DNA of 64,000 nt from Parietichytrium sp. I65-24A (Eukaryota > Sar > Bigyra > Thraustochytrida > Thraustochytriidae), in NCBI GenBank assembly GCA_012862575.1, contig BLSF01000047.1, positions 125,853 through 189,852 of the forward strand. Direction: 5' to 3'. The notes beneath the pieces were generated by a model. That model was given only the letters and a program-made list of their open reading frames with translations. It was not told where the DNA came from and did not search any database. Shown one piece after another: positions 1-64,000 of this stretch (within the stretch, counting starts at the first letter, position 1; each line of letters begins with the position of its first letter). Both the position numbers and the translations under genes were made by a program.

Positions 1-1849
1 TGATTGGAATCTTTCGAACATTGAGCCACGTCTTGAGGGTGGCCGCTGACGCTTTATCAACCTCCTCCATGGTGAGAAAAGATCTTGGCACCATGTCATA
101 AGTGAGCTTGCTTGGCACGGTAGTCTGTAGGTCAAGACGAAGAACCTTGTTGAGAACTCGAGACACTCTATGGCGGTATTTCGCGTTCTCGAGACACTTA
201 CAATCGCTTCGTCGACAACGCTGACCGGTGGCGATGAGTGCCGAAGCGTCACGATCGTACAACGGATCGCCAACATGTTGCGGGATGGAGAGACGTTGGT
301 CAAGTGAAGGCGCAGACCCATCCAACGGCTGGATAACTTGCTCATCTAAATTATTCGAAGCCCAGAACACCATGCCTTGGCAAAATGCTGCGCGTGCAAA
401 ATCCATGTCTTGCACCATCGTATCTTCGCTAGGAATTGATCGGGACGCTGTATTTGAAATTTGCGCGCGGCATTCTCGCGCAAGTGCCCGATGAGAGAGC
501 ATTTCGTCACAGGTAGACGGCAAAGACATAGCTGCGCCATTGGCGCCGTGAAACGCCGTATAACACTTGAATATAATATTCTTCACTGCATCAAAAGCCG
601 TCGCTGCACTGATTCCAGCATGTTTGCAATATTCATTTCCCGCGAGGAGACTGTAAGCCAGACATACCTGTGCAGCAATCTCAGCATAAGTCTGCTTTCG
701 TCCATACACACTAAAAGACTTCGCGATGAGATCGCCAAGGTCCGCCTTCACTCCTCCAGCATCATAAGCCTGCTTTGAAGATGGATTCGCCTTCTCCTTC
801 CCAGACCCTTGGTTGCCCAAGCTCATTTTCGGCCACAGGTCATACACCGGCTTATTGAGACTGGGTGGCGCACCAGATAAGTTATAAACAGTTGCACAGC
901 CCGATTCGAAACCTCCGCGTTCGACTCGCACAACAGGAACGCCGGCATGGCACAAGAAGTCACTGTCAATCGTAAGGACAAAGTCAAGACATCTGCGTTG
1001 TACGAGATGCACGATTTGGTGGTAAGCTCCATCTGGTGCGCAGATGAACGGCACCCCTTCGTCCTCAAGGCGAAAAACCAACTCGTCCACCAGAGCAACC
1101 GTTACGCGAGCTTTGGCTTTGCAGAGCATAGCACCAAGCTCCGCGTGAGTCATTTTGGCAAAGGTACTAATTTGCGCGAGTTCCTTTTCGCTGAATGCTT
1201 GGCCCTCAGCAACGCCCAGCATATTCTTGTTTACGCCAGCGAAGTTTTGCTCCGCGAATTCTTCGTCTTGGAACTCACCGGCTTCCAGACCTGCTACAAG
1301 CGGTGAGGGTTTCCACGCATCGAAGTCCGGGAAGTCCGGAAAAACCGGAGGGCTCTCGATTGGAGTTTCGGCAGCCTCTTCGTGCGCGACAGCTTTCTCA
1401 ACAGGTGTGCCAAGGATTTTCATTAGTTCGTCTCTAAATTGATTCTGAGGGAGAAACTGCTCGAAATCCTCTTCACATAAATCCTCAGGACCGGCCTCTG
1501 CATGCTCTCCGCTGAGTTTTCTGGCTATGGCTGCTTCTATCAATTTGATCTGCCGAAGCCTTCTCCGCTCCCTCTTTTCCTCCGTCTTCTCCTTCGCCTT
1601 CACTCCAGCACCATCAAACACTGGTACCAAAGCCACGCCAACATCGCGTAGATACATCACCCATCGCAGAAAGCTCTCCACAATGGGTTCGTAGTCACCT
1701 TTGCCCAAGGCTTCCGCGTGGGTCCACGCGAAGCAGTGTAGCCAGACATTGCCTTCCACGCCGACCTTTCTGCCGTAGAGAAACTTGTACATGTCCGTCA
1801 CATACACCTTGTGCGACTCCAGTCGCTCGAAGAGATCGGGAACAACCAT
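1..1849 (-). CDS. XPG/FEN1-like nuclease-fold protein with SAP-like motif, partial (3' end off window)
   Basis: One uninterrupted minus-strand frame of 616 codons runs from an ATG at 1849 off the left edge. The N-terminus MVVPDLFERLE resembles the XPG N-domain start (MGVPGLWxLLE). Residues 29-34 (VGVEGN) sit at the first metal site, residues 76-80 give VPVFDG followed by a basic helix at 84-100, and residues 253-300 form an XPG-I-like block ending TIDSDFL. Residues 396-415 (AYSLLAGNEYC) resemble the helix-hairpin-helix entry (LSGCDY) of FEN1. A Cys cluster lies at 545-552 and a SAP-like stretch (TLKTWLNVRKIPI) at 604-616. The active site looks degenerate: Glu replaces the first Asp, the EAEA motif reads DGAY, and GCDY reads GNEY; the FDG and DSD aspartates remain. 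Known relatives with altered sites include Mkt1 and Asteroid. Family membership is fairly secure; function is unknown. Confidence 0.7.
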   Translation of the reverse strand, partial: MVVPDLFERLESHKVYVTDMYKFLYGRKVGVEGNVWLHCFAWTHAEALGKGDYEPIVESFLRWVMYLRDVGVALVPVFDGAGVKAKEKTEEKRERRRLRQIKLIEAAIARKLSGEHAEAGPEDLCEEDFEQFLPQNQFRDELMKILGTPVEKAVAHEEAAETPIESPPVFPDFPDFDAWKPSPLVAGLEAGEFQDEEFAEQNFAGVNKNMLGVAEGQAFSEKELAQISTFAKMTHAELGAMLCKAKARVTVALVDELVFRLEDEGVPFICAPDGAYHQIVHLVQRRCLDFVLTIDSDFLCHAGVPVVRVERGGFESGCATVYNLSGAPPSLNKPVYDLWPKMSLGNQGSGKEKANPSSKQAYDAGGVKADLGDLIAKSFSVYGRKQTYAEIAAQVCLAYSLLAGNEYCKHAGISAATAFDAVKNIIFKCYTAFHGANGAAMSLPSTCDEMLSHRALARECRAQISNTASRSIPSEDTMVQDMDFARAAFCQGMVFWASNNLDEQVIQPLDGSAPSLDQRLSIPQHVGDPLYDRDASALIATGQRCRRSDCKCLENAKYRHRVSRVLNKVLRLDLQTTVPSKLTYDMVPRSFLTMEEVDKASAATLKTWLNVRKIPI

Positions 1850-2597
1850 CTTGTCCCGCCACTTTGCCACTTTGTCACTTTGCTACTGCGACAGCTTTTG
1901 CCACCGCGCGTCTACGTTCTCTGCGCTGCCAACACCATCCAAAGCTACAAATTGTATTATATTAGATCACTCGAGGTTTCCACATGTTTCCACGTCGCAA
2001 AACATACGCTGGCTCAGGTCTGTTAGGTCTGTTATTAGCCTGAGTGAAGTTGAAGAATGACTTGGAGCTAGCTGGCTTGCTTCTCTGTCAGGAGCAGCTG
2101 CTGTGCTCACTGTCAATACTCGAGTACTCGAGTACCTAGCTAGAGAGCTTTTGAGTCGTCAAATTCTTTGCTTTGTTTGGAGCTGCTCCACACGGGTCGT
2201 TCAAGCTTTTTGTTTTTGAATTTTTTGATTGAAAATTTCGAGTTTTGAATCAAGAAGATGTGTTGAATTGATTGATGAGATTGATGTTCATTCATCTGTT
2301 AGCGACGAAGTACATACAAGACATAACAGGTTGTGCCAGTGAACAAAAGAGCCATTCACGTATGATCAAGGAAGTGCTCGTTTTGCCAGAAGGTCACCTC
2401 CGTAAGCCGCCGCTACCAAATACCATAAGAGAAAGCACGTCAACGCTGCCCCAAGGTAAAAGTGCGAGCAGCGTACGTGCGCAGTGTCCGCGGAGAGTAG
2501 CATTTGAGTAACCGAATTTTGCGGGGACACTTTGTGTGTGCGAATTTTTTTACTGTGGACGAGAGCAGGAGAGGGAAGGAGAGCTGGGATAGCGGAG
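1850..2597. other. Head-to-head spacer, XPG-like / GET3
   Basis: No gene is supported here. It must hold the divergent promoters of the two flanking genes. Around 2100-2145 there is a run of GTAC and CTAG palindromes (actcgagtactcgagtacc, then ctagctagag). 2210-2270 is T-rich. Confidence 0.5.
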
Positions 2598-4061
2598 ATG
2601 GACGCGGAAGATGTGGCACCAACGGTGCAGAATATCCTGGATCAAAACTCTCTGCAGTGGATCTTCGTGGGAGGAAAAGGTGGTGTGGGGAAAACTACGA
2701 CGTCCTGCTGCCTTGGAGTGCTTTTGTCCACTGTGCGCGAGAAGGTTCTCATCGTGAGTACCGATCCTGCGCACAACTTGAGCGATGCGTTTTGGTGAGT
2801 TTTGCCACGGAGGTTAGGTTGAAGATGCAATGGTTTGTGTGCTTGAATGGCGGATGCTGACTGTGGAAAATGGATGCTTTGGTGGCTTGGCGTTTTTTTT
2901 TGTTTTTGTTTTGTCTGGCTGTTGCGTTTGTGCACACGGCTCTACGCAATTGTTGATTGGGCAGTCAAAAGTTTACACACGAGCCGACCCTGGTCAGCGG
3001 GTTTGATAACTTGTACTGCATGGAGGTTGAGCCCCAGAGTATTGCTTCGGACGCCAACGTGGACCAGCTTGGGCTCGGGGAGGAATCACCGATGCAAAAT
3101 ATGATGAAGGAGATTGGATCTGCTCTTCCTGGAATCGACGAAGCCATGTCTTTCACTGAAATCATGAAGGTACGTACGTACACCTGGAAGGCTCTCACCG
3201 TAAGATATCGTCTCGCTCACTCACAGGCTTTGCGTTGTTTCGCTTGACCTTTTCTCCGCACTCTTTTGCTTTGCGTACAGAGCGTTCAAAAAATGGACTA
3301 CTCGTGCATCGTATTTGATACAGCTCCAACGGGACATACTCTCCGTCTTCTTCGCTTCCCAACTACTCTGCAGACTGCTTTTGAGAAGATCATGGAGCTT
3401 AAGAACAAGTACGGCGGCTTGCTCTCCCAGGCCACTTCAATGATGGGGGGTGGCGCGAATATGGAGGCTAGCATGCTGGGCAAACTCGAGGAGACTCAAC
3501 GGGTCATCGGTGAGGTGAACCGCACTTTCAGGGTAAGTCATTTTGTGCCCCTTGCTTGCTTTTAAGAACAGCTCGAATTTATTCTAATAAATCTAACTCT
3601 CCATTACTCAGGACCCAGAGAAGACCACATTCGTGTGCGTTTGCATTCCAGAGTTTCTCTCAGTGTACGAAACCGAGCGACTTGTTCAAGAGCTGAGCAA
3701 ATATGAAATCGATGTGCACAACATTGTGGTGAACCAAGTCCTCTTCGCGGAACCTGATGCCTGCCGCAAACTTCTTGCACGCAAGAGAATGCAAGACAAG
3801 TACCTGGACCAGATCCATGATTTATATGAGGACTTTAATGTGACCGTGATGCCAATCCGGGACAACGAAGTCCGTGGTGTGGAATCGCTCAAGCACTTTA
3901 GCCAGTTTCTTGTGAATCCGTACCGTCCAGATAAAACGGTCGATGGAGTGGCATCCAGTCCTCAGGTTGTCAAGTACTTGATTTCCAAGTTTGATCTTGA
4001 CAAAGAAAAGGTCTATACCAGCCTCGACGAGGAAGGTCTCACCGTTCCTCGACTGGACTAG
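2598..4061 (+). CDS. GET3: GET3/ASNA1 guided-entry ATPase (4 exons)
   Basis: Cytosolic ATPase that carries tail-anchored proteins to the ER membrane receptor. Exons are 2598-2794, 2965-3169, 3281-3532 and 3612-4061; introns are 170, 111 and 79 nt with GTGAGT, GTACGT and GTAAGT donors and CAG acceptors. The spliced product is 367 aa, normal for the family. Visible motifs are the deviant P-loop [10 protein letters not shown] (residues 25-34), the NLSDAF block at the first splice, switch [17 protein letters not shown] in exon 3, the A-loop [17 protein letters not shown] (about 230-246) and the terminal [15 protein letters not shown] region. The zinc-binding CxxC of the animal/fungal dimer reads C269-R-K-L, so only one cysteine is left. 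The gene lies tail to tail with the PP6 regulatory subunit. The splice frame is exact at all three junctions. Confidence 0.95.
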
Positions 4062-4482
4062 AGGCCCCGCCCCTTTATTTTATAGACACCAGTGCGATAT
4101 CGTTGCTTGAGACTGAGCGAGAGAATTACAATCTTTAACCTAAAAAAACAAACAAAAATGTTGAGAGGGAGAGAGAGAGAGTCTGTCTGTTTGTGTGTGT
4201 CTATCTGGTTCGCTGATATGTTTTTGAATACTTTGCACGGGGCACCTTCTTTCTTGTTCTCACAGGTGAAGATCAAACATCGCTTTCCAGGAAAAGAGAA
4301 GAACCAAAGATGATCAATAAGAGAGTGGAGAATCTCTACCACTTTGGGGTTGCCGCTTATCGAAGGTGAGAGGCTCTAAAAGTTTTGTTGAGACTAATAA
4401 GGTTAGAATCGAAAAATAATGGGCAACGAGAAACCCAGATACTAGCTCAAGGTGCGAGGTGGTGGTGGCCTTCGCCCTGGGT
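4062..4482. other. Tail-to-tail spacer, GET3 / PP6R
   Basis: 3' regions of two convergent genes. It contains an A-rich patch near 4140 followed by a short GA/GT microsatellite (4165-4200). No gene is seen. Confidence 0.5.
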
Positions 4483-7400
4483 CTATGTGTCCCCAAAGTC
4501 AGGCTCCCACTCCTCTTCGTCAGCAGATTTAATGGCCGAATTTGCGGGTGCTTGAGGAGGTTCTGCAGCAGACTGTGTCGAAGGGGTGTCGTCCGCGAAC
4601 GGATCGAAAAAATCGTCATCGGCTTGGGTGACAGCGCTGTCAGATGGTGGCTTGAACGTCGCGTCGAGGTTTACCTTGTTGCCGAATGCTTGGGAGAGAT
4701 CATTGTCTTGTTCCGACGAAACGCTTGCAGCCGCCAGCTCATCAAACTCATCGCCCTGGCCTTCATCATCGTCATGGTCGTCATCGTCATCATCATCGTC
4801 ATCAACACCAGACTTTGCAAACCCAGGAGTACCCGTGTTATCGGAGGCGAAAAAGTTATAATCCTCATCGTCATCATCATCATCGTCGTCATCGTCGTAC
4901 GTGATGTTTCGAAAGCCACTGGGAAGATCAAAGTCGTTTTTAAGGAAGTCAGAGTCTCCCCGTGAGCCTTGCAGCACGATGTTGCCCCCAAAGTCATCCA
5001 TATCATTATCCATCGGCTCCGAGGCTGGAGAGGAGAACGATCGAGGTCGGGCGCCACCGAGAACGCATTGCTCGATAGAATTTATCTCGGCAATTTCATT
5101 CTGCAGCAGGGAAATCCACTCCTGATTGCTCTCAGTGGATTCCAGTGCTGACCAGGTCCCGACAGGAAAAACGGCAGGTGTACCGGATTCAGTCTTTGAA
5201 TCATCGAGAAGACCAGATTCAGAAGCCTCGCTGCTTGCCGTGGATCTTAGCCGCTCATTCATCTGCGTGGCGCTTACGAGGGCAATCGTATTCACAATGC
5301 GGTGACAGTGCCCGATGTATCCCTTCTGTCCATTAGCACGCAAGCTACCATCCCGCGGAGTGGGCTGTTCTTTATCCTCCAAAGCTTTCCAATAGACTTC
5401 TGTCTCTGAAAGACACCTCTTGTTTTCCTGGTATCCTTTGACCAGCCGCATGACAATGTCGCACTGCCCAAACAAAGCCTTGTGCAATGGGGATAAACTG
5501 CTATTCGCCAACTGCTGCTCGCGGGCAATTTCTTCCTGCCGCTGGCGAACTTTTCTGTTGTATTTTCCTTGAGTGGCGCGTTCTGCACTGTCCCCAGTCG
5601 AAATGCTTAATGAAGAGGCTGAGTCGGTTGCTCCACTAGACTGCATGTTGACTTGATCAAAAAAAGAAGACTCCTCTGCAGCGTCCTCGTCTTCATCGTC
5701 GTCATCTTCGCCGTTGCTTGAGCTTGAGCTACTCGAACCAAAGCCCATCGATTCTTCCGACACCCCGCCGAGAAGAATGAATTGCAGCGTGCGCTCTAAT
5801 AACGAATGCAGGCAATTGTTCCACTCAAAGTTGAAAAAAAGGTCCAGGCACACGCCTAGCGGATTGCCTTCGCAATCTGCGATGGATTCTACGACCTCGG
5901 GATACTTTGTGTGAATCAATGTACAGAAGAGCTCGACGATTTTGAGCCGGTGAATGCCAAGCGAGCTCTTCGCGCGAGACTCGCTCACGCTGAAGAGTTC
6001 CACATGGCGCTCTGTCTCGAGACATTCGACAAGATCAGGGATTCTGGAGAGGATAATTTCCAGCTCGGGGGGCACTTGGCTGTGTCGCTCTGCCGAGGTC
6101 AATCGATTGCGGGGATCGGCCGGCTCGGACCACCGGTCCAGCGCAAAAGCGCTGACGAGGTGGGTAAGAACCTGCAAGCTGGCAATTGCAGCTGAGCCTC
6201 GCTCCACCACCCTGGAAATAGTGTCAGCTTCACACTCGTCTTCGGGAGGAGAGTCAGGGGCTTTACTGGCTTGCAGCTCGGATCCAAAGAGCGCCACTGC
6301 AAGAAGCTCCTCACATAGCGGCAAGGTCCACTCACAACCAGATTCAATCATGGCTGTCTCGGCACTGGCTCCTTCGCCGCTGCTTTTCAGCACAAACCCG
6401 CAAAAGACCGGCAAACTCTGCTGCGTCTGAGCGCCCTCGTCGGCCGCGCTGGCCTTCTCTACCGTCTTTTCGCCGCCCTGGAGGGACAGCCGGGCCATAG
6501 CAGCGCGGTGGATCATGTCCGAGAGCAGGTCCGCAGCATTGGTGTGCGAGTCGGAGTTGCCGCTCGAAGCAAGCGCTTTCAAAACCGCAAGAGCAGCCCC
6601 GCAGCCTCCGAGCCAGACGGCCCGTGGCCTGCGCATCAAGGCGCTCCTTTTCTCCTCCTCGCCGTCGACTCTTCCGTCGAGATCGCCTGCTGGCTCGGAC
6701 AGCTTGCCAGCTTGGGCTCCGTACGCTGTGAAGGAGTTGTCGTCGTCGTCCTCGCCCTCGTCCAGCGAGCCAACTTCCTCCGCAGCCGCAGTCAAGAACG
6801 CCTTGAAGCAGCACATGATCGAATACGAGTCGATGTGCTTAAGGAACAGAGGCAACAGCCACCCGATCTCGCCACACTCCTCGCTGCGGCTCTCTTCGGC
6901 AATGGCGACGTTTCGGTACATCGAAAACCACAGCATCTTTTCTGGTGCGCGCCGAAGCAGCACAGTGAGAACCTTTACAAAGTAGCCGGAAAGCCTGCTG
7001 TCCAGCGGCGCGTCCTGCTCCAGCACGGCGAAGAACTTTCCCAGCAGCGCGGCGCTGTTGACCAGCGGCTCGATCACGGACGTAATGTTGCAGCAGAGCA
7101 ACTCGCACGCGACGAACGGGAACTTGGCTGCTCTCTCCTCCATGATGTCCTCCTCCGCCAGCCCCGCGCCTTCATCGTCTTCGTCCGCGATGAGAAACGC
7201 TGCTTTCGCAGCCTCCGCAGCATGGGCGCTCTCCTCGCTCTCCAGCGCGGACAGCTTCTGCAGTCCCGACGCTCCGGCGCCGTTCCCGGACTGTGCCCGT
7301 TCTTCCTCCTCCTCCTGCTGCTGCTTGTCTTTGGCAGCCGCCATCGCCTCCTGCCGCGTCTTGCTCTCCGCGCGCAGTTGCTTGTACTGTTCCACGGACG

Positions 7401-7641
7401 TGCACGACATGTACCCGATCAGCTGCGCAATGGTCTCCTCCTGCTTGAGGTACTCCAGGAGCCTCTCGTTCATGCCCTTGGCCTCCTGAATCGTAGTGTC
7501 CTCGTCTAGGATGTCCTCCACGCTGAAGCTCTTCTTGTCCAGAATGTCGTCGATCGCCGAAGCCGTCTCGAAGAACACGTCGCCTGTGCCCCAGAAGGAA
7601 CCTGAACCCAGGCCCTCCATGCCTCCGCCTGAGAACATCAT
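4483..7641 (-). CDS. SAPS-domain regulatory subunit of protein phosphatase 6 (SIT4-associated type)
   Basis: Regulatory subunit that would bind the PP6/Sit4 catalytic subunit. The 1052-aa frame starts at ATG 7641; the open frame extends 17 codons further only to a GTG. An alternative ATG directly follows the first. The N-terminus (FWGTGDVFFETASAIDDILD, then VEDILDEDTTIQEAK and LLEYLKQEE) matches the SAPS start. About 150 residues on come the block KFPFVACELLCCNITSV and the ML-rich helices before KHIDSYSIMCCF, which are the strongest SAPS matches. The SAPS region occupies roughly residues 10-600. The C-terminal third is acidic and low complexity, with several runs of Asp encoded by GAT/GAC repeats (near 4770-4900 on the window), ending EEEWEPDFGDT. 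No intron is needed. It converges on GET3. Family assignment is strong; partner is inferred. Confidence 0.88.
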   Translation of the reverse strand: MMFSGGGMEGLGSGSFWGTGDVFFETASAIDDILDKKSFSVEDILDEDTTIQEAKGMNERLLEYLKQEETIAQLIGYMSCTSVEQYKQLRAESKTRQEAMAAAKDKQQQEEEEERAQSGNGAGASGLQKLSALESEESAHAAEAAKAAFLIADEDDEGAGLAEEDIMEERAAKFPFVACELLCCNITSVIEPLVNSAALLGKFFAVLEQDAPLDSRLSGYFVKVLTVLLRRAPEKMLWFSMYRNVAIAEESRSEECGEIGWLLPLFLKHIDSYSIMCCFKAFLTAAAEEVGSLDEGEDDDDNSFTAYGAQAGKLSEPAGDLDGRVDGEEEKRSALMRRPRAVWLGGCGAALAVLKALASSGNSDSHTNAADLLSDMIHRAAMARLSLQGGEKTVEKASAADEGAQTQQSLPVFCGFVLKSSGEGASAETAMIESGCEWTLPLCEELLAVALFGSELQASKAPDSPPEDECEADTISRVVERGSAAIASLQVLTHLVSAFALDRWSEPADPRNRLTSAERHSQVPPELEIILSRIPDLVECLETERHVELFSVSESRAKSSLGIHRLKIVELFCTLIHTKYPEVVESIADCEGNPLGVCLDLFFNFEWNNCLHSLLERTLQFILLGGVSEESMGFGSSSSSSSNGEDDDDEDEDAAEESSFFDQVNMQSSGATDSASSLSISTGDSAERATQGKYNRKVRQRQEEIAREQQLANSSLSPLHKALFGQCDIVMRLVKGYQENKRCLSETEVYWKALEDKEQPTPRDGSLRANGQKGYIGHCHRIVNTIALVSATQMNERLRSTASSEASESGLLDDSKTESGTPAVFPVGTWSALESTESNQEWISLLQNEIAEINSIEQCVLGGARPRSFSSPASEPMDNDMDDFGGNIVLQGSRGDSDFLKNDFDLPSGFRNITYDDDDDDDDDDEDYNFFASDNTGTPGFAKSGVDDDDDDDDDHDDDEGQGDEFDELAAASVSSEQDNDLSQAFGNKVNLDATFKPPSDSAVTQADDDFFDPFADDTPSTQSAAEPPQAPANSAIKSADEEEWEPDFGDT

Positions 7642-7977
7642 GCTACGATACTTGGCCGACCAACTGCTTTTGGGTTGAAAGTAGAGCTGCACGCCGCGAG
7701 CTGAGCTTTGGTCCTTGGCTGAAGTATCTTTGATCTTTGATATCGCCTACACCGCAGGGCGGGACAAAATGAATAGATTGTTGTGGATGGGGATGGGGGG
7801 GGGGAAATGGGCGAACGAGAATCTCTGTGGTTTGACAATGTTTGACACGAGAAAGAGAGAAAGGTGTGATTGTTAGTTGGAACAAGAAGCAAAGGAACAA
7901 ATGTGCAAAGACAAAGGACCCGAGGAGCACTGTGTGAATTGAATGTTTTTTGTCCTCTATCCCACTCTCTCATCCGC

Positions 7978-8240
7978 ATACATATATACATACATATATA
8001 TGTATATATATATCTTTCTCTCTCTCTCTCTCTCTCTAACTCCAGTGTGCTTCTCTTCCAAGTCGAGCGCACCTTTCAACCAACGTCTCTCTCACTCTCT
8101 CACTCTCTGTCGCTCTTCGCTACATACGCTTTCTTTCTTTCTCTCTCTCTCTTTAACTCTCTCTTTTCTCTCTCTTTTCTCTCTTTTCTCCGTACTCTCC
8201 TCTCCTTCTTCTTCTTTCCTTCTCTTTCTCTTTCTCTCTC
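7978..8240. repeat. TA microsatellite plus polypyrimidine (CT/CTTT) tract
   Basis: About 35 bp of alternating catata/tatata, a (CT)n run at 8014-8037, then a broken CT/CTTT-rich strand to 8240. It begins about 340 bp upstream of the PP6R start codon on the opposite strand. Confidence 0.85.
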
Positions 8241-8703
8241 TCTCAAAATCGACCACTCACCCAAAACAGCTCACGCTGAACTTCCTCCTGCGGACTATGT
8301 GTGTGTGTCCCCGCTGCGGACACTGGGACACGCGTGTGGCTGGATACCTCCTGGCGGACTAGGGTTCCAGGTAGTAATCAGCTACGTGCCCGTAGCACGT
8401 CGATAGGGAGGCCGGCGGGCGACTGTGCGCGTAGCTGAAAATACGCAGGCGTATCAGCGAATACGCGGAACTTTCCGGGGAACCCTTCTCGGGAACCCTT
8501 TTCGGGAACGCTTTGGTCCTGCCGCGGAGGGCGCGGAGGGCGCCTAGCGTCGGCTATCATCTCTGGTAGTAGTAGAAGTGTGTGATAGGTCGTTTATTGC
8601 GCTGGTGGTAGGAGCGCAAACATCGCAGAAAGCCTCATTTTGGAATAAGTATTTTGGAGATTGCTGTGGTCACATTCGTATTTCTCAGAACAATGAATTC
8701 AAA

Positions 8704-8752
8704 ATTCAGCATTCAGCATTCAGCATTCAGCATTCAGCATTTAGCATTTAGC
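8704..8752. repeat. 7-bp tandem repeat (attcagc) x7
   Basis: Five exact copies of attcagc followed by two atttagc variants, continuous over 49 bp. Confidence 0.9.
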
Positions 8753-9040
8753 ACTCACAGTCAGAACAAAGATAATCGGAAATGCATTTCACAGTCAATT
8801 GAAAGTTGTACGAACTACGAAGCAGCTTGCTTCACTGCATTCTCCCGGCTCACCGTCATTCTAAACTATAACTCTAAAGCTTGCTACTCGCCGCTATTCG
8901 CCGCCGACGCGGGCAACACAGCAAAAACAATGCAAAAACTTTGCAAAGCCGTGCGCTAGGCGACGTGGTAGCCGCGCAGGTAGTCGCACTTTTCATGCAA
9001 TTGAAAGTGCCACTGCGAGAAAGACTTTCGACTTTCGCAC

Positions 9041-9112
9041 AACCTGAAAACCTGAAAACCTGAAAACCTGACAACCTGATAACCTGACAACCTGAAAATC
9101 TGATAATCTGAT
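9041..9112. repeat. 8-bp tandem repeat (aacctgaa) x9
   Basis: Nine contiguous 8-bp units, the last two drifting to aatctgat. It lies about 180-250 bp upstream of the PG-rich gene start. Confidence 0.9.
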
Positions 9113-9122
9113 AGTGAAGAGC

Positions 9123-9150
9123 GGAGAGTGGAGAGTGGAGAGTGGAGAGT
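9123..9150. repeat. 7-bp tandem repeat (ggagagt) x4
   Basis: Four exact copies ending 137 bp before the ATG at 9288. Confidence 0.88.
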
Positions 9151-9287
9151 GAAGCGATTCGAGGTTGGCTCTTTCGCGGACGGACAAGGAGGCTGCGGTT
9201 GCGACTGGTTGGGAAGGCGCGGTGTTAGGCTGACGATGAGAGCAAGCCAGTGAGTTGCTTTTTGCTCAGGATTCTATTCTCTGAAAG

Positions 9288-10100
9288 ATGCAACGCGCGG
9301 CGGAACTCGAGGCCAAGATCTCGGCGCTTCTGCAGGACGTGCAGGAGGTGGACAATGTGCTGCTTCCCGCGACTTCGCCGGCCAAGAACGAAGGCCAAGT
9401 GCGGGCACGGAAAGTGGCTGACTTGAGGAGGATTGAACAGCTCGCGATATCGCCACATGTGCGCCCGAATACCGCCGAGCCCGTCGCAAGGCAACCCACC
9501 CGTGGATCAGCAATCTCGCCCCAGAAGCAGCGCGACCTGGTAGAAAGGCTTCATCAGCCCAAAAAGTCGTCCAAGTCGCAAGACCGCGCACCATACTTGC
9601 CCGGAAGAAGTCAGTGGAGCGAACCAGGAGGCGGCAGATTTAGCAACGCCAACCCAAAATCCTGGGTGGAATGGAAAGTTTATCTGTCCAAGGACATCCC
9701 AGGCCCTGCAGCCTATGCAGAGAGCGCTCTGAGACTGGAGCTTCCGAAAGGCGGGCGATTCAACGAAGCGCGTCCTCCTTCAGCGCTGGAGAGGGAGATC
9801 ATGAGCAAGAGGGACATGCCTGGACCCGGAGGCAGTGGTCCAATATCATCTGCTCTTGATACATGCGGAGTGGGGCGAATTCAAATGGCCCGCGGGAAAA
9901 CAGACCTCGACTGGGAAATCATTCGCGCGAAGCAAGTACCTGGTCCTGGAGAATACAAAGCGTCAGAGGCGCTTTTCGAGCCCCAAGGCGGTCGCTTTGG
10001 TAAACACAACCCCAAGTCAGACCTTGATAACATCATCAGCCGCGCAAAAGACTTGCCCAGCCCTCAAGAATATTACCCCGAGAGATCGTTTCACTCGTAG
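9288..10100 (+). CDS. SHIPPO/ODF3-like PG-rich-repeat (STPGR) protein
   Basis: 270 aa from ATG 9288. The second half has four repeats of roughly 35-40 residues. Each has a GGRF-like element, a charged helix (for example DLDWEIIRAK) and a PG-turn: DIPGPAAY, DMPGPGGS, QVPGPGEY and DLPSPQEY. This is the sperm-tail PG-rich pattern of ODF3/SHIPPO proteins, known to associate with axonemal and other microtubules. The first about 100 residues are Arg/Gln-rich and not recognised. No introns are needed and no membrane segment is seen. The gene implies that the organism builds a flagellum at some stage. It is tail to tail with the amino-acid transporter. Repeat identity is seen directly; the microtubule role is inferred from the family. 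Confidence 0.8.
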   Translation: MQRAAELEAKISALLQDVQEVDNVLLPATSPAKNEGQVRARKVADLRRIEQLAISPHVRPNTAEPVARQPTRGSAISPQKQRDLVERLHQPKKSSKSQDRAPYLPGRSQWSEPGGGRFSNANPKSWVEWKVYLSKDIPGPAAYAESALRLELPKGGRFNEARPPSALEREIMSKRDMPGPGGSGPISSALDTCGVGRIQMARGKTDLDWEIIRAKQVPGPGEYKASEALFEPQGGRFGKHNPKSDLDNIISRAKDLPSPQEYYPERSFHS

Positions 10101-10491
10101 AAATTTCGCTGTGCGCTCAAAGGCAAACAGGGCTTGGAAGGTTGTGTTCAAGTGTATTGGATTCAAGCATCTACCGTTTGCCTCGAATTTGAAGAGTTCT
10201 TTTGGTGTCTTTACATGCGCAGAAAAAGCCGCTCTGGGCGGAAGGGAAGAGAAATATGAAAGCATGGCGCCAAGCGCCGCCATGAGTAGAGTAGAATACG
10301 GAGTGCAGAGTTTCGTCTGAGTTTTAAAGTAAAAAGTCGAAGGAAAAGAGCGATGGTACGTATGGTATGAAAGTAATAATTAATTAGGTAGTTGCGCTTT
10401 TTAGTATCAGGTTTGCTTTTTTTTTTTTTTTCGATTGAGCAAGACTCTCCAGAGAGCTCGGTACATGGTTTCTTTAGCTCTCGCTCAGCAA
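10101..10491. other. Tail-to-tail spacer, PG-rich protein / transporter
   Basis: 3' regions of convergent genes. A T13 tract lies at about 10419-10431. No gene is seen. Confidence 0.5.
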
Positions 10492-12185
10492 CTAGAACAC
10501 AATGCCGTAAACATCTGTAGTGTTGCGTGGACCGGATGCAGATGGGGCACTGGCGATGGTCTGAATTGTACAAAAAACGAGTGTAAAAAAGCCAAACCCA
10601 ATCAAGGAGTAATTTCTAACCTGCTCCCAACGAGCTTTCGAGTGACACTGCACACAGGAATGTGCCGGTCTGGCGCTTTCTACAACATTGCCCGATTGCT
10701 CGTGCTGCTGTTGTACGAGAGGAATGGTTCCCTCCTCGTAAACCTGATTACCTTGCGAAGTCTGTGTTTCAGAGTCCTCGCCAGAGCCACAGTGGCAATG
10801 CTTCCCATTAGTAGCGCCAGACTTGATCGCGCACATCGGCGGGAGAATAAAGGCAATGGAGACCGCACTGATGTTGCCAGTCAGAGACATGACAAACCCA
10901 AGCTGATCCACAAAGCAGCAGATTGTCAGGCTCGTACCGAAGAGTCCGAGGGTGAGGAGCAAATGCCGCGACAAAGGGACTTGTTGAATGGACACGCCGG
11001 CTGGTGTTCCGCGGCTACGGTGAACGTTGCGACGCTCGTAACGATATACCATCTCATTGACGATGTGTCGGCAAATGAAAAAGCAGATTGGATAGGTGAA
11101 TGACCTGTAGATACAAGCATCGCACTGGTAAGCACTACATTCAACAAATACACCTGTGAGCGACCGGCGGCGCTAATACATTCAACTTACATGGAGATCA
11201 TAAATAGGACCCGCACAAACATGATCTTGTAGTCGTCCGAGGCAAAGTTTTTCAACAAGTTTTGATCAATTTTTTCTCTGAACGCGATGAAGCAAGGGAT
11301 TGCAAAAGCCATACAAATGAGAACAGAGAACGCGAGGGAGAGCCGGGTAGTTCGATTCCAACGCGCCGGGGTAGCATTCCGGAGCGAATTGTGGAACATG
11401 AACGCCGTGTCGTGGGCGACGAAAGCGAACGCAAGGATGCCAAACGCGGAAGACGGGTTCTCTCCGAACACAGTGAGCCACGATGCTGATGTATCCGGGC
11501 AGGTGCTTGGGTCCTCGTCTCGCAGCGGGCAGTTGTCCCCGATAATTGTGGAGTACATGACGATGGCAATGACCACAACGGTGATGAAAACGGAAAACTG
11601 ACTGGCTTTTTCCAAACCAGAAATGTCTCTGTGAAGGCACAATGGCAGAATGAGGAGAACGGATATCGTGATTGTACACACCCTCCGCAAGCCCCAGTAA
11701 TCACTCAACAAGCCAGAGTCCTGCCGCAAACCCAGAATCTTTGTGCAGATCTCAGAAAACACCGGGACGCTGACGTCCCCAAGAATGATGAGGTAACTCA
11801 GCATCGCCCCGAAGTCGTACAGGAACATCAGCATCGAAATCGCAAAGTAACCATGGAAACCGAACAGCTTGTCCATGAGCTCCTCGTAATTTCTCACGCC
11901 TTCTGTCTTCCCGGTCTTGACCAGCATTCTGATTGTGATCTCCGTCATCGTCCCGATCAAGCACGCAATCGATATGCCCGTCACAAGGCCGGCCTGGTGC
12001 AAGGCGTACGGAATGGCAAGCACGCCCGACCCCACCACCGCGTTGACAAAGTTAAACACCACCTTCGCTACACTCGAGTTGCCCTCCTCGGCGGATCTAT
12101 CCTCCCTTTCGTGCCCAATATCCGAGGCGTCTCTTCCCCCCGGCGACGGCTCGGAGAGCGTCTCGTATCCGATCCGCGACTCCAT
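10492..12185 (-). CDS. Amino acid/auxin permease (AAAP; SLC38-like) transporter, 2 exons
   Basis: Multi-pass amino-acid transporter. Exon 1 is 12185-11191 and exon 2 is 11104-10492, with an 86-nt intron (donor GTAAGT, acceptor CTACAG); the product is 535 aa. The splice restores the segment RVLFMISM-SFTYPICFF, a hydrophobic helix typical of the family. The first membrane helix (NFVNAVVGSGVLAIPYALHQ) is the AAAP hallmark TM1 with its unwound GSG centre. At least ten hydrophobic segments follow. The hydrophilic N-terminus has Ser/Glu stretches; a longer open frame upstream begins only at a GTG. Exon 2 contains a hydrophilic loop with a Cys/His-rich patch (KHCHCGSG and HSCVQCHSK) between the last two helices, which is unusual. 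Substrate cannot be told from sequence; membrane location (plasma or lysosomal) is open. Confidence 0.88.
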
Positions 12186-12941
12186 CGCGGCCTCTATTTC
12201 TCTCGCGCGAAGGCGATCTCTCCTGCGAAACGCTTGCCAACGCTGTCGGAGAACGGGGACAGTCGCGCTCCGCTGGTTGTGCGATGGACCCACTGTGAGT
12301 GAGACTGCTCACCCCTCACCTCGCCTTGCAGCGTTGCCTGAGAGTCAAACTAGTCAAACCGAAGAAGTCGTTGGTAGTGTTGGTAGTGTTGGTAGTGGAG
12401 GAAGCGTGAGGGGTGTGAGATGGTGTGAGGGGCAGCTCACTAGCAAGTGGGTTGATGATAGGCGGGTGGTAGCAAAAAGGGTACTCAGTACCTACATCCA
12501 GATGATCACGTTTTTGTGCAAACCACCCAAAGGGCAGAAGAGGATCCACAAAAGCAGAGCCTTTGTTGCCTTTGTCCCCCGGCGACGAGGTGATCAAAGT
12601 CGGGGAGATGGAAAGTAAAATGTAATTGAGTACCGGTACCGTTACTCAGAGTAAAGGGAGTGCAAGCTTTTCAGCGGAAAAGGGCTCGGACCTTGTTCGA
12701 AATGGCCTGATGATGAGAAGGTTATAAATTGTAAAGAATCGAGACGTCGGATCATTCGTGCGTCCATTTGATTTGTAGCTGAGCAGAGCCAAGTAGATCT
12801 GGACCGCTATTTCGTTGACGCTCACAACTTTGCTCAATGAAATTAGGAGAGGGCGAAGGCAGAACGGAAGAACGGGCAGTAAGTTGTGTGTGTATTTATG
12901 CATATAATAAAGACAGAAATATAGCTTCGGATCCGACATGT
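12186..12941. other. Spacer between transporter start and TMEM135-like 3' end
   Basis: No gene is supported. It contains the 9-bp repeat at 12371-12397, a GTAC palindrome cluster near 12633-12645 (gagtaccggtaccg) and a probable 3' region of the minus-strand TMEM135-like gene from 12941 downward. Confidence 0.5.
12371..12397. repeat. 9-bp tandem repeat (ttggtagtg) x3
   Basis: Three exact copies, 186 bp upstream of the transporter ATG (12185, minus strand). Confidence 0.85.
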
Positions 12942-14453
12942 CTACTCTTGCTTCTCCGCGGCAACTTTTGCGACCTTCTTGTCGAGCTGCGAGGCTTCCG
13001 ATGAGGATTTGGAACCAAGCAAAAAACACAGCGAGTTGTAGTAAGAGCGCTTATTGTCCTGCTTTTCAGAAGACACCAAAACCGCCATTGCAATACACAT
13101 AAACACCGCCTCGAACTTGTGGATGCTTCGAACGTAGCCTTGCTTCTCCCAGTAAATCCAGGCCGCCTCCATTCCGCGAGGCAGGCAGTAGAGCATGAGC
13201 TCGGAGATCCGCGACGGCTGCTCAAAGACCGTGGAGGCCCCAGTGAGCAGACCGGCGGCCAGGCCGTGCCACCCGTAGTCCCACTGCAGCGTGTTTCGCA
13301 GCACGCACTGCGTGGACTTGACGCAAAAGACGTAAGTGGAGAGGAAGACACACGAGCTGATGAATCCCTTGGAGGTTCGCAAAAGCTGCCCAGCGGGATC
13401 CTTGAGGAGCGCCTTGTGCCTGAAGAGCAGCAGCGGGATCAAGTGCACCGGGAGGTAGATCTTGGCAGCCCTGCCGAGCCCAAGGAACCAGTCTGACACG
13501 CAATGCACTGTGCACGGGCCTTCGTGGTACCCGTAGGCACAGGTCCTGAAAGGGAGAATCACGCCGTTCTCGAAGAACGCCGACCGGCGCTCCCTGAGCG
13601 TGCCCTTGAGTCCCTCGTCTGTGACATTGCCCATGCGGAGAATCCACTTGTAGTAGGACGGCTGAAGTATCTCCGGCATGAAGAGGAATCCGTACATGAT
13701 GGGCATGTTGGCCACGCCAAACATGAGGCCCTCGAAGCGCTTCCAGTACGGCAGGCGCCCTTCGCGCACGAGCATCTTGGTGACCACGTCCAGGCTGCGC
13801 GCGAAGAGGTACAGCGAGATCATCTTGCGCCTGCTCGCCGCGTCCAGAAGCACGCTCGCGCCTGCAATCGCGCCGGCGACCCTCGCGTTCGCGGGCGAGT
13901 CCCTGCCGCTCTTGAACGCCAGCAGCGCGTTGACGCCGCGCAAGATGCCGCCGAAAGCGCCCACGAACAGCGCAAACTTCTGCGTGTCCCTGCCCAGCGC
14001 AGCGTTCGCCAGCGCGCGCGGCTTGCTGCTGCCCGCGGCCAGCCCCAGCAGCGCGCTCAGCGACCCCTTCAGCAGCGCGCCCAGCGACGCGCCGCGCACC
14101 AACCCGCGCACCACCTCGCGCACCGCGTGTCCCACCGCGCTGCCCACGTCCGCCGGCAACGACCCGTCCTCCAGCAGCGCCAGCCCCTTGGCCGCCCACC
14201 GCCGCCCATCCTCGCCGTCCCGTTCGGGGTCTGCCGCCTCCGTCGTCCGCGCTGTCCGCGTTTCCAGCGTTTCCAGCGTCTCCGTTGTTTCCCGTGCTTC
14301 GCCCGCAGCGCCGTTCCCGCAACACTCCGCCGGAGAGTTCCCGCAGCGGCTCGCGGAACTGGGGGAACGTTTCAGGAACACGCCCGAGAGCACCCTGTTC
14401 AGGCCCGTCTCCACGGACGCCTCCACCGCGTCCACCAGCGCGTCGCCCTCCAT
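12942..14453 (-). CDS. TMEM135-like membrane protein
   Basis: 503 aa, single exon, ATG at 14453. TMEM135 proteins are multi-pass mitochondrial/peroxisomal proteins with a Cys-rich N-terminal signature. Here the signature YGYHEGPCTVHCVSDWFLG, then AAKIYLPVHLIPLLLF, lies near residues 310-345. Glycine/alanine-rich Tim17-like helices occupy about 120-210 (SLGALLKGSLSALLGLAAG; VGAFGGILRGVNALLAF). A second hydrophobic block (WHGLAAGLLTGASTVFEQP) lies near 405. The signature is placed more centrally than in animals because of an N-terminal extension rich in Glu/Thr (ETTETLETLETRTARTTE). GC content of the 5' half is very high and gives long spurious frames on both strands. Location in mitochondria or peroxisomes is inferred from the family. 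Confidence 0.8.
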   Translation of the reverse strand: MEGDALVDAVEASVETGLNRVLSGVFLKRSPSSASRCGNSPAECCGNGAAGEARETTETLETLETRTARTTEAADPERDGEDGRRWAAKGLALLEDGSLPADVGSAVGHAVREVVRGLVRGASLGALLKGSLSALLGLAAGSSKPRALANAALGRDTQKFALFVGAFGGILRGVNALLAFKSGRDSPANARVAGAIAGASVLLDAASRRKMISLYLFARSLDVVTKMLVREGRLPYWKRFEGLMFGVANMPIMYGFLFMPEILQPSYYKWILRMGNVTDEGLKGTLRERRSAFFENGVILPFRTCAYGYHEGPCTVHCVSDWFLGLGRAAKIYLPVHLIPLLLFRHKALLKDPAGQLLRTSKGFISSCVFLSTYVFCVKSTQCVLRNTLQWDYGWHGLAAGLLTGASTVFEQPSRISELMLYCLPRGMEAAWIYWEKQGYVRSIHKFEAVFMCIAMAVLVSSEKQDNKRSYYNSLCFLLGSKSSSEASQLDKKVAKVAAEKQE

Positions 14454-14563
14454 CGCTCGGTCCGCCCTTCTCCTCCTTCAATCTTCTCTCCTTCTCTCCT
14501 TAGCTCGGAAGCTCAGTGGCTCTGGAACCGGCAGGGTCCTCGCGCGGATGGACGAGAGGACTT

Positions 14564-14591
14564 CGGTTCCCGGTTCCCGGTTCCCGGTTCC
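14564..14591. repeat. 7-bp tandem repeat (cggttcc) x4
   Basis: Four exact copies, 111 bp upstream of the TMEM135-like ATG (14453, minus strand). Confidence 0.88.
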
Positions 14592-15182
14592 GGGTTCTGC
14601 AGCACCGTCCGCGCTGCACAGCGAGGACAGCTATCGGAGCTTTTCGAGAAGCGCAGTTTGCAGTCAAGTTGTGGCCACCGCCTAGGAGTTACGAGTTAAG
14701 AGTGCGCGGAGGTGCGCGTACGACAGTGTCGTGCGCTGTGTATGGTACTCTTAAGAGCACGGGTAGATCGCCACGAGCGCGGACGGTTGCCGTGTGTCCG
14801 CGGACTGGGAGGTGCTACGGCGTGGACTAAGACTCCAAGGTCGGTCTGAGTGGCAGTGGGATGGAAATGGAGTGTGGGTCACGATGAAAAACACTCACCA
14901 TTAGGAGTTAGTGCTAAATAACGGTAGTACCGCGCATGGACTAGTTGGTGACGGTGGGAGTGCTAGGTGTGTTGTAAGGTGTGTTTTGTAAGAGATGGCG
15001 CATCGAGGCGCAATGCACGGGCAGGGCATCTATCGTTGTGGACTTGTGGACGAAGGAGTCAAGTGAGACAAGTGAGCTTTGATTCATCTGCCCGGTAGAC
15101 ATGTATTCGTGAGGGTGTGATTGAAATACACAAGAGAATAGGTATTCAGGATCTCTTTTGATTCATTTTGAGGCCCGATGAA

Positions 15183-15270
15183 CACGGAATTCACACGGAA
15201 TTCACCACCTAATTCACCACGGAATTCACACGGAACCATCAGGAATTCAGAATTCAGAATTCAGAATTTG
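15183..15270. repeat. EcoRI-word cluster (gaattcacacg..., gaattcagaattcag)
   Basis: Imperfect tandem words built on GAATTC: acggaattcac several times, then aattcag three times in a row. Confidence 0.7.
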
Positions 15271-15452
15271 ATTTCGTCACCTAATTGACTGGAAAGCGAG
15301 AGTCGGGAACTTCAGATCTCTTGGGAAAAAAGTATGGTCAAATGAAACTAGGTCGCCTTTCCGCAAAAGCGGCTATATTGCTTTACTTGGGTCATTTTTG
15401 CATGGGAATGGTGACGAAGAAATTGATCATGAGTGCAGTGAAGTTGCCAAAA

Positions 15453-18400
15453 TCAAATAACAAGCTTGGAGGTTTTGCTTCTTCTCACCTGGGAGATGCC
15501 GCGCTGAAGAGAGTCCCTGCGATGCTCTAGTTGCGTTGCCTTGTCTGAGAGGATGTTATGACCAAGAGGCACATGTCCTCGAGCTGGACTTGAGAGCCTG
15601 ACGCCTTCCTCTGGCCGGGAAACCCTGCTCGTAGTTTGTTTGTCTTTCTCGGACTTTGCATCTGACTTGTCCTCGGATGGCTTTGAATTTGGAGACACCT
15701 TGGTTTTGCTGGCCTTTTCTTTCTTGGTGTTCTTGGTCTCAGAAGTGGCAGCTCCATCTCCCTTGCTGTTACTAGAGGAGTCTGGGGTCTTGGCTGCGCT
15801 CCCCTTCTCCTGCAAGGCCGAGTCCTGGATTCCATGGAATATCTCAAACCTCATCTGGAGGGACACGCGCTCGTCTTCAGTTAGCTGATACTTGCTCGTC
15901 GCTGCAAGTTTGACGATCTGCTTCATTGCCTCTGGGTAGTCGAGCAATACCTCGTCTAAATCCTCTTGCTCAAGGCGCAGCAGACTGCAGTGGAATATGG
16001 CTCGAACGGACGCTGTCCGCCTGCCACCTACCAGCAAAGACACTTCACCAAAATACGCCCCATCACTCAGCGTCGTGTACACCTCGCTAGCGTCCGCGTT
16101 GCAAACTTCGACAAGCCCTCTCCGAAGGAAGAACATGCACTTGCCTACCTCTCCTTGCCGAATGACAAAGTCGAGAGGGGCGCAAACCTCCGAGGTCATT
16201 GCGAGAATAAGCTTGCATATAAAAGACTCGTCCTGTCCGCGAAAAAATGGAACCTTCTCAACGGTTTCGCGATTCAAGAAGAGGACTACCTCTCGGCGCA
16301 ACGCTGGACTTAAGTCTTCCAAGATCGCATCTTCGCTGAATGGAAACGATTTGAGATTCTTCCAGCAGTGTGTGTAGTAAGCTTTTATCCGGTGCTGCAA
16401 TTCAGGTGGCAAAGATTGGTGAGTCATGTACTCGCGAACAAACTCCATTCGCTCCTTGAACACCGTCTGTGTCGAGTCTACTGACGCGATGATGTGTGCC
16501 ATATTACCGACAAAGTACGCGAACATACTACACGAGATGAGCATCGCCACGATAACAAAAGCGACCTCGGAGGTATTTCGGGGCAAGATATCGCCATAAC
16601 CGACAGTGGTCATGGTCGTGATGGACCAGTATAGGCTCACTACATATCTATCAAGCGTTGTGCCTTCTTGTCGAATTCCGTACGCGTCACTCCAAGTATC
16701 GTTCTGGTCCGGATCGAGATCAGAAATAAGAAAGAACAAGCAAGCAAGGAAGTGAATGGTAAGTACACCAACGATAATGGATGAGAAGAGCCGAAGCATC
16801 CCGGGCTTCAATCGCTCACTCCAGTACTTCCAGTACCTCATCAGCCCAACCAAACGCAGCAACCTAAAGAGCTTGAGCAGACGGATGAGTTTGATAACTC
16901 TCGTTGCAAGTCCATCGTAGCTCACAGCCAATGCGATTTTATCGAAAGGGATAATGGAAAGTAGATCAACTACCAGCCAAGTTGTGACGTACTTGTACAC
17001 GATCATCCTCCTGTTCATAATGATCAGATTCATATTTTGATTTCGGCTGTAGTAGCCAGTGACGAAATTCAAAGCGATGTCCATTGCAAAATAGATGTCG
17101 TAAAACTGCTCAAAAGCCGCCCACCAACCGTACGGCGCGACACTGAAAGCTATTGAGAATGGAACTGTGAAACAGTACCATAATAACATGAACAATACAC
17201 CCAAGTTCCACTTTGCTTTGAATGTGCTTTCTGGGTGAAGCACAGGAAAATTGTTGAGGATGGTATGCAATAACCCCTTCCTCCTCTTCTTTCGACGACC
17301 TTCTAGGCCTTGCCCGTCTGGCTGAATCGAGGCCTTTCGGCCTTTTGCATTCACAGCCTGCAATCGCGAGCTTGAAATTCGGCTGGGGTCTTCGCAGTTT
17401 GCCTCCACGCTTGGCTTTGGCGAGTCCGAAGGCGACTTTGCATTCGCTTCTCCGGCCGCCTCATTTACTGGCGGAGGTTCTTTGGAGGAGATTCTGTCAA
17501 ATCCGCTTTGACTAGTTGTGCTGTTGGTCTCGCTTAAAACACTCTCTTGAATGGCAGCGAACTGATTTCTGCTCTCGTTTTTCGCTGAATTATCCTCATC
17601 ATCGCTATCTTCCGTCACTATCATCGAGTACCCGCTATCAATTCGAAGTTTCAAGCGATTGATATTTGATGGCTTGTACTTGTTCTTCTTGCCTTTTCCG
17701 TTCAAGGAGCTGAGGCTCGAAGGAATTACCTTCCTGCTCTTAGGCAACTGCTCGGTCTTGAGCAAAGACTGCGATCCGTCGCTCCCTCGGCGTATCATTG
17801 GCGGCGGAGTAAAGTTAAGGGCTTGGCCCAGTGCCATACCATGGACAGACTTCCGTCTTGCTCCACTGCCATTGCTCGCTCCCATAGCGAGTATCGCGTC
17901 TCTGTCCGTTCCTGGCTCCAGTGAAGGTCGTCGCCGCCGACCCGTTAAAATATCCAAATCGCGTGAAGTCCCCTCCTTGAATGACATCGAACGGCTAAAT
18001 ATTGGCAGCTTCCTTCTTGCAGCCTGCGATTGAGTCGGGCTTCTAGGCGGTAGAAGAGTGGTCTTGGCGAGCACCGGAGACTCCTTTGGTGTTGGGGCAA
18101 CTGTTTTTGCGTTGCCGATGCAGTTGTGGGAAATCTGAAATCCTGACATTGCCGACTTAGTTTTCTCAAAACGCTGCAGCGCGAGCTCGTGCTCGCCGAC
18201 CAGAATTCGATATGCTGCCATGAGACTAACGAGCTGCTCTTTATGGCAGCATTCTGGCTCGCATACTTCGCTTTCTCGTGTACGAATGGAGAGCCCACTG
18301 ACTTGGGGTCCACAATCGCTGCTCTCCTTTGTGCTTGAATTTCTTTCGGACTCTTTATTGCTCGAGACAACTTCGGTTTCGCTGAACCGTTTTGTGCTGC

Positions 18401-18698
18401 GGCGATTGTCCAACCCGGAATCCGCCGCACCGCTCTGCTCGTTCGCGGATTCCAAATGCTCTTTGCTGAGCTCGCGTAATATCTCTGCCTCCGCGCTGAC
18501 TTTCTGCTCCACGCTCTCACTCAAAGCGGCCTCCGTGGCCGCGGCGCCATCTTGACAAGTGTCTTCCGTCTTTGTCCCGGCGCCATCGGTTTCCCCGCTC
18601 TGTAACTGCCCAATTTCCGCCCTGGATCCCGTGCCTGTTTCTTCTTTGTGCACTGTTTTGCTCTCGCTTTCGCCTTCAACCCCAAGACCTTGCGTCAT
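15453..18698 (-). CDS. Cyclic-nucleotide-gated / HCN-EAG-type potassium channel
   Basis: 1081 aa from ATG 18698 (the open frame continues upstream only to a TTG). The first about 470 residues are hydrophilic, Ser/Glu-rich and unrecognised. S1 starts near residue 496 (LGVLFMLLWYCFTVPFSIAF). S4 near 595-615 carries regularly spaced arginines and lysines (RVIKLIRLLKLFRLLR), so voltage sensing is likely. The pore has the K+ filter TTVGYGD near 697-703. A C-linker follows, and a cyclic-nucleotide-binding domain at about 805-920 contains a good phosphate-binding cassette (FGEVSLLVGGRRTASVRA). The C-tail is Lys/Ser-rich. K+ selectivity and ligand-binding competence are read from motifs; which nucleotide binds is unknown. 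No introns are needed. Confidence 0.95.
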   Translation of the reverse strand: MTQGLGVEGESESKTVHKEETGTGSRAEIGQLQSGETDGAGTKTEDTCQDGAAATEAALSESVEQKVSAEAEILRELSKEHLESANEQSGAADSGLDNRRSTKRFSETEVVSSNKESERNSSTKESSDCGPQVSGLSIRTRESEVCEPECCHKEQLVSLMAAYRILVGEHELALQRFEKTKSAMSGFQISHNCIGNAKTVAPTPKESPVLAKTTLLPPRSPTQSQAARRKLPIFSRSMSFKEGTSRDLDILTGRRRRPSLEPGTDRDAILAMGASNGSGARRKSVHGMALGQALNFTPPPMIRRGSDGSQSLLKTEQLPKSRKVIPSSLSSLNGKGKKNKYKPSNINRLKLRIDSGYSMIVTEDSDDEDNSAKNESRNQFAAIQESVLSETNSTTSQSGFDRISSKEPPPVNEAAGEANAKSPSDSPKPSVEANCEDPSRISSSRLQAVNAKGRKASIQPDGQGLEGRRKKRRKGLLHTILNNFPVLHPESTFKAKWNLGVLFMLLWYCFTVPFSIAFSVAPYGWWAAFEQFYDIYFAMDIALNFVTGYYSRNQNMNLIIMNRRMIVYKYVTTWLVVDLLSIIPFDKIALAVSYDGLATRVIKLIRLLKLFRLLRLVGLMRYWKYWSERLKPGMLRLFSSIIVGVLTIHFLACLFFLISDLDPDQNDTWSDAYGIRQEGTTLDRYVVSLYWSITTMTTVGYGDILPRNTSEVAFVIVAMLISCSMFAYFVGNMAHIIASVDSTQTVFKERMEFVREYMTHQSLPPELQHRIKAYYTHCWKNLKSFPFSEDAILEDLSPALRREVVLFLNRETVEKVPFFRGQDESFICKLILAMTSEVCAPLDFVIRQGEVGKCMFFLRRGLVEVCNADASEVYTTLSDGAYFGEVSLLVGGRRTASVRAIFHCSLLRLEQEDLDEVLLDYPEAMKQIVKLAATSKYQLTEDERVSLQMRFEIFHGIQDSALQEKGSAAKTPDSSSNSKGDGAATSETKNTKKEKASKTKVSPNSKPSEDKSDAKSEKDKQTTSRVSRPEEGVRLSSPARGHVPLGHNILSDKATQLEHRRDSLQRGISQVRRSKTSKLVI

Positions 18699-20880
18699 TC
18701 TCGGTGCTGTGTTCTGCGCACACTGCTCTGTGCGACCGCTCAGCGAGCCGGTGACATCTAGAACGTCTGCTCTAAGGGGAATCTCGCGGTCAATCCACCT
18801 GTCTGTCGCGCAGGCGCAGAGTACAAAGTCCACGTCCACCGCTGGCCAAGACCTCAATCTCCACCTCCACCGGCACCGAGAACCAGAATTAAGAGTTCAC
18901 ACTTGACAATTCACTATTCACTAGTCACAATTCACAGAGATCACAAGACGACGTGTCCAACCTCGCTCGCGACGGAACCGCAACACCGAAAGACGAAGAA
19001 CGAAGAACGAAGAACGAAGAACGAAGAACGAAGAACCCACGCACGCACTATTGCTCCACGAACGCCTCTCACTCTCCTCTTCTATCCGCTTCCCTCTTCT
19101 CCTCTCTCTGTCTCTCTTTGTCTCTCTCTCTCTCCTCCTTCTGCTCCTTCTGCTCCTTACCTCCAACTCGCAAAACTTGCGAATAGTGTTGTGACTGTGA
19201 ATGAAATTCATTGCTCGCAAACGCAGCCGCTTATCTAGCCGGTAGTGATGCCCCGTAGTTCTATCTATGCGAGGGGTACCACTCGCGTAAGATTACTAGA
19301 AGGGTAGCTACAGGGGGTCGTGCTGTGGGTGAGTAGGAGTGGTTAGGGGCGTGCTGGGAGGACCTCAACGTTCTTCAGGAGGGCGGGTGTAGAAGTTGGT
19401 TAGGGTTTGGGTAGCGGCAAATAAGGAGATGTAAAACGGCGTTGGCTGAGTTGGCTGGATGAATTCTGTTCTGAATTCTGAATTCTGAAATTCTGAAATC
19501 TGATTCTGATGATGGCCACTCTCGACGCAACAACGCCCTTCACGCCCTCGCTACTCAACGGTGGCGGTGTTTGGCAAGTCAGCCATACGCGTTCGAATTG
19601 CACGCATCCAACTCGCTCTTGGCCTACTCTCTCCAGCAAAAGTTCAAAATTCTGATCGCTGAGACTGACACACTGAGGCAGTTAGATTCTGAGATTGTGG
19701 CACTTGAAGTCTAATGGTTGATCCTCCTCGATGCCTCTTCCTCCCCTCTGCTATCCTCTGCTCTGCAAGACCTTGAACGATTGGCAGCGGTGCTAAGTTC
19801 TCGCGACGCGCACTACCGGTACTTTTCCCCTTCACGTACTGAGGTGTACTGGGCTGGGCGCTGGTACTGAGTACCCAGAAGCTCCCACTTGCTCGTTCAT
19901 TCATAAATTGCGTCCTTCCTCAATCTGAATGATTGTGATTGTGATTATGATTGTTCCAACTGACCAATTGATGCCATCCTGGCCCTTGCTCCCTGCTTGC
20001 TCTGCGGAATCTGTTTTGATTTTTTGGGTTTTGAGATGCAGCTGTTCCTCTTGCGACACATGCGACTTTCTTGAGAGTTCAATCTGAATTTTGAAACCCC
20101 ACTCGGCGCCTCAGTCTCACAGCTGGATTGCAGGTGCGTATATGTAAAGGTGCAATTTCGCAATTTCAGAATCAGTACTCATACTCAGAAAATTCAGAAT
20201 CAGAATTTACAGTTAGTTGCTCAGGTTTGCGATCTCCCTGACTTTTAGTATAGGGAGACATGGGGTAGAGCACGAAGATGCGTCTTTTGATTTGAAGCAG
20301 AAAGCCGCCGAAAGCTATGTAACAGGTGGGGCATTTGGATTCTAGCGGTGGCTTTCAAACGCGTCGCCCAATGACCATCGCTCGAACCACCTTCTCTGAG
20401 AGGTTGCTGACCGTGACTAGGCACGAGTCTTGAAAGCAGCCGCAGACTCGGGGATCGGACCCGAGCTTTTCAACAGTACGTCACAATTAGCCAACAGCAA
20501 GAATAAAATACTGCAGACACCAAGTCAACTCATCTGTAGAACGTAGACCTCTTTCTGGGGCGGACTCGTCAAAAACCAACGGTCATATTCGCGAACAATA
20601 AATGATTCTTTCAGCCCTGCAGAACAGAGCAGAACAATGCGGCGAGCGGCGCACTGGTAGTGGGTAGCGCTATGGTGACAGTTCTATGGTGTCCAATACA
20701 GTCTGCTAGCGCGTGTAGGGAATCTCTAACTTTCACTTTGGCTCTGTTCCCACTGTGTCACATAATCATACATAACCCACATAACCCACAAATATGCGAG
20801 ATCATGATGGGCAAGATGGACCCAGATGCGCGAGAGAGGGCGAGATTGTCGCTGAGCAAGTGGGGCAAGAAAGAGGAATC
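18699..20880. other. Head-to-head spacer, CNG channel / ABM-domain gene
   Basis: 2.2 kb with no supported gene. Contents: a 7-bp repeat (18994-19035), a CT-rich tract (19070-19150), gaattctgaattctg words (19455-19507), GTAC-containing words (19815-19875), ttcagaatcag words (20165-20210) and a perfect 6-bp hairpin at 20447-20465. Confidence 0.5.
18994..19035. repeat. 7-bp tandem repeat (cgaagaa) x6
   Basis: Six exact copies, 296 bp upstream of the channel ATG (18698, minus strand). Confidence 0.9.
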
Positions 20881-21436
20881 ATGGTGATCTCGACAGCCAA
20901 GGTGGCGACAGGTACGTTGGTGCTCGATTGAAGGCAGTCCCCAAAACTGAGCGCGGATTTTGGGAACAGGTGAAGTTTGTTTTGAGTTGGTTTGCTGACA
21001 AATGCTCGTGCTGGAACGCCACTTTGAACGTGTGCTGCAGTGCACCTGGGGAAGGTGATCCGCATGTCAGAGCGCATCGTCAAGCCCATGCAGCAAGCGT
21101 TGGTGAAAGATATCCTTCAACACGTGGAGCAAGATGTTCGAGGGTGGCCCGGACTTATGAGCATGGAGACGCTGGTGGATACGTCGGAGCCAAACCGCTT
21201 TGTGGTTGTCACCGAGGTGGGTTAAACTGAATTTGACGCTTCTCTTGAAGTCTACTTTCTGCACTAACGTGATTCTCTGTTTTGGAATGCTGCAGTGGGA
21301 GTCGCGGAATCATCTTCGCCATTGGCTTCGGAGCGACCTTCACAAGCAAGTCGTTGAGGACCTAGAGAAAGTCCTGGACAAGCCAGTCGCGTACCGGGAG
21401 CTCATGCATCACGAAGATGATGTATTTTTGTTGTAG
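20881..21436 (+). CDS. Small ABM (dimeric alpha/beta-barrel) domain protein, 3 exons
   Basis: Reconstructed across two introns: exons 20881-20911 (31 nt), 21041-21216 and 21296-21436; introns are 129 and 79 nt with GTACGT/GTGGGT donors and CTGCAG acceptors. The product is 115 aa. After a short N-terminus it reads VIRMSERIVKPMQQALVKDI, then PGLMSMETLVDTSE and RFVVVTEWESRNHLRHWL. This is the beta-alpha-beta pattern of antibiotic-biosynthesis-monooxygenase-type ferredoxin-like barrels, in which EWxS and an H/W helix are typical. Such proteins are small stress-related or cofactor-independent oxygenases, often of unknown substrate. Three exons joining in frame through to a stop support a real gene. 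It converges on GatB with 274 bp between stops. The first exon is the weakest part of the model. Confidence 0.68.
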
Positions 21437-21710
21437 ATGGAAAAATGATGCAATTGTGTCCTTAACGGAAACATTTCGGTCGGAGGAGCAGCAATCTACT
21501 GGCTAGACTTCAAGAGTAATTATTTTTATTTCACTGTTTCACACCACAAAGGAGGAGTAGATGCCAGTCCGAAACGGCGCCATAGCTCATGATGAGTGAC
21601 ATGAAAGCGCTACAAACCACGGCGCGAGTTCATCCTAGAGGAGACAATAGAGCAGCTAATTCCTCACTACCAAAAGTTGGACCATACATGATTTGGTTTG
21701 CCCCTCCCAC

Positions 21711-23267
21711 CTACGATGCCTCTCGGCGGGCATCGAGAGCAGCTTGTAGCTCCTCGCGAAGACGAACGGGATGACCGCGGCCATTCGTTTTTCTCATTGC
21801 ATGACCAAAGAAAAAATCAAACAGCTTGTTTTTACCCGCAAAGTATGCCGCCAAGTTTTTCTTTCCTTTGCTATTCTTCTCCAGCTCGCTGATGGCATCG
21901 AAGCAAATCTTGGCCAGTTCAGCACGGCTGGTAATCTGGCCCCAGTCCCGCTCTGTAACTATATCTTGCACAGTAGAGACCTCCTTGGCGCCTGCACTCA
22001 GCTGGCCCAACGCAACCTCGAGCACCATTTTACCCGTCCGAGTCGAAATTTCGCCGTCTTGTTCAAGTTTTGCAATTGCCGCGATAAAGCTCGGTGGCAC
22101 GCTCTCCGCGAGGTTTAGGTTTAATGGCCGGAGCATACCTATCAGCACGTTGGTAATCCAGTTCGCGACATGATGCGAAGGAATAGAAGCGTCCAACGCT
22201 TCGAGTTCAGTCGCAGCATGTTTAAAGTACGCAAGACCGCCCTCCTCGCCAAAAAGGACGAGGGCTGCGTCTTCGTTCAGATTATAGGGCGGGAGCATCA
22301 GTTTGCCAAGGACCACATCCGGCAAGTCAGGCAAGGAACTCCTCAGGGCCTCCACCCGCTCTTCCTCAACCACGAGCGGTGGCAGGTCGGGTTCGGGGAA
22401 AAAGCGATAATCTGTGGCGGACTCTTTCTTTCTCATTGGTGAGGTTTCGCCGGTCTGTGCGTCAAATGATCGTGTCTCATGCTGGATAGCTTCTCTAAAG
22501 TTGCCCGAGCCATACAAGGCTTCCAGCCGAGCTTGCTCATGCTCGATAGCTCTTTCGACGTTGCGAATGGAGTTGAGGTTTTTAACCTCAACACGGTGCG
22601 AGTCCACCTGATCGGAGTGGATGGATACATTTACATCGAATCTCAGGGACCCATCTTGCATGTTCCCATCGCAAGTACCAATAGTCTCGAGCAGAGTGCG
22701 AATGGTAGCACAAAATGCTCCTCCTTCTAGTGCGCTTTCAACGTCTGGCTCCGTGACAATCTCCATGAGTCCAGTCCCAGCGCGGTTGAGGTCCACCAGG
22801 TTCTCGTTTGAAGGCCCGCTCAAGCTGCGTCCAGTGTCCTGCTCCAACTGAATGCGTGTAATGCGCACACATTTTTTTGCGGGCTCTCCGCTCTTGTCCA
22901 TTTTCGCTGCTAGCTCCTTCTTCTGCTTGCTGGCGTATCGCACCTCCAGAGAGCCCCCGGTTATGATGGGCCACCTCTGCTGCGTTATCTGAAACCCCAT
23001 GGGCGAATCCCCGTAGAAATAGTGCTTGCGCTCGAAAATCGACGTGCTGTTCACCGCGCCTCCCAGCGCGATACCTGTCCTCACAGCCTGGTCCACGCAT
23101 TCTTCGTTCAGCCGCGGCAGAGTTCCCGGGACACCCGCATCGAACAGGGCCACCTGGCCATTGGCCGCGGACAGAGCGAAGGTGCTGCTGGCTCCGGAGA
23201 ACAGTTTGCTCTTCGCAAGTATTCGCGCGTGAACCTCGAAGCCTACACGCAGTCGCCACGCCGACAT
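21711..23267 (-). CDS. GATB: Aspartyl/glutamyl-tRNA(Asn/Gln) amidotransferase subunit B
   Basis: GatB recognises misacylated Glu-tRNA(Gln) and works with GatA and GatC in organelles to form Gln-tRNA(Gln). The 518-aa frame starts at ATG 23267, immediately before WRLRVGFEVHARI, the canonical GatB start; the open frame extends 11 codons further only to a GTG and is closed by a TGA five codons above it. Visible motifs are KLFSGASSTF, the KHYFYGDSPMGFQITQ block, GQ-type LEQDTGRSL, NLVDLNRAGTGLMEIVTEPD and VEVKNLNSIRNVERAIEHE. The C-terminal YqeY/tail domain (near 380-515) includes TGKMVLEVAL. No N-terminal targeting peptide is visible, although the enzyme is normally mitochondrial. No GatA or GatC lies nearby. 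Confidence 0.95.
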   Translation of the reverse strand: MSAWRLRVGFEVHARILAKSKLFSGASSTFALSAANGQVALFDAGVPGTLPRLNEECVDQAVRTGIALGGAVNSTSIFERKHYFYGDSPMGFQITQQRWPIITGGSLEVRYASKQKKELAAKMDKSGEPAKKCVRITRIQLEQDTGRSLSGPSNENLVDLNRAGTGLMEIVTEPDVESALEGGAFCATIRTLLETIGTCDGNMQDGSLRFDVNVSIHSDQVDSHRVEVKNLNSIRNVERAIEHEQARLEALYGSGNFREAIQHETRSFDAQTGETSPMRKKESATDYRFFPEPDLPPLVVEEERVEALRSSLPDLPDVVLGKLMLPPYNLNEDAALVLFGEEGGLAYFKHAATELEALDASIPSHHVANWITNVLIGMLRPLNLNLAESVPPSFIAAIAKLEQDGEISTRTGKMVLEVALGQLSAGAKEVSTVQDIVTERDWGQITSRAELAKICFDAISELEKNSKGKKNLAAYFAGKNKLFDFFFGHAMRKTNGRGHPVRLREELQAALDARREAS

Positions 23268-23313
23268 GTCGCCGTCGTACGCCTCTCTCACCGTGTACAC
23301 GCTTTGTTCTCAC

Positions 23314-23340
23314 ACTCCCCGTACTCCCCGTACTCCCCGC
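23314..23340. repeat. 9-bp tandem repeat (actccccgt) x3
   Basis: Three copies, only 47 bp upstream of the GatB ATG (minus strand), so it probably lies in the 5' leader. Confidence 0.85.
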
Positions 23341-23364
23341 ACTTGCCTACTGGAAGGACCCTCC

Positions 23365-23397
23365 CCACAGTAGCTCCACAGTAGCTCCACAGGAGCT
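23365..23397. repeat. 11-bp tandem repeat (ccacagtagct) x3
   Basis: Two exact copies and one single-base variant, about 100 bp upstream of the GatB ATG. Confidence 0.8.
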
Positions 23398-24343
23398 GAA
23401 GTTTGCCACTGCGAGTACATGTACGTGCACTCTAGCTACTAGAGCCAGCTGCTGCCACAAGGCCTACCAACAAGTTTGCGGTACTCTTCTGATCTGCATT
23501 TGCCACAACACTTGGTGTCAATGTAGTCAATGTGGTCAATGTGTTGTCAATGTAAATGTGCACATTCACAGTATTCAAAATGCATGTGTTCATGAATGCA
23601 ACTCATTGAACAAAGCATGTCGATGGAAATCAATGCAAACGAAATGAAGAGAAGCAGCGTTGGACCCAGCAAAGAGAAGGTTTGCGGCGTCAAGTCAATA
23701 TTTTGGTCCGCCGCGATCTCTGGCCGGTTGAGTAAGACGGTATATCCTCAAGATCGGGTATCGGGATTCGATTGACAGTGAATTAATTATTGAACTTGTC
23801 TGCCGCCTACCCTTGCAACACCTTTGCACGAAACAAAGCAACAAGCAAACAAAAAATCGAAACTCTTATCGCGACGACGCTTGCCTTCGCCAAGTGGAAT
23901 GCTTGCAAGTTCCCGATATCCTTCGCTTCGCTATCTTCGCTACGATGGACACTTCCCTCTCCGGCCCAATCGAGGGCACGCTCACCTAATCAATCAAGTT
24001 CAAGCCTCAGAGGCTCGTTCGACTCGTTCGCTTGGCAACAGGTACAGAAGAATAGGTTACCGGTAATTACTTCGTGGTCACGGTCGTGGTCATGCTCATG
24101 ATTGTCATGATGATGCTAAACCAGTATCTTGGAAATCTTGGATCCGAAAAACGCAAGCAAAGCCTTTGTGAACTTCCACGCATACTTATCATACTTGACC
24201 CAGAGTGAACATGTGTGAGCTGCGAGCAGGCAGCGCAGTAGTTTCGCAGAGCCAGCGTCGAAAGAGGAACCTCGAAAGCCTTGGAGCGTCCGCGCAGCGA
24301 GCCGAGAAAGCACGGTGAGCGGAGCGCGTCGAGGAGAGAGAAA

Positions 24344-26263
24344 ATGTTCTTGCGCACACTTGCACAGAGGAGGCTGGCCGGCGCGGCTGCGCTGGGGTGC
24401 GTAACGGCAACGGTCGCTGCTGCTGCGAGCTCTCTCCCAAGTTCAAGCTCGTCTCAGGCACAAAGTCAGGAGGTGAAGCAAATCGTGAGCCCGAGTAAGA
24501 GTGCGAATGCGGGTGCGGATGATGGGAAGGACTGGGACGCCAAAGTGGACTTCCTCGTGGTTGGCGCGGGGTCCTCGGGCTGCGTAGTGGCTTCGCGACT
24601 GGCCAGGTCGTTCCCGGCGAGCAGGACCCTTCTCGTTGAGGCCGGTGATACGGATAACCTGGAGGAGATTCAGAATGCCGTGGACTACTTTGGAAAGTCC
24701 GAAAAGGTCTTTGGATCTGATAGAGACTGGTCATATTACGCGGAAGGACAGGCCGAGCTAAATGGCCGCGCCATCTACTGGCCGAGGGGCAAAGTAGTCG
24801 GCGGCTGCAGCTCGTTCAACACCATGGTGTTCTTGCGCGGAGACTCTAAAGACTTTGACCGTTGGGCTGAGATCTCTGGTTTTCCCGAGTGGGGGTACAG
24901 TGGCATGCTGCCTTTCTTCAAACGGGTCGAAACGCACCCCGGAGCAAAGTCTGTCCACGGGAAAGATGGCCCAGTCACTGTGGCGCCGCTCTCTGACAAT
25001 TCTCACGTCCCAGGTGGTGCACAGCACTTGGTCACGACCAAATTCATTCAAGCAGCTGAAGACCTCGGCGAGGCGCGTAACGATGACTTTGCTGCTGGCG
25101 GCAATATTGGCGTCGGCGTCAATGACGTGAACGCCAAAGCCGGCCGCCGATGCAACGCTGCATCCTACCTTAAGATGGTTGGCGCTTATCCAACCGACGT
25201 TTCGGCGGTGTCCACGAATCCGCCTGACGCGTTGCACGTTTGGCTCTGCTCGCGAATAACCAGGTTGATATTTGACGAGAGCAAGCGCGTGATTGGGGTT
25301 GAGCTCAAGCTAGACCCTCGGGCCGATGATCTGAGCAAGCCGGAGAGCCCGGAGTCTACGTCTCGCCGATTCCTTGGGGCGGAAATTCAGGCTCCTCCGG
25401 GAAGAGACACCATTCGAGTTCGTGTGGAAAAGGAGGTCGTGCTCTCATGCGGGGCGGTGGATACGCCGAGGCTCATGATGCTCTCCGGGATCGGTCCGGC
25501 TGACCACCTTCGGTCTGTGAATGTCCCGGTGATCGCGGACTTGCCTGGCGTGGGATCTAATTTGAAAGACCACATGCACGTCCCAATCTGCTTTCGAGTG
25601 CCTGGGGGCGTCAAGCCGCACAGCCACTCGAACATTTGCGAGGGGACCCTCTTCACTTTCCTCGATGAGATCCCCAACGAGGATCCATGGTACCGGTCAA
25701 ACTTGCAAGTCCACTGTGGGACGCTTTTCTTTGAGCCTGATGGTTTCAGCCCGCTCGGGGAAGGTTTTACCCTCACTCCTTCATTGATCCACCCAAGGTC
25801 TATCGGTTCCTTGAGGCTCGTCTCGCCAGATCCAGAAGACCGGCCAGTGATTAAGGCAAATTACTTGACCGACCCCTACGACATTAGTGTTCTCGTGCGA
25901 GGTGTGGAGTTTACTCGAAAGCTTGGAAAGCGCATGCTTGAGCGCCTTGGAGGCGGAGAAGAGCACTTTCCTGGCCCGAAAGTGTCCAGCGAATCTCAGA
26001 TTGAAGATTATGTTCGGAATTTTGTGGGATCCATGTACCATCCAGCGTGTTCGGCTCGATTTGGCGCAGATGACGACCCGACGGCGGTCCTCGACCGCAA
26101 GCTCAGAGTGCGAGGAGGTGTGGAAGGACTACGGGTGGTCGATGCCTCCGTCATGCCAGAAATTATCGGCGCGAATACAAATGCGACTTGCCTGGCTCTT
26201 GGCGAAAAGGGTGCACAGCTAATCATCGATGACTATATCATGCAGAGCGTTTTGGCCCGCTGA
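24344..26263 (+). CDS. GMC-family FAD oxidoreductase (choline/alcohol dehydrogenase type)
   Basis: 639 aa from ATG 24344 (the open frame reaches upstream only to a TTG). The FAD-binding motif VVGAGSSGCVVASRLA lies near residue 72, the first GMC signature PRGKVVGGCSSFNTMVFLRG near 146, and the second GMC signature GAVDTPRLMMLSGIGP in the middle. The catalytic pair is present: His in SMYHPACSARFG (about 565) and Asn in GANTNATC (about 610). The first about 60 residues are Arg/Ala/Ser-rich with an Ala-rich hydrophobic patch, like an organelle-targeting or signal-anchor sequence. The family oxidises alcohols or choline with FAD; the substrate cannot be read from sequence. The fatty-acid photodecarboxylase branch of the same fold was considered but could not be tested by eye. 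Converges on SDHAF2. Confidence 0.9.
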   Translation: MFLRTLAQRRLAGAAALGCVTATVAAAASSLPSSSSSQAQSQEVKQIVSPSKSANAGADDGKDWDAKVDFLVVGAGSSGCVVASRLARSFPASRTLLVEAGDTDNLEEIQNAVDYFGKSEKVFGSDRDWSYYAEGQAELNGRAIYWPRGKVVGGCSSFNTMVFLRGDSKDFDRWAEISGFPEWGYSGMLPFFKRVETHPGAKSVHGKDGPVTVAPLSDNSHVPGGAQHLVTTKFIQAAEDLGEARNDDFAAGGNIGVGVNDVNAKAGRRCNAASYLKMVGAYPTDVSAVSTNPPDALHVWLCSRITRLIFDESKRVIGVELKLDPRADDLSKPESPESTSRRFLGAEIQAPPGRDTIRVRVEKEVVLSCGAVDTPRLMMLSGIGPADHLRSVNVPVIADLPGVGSNLKDHMHVPICFRVPGGVKPHSHSNICEGTLFTFLDEIPNEDPWYRSNLQVHCGTLFFEPDGFSPLGEGFTLTPSLIHPRSIGSLRLVSPDPEDRPVIKANYLTDPYDISVLVRGVEFTRKLGKRMLERLGGGEEHFPGPKVSSESQIEDYVRNFVGSMYHPACSARFGADDDPTAVLDRKLRVRGGVEGLRVVDASVMPEIIGANTNATCLALGEKGAQLIIDDYIMQSVLAR

Positions 26264-26485
26264 ATCGCTGAGTCGATTTGTCCCGATGAAAATGAAAATA
26301 CAATTTAAAACAACGATACACCTCACTCGTAGCTTTTCAAGATTATAAGAAGGAAATCGAAAAATAAAGTTCCTATTTCACTGTCAATTCTAATCGTGTG
26401 AGTTGAAAAGCTTGTTTGGCTGTGGATACGACAGTATATTGACTTGCGAGTTGTTTCACAAAGATATGTGGTGGCACAGACAGCC

Positions 26486-27037
26486 TTAGTTGCTCATCTT
26501 TGCTTTGATTTTTTTGTACATAGTAGGGTCGGCAGCTCCAACAGGGCTGGTTGCAGCATACGCTTGGAGCTTCTCCATGACCGGATTCTGAAGAACGGAG
26601 GGGATCTCCATTTGCTTTGTGATCATGTTATAGATGTCGACGGTCTCGCAGTTCAGAATGGCTTCATACTGAAGCGCCTCTTCGTCTGAGAGATTCATCA
26701 CGTTATCCGTCGCCCACGATCCCAGGAGAAAGTCAACCTCGAGCCAGCCTCTCTGCTTGCTCCGGTAGATGAGCCTCTTGCGGTGACCAAGCCAGGCGTC
26801 GATCTTGGCTCCTTCGGTCGGCTGAGCAGAGTCAGGGTACTCTTTGCGGATCGCAAAGTGCTGTCGCCTCAGCTCCACGTCCCTGTCCAGAGCTTCCTTC
26901 GGCAGCCTCTTGCCCATCTCCTCGGGCGTCGAAAACTTGCTCAGGTCGAGCATCTTTGGCCCTTTCATCGTGCTGCCCGAGAGCGCCCTGGCCGTGGCCA
27001 TGCGCCACGCAGGTGTCCGCGCAAACTTGGCCAGCAT
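26486..27037 (-). CDS. SDHAF2: Succinate dehydrogenase assembly factor 2 (FAD-insertion factor)
   Basis: 183 aa from ATG 27037 (the open frame extends eight codons to a GTG). SDHAF2/Sdh5/SdhE promotes covalent flavinylation of the succinate dehydrogenase flavoprotein in the mitochondrial matrix. The diagnostic block LGHRKRLIYRSKQRGWLEVD includes the RGxxE motif (RGWLE), followed by FLLGSWATDNVMNLSDEEAL and a YEAIL-NCETVDIYNMIT helix, as in the family. The N-terminus MLAKFARTPAWRMATARALSG is basic and lacks acids, consistent with a mitochondrial presequence. There is a 40-50 residue linker before the domain, somewhat longer than usual. Stops of this gene and the GMC oxidoreductase are 222 bp apart, the tightest convergent pair here. 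Confidence 0.9.
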   Translation of the reverse strand: MLAKFARTPAWRMATARALSGSTMKGPKMLDLSKFSTPEEMGKRLPKEALDRDVELRRQHFAIRKEYPDSAQPTEGAKIDAWLGHRKRLIYRSKQRGWLEVDFLLGSWATDNVMNLSDEEALQYEAILNCETVDIYNMITKQMEIPSVLQNPVMEKLQAYAATSPVGAADPTMYKKIKAKMSN

Positions 27038-27065
27038 CTCTCCCAGACACACGAACGCCACCTAG

Positions 27066-27110
27066 CCAACCTAACCAACCCAACCAACCTAACCAACCTA
27101 ACCAACCAAC
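27066..27110. repeat. 9-bp tandem repeat (ccaacctaa) x5
   Basis: Five copies with single-base variants, 29 bp upstream of the SDHAF2 ATG (minus strand), so likely inside its 5' leader. Confidence 0.9.
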
Positions 27111-27180
27111 GAGCCTCAAATCTTTCGCAGCGCTTGGATCGCGTCCGCTTTGCGTCTATTCCTTCAAGGCCCGGCGCTCT

Positions 27181-27214
27181 TGTCCACAATGTCCACAATG
27201 TCCACAATGTCCAC
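27181..27214. repeat. 9-bp tandem repeat (tgtccacaa) x3.8
   Basis: Three exact units and a partial fourth, 144 bp upstream of the SDHAF2 ATG. Confidence 0.88.
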
Positions 27215-28670
27215 TCTCCCAAACATTCCCAAACTCTCCAAGTGTCAGTAATCCCAGTCTCTTGAATTGATTGATTGGCAAGAGGTACTCTAGCTAAGTA
27301 TTCATGGTATCTCGATGTACTCAGTACAAGAGGACCCTTACTGCATGGTGCAGGCAAGCGCAGGTAAGCGTAGGCCGTGGCGACGGCTCCATAGACTAGA
27401 GTAGAGCTTGCTCTACTAGTGGCTCGACAAACATGGCACTACGACGATATGGATGAGACTATACCATTCGTTAGCTATGGTTGAGACCTTGCTACGACTG
27501 CTATGCTTTCGTAGACGAACGTAGCGAATAGGTAGTGAGGGAGCGAGGTAGATAGATGGTAGGTAGTAGGAGGAGGTTAAAAATGTGGCGGAATGACTAT
27601 GCTCGTTGTTCTTTGGAGGCAATTATTTCCACTGCTCTCTTTGGGTTCCGTGTGGCAATGTTAATTTTTCAGTTGATCTTGATCAAAACTTCAATTTCAA
27701 AAGTATTTATTTAGTCTCTGTTCAGTAAAGTCAGACGACCGGCCAGTCTCTATCTCCTTCGTGCTCCGTCTCGATGAACCCTCGCGGTTGCATCTCGTTC
27801 TCGAAGCGCCTTCTTACACGTCACACTTTCATCGTTGAAAAATTGGAAGAAGAAAGTACTATCCGCCAGTCTCCAACTTGGACCTTTTGATTGAAGCGTT
27901 GAACCTCCTGCAAGCAACGCTTCAACGCGCTGCAACGGTCTTTTGCGTCTTGTGCTCAGAAGCACGAGCAGAGGTCAACGTGCCGGGACCGAACGCGACG
28001 GCCAAAGCGGTCCGGTAGAGAGAGAACTCATCTTGGAGATTTCGAGACCTCCCGCATCGCAGTGGCGTGAATGAAAAGAGAATCAACTTGGACCCCAGCT
28101 TTCCCGAGTCGAAGTCCGGGACGCCTGCGGATCAGCCTCCATGTTGGAACAGTCTCAGAAGTCTCAGAAGTGAGTGTCGACTAACAAGTCAGGGAGGGAG
28201 GGTTGTGTACCAGTTGCTTAGATGCGGCCGCAGTTCACGGCCTTTGTGCTTTCACTTGTCAACGTTCTTGACCCCGGACGCCGACGATTCTTTCGATTGC
28301 TGGAACCGCGATTGGAACCTTGAAAAATCGCAGCGTGGGAACGCATTCTGCCTCTCGACGCTGCCCCTCCTATACACCTGTGTAATCTTTTCTCATCTTT
28401 TGCCATGACTTTTGCAGAACCCATCTGCTTCAAGTGTGAAAGCCTGTAAGGCGGGATAAGGCGGGGTAGAAGAGTCCCCTAGCATCCTCTAGCTAGCTTT
28501 GGTGAAGGTTACAACTTCCACAAAGATGGATTCAAAAAGGAAGGAAACTAGTTGAACTAGTTCTACCACGTTTGGCAGTGTCAGTTTTCGACGTTGGTTT
28601 CAAGTTTGACTTGGCGCTTGTGAAAGGTCCCAATCACATCCCATTGGCACTGAGACTCCCGACGCGCGCG

Positions 28671-28730
28671 CACAGACACAGACACAGACACACGCACAGA
28701 CGCACAGACACACAGACACAGACACACACA
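28671..28730. repeat. CA-rich (cagaca)n microsatellite
   Basis: Interrupted run of cacaga/cagaca units ending about 203 bp before the coiled-coil gene ATG. Confidence 0.85.
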
Positions 28731-28932
28731 GTGCTCTGAACCCTTCTTGTTGATCAAAGTGCCACATCTCCAAGGTGCCACAGAGGTCTCTGTGTCGTCG
28801 TTGTAGTCGCCGTCGGCCAGGGGACATAGCGCTGCGTGTTTGTCGCGGAAACTGCGGTTGGCTGTTGACGCAGGCGACGAAGAGGAAGACGAAAGGTAGT
28901 GCAAGCAGGCGGCGCCGAGGAGTGGTCAAGAA

Positions 28933-30036
28933 ATGGAACGTCTGCAAGGTGCGATTGCTGCGCTGGAAAGCGCCTTGGGCGATGGCGCGGTGCGGGACAC
29001 TCGAGGTCCGGTCGGCTTGTGCAGTCGAGGCGAGCTCACCAAGACTGAGCTCCTGGCATTGCAAGTCGCCTCGGGGGAAGCCTCTCTGCATGCAATGTTC
29101 AAAGACGACGAAACGTTTGTGCGTCAGGTGAAGGAAATGGACTGGGGAAGCAGCGCAAACGAAAGGCACTTGGGCATGGTGAAAGACTTTAACCGCCTTC
29201 GTGCACGCAAAGCAGGGCTGGAGATGAAGCTCAAAAAGGATGGCATGCTCCCAACCGACGCAAACGAGGTCGACGCAGCTGGTGAGATGAGCGACGAAAC
29301 CAAGTGCTTGAGCAATGACGAGCGAGCAGAGTTAAAGCTCAAAGAAGCAAGCGCGAGGTCTGCACTGGAGGAGAGGGATCGAGAAGCTCAGCAGCTGAGG
29401 CAAAGACTCGCTCAGAAGACAAGGCAGTTAGGCGCTATGAAGGAGCACTTGCAAGACCTCCATGCAACGTTCTTGAAAGACAGTGAAAGCGCAACAGAGG
29501 AGCAAGCGTGCGAAAGCTCTCCTGAAAGTGTAAACGAAAAGGTTGACGTTTCGAATGAAGAGGCTGCAGAAGCTCGGTTGAAGGCTGTCAAGGACAAATT
29601 AAAGAAGTTTCAAGAGCAAGTCCGTGAATGGGAGATGAAAAAACAGGAAGCGTGCAGATCAAGCCACGATTTGGCCGAAAAGTCTGTTCATTTAGGGAAG
29701 CTAAAGAGCGAGCTCCACAGCCTGCAAAAAACTGGGCAGGAAAAACGGGATCTGCTGGGGAAGCTAAAACTGCGAGCAAAGTTGCTCTTGGAGCTTGCCC
29801 TGGAGAAAAAGGACAAATGGCCGGAGCAAAACTACGGGTTCTCGGTGTCGCTACTTATTCTTGTAGCAAATGGCGGCGAGATGATGTTGAAAGACTGGAA
29901 GGATTCCATTTCGCAACGCCTTACACAGGGGATGGGCAAGACCACTCAGTATGTCTATGGACTCGTCGCCAATAGCATAGTGAAAATTGATCGGTCCCAG
30001 AGTGAAGCGAGGGCAGTTTCCATGATATGCTTTTGA
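28933..30036 (+). CDS. Coiled-coil protein of unknown function
   Basis: 367 aa, single exon, ATG 28933. Residues about 135-310 are heptad-rich with high Lys/Glu/Gln content (for example SALEERDREAQQLRQRLAQK; KLKKFQEQVREWEMKKQEA), so a long coiled coil is likely. The N-terminal 90 residues contain the possible globular segment MERLQGAIAALESALGDGAV and VRQVKEMDW. The C-terminal about 70 residues after KWPEQNYGFSVSLLILVANG are not coiled and end in a cysteine-phenylalanine. No motor, kinase or membrane domain is seen. I do not recognise the family. Coding potential is supported by length, charge pattern and clear ATG context; function is open. The gene converges on SLU7. Confidence 0.65.
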   Translation: MERLQGAIAALESALGDGAVRDTRGPVGLCSRGELTKTELLALQVASGEASLHAMFKDDETFVRQVKEMDWGSSANERHLGMVKDFNRLRARKAGLEMKLKKDGMLPTDANEVDAAGEMSDETKCLSNDERAELKLKEASARSALEERDREAQQLRQRLAQKTRQLGAMKEHLQDLHATFLKDSESATEEQACESSPESVNEKVDVSNEEAAEARLKAVKDKLKKFQEQVREWEMKKQEACRSSHDLAEKSVHLGKLKSELHSLQKTGQEKRDLLGKLKLRAKLLLELALEKKDKWPEQNYGFSVSLLILVANGGEMMLKDWKDSISQRLTQGMGKTTQYVYGLVANSIVKIDRSQSEARAVSMICF

Positions 30037-30375
30037 AATGGGAAGTTTCGTTTATTTGAAAAAAAGGTCAGAACTTTGGGATTACATTTACATTGCGTCG
30101 CGAGGTCAAAGCAAAGCAAACGGAGACTCTTGATGCAAACGAGAGGTGCAGTGCGTTTTGGTTGGGAACAAGCTTCTTTAACACAGTGTATTTTTCTAAG
30201 CCTCTTGCGAACAGTTCACCTGAGCGGAACGGAGAAGATGCACATATAATTGTAGCATACACGGGTCGTGTAGCAGGCTCCATAATTCAGCAATCTGCTA
30301 ATCGAAACCATTTGTCTGACATCTTCTGTGTTTCGTTTTCCTCTGATTTCGTTGTGGGCGGGAGTGGCAGAGAAG
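30037..30375. other. Tail-to-tail spacer, coiled-coil gene / SLU7
   Basis: 3' regions of convergent genes; nothing else is seen. Confidence 0.5.
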
Positions 30376-32229
30376 CTACTGCCGATGAGCCATTGGATCG
30401 TCAAAGTGCACTTTTTCCCTCTGGTATTTGTCAATGTCCTCCTCTGTGAGGCCCATTGCCCTGGCTGCGGCACTCACTGGCTCGCGCAACCTCTCCCGCG
30501 GTTTGCCTGAGGCCGTCCCGAAAGTTCTCCTCGGCGACTTTGAGCGAGAACGATCCCTTCTTCTCCGCTTCTTCTTGTCTGATTTGGAACGCTTGGATCG
30601 AACCTTGTCTCTACCCCGCTTGTGGTCACGATCGCTATGCCGCCGGGACGACGACTTTTTGTGCTTTCTCTTCCTATGCTTGCCAGACGACATTGAGCTC
30701 CTGCTACTGTCTGACCCCTCGCTGTCCGACTGGTGGGATCGCTCCAAGTCGTCTGCTTTTGAGTGCTTCTTATCAGCTCCGGCAAGCTCGCTTTGCGTGG
30801 CGCTTTGATCTATCGCCTCGTTGCTATTTCCGCCCTTCTCATGTGACGCTGCCTTCTCGACCTTGCCAAACTTCTGCGACGCAATTTTAGCTCGCCGACC
30901 AGCCTCGCCAGTGCAGTACGAATTTCGCGTTGTCTGAAAGCAGCAGGCAAACCCCCACCGCATGCTTTCTCTGTCAAAGTAAGAGCCCCATACACTTTCA
31001 TGATTCAGCTCCATGACGTCCTCCTCATACTTGGACCTTGGAATCGCTCCGTTGGGGTCTCGAAGTATGCGCCCGTCGGGAGTGTATTCCACAAAGTTGG
31101 TCTGAACCCCTTCAAGCAACGATCTGTCCGGCCGCTTTTGAGCATACTCCTCGCCACCGTAGCGATCGTGCATTTCTTTCCTCCGCTGCTCCTTGAGCTT
31201 TTCCATTCGCTCCTCGTACTGCTTCTTTGCGAGAAGGACCTGCGTTGGGTTGGCTTGCAGATGGGCTTCGGTCTCGCCTTGCCTGTGCGCCTCCCACGCG
31301 AAGACCTGCGCTCGAGCCATCTCGAGCGCATCGCCAGTACTTTTGACGTGATTATCACCTGCATAGTCTGCATCGGAGTTGTCCAGCTCCGGATTTGGGT
31401 TTGCGCGCATGGAACGAGTTTTCGGGTCGTAGTATGCGGACTCCAAATCAAGATTTCTTAAATATTTGACCGTGTCCTCGCGAATACGAAGATTCGGGAT
31501 TGTCGCCTTCACCTTGTTCCCTACCTTAAACACCTGCTCAGTAGATTCGTCTTGTTTCACCCCCAGGACATCGTCTTCTTGATCGGAGTCGGATTCAGAG
31601 TCGGAGCTGGACGCTTCGTTTTCGTCAAGCCCTGCTTCTTCTGCGCGTTTTCGCTTCCGCTCCTTCTTTCGCCGCAGCTTCTCATCTCTCTCGCGGAGAA
31701 CTTGCTTCCGTTTCTCCTCTTCCGCCTTGTTGTGGAGTTTGACCATTTTGACGTGCTCGGACTCATCATAGCCATTCCACCTGTCTCGCGCAGCGTCGTA
31801 GGACATGTCGATACGGTCTTGAATGAGCTCGTCAGCAGCCAAGTCTTTATTCGTTTTCCAGGCACCAACTTTGCGGGGGCGCTCCATGCAAAACTTTTCT
31901 GTGTGCGTAGTCGCACCGCAATTTTTACACGCGCCTTTTTGAAACCTTTTCTTGTTTTCAGTGCCTGGTTGAATGGTGTCTTTTCCTCTCTTATACCACT
32001 GGTTGAGAGACGTGCCCTTTTCCTTCTTGTCGTCGCTCAGTTTCTGATGCTTGAGACCTTCGCCTTCGTCCTGCTTTAAATACCACGGCGCCTTGCTCAT
32101 AAACTCCGGGATGTGCGGATTGATCATGTTTCCCTGATTGTCCACCGCGGGAAGTGCGTTACCAGCCTTCCGAGCATCTTCGAGAGCCTGCTTCTGGCGC
32201 CGCTCTTCTCTTGTCATTCGCTCCGTCAT
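30376..32229 (-). CDS. SLU7: Pre-mRNA splicing factor SLU7
   Basis: Second-step splicing factor that helps position the 3' splice site. 617 aa from ATG 32229 (the open frame starts upstream only at TTG). After the basic N-terminus come the hallmark [15 protein letters not shown] (about 45-60) and the CCHC zinc knuckle [19 protein letters not shown] (about 115-135), followed by the conserved [14 protein letters not shown] and [12 protein letters not shown]. Further on lie [29 protein letters not shown] and [13 protein letters not shown], all SLU7 signatures. The C-terminus is rich in Arg/Ser/Lys (RS-like, about 530-600), as in splicing factors. Nuclear; no intron is needed. The family is unmistakable. 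Confidence 0.96.
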   Translation of the reverse strand: [617 protein letters not shown]

Positions 32230-32915
32230 CTTGCCTGCGTGTATCTTTTTGTCCCCGCGCTTCTGCGCTGCGACTCCCGCGCGTCGCACTTGCACGCGCC
32301 CTTTTCTGCGCCACCCACGCACCTGAGCACAAGAGCACAAGAGCGCTAGTCCAACTCTCCGACCGCTTTGGCTCGCTCAACTTGCAGCGTCTCGCAGGGC
32401 CCGGGGATCGAACAAAGTCCAAGCCGTGCGGCAGGTAGGTCACCGAACGGCACGCGAGGAATCTATGTGGCTGGCGTCAGTCTCCACTGTGGCAAGGCGC
32501 GGAGACACCCTGCCTCAGCATTCAAGAGAGCAGAAAAACAAGAAAAAGAAACCAAAACCAACACAAGAGGTACTCGTACAACTCGTACTCACAGTCACCA
32601 ATGCTTTAGGTACTGTGACTAGGACTCACACAGTGCTGGCAAATGCTGGCAAATGGCAAGTGGAAAATGCTGGCAACATTTCCATGTGTCCATCCACCCA
32701 CGCATGTTCGTATTTCAGTCAAGTTGATAAGAGAACCAAGGGAATACTTTGATGCTGCAGTCGATTGATCGATGGGCACACAACTTTGGATGTGGGATGC
32801 CTTTGTGTCTTTTCCTTTAAATTGCCATTTACTTTTTACACTGATGTTTGTGAATATAATGTTTGTGTGAGAAATACATGAAGGAACGTTCATGCGATGC
32901 AAAAACCGTTTACTT
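32230..32915. other. Spacer between SLU7 start and VWA-gene 3' end
   Basis: No gene. It contains an imperfect aatgctggca repeat (32636-32682) and a ctcacagtc/gtactgtgac word cluster (32585-32635). Confidence 0.5.
32636..32682. repeat. Imperfect tandem repeat (aaatgctggc) x3-4
   Basis: Three close copies of aatgctggc separated by drifted units, about 400 bp upstream of the SLU7 ATG. Confidence 0.65.
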
Positions 32916-34856
32916 TTAAGAAATAATGCTCCAGCCTGTTGCTCCAGAAACAGTACTAGCAGCGTCGTCCTTGTTCGCAAAAGTATCAGCATCTTCTCCA
33001 TCGTTATCGTTGGCCAATCTGAGCTTTGGAAGCGCCTTTTGAAGGGTTTCCATGGAGATCGTGTCGCAGTCAGTGAAAGCGCGCTTGATAGCCGCGGCCT
33101 GGGAGTTTGAGACTGTGATCATGCCATCCGAGCAGAAGATCGGGACATCATTCAAGTCTGTGCACAGAACTTCCGTCTGACTATGGGAAGGCTTTACCTC
33201 TAGCGCAATCATGCTGAGCAAGGCGTTTATCTTGCTAAGGTCTGGGAGTTTTGGATCGAACCGGAACTGAAGGCACTTCTCCCTGAGTCCAATTTTCTCC
33301 ATGTCGAGCATCATCTGTCCCTCCGTTGTCGTGCTTCTCAAAAACGATACGAAAAATACTTGCGCGTGGGGATATACTTCTTCAGTGTATCGGAAGAACA
33401 GCTCCGCGAAACTAGACTGAAGTGGTGGCGGGAGCTTTGATGGGTCTTTTCTCGCGCCCATTCGAAGGTGTCTACCTTGTGCAGTATTGTTCTCAACCTC
33501 ATCGGTCACCACAATAAAAAGATCTACAGGCTGTTTGCTCTCGTAATATTTGAGCAAGGACGCTGCAGGGGCCGTACCACCCCGTGCCCTTACCTCTCGA
33601 GTAATTTCGAGAATATCTTGCACGTTTCGCGGCTGTTTGCTTGGCAGAAAGTCACCCGAGTTGAAAAACCTCAAGGTACCCTCCAAGCACGAGCAGATAA
33701 CCGAACCAATAATGGTCGCACTGTCCACTGCAACTTGCATGGATCCAGAGGAGTCGCCAAGCACCACTGCGGTTTTGTTCGTCTTGATTTTAATCTCTCT
33801 GAGCAAGCATTCCGCATGATCTGCCAGCAGGTCGAAGAACTCGACTTTCAGTTTTTGGAAGTACAAAAGACGCTCCATAATCTTGCCGAAGCTATTCCGG
33901 TTCTTCCCGGTGACGTCTTCAATCTTTTCTCCAGCTTTCAGTCGCTCGTTGACGATCCTTCCAGTCCTCTTAGTCTTCAGTTCCTCATACCACCAAATCA
34001 CGTCCGCTAACGGAGCATGTGCCGCAAGCACATTCTTGGCCTGGTTGCCAATCAGCGATTTTGCCTCGCTATTACGGAGGTAGCTGTAGAATGTAGATAC
34101 ATTTGTCTCCCGAACAAGTTTGACAAGGTCGCCCTCCGTCTTCACGCTGGTCAGGCTGGAGACAATGGTGCCTGCTGGGGGATCTGCGCCGTAGATAACG
34201 GGGAGAAAGTATTCGAGCGCAAAGTCTTTCGGACTCAAATGCACCAGATTTGCCAGTTCTTGCCACGGCTCTTTCGGAAAGTTGAGCAAGAAATACTCTA
34301 ACTTTTCAGCTGGAATTTCTTTCACCCACCGCCTCACCCTTTTCATGAATGCACCCGTTGCTGAAGAGCCAACAAAGATACTCTCGAATTTCAGACGCTC
34401 GAGCTGGCCATTCAACTTGGTGATCCGCTTCTTCCGCTTCAAAGTTGCCAATTTCTTCTCTAGTGCCATGCACTGACGCCTTCCGTCGAGAAGTTTCAGG
34501 GTGCCCAACCATTCTGTAAGGTTGAAGGTCGGAAGCATGCTGTCCACTACATCCCGTTTCCCTACGCTCCACAGCAGGGCAGCAGGGCGGGATCGCGAAA
34601 ACTCGGAGTTACTTGCCACCAAGGCTTCGACGGCTGCTGCATACGCATCGGGATAGCTCGAGATCAAATCTTGGTGCTCCTTGAAAAAGGAAAGCCTTTT
34701 CAGAAGAACTCGCTGCGCAGCGGAGACTGCGTCCGAGAACGCGAGGGTGTGTGTCTTTTTGCTACCTTCGGGAATGACGGACATTTTTCTTCCAAATTCG
34801 TTCTGGTTTGTGGATCCAAAATGAAGTTGTAATTGGGAACTGCTCGAGGTCGCCAT
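32916..34856 (-). CDS. VWA (MIDAS) domain protein, Ro60-like layout
   Basis: 646 aa, single exon, ATG 34856. The C-terminal half is a von Willebrand A fold with an intact MIDAS motif: AVVLGDSSGSM at residues 363-373 (D-x-S-x-S), a conserved Thr-containing segment (ARGGTAPAASLLKYYE), and the VVTDEVEN strand holding the third metal ligand. The N-terminal 350 residues are predominantly helical (for example WVKEIPAEKLEYFLLNFPKEP and LVHLSPKDFALEYFL). The order helical array followed by VWA recalls Ro60/TROVE RNA-binding proteins, but I cannot see clear TROVE motifs. A short basic segment (LATLKRKKRITKLNGQLERL) may bind nucleic acid. Metal-dependent ligand binding is likely; partner and process are unknown. 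The gene is head to head with CHD across 1.6 kb. Confidence 0.8.
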   Translation of the reverse strand: MATSSSSQLQLHFGSTNQNEFGRKMSVIPEGSKKTHTLAFSDAVSAAQRVLLKRLSFFKEHQDLISSYPDAYAAAVEALVASNSEFSRSRPAALLWSVGKRDVVDSMLPTFNLTEWLGTLKLLDGRRQCMALEKKLATLKRKKRITKLNGQLERLKFESIFVGSSATGAFMKRVRRWVKEIPAEKLEYFLLNFPKEPWQELANLVHLSPKDFALEYFLPVIYGADPPAGTIVSSLTSVKTEGDLVKLVRETNVSTFYSYLRNSEAKSLIGNQAKNVLAAHAPLADVIWWYEELKTKRTGRIVNERLKAGEKIEDVTGKNRNSFGKIMERLLYFQKLKVEFFDLLADHAECLLREIKIKTNKTAVVLGDSSGSMQVAVDSATIIGSVICSCLEGTLRFFNSGDFLPSKQPRNVQDILEITREVRARGGTAPAASLLKYYESKQPVDLFIVVTDEVENNTAQGRHLRMGARKDPSKLPPPLQSSFAELFFRYTEEVYPHAQVFFVSFLRSTTTEGQMMLDMEKIGLREKCLQFRFDPKLPDLSKINALLSMIALEVKPSHSQTEVLCTDLNDVPIFCSDGMITVSNSQAAAIKRAFTDCDTISMETLQKALPKLRLANDNDGEDADTFANKDDAASTVSGATGWSIIS

Positions 34857-35968
34857 TGAGCCACGGACACAGAAAACCTACCCACGTGATGTTTCGTTGT
34901 TGCGACATTCTGGAAACTGTCCAGTAAACTCTGATGAACCAAGTTCCACGACGGTGGCCTCGGCGTGCACTGCAAGCGCGCAATCTGGAGCACGTTTTTG
35001 TTTTCCATGTTCCAAAAAGGATCTTGAACATCCTTCTGTCATTGCAAACATGTTGTCACAGAGGATTGGATCGATACCAGAATGTTCTCGCTTTCTCCCT
35101 CCGTTTTAGAACGTTCTAATTACAAACTAGAACGGTACCGGTACTCGTAGCGGGAGTACGGTATTCCAAGAAGAATGAAAGATAAAGAAGCTGCCCACTT
35201 GTCAAAATTGAATCGATCTGGCAATTTCGAGAGCGTCTCATTTTGTACGATTACTGTACCAGAGCTTGATCAAGTGTCCTGAAATCGCTTTGAGGGATCA
35301 GGTTCATGAGTTGCACCGTGTGCTCTAATACTGTCAAAATGGCAATAATAGTAGAATCCCAGCTTCTCGCTCAGAGTAGCAGGGAGGCAGCAATGGGCTT
35401 CTCGCGTACTTGTGCCTGTCAGCCACGTTGATCGGGATTCAGCTTCTGGGCATCCTCGGGAGTCAGGCTCGTCGAATGAGGGCCAAACTTGGATGTCATT
35501 TGCCTGGCCCCTGTTATTGCTTTTGATTCGGGATTGATTGTCCTGGTACTAAACCATGTCCAAATCCGTGTGTTCTCTCGCGAGGATGATGTATTGCTTC
35601 GAGTCTTCGCCTTCGCGGTCTTCCGTTTCCAAACAGAAGTGTTGCCACAGCTAAGCTCCTCTTTCGTTTCCTTTTCAAATTGGTTCCGATACATTTGTAG
35701 CTGTCCCACTCTAATCTAGTAGATTTTAGGCTCACTGTTACAGACATAGCGATATGCGGTAGCCTGGCTTTACGGGTCGATTTTTTAATGATCTCGATGA
35801 CGGAGCTGACTGAGATGACGTCAGGCGAGGGATATATGATACTCGGTGGTACTACATGATACATGACATGATACATGTTCTAATTATGATGATACATGTA
35901 CTCACTGTCAGTACATGGCATAGGTGATGATGGCATACATAGAATACATGCTGTCGCAACAAAGCAAG

Positions 35969-36040
35969 CACCGGAGACACCGGAGACACCGGAGACACCG
36001 GAGACACCGGAGACACCGGAGACACCGGAGACACCGGAGC
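35969..36040. repeat. 9-bp tandem repeat (caccggaga) x8
   Basis: Eight copies, exact except for the last base. First of four abutting minisatellites upstream of CHD. Confidence 0.95.
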
Positions 36041-36072
36041 ATCGTGGTATCGTGGTATCGTGGTATCGTGGT
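36041..36072. repeat. 8-bp tandem repeat (atcgtggt) x4
   Basis: Four exact copies directly abutting the previous array. Confidence 0.93.
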
Positions 36073-36080
36073 GTGTGAGC

Positions 36081-36115
36081 TGAGCATAGCTGAGCATAGC
36101 TGAGCATAGCTGAGC
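36081..36115. repeat. 10-bp tandem repeat (tgagcatagc) x3.5
   Basis: Three exact units plus half a unit, eight bases after the previous array. Confidence 0.92.
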
Positions 36116-36137
36116 TGAGAGGCGTTGGGAGATTGAG

Positions 36138-36164
36138 CGACGACAGCGACGACAGCGACGACAG
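36138..36164. repeat. 9-bp tandem repeat (cgacgacag) x3
   Basis: Three exact copies, about 310 bp upstream of the CHD ATG. Confidence 0.88.
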
Positions 36165-36471
36165 AGGCGAGCCATTCGCGGCGGACGGCAAGCCAGTGAG
36201 AGCGCAGCCCCTACACACCCTACACCCGTCGGCACTCTTGGCGCGGGCCAGACGACCACCACGGGCGGCCAGACAGCCAACGCAGCAGCGCAGATAGTAG
36301 AAAAAGCAGAGAGTGGACAGTGGACAGTGGAGAGCGATCCCATCAGCCTGCCACTCGGGTAAGATTGCCCGAACGTGAGGGGTTTCTTTCTTTCTTTCTT
36401 AATCTCTCTTTGTTTTCCTTTCTTGCTCTCCCGGGCGGGGCCGCTCGTAGTGAAGCGAGTGAGACGGAGCC

Positions 36472-39400
36472 ATGAGTGCAAAAAGACGGTCGAAAGGCGG
36501 CGCTGTGGTGTACAGCGAGGAGCACGAGATTGACAAAGAGCTCAGACGAGAGCTCAAGGCCCAACGCCGACCACGAGAGGAGCCTCTCATTGAAAAGATT
36601 CTTGCGCGAAGAAATTCAGGAGGGGTCTCGGAGTACCTGGTGAAATGGAGGGGCAAATCTTATTTGCACGTCGACTGGATCAGCGAAGCGCTGATTTTAG
36701 AAGATGTGGACGGAAATCGCAAGCTGAAAGCTTTTGCCAAGGCACAAGAGGAGAAAGGCCCTTTGCCGAACGATAGCAGGCAAGTTCGTCGTCGAAAGCT
36801 GGGCGCAGACGATCTGGGCCAGTACTTTGACCCTTCCTACGTTGAGGTAGAGCGCATTGTGGACGCGTCACACGCAGAACATGAGAAAGCAAAGCTTTCG
36901 GCGCCTGCGCCGGATGCTAAGAATAGCAAACCGTGGACCCGCGAAGCTCAGCAACTTTTAGCCCAGCTCATTGCCCACCGGTTCAATCGGTCGCTTTTGT
37001 CGGTTTATTTCATGGACATGGTTGATGAAGAGCGCGATGGAGCGCCAGGGTACTATAAGATAATCTCCGAGCCGATGAGTTTCAATCTCGTACGACAGCG
37101 CCTTGTAGACTCTCATTATGCATCTTTGGAAGACTTTGCACGCGAGGTTCGCCTGATTTTTGAGAATTGCCGGACGTACAACCCAAACCCAGACGCACAT
37201 GTACGATTCTGCGGAGAAAAGCTGAGCAAACTCTTTGAAAAAAAGTACGAAGGCTTACTAGCTTGGAAGCAGAAGCGCGAGGCTTCCCCCCCGCAGGACA
37301 CACGTCGCTTTCTTGTGAAATGGAAGGGACTGTCTTATGCGGATATGAGCTGGGAAAACGAATCCGATATTCTCGACGATAGCGCCATCGCCGCCTACTA
37401 CAGGCGGTCGAGGCTGCCCACTCGTACAGCAGCCAAGGCGGGCAATCAGGACACAAAGAGCTCAGAGCGCCAAGAGGACGGGGTAGATTCTTCGGGGAAT
37501 GCGGCCGCAATGCAAGAGAGCGCAGGCAATCAAAATCGGCCATTTATTAAATATACTACATCGCCGGCTTACAAGAATGGTCTGCAGTTGCGCTCTTACC
37601 AGTTGGAAGGACTGAATTGGTTGGCTTTCAATCATGCAAATAACCGTGGTTCGATCCTTGCTGACGAAATGGGCCTCGGAAAGACGTGCCAGACCGTGTC
37701 CTTTGTGAACCATTTGCATCAGCAAGGGTACCTGAAAACCAAGCCCTGCATGGTTGTTGCCCCACTATCCACCCTTGGACACTGGAAGAACGAATTCGAC
37801 CGATGGAGTGACTTGAACGTTATTTTATATCACGATCAGGGCAACCGGCTCATGACCGGCTCGCAAAGTCGAAAATTGATTCGTGAAACAGAGTTTTACT
37901 ACTGGACAGAATCGAAGAAAGGCAAGCGTCGCAATGTTCCAGGGCTCTACAAGTTCCAGGTACTGATCACATCATATGAGTCATTAGTGTCAGACGCATC
38001 GGAGCTGGGTTCCATTCCATTTGCAGCTGTCATCGTGGACGAAGGGCATCGACTCAAGTCGAAGAAGGGAAAGCTGGCATCAAGTTTCCGGGACTTTTTA
38101 AAAACGGACACGCGAGTAATTTTGACAGGCACGCCGCTTCAGAACGACATCGAAGAGCTCTTCAACTTGTTACATTTCATTGAGCCCAAGGAGTTTTCCG
38201 ACAGAGATGGTTTTCTTCGAGACTTTGGTGATCTACAAAATGCCGAACAAGTCCAGGCATTACAAAATCGTGTCAAGCCATTTATGCTGCGCCGACTCAA
38301 AGAGCATGTTGAGAAAGACATCCCTGCAAAGGAGGAAACTGTGATAGACGTCGAGCTCACAACTCTGCAGAAAAAGTATTATCGTGCAATCTTTGAGCGT
38401 AACCGCGAATTTCTCTCTGGGGGAGCCCACTCGACGTCGCGGGCCGCGCTTCCGCCACAACTAACGAATATTGAAATGGAGCTTCGCAAGTGCTGCAACC
38501 ACCCATTTCTAATCAATGGCGTTGAGGAGCGTGAGAGCGTTGGCGCGGAGGGGTCCCCCGAAGCTTTGCGAAGCGTGATCCAGGCTAGCGGGAAAATGGT
38601 GTTGTTGGATAAGCTGTTAGCAAAACTCTGGAACGAGAAGAGAAAAGTGCTTATTTTCTCCCAATTCAAAATGATGCTGGATATTATCGAAGACTACTGC
38701 CACCACCCAGACCGATCATATCCCATGGAAAGGATAGATGGAAACACTTCTGGAAGTGCAAGGCAGAAAGCGATTGATCGTTATTGTGATCCGCGCGGCA
38801 AGTCTTTCGTTTTCTTGCTCTCCACTAGGGCTGGGGGCGTGGGGATTAATTTGACAGCAGCGAACACTGTCATCATATTTGACAGTGATTGGAATCCGCA
38901 GAACGATCTGCAAGCCATGGCTCGATGCCATCGAATTGGGCAGAAAAACAGCGTCTCCGTGTACCGCTTTGTGACCAAGAATACCTATGAGTCCCATCTG
39001 TTTGACCGCGCCGCTCGGAAGGTAAGTAGGAGAAAAAAGCCATTCTTCTCTGACTGATTTGATTTCTAGTTTGCGAAGAATAAAACTGACGAGCCAATGA
39101 TCTCTGTTGTGTGCTACGTTGTTCCGCGTCATTGGCCGCGCTAAATTATCCCATCCCCCATTGCAGCTTGGGTTGGAGCAGGCAGTTCTTGGGAAGCATG
39201 GGTCCGCAAATACCACGGATGCTGGACTTGCGCCATCTAAGGAAGAGATTGAAGGGCTGCTCCGCTTTGGGGCTTATAAACTAATGGAAACCGATGACGA
39301 ATCCGCGGAGAAATCACGTCAATACAGCGAAGCAAATATTGATGATTTACTTGCGTCGTCAAGTAGACGGGTGAATTGGGACAAGCAAGAGGGAAGCGGG

Positions 39401-41095
39401 GACGCCCCGTCAGGAGTACCCTCCTCGTTTTCCTTTTCCAAGGCGAGCTTTGTCGCCGCTGGTACTGACGAAGAGATCGATGTAGCTGATCCAAGCTTTT
39501 GGACCAAGGTGCTTGGTGCGGACCCCAGAAGCACGATGCTATCGCGGCTCTCAGACGGGTCTGCGTACGAGACAGAGGAGACCAAAAAGAAATTCTTCGA
39601 TGAGCTCCGTGCTGCAGGGAATCAGGTGATCCAGGAAAAGTTGAGCGGAGTCGTCAAGCCTGAGTTTGAGGAAGCTGTCTTGCACTGTCTGGAGCAAATT
39701 TCAAACATGAAGCGGACGTTCTCAGACCAAGAGCTCGCTGCGGCGAGTGCATTCCTCAAACAGGTCGAGCGCCCTTCGAGACGCCATTACGCACAAGCCG
39801 ATGTAATTCGGTTTTATGATGAGGAGGCGATTGTTGGCCTTACGGAGAGCAATGCTGCGAGCTATAAACCGGACGTAAAGAAATCAGAGAGAGATGCAAC
39901 CTTTTCCGGCGATTCTGAGGAGGAGGACGGAACATATCGCAGTCGAGACGAAAAGCGAAAGAAGAAGCGCACAGTTGAAATCGACGGCAAGGTCATGGAC
40001 ATGTGCCAAATTCAAAACTCTTGGATCGAGCCAGACGATCTGATGAAGGCAGTTGAGAGCGCAGGAGGCTACGAGAGTGTTGTACAAGAGCGAAACTGGA
40101 CTCAAGTCCGCACGAATCTTGCTCTCGAAGCGTCGAGTAGTGTGAATTTCTCCATTCATCGAGTGTTCAAAAAGTACTTTCCATCCAGCTGCCTATTGAC
40201 GGGATCAGCAGACGTCGAGCAGAGGAGGACGACTAAAAAGACGAAAAGCTCCAAGTCAGGCAGTTCTCGCCATAAGAAGCGTGGTTCACAAAGCGACGAA
40301 GAGGACGACGACGACGACGAAGAAGAAGAAGACAACGATAGCGACGGAGAAAACGATGATGAAGAGGAGGAGCATGATGTCGATGACAGCGTTGATGAGG
40401 GTGTCGGCGAGGAGGAAAGCGAGGATGGGACCTCCGACAAGGCCAGAAGACGGCCAGCTCCGCGAAGAAAAGCCTCCCCAAAGGCCAAAACAGTGGTCAA
40501 AAAGAGTGTTAATTCATCGACCCCGAAGCGAAGCGCCATATCTCGCCCGAAAATCGAGTGCCCGATCGTACGATTAGACCCGAAGATTTATGTCTCCAAA
40601 ACAGCAAATAATGAGCCGTGGTGCAGATATTGCGGGGCGGTTGAGTCCTCCGGATTCAGTCGTGGGCCATGGGGATCCAAAATGTTGTGCGTGGTACACT
40701 ATGTTGAGTGGCATCAGAAGCACGTTTTGGATCTGAGCCCTTGGGCGGAGGAGGCGCCCGTGCAGCCAATCAATCCCGATCTCAATACACAGTTCAAGTA
40801 CTTGGCATACAAAAAGGAGCGCGAAGAGAAAATGAAGGAGCGCGCAGAAGCTGTGAAGCCTGAATCGGCTGATGAGCTCGAAGAAGACCTCGAAGAAGAG
40901 GTAAGATCGAATGGTCGGCCACGCCGTCGCGCAGCAATTCGAAGTGCTGCGAGAATTCGAGGCACACACAAGGCCGAGCAAACAAAGTCTCTGTCTGGTC
41001 GCAGGACGAGGGACAGCGTTTCGCGGTCGTTGTCAAGACCTGCAAAGCTTGCAAGGCGTGGAAGTACCTCATCAGCCTCGGAAACTTCAGACTAG
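36472..41095 (+). CDS. CHD-type chromatin remodeler with nested bromodomain, ARID-like and GATA-like modules (2 exons)
   Basis: Exons 36472-39021 and 39167-41095 (145-nt intron, GTAAGT...TTGCAG) give 1492 aa. Chromodomain 1 lies at about 37-78 (EYLVKWRGKSYLHVDW). Chromodomain 2 starts at 121-135 (YVEVERIVDA) and resumes at 279-312 (FLVKWKGLSYADMSWE). Between these lies a bromodomain at about 154-268 with YYKIISEPMSFNLV and CRTYNPN (acetyl-lysine Asn237); the WPF shelf is not evident. SNF2 ATPase: DEMGLGKT (398-405), DEGH instead of DEAH, TGTPLQND, then STRAGGVGINLTAAN and HRIGQ. Exon 2 continues the CHD tail (SFSFSKASFVA), an acidic stretch, an ARID-like segment near 1120-1192 (DDLMKAVESAGGYESV), and a CX2CX18CX2H GATA-like finger near 1334-1370. 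Nuclear ATP-dependent nucleosome remodeling is secure; the reader combination is inferred from motifs. Converges on a PH-like gene. Confidence 0.93.
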
Positions 41096-41375
41096 CTTTT
41101 TAACTGAAAGGCTTTCAATTAATTTGTCGCCAGCCCACCATTTTTTCCATGTATTCTTCCTTCGCAGAAAACGTTGTCTCCAAAATCCCACCTGCGCGTT
41201 CGTGTTCTTGCAAGATTGCCCCTCTTTTCGAAATCCAGCAACTCTGTTCGGTGAAGTTCGTCCAAACAGAAAATCAAAAGGCAAAGCCCTCAACTTCAAA
41301 TTATTTACTTGTTTAATTAATGTTCATCATGACAACGGTGTTTCTAGACTAGCAAAAGACGGCCCCTTTTCTACC

Positions 41376-42491
41376 TCATAGAATGGGGACTCGACTGACC
41401 TCCGAGCTCTCACTTGCTCGATCTTGCTGCATCTTGAGTTGCATCTTGTGCATCTGCTCAAGCTGGCGGCTGGAAGACTTTGGAGTGCTTCTCCTAGAAA
41501 GGCGTTTTAATGCTTGAAGAACCTTTGAAGACGTGCTACTCGAACGATTCGATCTAGTCCGGACGAGAGCTTCCTCCTCCTCTTCACTCATGCTCACCTC
41601 CACAGGGTCGTCATCGAATGGCAATCTAGTCATGCGAGAGCTTAGAGAGCCAGGCTCCCGAATGCTATCTTCATACAGCGCCCCCCTGCTTGCACGCTCC
41701 GAAGCGGATCGAGCAACAAGACTCTTCTTGCGCTCCAGATTGGCAACTCGAATTCCGCCTGTAGAGGCTGGGGCCTTTGCCGACGAGGATCGCTCACTTA
41801 CGACCTGTCTTCTCCGCGGCACAGTTGACGTGGACAGTTTCCTGCTCCACGTCCTCCTCACAGAGCCTCCTGAGGATGAAGATATGCGCTGCGACGACGT
41901 TTTGGAGACATCGAGCTTGTTGATGCACTGCTCGATGTCAGCCTCAAACTTTAACTGCTTTTGAATCTCGGAGAAGGTTACCTCGATCGTCGCTATACGA
42001 GTAGTATACTTGCGCGAGCCGTCCGTGTTGCGCTCCTTGGAGCGCAGAACGTATCTGAGCTGAACGACGGGGCTATCCTTGCGAGTTTTCACGTGAAGGC
42101 GTCGCAAGTCGAAGTAATACACGATCTTCAATGGCGAGCTTTTCCCAAGCCTTTTTCTTCCCATGGTGTTCTTATTGATCTCCACAGAGCCCTGGAATGT
42201 CGGGGAGTCAATGACTCCGTGAAGTGTGGCCTTCGATTTCCGTAGCCGTTTTCTGTCCATGCCAACAAGTAAAAGATCGTTCGCGAGAAACACTTTGCAG
42301 GCTTCAGGTTTCTCATCATCCTCGAATGGAACTACACGCATGTCCGCCTCATATTTGTCACAGAGCCGTCTCCCTGGCTGCACCAGGCTCGAGAGGCATT
42401 CTTCGTCCTTGCCACCTAGCTCCTCGAACGCAGCTTTCAGCGACTTGAGCGAGTCTTCTGCGTCAAACTCATCCACCACTAGCTCTTGCAT
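41376..42491 (-). CDS. PH-like domain protein with Ser/Arg-rich tail
   Basis: 371 aa from ATG 42491 (the open frame extends six codons to a GTG). Residues about 60-190 resemble a pleckstrin-homology fold: ACKVFLANDLLLVGMDRKR is the common beta-strand pair, followed by strands around KIVYYFDLRRLHVK and VQLRYVLRSKE, and an amphipathic helix SEIQKQLKFEADIEQCINKL. The C-terminal half is disordered and rich in Ser, Arg and Lys with short acidic patches (MSEEEEEALVRTR). An RhoGEF-type PH is possible, but no DH domain lies upstream in the same frame. Lipid binding or scaffold function is inference. Its stop is 280 bp from the CHD stop. Confidence 0.62.
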   Translation of the reverse strand: MQELVVDEFDAEDSLKSLKAAFEELGGKDEECLSSLVQPGRRLCDKYEADMRVVPFEDDEKPEACKVFLANDLLLVGMDRKRLRKSKATLHGVIDSPTFQGSVEINKNTMGRKRLGKSSPLKIVYYFDLRRLHVKTRKDSPVVQLRYVLRSKERNTDGSRKYTTRIATIEVTFSEIQKQLKFEADIEQCINKLDVSKTSSQRISSSSGGSVRRTWSRKLSTSTVPRRRQVVSERSSSAKAPASTGGIRVANLERKKSLVARSASERASRGALYEDSIREPGSLSSRMTRLPFDDDPVEVSMSEEEEEALVRTRSNRSSSTSSKVLQALKRLSRRSTPKSSSRQLEQMHKMQLKMQQDRASESSEVSRVPIL

Positions 42492-42675
42492 GGTGCCTTT
42501 TCCCCGCACTTGCTTCGAAAGCAGCCCGGTCCAGCACTCCCCTTTCGGCTTTAGCAGACGTTGGCTGACCGTTCGCCAAGTGGGCAGAGGAGATTGCCGC
42601 GCTCTTCCTCCGGTGTCTCTTGGCCTAGATTCCGTTGCGATATGGTGGCTGGCGCTGTTTGTGCTCGTGCTCGTT

Positions 42676-42721
42676 CCTCTTCCCCTCTTCCCCTCTTCCC
42701 CTCTTCCCCTCTTCCCCTCTT
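42676..42721. repeat. 8-bp tandem repeat (cctcttcc) x5.8
   Basis: Nearly six exact copies, 185 bp upstream of the PH-like gene ATG (minus strand). Confidence 0.9.
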
Positions 42722-45177
42722 GTTACAGGTCTAGCTTGCTAGCTAGAGCCCCGTGTGCGGTGTGGCCTCCTGGTTGCCTGTAGAGATTAGTAGGAGTGGC
42801 AATTGGCCCGTCGCTACCAGAGCTAGCAGTTTGGGACCTTCCTCCCTTTGCTCAGGTCTCTCACGTTTACTTATTCCTCTTCCTCTCAGGCTCTCGAGAC
42901 CTCACCTAGCGCTAGTGCCTGTCCGTCTTAAAGAATCTAGCTAGCCCAGCTACCAGGAGACTAATCCTGCTACTTTCTGTGGGCTAAGTACTTATGACTT
43001 CTTCGTAGTCCTGTGGACGGAAGTGTAATCGAGCGGAGAGCGTTCATGCGCTTTCAACCTGAATCTAAATCTGTTCTGACTGTGAATTAGTATTCTGAAT
43101 TTCTGACTTCTGACTTCCGATTTCTGGATGTCCTGAACCGTGCTTATCTACTGCGTCCCCCATTCACAGCTCTCGAGAGAAAGCCTCGCAGTCAGTTCTG
43201 TTTTCTGTTTATGCACTCTGAATTCTGCAGACATAATCGATCAACACCAGCACATGCCAGCACCATCTGCGTGCAGCATTTTTCTCTCGCAGCGGTTTTG
43301 ATGGCGCTCTTTGTATGACCTCGTTGGCTTCTCTGGCCAACGCCTTCCTCACTATACGAGTCTTAGTGTTTCCTCCAATAGTGGACTACGGGAAGACGGG
43401 CCGGGTCACAATCGCTAGCAGTCGCCATAGCCACGAGATCGCACACCTTTCTAGGGATTTGTAGGGATGCACGATGATCACTTTCCCCCTTTCAAAAGTG
43501 TTTCGCTATGTAGGCAGAACAGCTGCTGGACAGTAAGTCTCGAGTGGTGCGCACCCCTGACTCACAGCATCTCAACACAAAGACAACAAGACTCGCTCAA
43601 CTCGCTCACACTCCGGGCTGTGCGAGTCGTATGCCCTAGATACCGATTTGTAGTAACCCGGGCCTCCATCCCTGTTGCCAATTTCTCTCCAAAATAAGCA
43701 GGGCGACACGACCCGCTTTCCATCGCTCCCCCCTCCCTCCCTCCCTCCCTCACCCCTCGTTCTGCTGGTGTCCTTCGGCCTTTGGAGTCTTTGGCTTTGG
43801 GAGTGCCCTGCTGACTTCTGGTGAAAGAAATCTGAAGAAGGATGACATTCGATCGAAATAGTACGTAGTGGCAACAACAAAACACACCCCACACTCCGCA
43901 TCCAGCGAATTGAAAACTAACCGGATCAGTGAATTTGAATCTGAATTCTGAAAACGCAGTGAACTGGCACATCGCCACATCTGTCGCCTGGTCGCCGAGC
44001 TTGAAGCCTCTCGCTTTCATCACCAAGGAAAAAAGCATTGCCTCGAGCCGAGGTTCACGCCTTGCCCATCTTTACCTGGGTCGAGACAAACAAATTTGTG
44101 CAATCAAAGTGTGCCAGCTGTGATGATTCGATGAACGTCTCGGACTATTCCCTGCCCATTCGATGCGCACACTAGCGTCAATGAACATGAGTAGACAAAA
44201 GTGCGGGCCTTGAAAGCCTTGAGCGAGCGCAACAACTTCTGGCCGGAGTGGTGAGAACTTTGGCCAAGCACAGCTCACTTGGGGACACATGTGAAACAAC
44301 AGACCCAGCTTGCACTTTCGGAGCCTCGAAATGGGCGCAAGCCTTTGCGTGCTTGGCAGTGTTCATCCATTCATGTCCATTTAAGCTTACACCAAGATTT
44401 TTGCATGGAGGGAAGATCGTGGCCAACAAGCTCCACGCACGAGCAGCACCCAGTCAATTTTCATTGTGCACGTAGTGCACGTGTGCCAGTACTAGTACCT
44501 CACTCAGCACGTGCTGAAGAACATTCCGAAGTCATTTAATTTGTAAGAAGGAAAAAAGCATATAAAGCTACACAACAATTAATGTATAGATCACATTTTA
44601 TTTTTCTTGCTCCTATTAGGATTTGTTGTACTTAAAAAAATAAAAAGAGCACTGTTGTTGCAAGGTGTGGTCGAAATATCTGGCTACGAAGAGGCAACAG
44701 ATATATGGTAATTGAAATTAGTAGGCGATGATGCGCACGCCACATTATATCCTAGTTAAAGCGATAGATGCGTGGTTGGCGATGTTCATCTCCTACAAAG
44801 GCTTTATGAATGAGGCTAGGATAACGTCCTTGGGAGGTTACTGACACACCACTAAGTTAACGAAACATGTGTTGGTTATTATTGGGTGGATTACGATAGG
44901 TGTTATCGTATCGTAAACGGTGAATACGGTGAATGGTAAATGGGAAAGGGAAAAGATGTCCAACTCCATCCGACTTGTAGCTCATTCTATCGCACCCACT
45001 ATCACACCTTCGCCGTCTACTGCACCTCTCTATTCAGAAGCGTAGCACCCGAGCTCGCACTCTCCACACTAAGCATCTCTCAACAGTGCAAACAGCGCAA
45101 TGTCTATCGGCGCCATAGACATCCATAGACTCCATAGACAGTTCGCTTCATGGCCCGTGGCATCGTGGCATCAGTGG

Positions 45178-45213
45178 CATCCCGCTCATCCTGTTCATCC
45201 CGTTCATCCCGTG
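45178..45213. repeat. 9-bp tandem repeat (catcccgtt) x4
   Basis: Four units, two with single-base changes, about 290 bp upstream of the small membrane protein ATG. Confidence 0.8.
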
Positions 45214-45315
45214 GCCAACAAACTCAGAAGGAGCAAACTGCCAGGACGCAAGGACCGCCGACGGAGCAGAGACACTTGTCGCGCAACCTGCCTTACTCGC
45301 TCCGATCCCACGTCC

Positions 45316-45357
45316 TGCGTGTTGCGTGTTCCGTGTTGCGTGTTGCGAGTTGCGTGC
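45316..45357. repeat. 7-bp tandem repeat (tgcgtgt) x6
   Basis: Six units with isolated substitutions, about 146 bp upstream of the ATG at 45503. Confidence 0.85.
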
Positions 45358-45502
45358 TGTGGCCTCTGGCTTGTGCTCGCCACACCCTACTACACTCTCC
45401 GGCGTACTCTCCTCCGCCCGTGGCATTCAACCTCGCGTTTCACCCTCCGTGCGGTCTCACTCGGGTGCCCGCAGTGCTTCAGTCTGGTTTCGCTCAGCGA
45501 GG

Positions 45503-45745
45503 ATGTGCCCGCTCCGTTACATAGTTTTTGCGGTCTCCGCTCTTGTCGCACTCATTGTTTTGGTTTGGGGCCGCTCTGATGCGGAGAGCGAGGCCGAGAA
45601 AGCTCTGAAGGCTGAGCTCAAGGCCTCCGAGGGGAAGGACGAAGAAGTTTGCGAGGAGAAGACTAGCGTGGTTGACTTTTTTACCGGAAAGTACCTTTAC
45701 AGAAAGTGGAACGCTTACCGACGTCTTTCTGCGGCTTCGGCTTGA
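45503..45745 (+). CDS. Small single-pass membrane protein, hypothetical
   Basis: 80 aa from ATG 45503. Residues 3-23 (PLRYIVFAVSALVALIVLVWG) form one clear hydrophobic helix. A charged region rich in Glu/Lys follows (SEAEKALKAELKASEG), then a C-terminal amphipathic end (VVDFFTGKYLYRKWNAY). The strong sidedness and codon bias resembling neighbours suggest a real small membrane-anchored protein, possibly an ER or mitochondrial subunit. No family is recognised. The open frame continues upstream but with arginine/serine-rich, low-complexity sequence that overlaps the tandem repeat, so the later ATG was chosen. A downstream coding exon cannot be excluded. Confidence 0.45.
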   Translation: MCPLRYIVFAVSALVALIVLVWGRSDAESEAEKALKAELKASEGKDEEVCEEKTSVVDFFTGKYLYRKWNAYRRLSAASA

Positions 45746-46886
45746 TCGAACAAACCTGCCGCCTCAATTTGACTTGTTTACGTATCATAGTTGTTGCCAA
45801 TATTATTCCCGCTCTCTCCGTGGGCAGAGCGATTAAACGAAGTTTCTACATCTCCTGTTCATTCTCTTCTCTCTCTCTCGCCTACTCACCTGATTGAGCG
45901 AATTGAGCGAGCTGTTCCATTTTTTGTGGCGACATTGATTGTTTCCGTTCCGCAACAACGCAAGGTCTTTCTCAACTCACAACTTTTGTCCCGATTAGCG
46001 ATCGGCAGACTATTCGAGAACGAGAGGGATGGCTGGTGTTGCAAATTAAAATTGAAAGTGCATAAGGAATTCGGCGTTTAGCTCCCCCAATCGTTTCTTA
46101 CTTCAACTTCTCCTGACCAAGAAAGAGGACGAGTTTTCCAAGCCAGAGAGCAACTGGGAAGACTGAACCGCTAGACCAGTCCCGAACGCGACGAAACTCC
46201 TTGGCTTCCCAAGTGCAGCTTTTCAAACAAACTCGTAACAATTCCAGGTGAATCTGCGCTTGGCACCTATCATTTCAATCGAGATAAACGTGAACGAAAA
46301 TTACAATGCACTATCAGAGTGCATGCGTATGTGAAAGAGCTGTGAATCTTTCGCCTTTTTCAAGTCGATGCGGAACGAATAACACATTCCGATTCTGCTT
46401 TTATTTTCTGTCGAAATCTTGTTCGGTATTGCTCAGCTGGATTTCAATTGTATTCTTGAGCGCAGAAATCACCTTGCAAGTGCTCACTATTGCATTGCAC
46501 CAAAACTGCAGAAACATCGCAAGAACGCGAGAAAACTTAAACTTGTCTCACGTGACTTGTCTTCGACTATTTTTCTGCAGTGCTTAAGTGATCGTGGCCT
46601 CGGAGTTGCAATCAAAATTTAGGTTCGCACTGAGAGACGGCCGACGGAAAAGTGTAACAAGAAAGAATTTGCTCTGCTGGATAGTCAATCGAATGTATAA
46701 GCCTGTTTCAACCTAATTTCCAAACATTCTCACAAAAGAATGGCGCTGATCAGACGCTTGGTTTGCCTGAGGTATGGCCATGCCATGCGAGCCAAAGGAT
46801 TAGTGCCTCGCATCATTCTGGTACTTCGGGGTCCGAGTCGGAAACGCAACCACAAAAGCGGAACCGAGCGCGATGTGCTGTGCTGA

Positions 46887-47021
46887 AGTGTCGTGTATAC
46901 GCTTGAGTGTCGTGTACTAGTACCGCTGAAGTGTCGTTTTCAGGGCTTCCGTTCAGTGTCGTTGACACTTGACACTGTGGCACTCAGTCGCTCAAACGGC
47001 TGTGGCACTGGCACTGTGTCG
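46887..47021. repeat. Dispersed AGTGTCG / TGGCACTG word cluster
   Basis: At least five AGTGTCG-type words and three TGGCACT-type words in 135 bp, irregularly spaced and including the inverted form gttgacacttgacactg. Confidence 0.6.
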
Positions 47022-48029
47022 CAACTTGACAACTTTGTCAAAAGCCATTCAAGTTCAACTTGGTCTCCACTACTGGCTAAGAGCTTGAGTGCCACGGCCA
47101 TCGACTCGGTTCGCGATGGTTCGCGGCGACTTTCGCATTAACGCACAGACTAAAGCAGTCTATGCCGTGAATCTTTTGGCAGTCTAAATCTGTAAATCTG
47201 CAAATCTGAGAGCTCTGAAAACTTGAATTTCTTCTGCGAACGGCCTGAACCCTCAAACTACTCAATTCCGCTGACACTTGTTCGAAATTCGAAACAATCA
47301 TACCGCTGAATTTTTTATGCTCTTCGAGGAGATAGGAAAGAGAGTACCACGTGCCGACCAACTCTAGCTAATGGAGTGCTACGTGCTCACGCCTGTATGT
47401 CCTTGAAGTAGGAGCAAAGTGCTACTGCTGTTACCAATTCTCAGTACACAATTCCTCGCTCCTCCTATTGACCTAGGATGCACCGTAATCATTGTAGGAA
47501 ATCATAGGAGGAGAACGTTTTAGCCAATTGCCAAGGACGTTCAGGTCGACAGATTAGTTTAGTACCTGGTAGCGGTATTGCATGATTAATAAGACACTCT
47601 ATGTATACCTTTGTTCCCGCCCAGTGCCCAGTGCGGAATCATGATGAAACTTGGCACGCTGGATAATCATCAACTACTGCTAAATAGCACTACTACTGTG
47701 GGAGCGTGATTCACCATGTCGAAGCGTGTGGAAAATCCTATGTGCCCATTACCAGCCAACACCAGAGGAGGAGGAGGAGGAGGGATAGTGGAGGCACCTA
47801 GTGGCAACACTGATGCGGTCTGAAAGAGCACATAGAACACAGGTAGAGAGGCGTAGAGAGCAACCAAAGTCTCCGAGGACAATCACGATCAGTCAACAAA
47901 CACAGTCAACTATAGTCAACTCACTCAGAGTCGCAAGTCAGCACATCAGAGTTGAGGACTTCAGAATACAGAACTCATAGAACTCACAGGACTCAGAACT
48001 CGTCGAGCAAAGTGCAGACAGCGGGTCTC

Positions 48030-48057
48030 AGGTCACAGGCCACAGGTCACAGGTCGC
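48030..48057. repeat. 7-bp tandem repeat (aggtcac) x4
   Basis: Four units, two with one or more substitutions, 300 bp upstream of the OTU gene ATG. Confidence 0.8.
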
Positions 48058-48356
48058 AGAGCAAGCACAGTCCCAACGTCGTACGCAGCTGCACACGCTC
48101 CAGTCGTGCTTTGACGCGGACTCACTTTTCCCTTTCTGTAACCCACCGCGGCTCGGCCTTTCCTTCTCGTTGCGCGCGTTGGTGTGCGCTGTGTCGAAGA
48201 CTTGGCGGACGGGCCTTCCGCTGCTGTGTTTGCTCTTTCTTCTCTTGCGGCGAACTGCTGGAGCGTGGCTCGCGGCTGGACTACGCTGGCCCGAGTGCGT
48301 ACACGTTTGCATTTGACTCTGTCGCGTGTCGTTGACACTGCGGAACCGCCGCGGCC

Positions 48357-50137
48357 ATGGGGAACAAGCAAAGCCAGAACCACAAAAGAGCGTCTCTGCA
48401 CTTCAGAATAGCGCGCGGAGAGCTTGTAGACGTTCTGAGGCAAGGGAAATGGCATGGCGGAAAGATTTCAAACGTCGACTCTAAAGGCATGGTGACTGTC
48501 ACGTTTCAAATGTATAATAAAAAGAAAGAGGTGCACGTGCAGAAGAGTGAATACCCGAAAAAGCTAGCACCGTATGGAAGCAGAGCTACGCCTGAAGACT
48601 CTTCTCGAGATAGCGTTTCAAGAAACCGAGGACAGATTCCTCAGGCTACGAAGGCAAGGGCGAGCCTTCGTCCAAAAAAACAGGCCGAGTCTCCAGCAGA
48701 CGAAGCTGAAGGCAACTCCGATGAAGATCCTGCTTCGAGAGGCTCAGGAAGCTCCGGTAGCGAAGCGCAAGATAAAATGTCCGCACTTCCGGTCGCTCTA
48801 GAAATGGATGAGTCATCAGTTGACTACGTTGACGTGCTCGACGTGTCGCAAGAACTTGTACCGTTTGATCCTTTTCAGCAGGTATACGTGGCGGATGACC
48901 AACTTCCTCCTCCGCCGCAGCGGGGCTGGATGTGGCGTCCGGCGTTGGTCGAAAGTACGAAAGGAAACAACGCTAAAATTCGGTACGTCGACATTGATAC
49001 GATACCTGCCGGCTATCCGGATACTACCTCTGTGGATTTGAGGGATGAAGCGCGGGTCGCGCCATATCAAACGAAATCTGCTGTTGGTGTACGGCACCAT
49101 CAGTATGAAATCGGGGACCCTATTGACGTGGAAGATCATTTCAGGAAAAAGGGGTCTTTCGAAATCGGCCGCAAGTGGCGTAAATGCCAAGTTGTTGCAA
49201 CTACACCTTACTACATCAGGGTCACTTTTGTGGGGTGGTCGAGAGCATTCGACGAATGGTTTCACGTAATGCAGCAAGCAGACCGGCTGGCGGACTTTGG
49301 AACGAAGACGGAGTCGGCTCTCCTCGAGAAAGAGCGGCGAGAGGAGACATTTCTTAAGTGTTTGCAAAAACACAAAAAGCTAACTGTTGTTGCAACCGAG
49401 CCCGATGGTAATTGCCTGTTCCGCGCCGTTGCTCACCAAGTCTACGGAGACGCAGACAAACACGATATCGTTCGGTCTGACTGTAAGTTGACTATATTTT
49501 ATGTGCTGGTGAACACACCCAAGTTATGGTGTCTGACGATGTGATCCTCTTTCTTCAGGTATGGACTATATGGAAAAAAATCGCGACAGGTTTGAGGTGC
49601 TTTTGGAAAGTGGCCAATTCGACGCTTATATTGAGAACAAGAGGAAGCTGCGCGTTTGGGGAGATGATGCCGAAGTACGGGCGATGGAAGAGCTTTACGG
49701 TGAGTGAAGAATTTGCATAACACGGTATAATATCGAAATCACTGACTTACTTTCTGCCGCGCAAACCAGACCGTCCCGTGCAAATTTATGCTGTCGTGGG
49801 GGATGGATCGAACACGGAGCCTTTGAAGATCCATTTCGAAGGAGATCTTCCGAAGGATTCCGCTATGGGCCCATACGTCCCAATCCGTTTATCATTTCAC
49901 GGCGAGAACCACTACAATTCTGTGATTCCATTTTGTACCAAGGCAACTAAAGACGAACACGGTAAACGAGTTGAAACAGACGTTTCAAAAGAAGTCTATT
50001 CTCCCCCGGAACTCCGTCTTAAGGGCGTAATTCGCAAATTCCGGAAAGTTCGTGTTCGATCTCGTAAGAGCGCCTCTGGTTTCCGTCTCGACACACATGA
50101 CTTGCACGCCGATGAAGAGGGGAAAAGCGCGTGCTAG
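48357..50137 (+). CDS. OTU-domain deubiquitinase-like protein with three N-terminal Tudor-like barrels (3 exons)
   Basis: Exons 48357-49482, 49559-49699 and 49770-50137 (introns 76 and 70 nt, GTAAGT/GTGAGT donors) give 544 aa. The OTU cysteine motif PDGNCLFRAVAHQVYG lies near residue 350. Splicing rebuilds the conserved VRSDCMDYMEKNRDRFE and MEELYDRPVQIY. The catalytic histidine is in ENHYNSV (about 469). OTU enzymes cleave ubiquitin chains; OTUD5/Otu2-like members are closest by eye. Upstream are three small beta-barrel candidates: residues about 20-75 (LVDVLRQGKWHGGKISNVD), about 180-245 (WMWRPALVESTKGNNAKIRYVD) and about 255-320 (RKWRKCQVVATTPYYIRVTF), each resembling Tudor/Agenet or chromo-barrel folds. 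The N-terminus MGNKQS fits an N-myristoylation consensus. Catalytic Cys and His are intact; the barrel calls are inference. Confidence 0.88.
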
Positions 50138-50972
50138 CTGCTGTCGATCACGAGTATATAACGAGCTACATTAGTTGCATTTTGTTCTTCACAACCCCAC
50201 AATTAGCCTTCAGGTAATGGTCCAGTGTCACACTAACAGTAAATCAATTCGCGTTACTTTCTCTTCTCTTTCGATTTCGAAGAATCTGGACTTCATCCTC
50301 CTTCGTGCTCATGTGTATGGTTGGCCAGTGGAAACTACGCGTCGCCACTTTTCTTTTCAGAACATCAAAATGGGTCATTGCTGGCTTGTTTGTTTTGTTT
50401 CTCTGGTGGATTCCTGTCAATTTGAAGTGTGGTACCTGAGTGTACCGGTACACTCTGTGGGTGTGAGTGGTACTACATGGTACGAGTACCAGAACTCACT
50501 GTCAAAACTATACCGGACTGGTACTCGAGTACTCGGTACTCACAGTAGCTAAACAAGCCAAGTCAGGCACCCAGGCATCAAATCGGGTGCTGACTGTGAG
50601 TACCGGTACCGGTACTACCAAGTCTAGCTCTAGCTACTAGAGTCTCTGGCCAGGGAGACAATCCATGGCTGGCAAGCCTTCCATGACTCCCATGCGCCCA
50701 AGTGACCAAAGTGTGCAGGAGTGGCAGGCACATTTCGACACGTTGAGTTCGCGTCACTGTGGCAAAGCGTCATAGGTCATAGCGCCACACAGGCCCGGTG
50801 CGACACACCTCTCTTCGAGCACAAGCACAGGGACGAAAATAGGGCCACAGACGGCCACAGAAGTTGCGGCAGCTAAAGTCCCTCAAGCTGGGACACGTCG
50901 CTGCGAAGCGCAACCCGGCAAAGGTGAGCAGACCAGGCTCAGGCTTCGTGTTGTGGAGCCATTTGAGGCGAA
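50138..50972. other. Spacer between OTU and FANCE-like genes
   Basis: No gene. 50440-50640 is dense in GTAC palindromes (gtaccggtac, agtactcggtactc) and CTAG words (tctagctactagag). Confidence 0.5.
50440..50640. repeat. GTAC/CTAG palindrome-rich island
   Basis: More than a dozen GTAC tetramers in 200 bp, many within larger palindromes such as ggtaccggtac and gtactcgagtac, followed by CTAG words. It is the densest of several such islands in the window. Confidence 0.7.
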
Positions 50973-52337
50973 ATGCAAGGAGCGGACCCGACCTATGGAG
51001 ACCTTCTCGGTGCAGAGTCCACGGCTCGGGACAGGGTGGTGCTTCTAGAAAATATTATACTCAAGTCGAATGAACAGTCGCATGCCGTTCTATCGCAGAT
51101 GCTCAGTGATCAAAATCTCGAGAAATATCGCAACGAGCCCTGGACAGCTGCATTGCTGAGAGTTGCCCGCGCAAACGCAGAAGAAAAGCATGGTATCAGC
51201 TTGGGGCTAGAGCACTACGAGCCTTACTCGAAAAATTTTGCAAACTCTCTTCGGAGGCGACAGGTTGAGAAGCACGTTTCGGGCAAAAGGCCGTCGCTTG
51301 ATCCACCCGAGTCTACTGAATGCAAGCGCATAAGGTCTGACTGTACAGACATGCTCAACAGCCCTGCGTCAACACCAATCAGCGTTGACCGTGCTGAAAG
51401 GCAACTGGGATCGAGCGAGGAAGACAAGATGAAACGTCCAGGCGACCCAAAGGTACTACAAGCCCTTGAACTATCGAAAATAGCACCATGGAAAGGTCCC
51501 AATGAAGATCGCGCCAGACTTCTCGTAGCTCAGTGTCTTTGCGAGGCAGATGGCGAGGTTCTTCGGTCGGTGCTCAAAGCTCTTGACCTTTGCGGTCGAG
51601 AAGAGCAGTCTTTAGACAACGATGACCTGATCGGTCGAGTTCTCGGCAGTCTGCTTGGCGACCCCTCTACACATACAGAAAATTGCGTGGTGGTGGCCGA
51701 GGTCGTTCTCCTTCCCCGACTCAAAATGCTGAATCACGCACCAGCGCGAGGTCTTCTTTCGATGTACAAGGAGCTATGCGGGCGTTACGATCAAATCTTC
51801 AGAAATGCACTCTGCGTACCATACCTGGAGTGGGCCATGCTTGAGCAATGTGATGATCAAGAGGCAAGCAGCTCAATCAATATTTTTCAGTGCAATGTGC
51901 TAAAAGAAGCAATCCAGCACGGAAAATCGAATTGCCCGGCCATTTCTGCCCAATTGCTCGAAACCCTCATGGGTTCCAGTGACGAGCCACAGTTCAGGTT
52001 TTCTGGACGGTTGGTGCCGATTTTCCAGGCATTGGTGAACGACAGGCCAATTCTAGTTCAAGCCACTGTGACAAAATTCTTAAACATGCTTCTCATCTAC
52101 GCACAGCAACTTCACCTTGACTCGCTCTCACAATCGCAGGAAGATGCGAAAGATGTTCGGCAAAATGCTGGAGAAGAGCGCAACAAGCTCGCGATGTTGT
52201 ACTTGGCAATTCTCAGCAAACTCACACTTTCTAAATACCACCTTACGCTAATTTCGAATGCTTTGCATGGACTGCAAGCTCGAATGACCCAAAGGGCCCT
52301 GTCCAAATTGCGCACTTTGGAGAAGACCGCCACCTAA
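50973..52337 (+). CDS. FANCE-like helical-repeat protein (Fanconi anemia core complex subunit E candidate)
   Basis: 454 aa, single exon, ATG 50973. The N-terminal 70 residues are helical, followed by a polar linker with a basic KRIR patch. From about residue 165 to the end the protein is a regular array of short helices. Two stretches align by eye with the human FANCE C-terminal domain: LLPRLKMLNHAPARGLLSMY with its LGRILSLTSSASRLLTTAL, and LYLAILSKLTLSKYHLTLIS with its [20 protein letters not shown]. In animals and plants FANCE links FANCC and FANCD2 in interstrand-crosslink repair in the nucleus. Length is near the family norm (about 530). The match is weak in identity and mainly in helix pattern, so a different HEAT-type protein remains possible. 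Confidence 0.55.
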   Translation: MQGADPTYGDLLGAESTARDRVVLLENIILKSNEQSHAVLSQMLSDQNLEKYRNEPWTAALLRVARANAEEKHGISLGLEHYEPYSKNFANSLRRRQVEKHVSGKRPSLDPPESTECKRIRSDCTDMLNSPASTPISVDRAERQLGSSEEDKMKRPGDPKVLQALELSKIAPWKGPNEDRARLLVAQCLCEADGEVLRSVLKALDLCGREEQSLDNDDLIGRVLGSLLGDPSTHTENCVVVAEVVLLPRLKMLNHAPARGLLSMYKELCGRYDQIFRNALCVPYLEWAMLEQCDDQEASSSINIFQCNVLKEAIQHGKSNCPAISAQLLETLMGSSDEPQFRFSGRLVPIFQALVNDRPILVQATVTKFLNMLLIYAQQLHLDSLSQSQEDAKDVRQNAGEERNKLAMLYLAILSKLTLSKYHLTLISNALHGLQARMTQRALSKLRTLEKTAT

Positions 52338-54949
52338 TCAGCTGACATGGGGAGAAGTGTACATAATCTCTTGTGGCTGCCGTTGCAAACAAAGCCTCTG
52401 TCTGTCTTTTGATGTGTTGAGAAGTGTTAAAACTATTTATTTTGCCACTCTTTTGCCACGAACTCGTTCGTCTCGGGTGACGAGGTCGAGAAACATTTTT
52501 TTTCTTTGCGAGCAACGGCAATATGCTCATGCTTTTTCGAGTGCACAAGTCCATCAAGTATTTCCTACGTTAGATCTTCAGAATTCAAATAGCACTCGTC
52601 GCTGAATGTGGCATCATCGTCTCCCTAAAAACAAGTTACCTCTATTGAAGCCCCAAGTTGCTGAGGTGAGAGAGGGTGGACTTTGGATCAAGGCAAATCT
52701 CCTCCTATCATCTCACCGCACGTGGGGATCCGAAATTCAACGGCTTTTTGAATTAACTAATGTTAACATCACATTCGCCATCTCTATCTTCTTCCCCCGT
52801 GCAATAAAGTGCGCAGAACCCATTACCGGCACAAGCGGTCTCAGATCAGAACATACAGAACATCGATTTCGCTTTTCGTTGGGCAGGTCATCAGCACCAG
52901 TCAGTACCCACAGTACCCGTTCCGTGACACCATCCGAGTCGAAGCCAGAGACTGGGTTTATTAAAAAAACTAAGACAGCCACAACGGTTTCAACCACAGT
53001 TACGTCCAGGCGAGAAAAAACTATGAAAAAATGAAATGCAAACAATTTATTTGCTGAGTCAAGCAAACGATGTTGCGACGTGGCGACAGGTACTGTACTC
53101 AGTACCGGCAGAGTACTAGTACTCACAGGCAGTGCTTATCATCCTATTCGAGGAAGATTTTCATTTTGACTGTGAATGAATGAAAATTTTCTCAAATAAC
53201 AAAAAGTTTTTCTCGACAGGCACGACAGACAGGTACTAGTACAGTACCGACATTCCACATATTCCACATTATTTAACTTGACGACGAGTTCGTTGATTAA
53301 GACGTTGCATGCAACAAACAACAAATTGGAAGAGCCGAGTCTACTTGCAAGCAGTCGGGCAAATTACTCCGAAGCAGTGCTCCGAAACGTTGGACCGGTG
53401 ACGATTTTTCGGTGTCGAATGAGTGTGTGTAAGTTAGGTTAGTCAGAAAATAGCAAAAAAGGACGACTGAAGAATCTACTCACCCCACCAGAGCAATAGT
53501 GATGAAGCCAAACAGCTGGAACTTTGTTTTTTCACTAAAGCTGACAAACTTTTCTGTTTTTTCCCTTGGTGTTGTTCAACTGACAAGAACATATTCCGTT
53601 CATTATAAACTATTATTGTTCTGAGTACTACTTGGTTGTAGATTGCTGGTCGATTAGTATGATGTTAAACTGCCTCAGCAAGCTCACTAAGTGAGTCTCA
53701 AATTCCCCTAACGGTATTTTGTCAGTCGCCAATAAATCATAATTGTATTTGCAATGACCCGGTAGCCAATAAAAGTGAAGTCTTGGGAGGATAGGAATTG
53801 TGCAAAGCAGAATTCAGAATTCAGGAAATGCCTCTTGTTACACAGCAGTGATCAGCAGTGGAGATAACGTTGCTAGCTGTGTAAATTGCGTTGCAAGCTG
53901 GCAACGTATAACGAACAGGTACCTATCGGGAATTTGCGCTTGATGGTGATGGTATACCTCTGAACGTGCCAGTGGCACAGTAATCCAACGGGTTCCCTGG
54001 CGGTGTCGGTTCTAACGAGGGAGCTTGATCGCTGTCAATCTCTCGATTTGCTATTTCCTATTGAACAGACAGGCAAAGAAGGAATTGCTGAGTTGTCAGA
54101 TGTTGCCAGTTTACTTTAGGCACGATTCCACGAAACGAGACGGGATGGTTTGAAGTAGGATGATGGGAAAAAGAATCCGCTGAAATTATTCGTTCTGATC
54201 GAGAGTGAGCATTTCACAGTCAATACTTGAAATGCTGGGGATTTTTTTCGAAATTCGAAATTTCGCATGCGTTCCTTCTTAGAAATTTCGAATACACAGC
54301 CTAACGCACTCACTTTACTCACTCACACAGTGTAAGTTCTGGTGAGACGATTTGCTCTTCTAAAAACAAGAGGGCGATCGGGGCGACATCAGCGATGGGA
54401 AAGAGGCGTCCTATACGTTCGAATTGCGTACTGACTGTGAGTACCATGACTCCTCACAGTTTTTTTCTCCTTTGGAACATGAGTGTCGACCAACAGCGTA
54501 TCACAGGTTATAATTTCCTACTCTCGCTTATCGGTCAAATTCTGCTCTCTGGATGACTCTTTGGTCAAGAGTTGGGTAACGGTAAGAGCATGGGCAAGGT
54601 GAAGGAAGCTTGAGGCTCGAAAACGAAGCTTCGGATCTCTACTGAAGACGGCGTTAACTTGACCTTGGTCACACCGGACTCAACAGAGTCTTTCGTATTT
54701 CTTAAGGTCCGAACGCAAGAGCAGGAAAATTCGAGCTTGACATCACGTCAAAAGTGTGGGTTTAGTCGGCTTATTTAGCTTTTTTAGTTAGCTTTTTTTA
54801 TATTCGCTATAATTATATATGAGTCGAAGCTGGGTTTCACATTGCTTGTGCGTCTGTCTGCACACTCACTCTCCTGCAGATGTCTGCACTGTCTGCTCTG
54901 TCACCAAATCGGCGGTGGGTTGTCAAAAAGAGTCTGCGTAACATTATAA
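52338..54949. other. Long spacer downstream of FANCE-like gene
   Basis: 2.6 kb, no supported gene. Contents: FANCE-like 3' region, GTAC clusters (53080-53125, 53230-53250, 54428-54445), an aattcagaattcagg word (53811-53825) and AT-rich sequence (54770-54830). The overlapping frames 52606-53034 (plus) and 52737-53126 (minus) show no domain. Confidence 0.5.
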
Positions 54950-55460
54950 CTCCTATTCTTGAGTGGTGGGATCCTTAGTAATGTTTGGAATCTGCCAGTG
55001 GTGGGAATTGGAACCGGTCAACTGCAAAGGAGTAGTGATGATGGTTTCAGCCTCTTTCGAGTCTTGCGCACATGCCTCCTCCTTGAGCGTAAGATAGAAT
55101 CTTTTATAGCTATTCGTTGCTTGCTTATCTGGAATAAGCAAGTGAGAAGGAATAGAAGAAAGCAAGAAAAATGCAACGCAGAGAATCCCACTCCCCGGCA
55201 ACTTATAGGTGCACCACAGTATGACACCATGAACGTCTGACCTATTTGCCAATTGCGAATCCTTAAGTCGGTAATTTGAGTCCAAGGTGAAACGGTTATG
55301 AGTGGATCCGCATGGTTTTTCGAGTGCCGGAAAAGCCTTAGAGCAACTATCAGAGATGATGCTGGTGAAGTCTTTTCTGTTAATATACAGGTCGGTCTCG
55401 TCAGGTTGTCAGTGACTGTGCAATCCTCGAACTCCAAGGGATTTGAGCTCTGGCCAAACG
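54950..55460 (-). mobile_element. Fossil fragment of a Ty1/copia-type LTR retrotransposon (RNase H region)
   Basis: Conceptual minus-strand translations carry, in the right order, the marks of the copia-type pol end: an LRxxRxxK-like start, a DSNY block, a GAPIS element and a KDPTT element typical of the RNase H domain. The piece is clearly broken in several places and only this part of pol is recognisable; no LTRs or other domains were found around it. It looks old. Copia is favoured over gypsy by the GAPIS and KDPTT elements. Confidence 0.55.
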
Positions 55461-55564
55461 CAGCTTGAAAAGTGTGATATATCACAGAGATTGCTCATAT
55501 TAGCGTGGGAAGTCAAGCAAAGGAAAGCAGGTCGTGTTGAGGACGCTCGGTTTCAGTGCCCGAC

Positions 55565-56110
55565 ATGGCGCAAGTCATCAAAAGTATTGGCGTTCTCTTG
55601 GCGATGCTCTTCTTTGAGCTTGCGGCGGGGCAATCATGTGGCACAGAATTCCTTCCTTGCCCAGCTTTCAGTTTGCCTATTGTTGCAGGGAGCTGTACGA
55701 ACAGCTCTACCGTAAGGACACTCTGTGCTTGCCTGGACGGATATGAGCTGTCAAAAGCTGGGGTTTGCGAGCCCACTTCTGGGTTCAACTGCCCACCAAA
55801 TAGCTCTCCGAACCCGAAGCGTACGCGGATCAGAGATTTTGATGACTGCGTGTGCAACGAGGGAATGTCAATGTCAAGCTCGGGAACGTGTGTAGATACT
55901 TGTGGTTCTCGCGTCACCTGCCCTCGTTTCAGCATTTTTGTGAGGTCGGATGCCTGCGCGGATAGCATCACAACATCATGCAAATGCATTGCGGGGTATG
56001 AGATGGTGCAGGATTCTTGCGTCAAGAGCTGCCCATCTGGGACCATAACGTGCCCAACAGGGACAACACCACTCTCGGAGTGCCCTAGAAACCTCCGGGA
56101 TTGCGCTTGA
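55565..56110 (+). CDS. Secreted Cys-rich modular protein
   Basis: 181 aa from ATG 55565 (the frame extends three codons to a GTG). Residues 1-22 (VIKSIGVLLAMLFFELAAGQ) are a convincing signal peptide. The mature part has about 20 cysteines in repeating modules. Each module has a CP-element (FLPCPAF; FNCPPNSS; VTCPRF; ITCPTG), a spacer of 15-20 residues, and a CxC-x2-G-Y/M element (CACLDGYEL; CVCNEGMSM; CKCIAGYEM) closed by a single Cys, resembling EGF-like or trypsin-inhibitor-like folds. Three modules are complete. The fourth ends at the stop right where the CxC element should begin (NLRDCA), so the protein may be truncated or have lost its 3' end. Extracellular or cell-wall location is likely; function is unknown. 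Confidence 0.68.
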   Translation: MAQVIKSIGVLLAMLFFELAAGQSCGTEFLPCPAFSLPIVAGSCTNSSTVRTLCACLDGYELSKAGVCEPTSGFNCPPNSSPNPKRTRIRDFDDCVCNEGMSMSSSGTCVDTCGSRVTCPRFSIFVRSDACADSITTSCKCIAGYEMVQDSCVKSCPSGTITCPTGTTPLSECPRNLRDCA

Positions 56111-58523
56111 TAAGCACGCGGCAAGCCATTCCTTCTAGGCAGTGGCTCGGATTGCTCTTTGCTGTACATAGAGATGTCTGACCAGAATTTAAGCTTGGCA
56201 CAGCAAACAACTCAAGAAAGCCGGGTTGAGTAAGCAGCGTCAGCTATTCAAAGGCAAATGTGATTTGAAAATTACGCAAGTTTGTCGCTATAATTTTGAA
56301 ATTTTAAAATTTTCCGTTTCACTTGTCAGCTTTGATTTCCGAGATCTTTCAATCAAACGGTTTTTGGGTGTGGCGTCTCTAGCCCTGCGCTCGTGCGGGA
56401 GTAAGAGCTGGAGAGGAGAAGTGATGATGAACCTTGCTCGCGTCTTCCATCCACCCTTCAATTGTTGCTCCGGGGTTCTCTTCTCGATTTCGTTTTCGCA
56501 TTCTGCGCCGTACGCTTACGGGCAAGACCATTTAGCAAAAGTTCATTAACTCTTTGATCTCGTGTTCAGTCGCAATGCTACTCTCAACGAGTTGGCTTCT
56601 CTCTCCGTGACTAATTTGTTTTTGCTCGTTAAGACCTTTGACACTTTCGTTTCAAGTGAAAAGAAGTGCAGAGAGATGCAACGAGCTCGGGTTCTCTCAA
56701 GTAAGCCATGCCGTGGTCATGTGGCACTCTGTTGGCACCCAGGAAACGAGAGGAAGTTTCGCAACGAGATTTCCAAGTGAAGATAACTATAACTTTCGAT
56801 TTCAGCGACAGTGAGTCTGGTTCCAAATGTGTCAGTTGTGAGGACATCCACATTACCGGTTCTACTATCCGGACGATAGTGCGCTGATGCTGCTTAGCCT
56901 AGGTTAGCGCGTTTGAAGATGCACGAGTTGCACGAGTGATCGACTAGTTGAATTTGAGAGAAAACAGATCGTGCACTCGTGCATTGCCATTGGCTTCTCC
57001 CACAATATTCAGAGATTGTCGAGTTTGAGGTGTGGAAGTCGTGAGTTGCGGGGAAAACTGGTAAAACTGATTCAGAAAAGCAAAATTCAAAAGCAAAGTC
57101 AGCCCAGGGCTACTACCCTTTCGCCTACCTCTCTACTAGCTAGCTAGTAGCCGGGCATCTAGCGAACAGTCGTGGACCTATGTGCAGTGCAAGCTGTGGA
57201 TGGAAAAAATGTGTTTGACCAAAATTCAAATGCATGCATTGCAAACATTGCAAGCAAGCTCCTTCCAGGATCGCCCAGGCGATACTCAGTACTGTACTCA
57301 GGCCGAAAGTACGAGCCCACGAGCGTGAGGCAGAGAAAGGCAAACTGTGGCAAATCAATTCGACAGTGCGTCGCTGTCGTTTGTGATCGTCGAATCAGTG
57401 AGGCAATGGATGACAGCTTCCAAAACAGGTTGTGAATGCCTCGCACCGTGAACTGAAGCCGTGGGTGGCATTTGTTCAACAGACTCCGCCTCGTACTGCT
57501 GGCAGGGCGCCCTTGGGCGACTTCTCGTACCGGAAATGGTGCCCAAGGTTTTCGCCAAAGCAGTCTTTGCATTCTAGACCCGGCTCCGAGTGCTACTGCG
57601 TCTTATGCCGAGGGAGTAGTACACTCCTTCTTATGATCTTGTCTGAGTTGAAACGCCGCATGAACAGGCAACTGCAACACACAGCATCATCTATTGGAGC
57701 TTTACGGGCGGGGAGAACTGACTGCGAGAAAGAACTTGCTGTGAATCAAAGCGCGCGTTGAAATCGTTGAAACCCTGGGTGTTTGTCAAATCCAATTTCT
57801 CACTGCCCGCTCCTCGAATTATCATTACGACTCTCGCGGAAAAAACAGACAAAACAACGAATCGTGGCGGGCAGAGTCTAACACGATTGCAACAATCAAA
57901 AAAACGTCCGGTCCGATTCAGCAGCTATTTGGGCCACCGCGCCAGTGTGTGAGTGCGCCCCCTAGACATCCCCAGACACTTCAGAATGATTCTCCCCAGA
58001 AGCACGGCTCTTCATGCATCTTCATGCTCTCCGTCGACCATTTCTTTTTCTTATTTCCCGGACCACTTTCCGAAGCTGTTTCGATATGTGGCTTCCGTAG
58101 GCAGCGATAGCAGAGAGGCAATGTAGGCTATGTAGGCAGAGGGAGAGAAGACGGGCTCGGAGCTATGTACCGCACTAGCACCGAAACAGGTACGAGCGCT
58201 AGTACTTCTCCAGAGTCTCTGGTAGATAGATAGTGTGCTGTTGTTGGAGTCGTCGAGCTCTTAGCGGCAGATAGCACCTCGCCGCTGATTCGATCGAATT
58301 AACTATAGATCTCCAGCTAGCCAGTCTTGCAAACTGTGTTGTATTTTTGATTCATGCAACTCGGCAGTGCACGACAAACCCCAAACCTCCATCACATCTC
58401 GATCGACTGAGCGTCCAGCAGCTGATCTTCAGCCGCGCAATTCGCGCAACGTGGTCTGCGTGCAGCAGCCGCGCCTCAAATCCCACTCGTCCTGTTCAAT
58501 CGCCTAGCCTCGCGACGACGAAA
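56111..58523. other. Spacer between Cys-rich and sulfotransferase genes
   Basis: 2.4 kb, no supported gene. It has CTAG words near 57135-57150 and 58310-58320 and GTAC words near 57283-57300 and 58165-58205. Frames 57159-57572 (minus) and 57432-57761 (plus) overlap each other and match no family. Confidence 0.5.
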
Positions 58524-59801
58524 ATGAAAGCGGAACTCTCCCTTATTCTGCCATGTGTGGTTCTCATGGCGTGGGTGCTTAGCAGATCCAGCCTCGATTT
58601 CTCCGCCGGTCTGCCGGAATCCTTTTCCGTCCAATCTTCTGAGCTTCCATTGGGCCCAAACAGCTCGTCGCTCTCCGCCAACAACTCGGTGCCACCCGTG
58701 AGCACAACGTTTTCCGCTTCGCAAGTGTCCAGCGGGGTGGATCACACTCTGCTCTTCGGTTTTTACAACCAGCGCTTTCCTGTTCTTAGCGAGGACGCGA
58801 GCGAGCTGTTGACCGAGTGCCCCCAGAACTGGACTTGGTTCGGTGACAATGCCCCGTCCCCGACTAGCTGCTTTAACTTTAACCTCTTCTTCCTCAAGGG
58901 CCCAAAGACTGGCAGCAGCACAATGGGAGGCGTTGCACGACGCATCGGATCCCGTATGGGACTCAACTGTGTGACTTGCGCACTGAAGGACTCGTACAAT
59001 TCGACTGAACCGCATTTGGTGAGCAATCACATTCAATCACACCTAATTGCAGAGCACGAGGCCAAATCTCTCCTCAAGACATTTAAATGGGGGCTCTCAC
59101 GGGATCCCATCAGCAGATGTCTCTCGGCGTATTACATGCATCGCGTTACCAGAGCTGGAGAAGAGCCAACGCCAGAGAATATTATTGCGTGGACATCGGA
59201 GAACTGCCGCGACAATATTTGGAAGTACTACGACCTCGAGAACCCAACATCCCGAAACTCTCTCAACTTTCTAGGTGTGACAGAGCGGTTCGCGGAGTCC
59301 AGTCTTGTCCTTGCTTTCCTCTTCGGGCTTACCATTGGAGATATTCTCTACGTACCAAGTAAGGTCTCTTCTCAAAAGGTGGAGGATATCATCTCCTTTC
59401 GTGAAAAGTCTCTCGCTGCAACCGGTGCAGATGGGAACAGGACGGTGGCCGCGACGGTGTACTTTGACAAGCAATCTCCTCAAGTGAAAAGCTACCTCTC
59501 TAGCCCAGACTTCCTCGGTCAGAATGCGAAGGATTTTGCTTTGCATCAAGTTGCCCATGCAATGGTGGACAAATACATCGACTTGATTGGCCGGGAAACC
59601 TTTGCAGCAGAGCTAGAATCTTACCAGATCCATCTCGAAGCTGTCAAGAAGTCATGCAAAGTTTATGACGAGAATGGAGTTCGACTCGAGTCTGCAGCGT
59701 GCTATTGGGGCGACAATGGTTGTGCCATTGCTTGCTTGAATGATTATGCTTCCCAGAATGGGCTTTGGAAGCCACTCCGCGGTGAATTCTCCTTGCTTTG
59801 A
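58524..59801 (+). CDS. Golgi-type carbohydrate sulfotransferase (Sulfotransfer_2-like)
   Basis: 425 aa from ATG 58524; the longer open frame upstream begins only at TTG. Residues 4-20 (ELSLILPCVVLMAWVLS) form a short type II signal anchor, followed by a Ser-rich stem, so the enzyme should face the Golgi lumen. The PAPS 5'-phosphosulfate loop is KGPKTGSSTMGGV near residue 125, and the 3'-phosphate motif is SRDPISRCLSAYYMHRV near 190; both are close to consensus. Several NxS/T sites and paired cysteines fit a luminal domain. The family moves sulfate from PAPS to glycan hydroxyls; the acceptor is unknown, but sulfated wall or slime polysaccharides are plausible in a heterokont. Converges on ProRS. 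Confidence 0.85.
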   Translation: MKAELSLILPCVVLMAWVLSRSSLDFSAGLPESFSVQSSELPLGPNSSSLSANNSVPPVSTTFSASQVSSGVDHTLLFGFYNQRFPVLSEDASELLTECPQNWTWFGDNAPSPTSCFNFNLFFLKGPKTGSSTMGGVARRIGSRMGLNCVTCALKDSYNSTEPHLVSNHIQSHLIAEHEAKSLLKTFKWGLSRDPISRCLSAYYMHRVTRAGEEPTPENIIAWTSENCRDNIWKYYDLENPTSRNSLNFLGVTERFAESSLVLAFLFGLTIGDILYVPSKVSSQKVEDIISFREKSLAATGADGNRTVAATVYFDKQSPQVKSYLSSPDFLGQNAKDFALHQVAHAMVDKYIDLIGRETFAAELESYQIHLEAVKKSCKVYDENGVRLESAACYWGDNGCAIACLNDYASQNGLWKPLRGEFSLL

Positions 59802-60231
59802 ACGGATCTGAATGTTGCATAGTACTGCCTGAAAATGTGTCTGCTCTCTTTTCTATAAACTCTAGAACTTGAACTAATTACTCTGTTTTGCATGAAGCTT
59901 ATATCTGAAAAATTCTGAAAAACAAGTTTAGGATTTAGCTTTTTCTCGGCCTGCCAATTGCCTTAGAACCAGGGTTTGGATGATTTTCCCAACAAGCTAG
60001 GATCGTCACCTCGACTGCTTCCTCTGCTCTGTCGTTGTATGAGAGGCAAAACAATCGCCTTTTGCAGCACCTTTTCTGGAGGATTTCGTTTTTGATTTTT
60101 TTTTCCTATTCTACTTTCCTATTCTGCTTGATTCGATAAAAGAAGTCATGTGGAAAATGAAGAAGAAAAAATACGAGGGCTGGCCACATGCGACATGAAT
60201 GTTATTAGAGCAACGTTCATACTCTTTAGTT
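59802..60231. other. Tail-to-tail spacer, sulfotransferase / ProRS
   Basis: 3' regions of convergent genes with a T-rich run near 60085-60105. No gene is seen. Confidence 0.5.
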
Positions 60232-61984
60232 TTAAAAGGACCTGCCCCAGAGACACCACTCACGCGCAGGAAGGCCGCAGCCGGTAAAACATGGAGTACC
60301 TTCTGGGAGTGGAGGCTGGGTGAAGGGAATACACAGAGTCTTAGCCGAGCCCGTGAGACTGCGAGTCTCGCCCTTTTCATTCTCTTCGTTGGCTTCTTGT
60401 TGGTCAGCTTTCTTGGTCTGTTCAGCAAGTTTTTTAGTCTCTTCCTTAACCCACTCCTCGGACTCGGTAGTCAAGCTCCATGGCGCAAGGACCAAGTTGC
60501 CCTTGTCCAATGCACGGACAAACTCGTCCCAGGTCCAAGCGATAGTCAAGCGGCCATCGCGCTCAAGACGCGCTTTGGCCAACATGTCGGCTTGAATCTG
60601 TGTGAGGAGACTTGCGAGATACTCTGGCGCCTCGCTCAAAGAGACAGTGCTCTTCTCCATGGTATCTCTGCGCGCAACGACACAGTTGCCCGCAGCGAGG
60701 TCTTTGGGACCCACCTCTATGCGGATTGGCACACCACGTTGCTCCCAGTGATTACACTTCCAGCCTGGGCTTTTGTCGGTACGAAAGTCTGTCTTCGTGC
60801 GGATCCCCTTTGCTTGAAGGGCTGCAAAGATATCATCGACAGACTTTCTCATGCGCTCTGCCTCATCCGCGTCTTGCATCGGGATGGTGATGCCAACAAT
60901 CTGGGTCGGCGCAACGCGAGGTGGGATCACAAGTCCGGTATCATCTCCATGCACCATAATCATGACTCCAATTGACCGTGTGGTAAGTCCCCACGAGTTC
61001 TGGTAAACGAATTCCTTGCCCTTGCCCTCTTTCTCATCCTCAAAGGTAATGTCGAACATTTTAGAAAAATTTTGGCCCAAGGAATGTGAGGTTGCAGCCT
61101 GAATGGCACGTCCAGCTCCGGGAATAAATGCCTCGATGGTCGTTGTAAAGTCGCCTCCTGGAAACTTTTCCTTGGCTGACTTCCTGCCTTTGATCACTGG
61201 GACCGCAAGGAGCTCTTCATACACACGGGCGTAGAGATCCAGAATATCGAGCACTTCCTTGTCTGCATCTTCTTTGTTCGCAAATGCAGTATGACCTTCT
61301 TGCCAAAGAAACTCTCTCGTCCGCAGAAATGGAGTTGGGTTTTTGAACTCCCAGCGAACGACATTGGTCCACTGATTGAGCCGCAAAGGAAGATCGCGGT
61401 GGCTGCGAATCCAGTTTGAGAAAGCTGGATACATGATGGTTTCGGAGGTCGGGCGGATTGCAATAGGTTGCTCCAGCTCAGAGTCCCCGGAGCGGGTGAC
61501 CCAAGCTACCTCTGGGGCAAAGTCCTCGATATGGTCCTTCTCCTTGTTCAAGTTGGATTGGGAAACAAACATTGGAAAATAGCATGGCTCCACTCCAAGC
61601 AGCTTGATTTCGCTGTCGAAAAAGCCCTGGATTTGCTCCCAGATGCGGTAAGAGGTGGGACGCAGAATGTAGCATCCTGATACATTGTAGTAGTCGATCA
61701 GCTCTGCTTTGGTGATAACCTCGGCGTACCACTGTCCGAAGTTCTCATTTCTCGTCCTGGTGGCAAGAATCAACCAACGTCGCAATGGCAAAAGCACGAC
61801 ACCCATCCGTCAGTAATCCATCCAGCCCGCCGCGAAAACGAAAACGAACACGTCGACCTCTGACGCACCGGAGACGCCTCTGCACGCACTTTGTCCGTCC
61901 TCCTTCGCTCAGACTTCAAACTTCACAGAGGAAACCCAAAACTTACACACTAATCTTTAAGCCGGTTTGCTTTCCTTTACCCAT
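60232..61984 (-). CDS. Prolyl-tRNA synthetase, archaeal/eukaryotic type (2 exons)
   Basis: Charges tRNA(Pro) with proline. Exon 1 is only 38 nt (61984-61947) and encodes MGKGKQTGLKISV; a 190-nt intron (GTAAGT...CACCAG) joins it to exon 2 (61756-60232), giving 520 aa and the junction ISVTRNENFGQWY, which matches the family N-terminus. An in-frame ATG at 61806 lies inside the intron and would give a wrong start. Class II motifs are clear: VSGCYILRPTSYRIWE, PMFVSQSNLNKEKDHIEDFA, motif 2 VVRWEFKNPTPFLRTREFLW with QEGHTAF, SLGQNFSKMF and GLTTRSIGVMIMVHGD. The C-terminal Zn-type domain ends with the typical PAREWCLWGRSF. It is the cytosolic type and lacks the bacterial editing insert; the organellar enzyme is not here. 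Confidence 0.95.
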
Positions 61985-62119
61985 CTTTTCCTCTGCAACG
62001 CAAGTCCGCAGTGGACCTTGGCGAGGCTATCGCGCGGCGCGTACGTGACCCTGCGTCCCTTGCTTGTCTTCTGAGATTGTGAGTGGACGCGCACCTCTCG
62101 CACTCCGATGTCTCCTGGT

Positions 62120-62158
<39 letters not shown>

Positions 62159-62193
62159 GCTCTCTCGCTCTCTCTCTCTCGCTGCGTCAAATC

Positions 62194-62226
<33 letters not shown>

Positions 62227-62954
62227 CATAATCAATCAGTGAGAACGCGAAGAGTAAGTGAGGCGCCAGCACTCCTCCACCTCTTACAACATTAGTACGC
62301 ATCAAGTAACCTCCCGTAAGTCCGCTACTACCTGCTGCTGTCTATTACACATTCCGTCTATGCTCGCAGTAGCCTTGGTCGGGATCAGCTAGGGAGATAG
62401 TAATGAGAGTGAGAACCTTTACGTTGTTCGCTTTGTTCGTTGACCCCTCATCGAACAACCTCCCGTTTGAGACTTTTGAGCCATGCTCTACGTGAAGGTA
62501 GGTGGAAGGGCATACGGGTAGCAGCAATTGGGTACCGCTAGTAGTAGCGACAAGCGCCATTGGAGCGATGCTGATGTCTTTCGAACAGCATTCGATTCCA
62601 GCTGGAACCTGCGGGTAACGTTCCAGACCCCGGGTGAAGTCATCGCTCGAGGCGTCGAAACGTTAGAGACGCTGAGGTAATTGTTGAAAGCTTGAAAGCC
62701 TAGGGTTCTTTGTATTGTAAAGAGTTTGGCAGCTGGAGGGACTCTTGCTGGCGGGATGGCGGGAGTTTCGGCCTCAGTGCGGCAATTTGAAAGAATAATG
62801 GCCGCTCCATGAAGATTATGGAAAATGGGATGAACTTTTTATCTGAGTCAGCATATACATATACTGTACCATTTACAGAGGTTTAAAAAGACCACAGTTG
62901 CATCGGTGATGACCTTGAACCCACAGGGAATAGACAATCGAGAGACACGGGACT
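61985..62954. other. Spacer between ProRS start and TTLL 3' end
   Basis: No gene. It contains the (CT)n and (AATC)n microsatellites (62121-62224). Confidence 0.55.
62121..62224. repeat. (CT)n tract followed by (AATC)n microsatellite
   Basis: A (CT)17 run at 62121-62154, further CT-rich sequence, then about seven AATC units at 62195-62224. It begins 137 bp upstream of the ProRS ATG (minus strand). Confidence 0.93.
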
Positions 62955-64000
62955 TCATGGCATGACGTCTTCGTCGGGGTGGTAGATAGCATCCAGCCAG
63001 TGATTCTTGGACTTGGACTTGCTTGTTTTCTCGAGCGCGGTCACCAATTTGTGGATCTTGAACGTGCCGGTGGCGGTGCCATATGGGAACTTGGCCTCCA
63101 GATGGTTAATGAAGTTGGTGTAATAGTCTCCACCAAGGCTGGGGTACATGCGGCGAAAGCCTCCCATATTCTGCTGCTCCTTTTTCCACTCCAGAAGATA
63201 CTCCAAATCTAGAGGACGCAGGCAGATATCATCAGTGGTGCTACATCCAAGGCTCTGGTAGCCGATCGAGAATCCGTCCAGCTCAAGTTCGGTGAGGTCA
63301 AGCGCAAGACTGCGAGCAAAGCTGTGGCTCGAGTACAGAATCTGTACCAGATCGTGCACCATCATCTTCTTGGTGTAATCGTATTGACTTTGAGACTCGC
63401 CAGACAGCTGCATAGATGGCTCACCATTGACCTCGATCACACGGGGGACCAGATCATCATCAACGATGACGTCCACACCGAGAAGCTGATAGCAATTTAC
63501 GCAGTGAAAATCGTTTTGCAACTTTTTAAACTGCTTCACAAACGCGGGCTCGGCGGAGAGCAACACCTGTACGACAGCGCGCTCAATTCGCTCCCAAAGC
63601 ATTTCTGGGTCGATTCCAATACCTTTCAAGTAGGTGTAGACTTGCGGGAATGGCCAGGTCAGATCCTCTACTGCCACACCGGCCTTCTTGTTCACGGACG
63701 TATTGGTCAAGAAAGCTGTTGCCTTACCACCTCCCTTTGCATCCTTTTCGTATTTAGAGCTCGCGAAACGCACAAGTCCATCTCGGTACATGTACACTCG
63801 GAGCGGGCTGATCGAAGTCACGAGGACGTAGGTTCTCATATCCCATTTGCGCTGGTTGATGAGGAACGGGTTGGGAAGATAGGTTTGCACGACAACCTCG
63901 TCGTTATCCGGAAACTTTGACTTCCAGTTGACGAGCTGCTTCCAGTCGTCCATGACGATGATACCATTTCCCTCACCTCTGTCGGTAGGCTTGAGAATAA
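62955..64000 (-). CDS. Tubulin-tyrosine-ligase-like (TTLL) enzyme, partial (5' end off window)
   Basis: The frame is open to the right edge: 15 codons upstream of the first internal Met read ILKPTDRGEGNGIIV, the ATP-grasp KPxxxxxGxGI motif, so the visible part is about 347 residues of the C-terminal catalytic half and the Met at 63953 is not the start. Next come VVQTYLPNPFLINQRKWDMR and TYVLVTSISPLRVYMYRDG, the classic TTL core, then the metal-binding EVN motif in GVDVIVDDDLVPRVIEVNGE. After the core there is a C-terminal extension (DICLRPLDLEYLLEWKKE). TTLLs add Glu, Gly or Tyr to tubulin tails; which activity cannot be told here. With the PG-rich protein it supports a flagellated life stage. 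Confidence 0.92.
   Translation of the reverse strand, partial: ILKPTDRGEGNGIIVMDDWKQLVNWKSKFPDNDEVVVQTYLPNPFLINQRKWDMRTYVLVTSISPLRVYMYRDGLVRFASSKYEKDAKGGGKATAFLTNTSVNKKAGVAVEDLTWPFPQVYTYLKGIGIDPEMLWERIERAVVQVLLSAEPAFVKQFKKLQNDFHCVNCYQLLGVDVIVDDDLVPRVIEVNGEPSMQLSGESQSQYDYTKKMMVHDLVQILYSSHSFARSLALDLTELELDGFSIGYQSLGCSTTDDICLRPLDLEYLLEWKKEQQNMGGFRRMYPSLGGDYYTNFINHLEAKFPYGTATGTFKIHKLVTALEKTSKSKSKNHWLDAIYHPDEDVMP

Follow-up and report, generated by a model that had tools for sequence, protein, structure and literature searches.

A locus of the thraustochytrid Parietichytrium sp. I65-24A raises the question of which kind of chromatin remodeler carries a bromodomain within one of its chromodomains, and whether such a protein stands apart from the remodelers already known. 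The window, that is, the whole 64,000-nucleotide stretch of contig BLSF01000047.1 that was analyzed, holds at positions 36472-41095 (+) a two-exon gene which, according to its open frame and one predicted splice, encodes a protein of 1492 aa. Chromodomain 1 is followed by the first strand of chromodomain 2, the bromodomain, the remainder of chromodomain 2, the SNF2/Helicase_C ATPase, a linker, a partial ARID and a finger (Table 1). The junction FDRAARK/LGLEQAVLG was chosen from five in-frame GT-AG options because the relative P0001 shows identical letters there.

Table 1. Features of the predicted remodeler gene, in window positions.
Feature	Position	Strand	Basis
Exon 1, codons 1-850, covering chromodomains 1 and 2 with the nested bromodomain and the entire ATPase	36472..39021	+	Open frame, Pfam domains
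Chromodomain 1, aa 40-88	36589..36735 (C47:162441-162587)	+	Pfam Chromo, 38.5 bits
Chromodomain 2 first strand FDPSYVEVERIVDAS, aa 119-133	36826..36870	+	Aligned to human CHD1 chromodomain 2 start, relatives and controls
Insert with bromodomain, about aa 150-265 (Pfam core aa 174-239 = 36991-37188)	36919..37266	+	PF00439, 2.5e-16; PDB bromodomains
Chromodomain 2 remainder, aa 277-312	37300..37407	+	Pfam Chromo, best stretch
SNF2 ATPase lobe, aa 376-679	37597..38508	+	PF00176, 4.2e-74
Helicase_C lobe, aa 708-823	38593..38940	+	PF00271, 9.6e-25
Predicted intron, 145 bases, GTAAGT...TTGCAG	39022..39166	+	In-frame GT-AG search; junction agrees with P0001
Exon 2, codons 851-1492 and stop	39167..41095	+	In-frame GT-AG search
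Post-ATPase linker, FSKASFVAAGT..DPSFWTK	39167..39796	+	Read directly in fetched sequences
Partial ARID, profile 23-84 of 89	40001..40177	+	Pfam scans, profile search
GATA-like zinc finger C-x2-C-x18-C-x2-H (WCRYCGA...GPWG..LC..H)	40622..40699	+	17 invariant columns, 9 sequences

That this arrangement is an artefact of the gene model, produced by the fusion or misassembly of separate bromodomain and CHD genes or by an insert that splicing removes, is extremely improbable. A single uninterrupted frame of 850 codons runs through the chromodomains, the bromodomain and the ATPase, and the identical domain order is shown by P0001 (from jgi, mmetsp and eukprot sources) and by P0002-P0004; no point in favor of an artefact was found, and this explanation was rejected since the relatives preserve the domain order. 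P0001, the closest among the matches listed (62% identity over 96%), is an MMETSP transcript in which the whole arrangement is present, and the bromodomain insert is kept in that transcript collection. The order chromo, bromo, chromo, SNF2 was also found in P0006.

The initial annotation had placed the bromodomain inside chromodomain 2, between halves separated by about 145 residues, and both statements held. Pfam detected two Chromo stretches in the window protein (67.6 bits) and a bromodomain (E 2.5e-16), and the insert matches PDB bromodomains including those of PBRM1, BRD4 and BAZ2B. In a PDB search FDPSYVEVERIVDAS matched human CHD1 where its chromodomain 2 begins (chain 9ear, up to residue 400) with 16.8 bits, while the piece RRFLVKWKGLSY..SWE follows in the CHD1 chain after about 10 residues vs 144 in the window protein, where the bromodomain lies in between; compared alone with the CHD1 chain, the latter piece was insignificant (6.1 bits, i-E 18). 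Stronger support than this pairwise match came from aligning the window protein jointly with its relatives and bird CHD6: chromodomain 2 is split there, and the insertion point is identical in the nine insert-bearing relatives picked for alignment, one of which (P0096) has no Pfam bromodomain call. Counted from where strand 1 begins, LVKW is reached after 162 residues in the window protein vs 29 in bird CHD6. By sequence comparison, nesting of the bromodomain between strands 1 and 2 of chromodomain 2 is thereby confirmed. A single-sequence AlphaFold2 model of aa 31-360 was poor (pLDDT 37.2) and decides nothing on the four-helix bundle.

Bromodomains contact acetyl-lysine through a conserved Asn. 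This position is present in the window protein (CRTYN, aa 237, aligned to BRD4, PBRM1 and BAZ2B), and we infer that its bromodomain would bind acetyl-lysine. The bromodomain could instead be a passive passenger in an insertion-tolerant strand 1-2 loop of chromodomain 2, with neither acetyl-lysine reading nor contact to the motor. Three other CHD genes of the same genome, as judged by eye, have long stretches at the same place and no Pfam bromodomain in them, and in P0027, which groups with Anopheles CHD7 in the ATPase tree, strand 1 begins 154 residues ahead of LVKW. In addition, the Asn is absent in the alignment from Stentor P0016 and from P0011, so acetyl reading is not common to every relative. 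Against a passenger stands the retention of the Asn in 7 of the 10 aligned insert-bearing rows (window, P0001-P0004, P0006 and Paramecium P0022), all of them with over-threshold Pfam bromodomains, and this alternative is considered quite unlikely. The reading of methyl-lysine, also proposed in the initial annotation, lost ground: VKWRGKSY in chromodomain 1 stands opposite IKWKGWSH of human CHD1, and the Trp replaced is a member of the CHD1 methyl-lysine cage, which makes this function doubtful.

The tandem chromodomains lie N-terminal to the SNF2/Helicase_C ATPase, as found by Pfam and by PDB matches to CHD4 and CHD1, and define the protein as a CHD. The linker that follows the ATPase is also present in CHD6/7/8 and in the CHDs of the same genome; it matched no Pfam family, and a PDB search with it returned two designed repeat proteins only. 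As in the window protein, tandem chromodomains precede the SNF2 motor in yeast and human CHD1 (human CHD1 PDB match, 422.5 bits). These differ in that exon 2 of the window gene has no match to the CHD1 HTH or SANT-SLIDE regions and in the replaced cage Trp, and neither yeast nor human CHD1 is known to have a bromodomain. The Pfam search for HTH and SANT-SLIDE used an E limit of 1 for exon 2 and of 10 for its first 211 aa, at which a very divergent copy could escape; the same-genome C8 matched PF23588 with 22.4 bits, under the cut-off of 27. Canonical CHD1 was rejected as an identity of the protein since no CHD1 C-terminal region was found in these scans. CHD1 was also a poor yardstick, as many source names among the matches listed are CHD6, CHD7 or CHD8, though the backbone of the ATPase tree is without resolution on the subfamily.

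The C-terminal part had been described as carrying ARID-like and GATA-like modules. The former is borne out by profile search as a partial ARID, with profile positions before 23 unmatched. Its score was 23.9 bits vs a cut-off of 24.1 in the scan of exon 2, and exceeded the cut-off with an 84-aa piece (27.5 bits) and in the genome scan (27.8); a three-sequence profile picked out the structures of ARID1B and Lid (about 4e-6), and in a single-sequence search the top two matches were designed proteins and were disregarded. For the finger, the spacing C-x2-C-x18-C-x2-H was found as claimed, while its likeness to GATA is weak. GATA zinc fingers follow the pattern CX2C-X17/18-CX2C; here the last ligand is His, and the window's own finger gave no Pfam GATA match. 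PF00320 (GATA) was matched at E up to 1 by six of the nine finger segments, the window's not among them (best 3.1e-5; relatives' scores of 18.0 and 15.5 bits vs a cut-off of 26.8), and THAP by two of the nine (best 0.01). The PDB profile match was GATA18 at E 0.18, and the single finger sequence found nothing in PDB. The finger itself is well conserved, with 17 columns invariant across the 9 sequences, as far as Stentor, and occurs as one copy in its own genome. A single-sequence AlphaFold2 model of exon 2 was poor (pLDDT 47.8), and the best Foldseek match of this model had E 1.0, with none reaching E <= 0.001.

In yeast Chd1 the chromodomain pair gates the ATPase, and in CHD1 the SANT-SLIDE holds linker DNA. 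Against this background, the window protein is very probably a CHD-family protein that likely slides or spaces nucleosomes and whose chromodomain gate, with the bromodomain nested in it, would sense acetylated lysine. Binding of acetyl-lysine by the bromodomain would release or reorient the gate on the ATPase, because the bromodomain sits within the gating pair of chromodomains. The ARID-like and GATA-like modules may hold linker DNA, in the role that SANT-SLIDE has in CHD1. ATP-driven nucleosome remodeling tied to acetylated chromatin is the activity predicted.

PF00439 occurs together with PF00385 and PF00176, as counted by eye, in 19 of the best 120 of 6269 matches. The WCRYCG string is found in 8 of these 120, all of them among the 19 bromodomain-bearing matches, and the other 11 of the 19 among the matches listed are without it. 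A related-locus search of viral contigs and genome contigs found no relative. In the ATPase tree the window protein and P0001-P0004 form a five-row clade (100/100), and P0006 falls beside the non-bromodomain P0013 (84/80); Stentor and Paramecium were the ciliate rows in tree and alignment, standing in for Tetrahymena CHD and PITG_03401. It is possible, if on the improbable side, that bromodomain-bearing CHDs arose more than once and that the ciliate group acquired its bromodomain separately from the window's group. The bromodomain label requires 4 changes on this tree, whose backbone is without resolution, and joining all 21 rows in one clade costs 21 log units (p-AU 0.073); on the other hand, a single clade without P0006 is not rejected (p-AU 0.336), the insertion point is identical across the aligned rows, and window-type and Stentor-type rows share the finger. 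More doubtful still is a far-reaching proposal in which bromodomain-nested CHDs would be one ancient stramenopile/alveolate remodeler class, with the same chromodomain 2 insertion and WCRYCG-GPWG finger, acetyl-lysine binding in the gate would directly switch the ATPase on, and in the window's branch DNA anchoring would have moved from SANT-SLIDE to the ARID and GATA-like finger.

The remaining question is how far the protein is a distinct remodeler type, as the initial annotation had suggested. Animal CHD6-9 (subfamily III) share the tandem chromodomains, the SNF2 motor (about 52-53% identity) and the KASF..DPxFW linker, but lack a bromodomain between strands 1 and 2, where bird CHD6 reaches LVKW within 29 residues of the strand start, and the animal rows among the matches listed have neither the WCRYCG string nor an ARID in precomputed Pfam lists. 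The same-genome paralog on C73 (L030) shares the two chromodomains, the SNF2 motor and a similar linker after the ATPase, and its strand 1-2 loop is long as well; unlike the window protein, it has a PHD/zf-HC5HC2H C-terminus and no bromodomain. The oomycete "Chromodomain-containing protein (D)", PITG_03401, was listed in 2014 with a bromodomain between CHD chromodomains (PMC4030286, Table 2). Compared by listed domains rather than by sequence, it resembles the window protein in [Chromo], Bromodomain, ..., Chromo, SNF2, Helicase C, and differs by carrying a PHD finger next to the bromodomain, a PDZ in some cases and a series of PHD fingers at the C-terminus; the ARID and GATA-like finger of the window protein are not listed for it (PMC4030286). 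For a Tetrahymena CHD, a BRD between the two N-terminal chromodomains was described in 2020, the position found in the window protein as far as the domain description goes (PMC7339932; Chd1-Tt in PMC5844071). The C-terminal parts of the ciliate Stentor P0016 and Paramecium P0022 have PHD-type fingers and no ARID, unlike the window protein. With its bromodomain between two chromodomains, the window protein by its predicted architecture belongs with the bromodomain-bearing CHDs of oomycetes and ciliates rather than with canonical CHD1. The claim of a novel remodeler type is unsupported and the label "categorically new" was rejected, because the oomycete (PMC4030286) and Tetrahymena (PMC7339932) proteins are already in print; what stands of the suggested distinctness is a nested bromodomain combined with ARID-like and GATA-like modules and conserved in relatives. 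A literature search, not exhaustive, did not find a bromodomain placed within chromodomain 2, the finger shared among relatives or the ARID version, and the architecture may be described in earlier comparative surveys of chromatin proteins in protists.

Beyond the oomycete and Tetrahymena layouts, the window version adds ARID-like and GATA-like modules. The nested bromodomain and the WCRYCG finger provide a marker set to trace this remodeler lineage across protists. A bromodomain nested in the chromodomain gate would make the gating idea testable, and would couple a histone mark to remodeling within one polypeptide.

The CHD gene is a single gene on the + strand, in a genome of 42.5 Mb (172 contigs), and its two stop-to-stop frames are joined via one predicted intron into a protein of 1492 aa. 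Five in-frame intron options were available; the one adopted yields the junction FDRAARK/LGLEQAVLG, which is identical, letter for letter, in the relative P0001. The GatB, GMC oxidoreductase, Slu7, prolyl-tRNA synthetase and SAPS genes in the window are ordinary neighbours.

Features of the window and their coordinates
Feature	Position	Strand	Remark
CHD gene, frame 1	36463-39057	+	stop-to-stop
CHD gene, frame 2	39101-41095	+	stop-to-stop
Predicted intron	39022-39166	+	in-frame GT-AG, junction common with P0001
SAPS phosphatase-associated protein	4486-7746		
Ion-transport and cyclic-nucleotide-binding domains	15456-18896	-	1147-aa frame; PF00520, PF00027
GatB amidotransferase	21714-23309		
GMC oxidoreductase	24242-26260		
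Slu7 splicing factor	30379-32376		
Prolyl-tRNA synthetase	60235-61809		

Exon 1 is matched in Pfam by SNF2 (E 4.2e-74), Helicase_C (E 9.6e-25), two Chromo stretches (together 67.6 bits) and Bromodomain (E 2.5e-16, aa 174-239); among PDB entries it scores highest against human CHD4 (440.8 bits), followed by human CHD1 (422.5 bits). The predicted motor has its full set of domains. In the PDB alignment the strand FDPSYVEVERIVDAS pairs with the start of CHD1 chromodomain 2, to chain residue 400 (16.8 bits), and RRFLVKWKGLSY..SWE pairs about 10 residues further along CHD1, in a piece that is insignificant alone (6.1 bits); the spacing between the two is 144 residues in the window protein versus about 10 in CHD1. 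Since the insert lies at the same point relative to bird CHD6 in a multiple alignment, both comparisons place the bromodomain inside chromodomain 2, as the initial annotation had proposed. By sequence the insert is a bromodomain: used alone as a query (128 aa), it has matches at E <= 0.001 to 400 different PDB sequences, with PBRM1, BRD4 and BAZ2B leading, and its Asn in CRTYN (aa 237) is aligned to the Asn that contacts acetyl-lysine in these three proteins. The methyl-lysine reading that had also been ascribed to the protein is doubtful in the manner of CHD1, because chromodomain 1 carries GK in place of the GW of human CHD1.

The protein search gave 6269 matches from 7988 scored candidates, and the figures that follow refer to the 120 matches listed. 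According to precomputed Pfam, Bromodomain occurs with Chromo and SNF2 in 19 of these and is not listed for the other 101. The top match, P0001 (62% over 96%; sources jgi, mmetsp, eukprot), contains Chromo, Bromodomain, SNF2 and ARID (35.2 bits), with GATA below its threshold (18.0 vs 26.8), and in P0002 both ARID (19.9) and GATA (15.5) are sub-threshold. P0003 and P0004 stop soon after the linker, the post-ATPase stretch at the start of exon 2, and show neither ARID nor GATA; they carry an extra N-terminal Tudor, which precedes chromodomain 1 and is a further reader module without a match in the window protein. The window protein was aligned with nine insert-bearing relatives picked from the matches listed (P0001-P0004, P0006, P0011, P0016, P0022 and P0096), with bird CHD6 (P0050) and an oomycete protein (P0007) as controls lacking the bromodomain. 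In all ten insert-bearing rows, including P0096, which has no precomputed Pfam bromodomain, the insert begins after the same strand and stops before the same VKW strand. The acetyl-lysine Asn is present in the window protein, P0001-P0004, P0006 and Paramecium P0022. Stentor P0016 and P0011 lack it, and P0096 is ambiguous in this respect; that P0016 and the similar P0011 keep the nested bromodomain without it suggests a changed role.

An ATPase-domain tree (LG+G4) was built from 51 rows, comprising 45 of the 120 matches listed, the window protein, three paralogs and two own-genome SNF2 outgroup rows; P0005 was left out for its duplicated motor stretch. The window protein and P0001-P0004 form one clade (support 100/100), and P0006 stands next to P0013 (84/80). 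The 20 bromodomain-labelled rows (19 matches and the window) require four changes on a tree with an unresolved backbone. A second labelling, which leaves out P0015 as well for its missing N-terminus and treats P0096 as a carrier of the insert, requires three changes; a single clade of all 21 rows has p-AU 0.073, and one clade without P0006 has p-AU 0.336. These results are compatible with one origin of the bromodomain-bearing CHDs as well as with several.

The ARID match falls just under the Pfam cut-off in the exon-2 scan (23.9 vs 24.1 bits), reaches 27.5 bits for the piece alone and exceeds the cut-off in the own-genome scan (27.8 bits), and a profile from the window, P0001 and P0002 pieces retrieved ARID1B, Lid and JARID1B structures (4e-6 to 7e-6); because the Pfam match opens at position 23 of the 89 in the profile, the beginning of the domain is not seen. 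The C-terminal zinc finger, with His as last ligand, has 17 invariant columns in common among nine sequences, six of which match Pfam GATA (best 3.1e-5) and two THAP (best 0.01); the window's own finger matches neither, and in the PDB, at E values up to 10, the finger profile matches GATA18 only (E 0.18). We call the finger GATA-like. The only finger match in its own genome is the CHD gene itself. The finger's opening string WCRYCG occurs in 8 of the 120 matches listed, all within the 19 with a bromodomain, and in none of the 101 without; the 11 bromodomain matches lacking it include Paramecium P0022, and some of the 11 appear shortened.

Besides the CHD gene, three own-genome genes (C8, C28 and C73) have chromodomain and SNF2 matches. 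In all three, chromodomain 2 is by eye unusually long from strand 1 to the VKW strand, and a bromodomain was not found. C73 ends in a PHD/zf-HC5HC2H tail resembling that of oomycete CHD type B in the portion consulted of PMC4030286. C73 (84500-92500) also has a long spacer before the ATPase with a PDZ-like stretch by eye, for which Pfam gave no match. From these long stretches and that of the relative P0027, the strand 1-2 loop tolerates insertions in this lineage and in P0027, and within the lineage it seems to be a hot spot for them.

In the same portion of PMC4030286, the oomycete 'Chromodomain-containing protein (D)', PITG_03401, is listed as [Chromo], Bromodomain, PHD, Chromo, [PDZ], SNF2, Helicase C and PHDs. 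For Tetrahymena, PMC7339932 puts the bromodomain of a CHD between its two N-terminal chromodomains. An excerpt of PMC5844071 counts Chd1-Tt among bromodomain proteins, sections of PMC6562869 cover Tetrahymena Chd3 and Chd7 by AP-MS, and the consulted part of PMC8638923 holds nothing on a bromodomain-CHD layout. CHD proteins with a bromodomain are thus a layout class reported before. In these texts, and among the papers listed by searches on this layout, we saw no bromodomain nested inside chromodomain 2, no account of the finger that the relatives share and no version with an ARID. The domain arrangement first noticed is confirmed, and its interpretation as a distinct remodeler type is only partly supported: the CHD gene is an ARID-bearing variant of an already recorded bromodomain-CHD layout.

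In yeast Chd1, the chromodomain pair lies over the motor and restrains it. By analogy, a bromodomain within chromodomain 2 would bring acetyl-lysine sensing to the motor gate.
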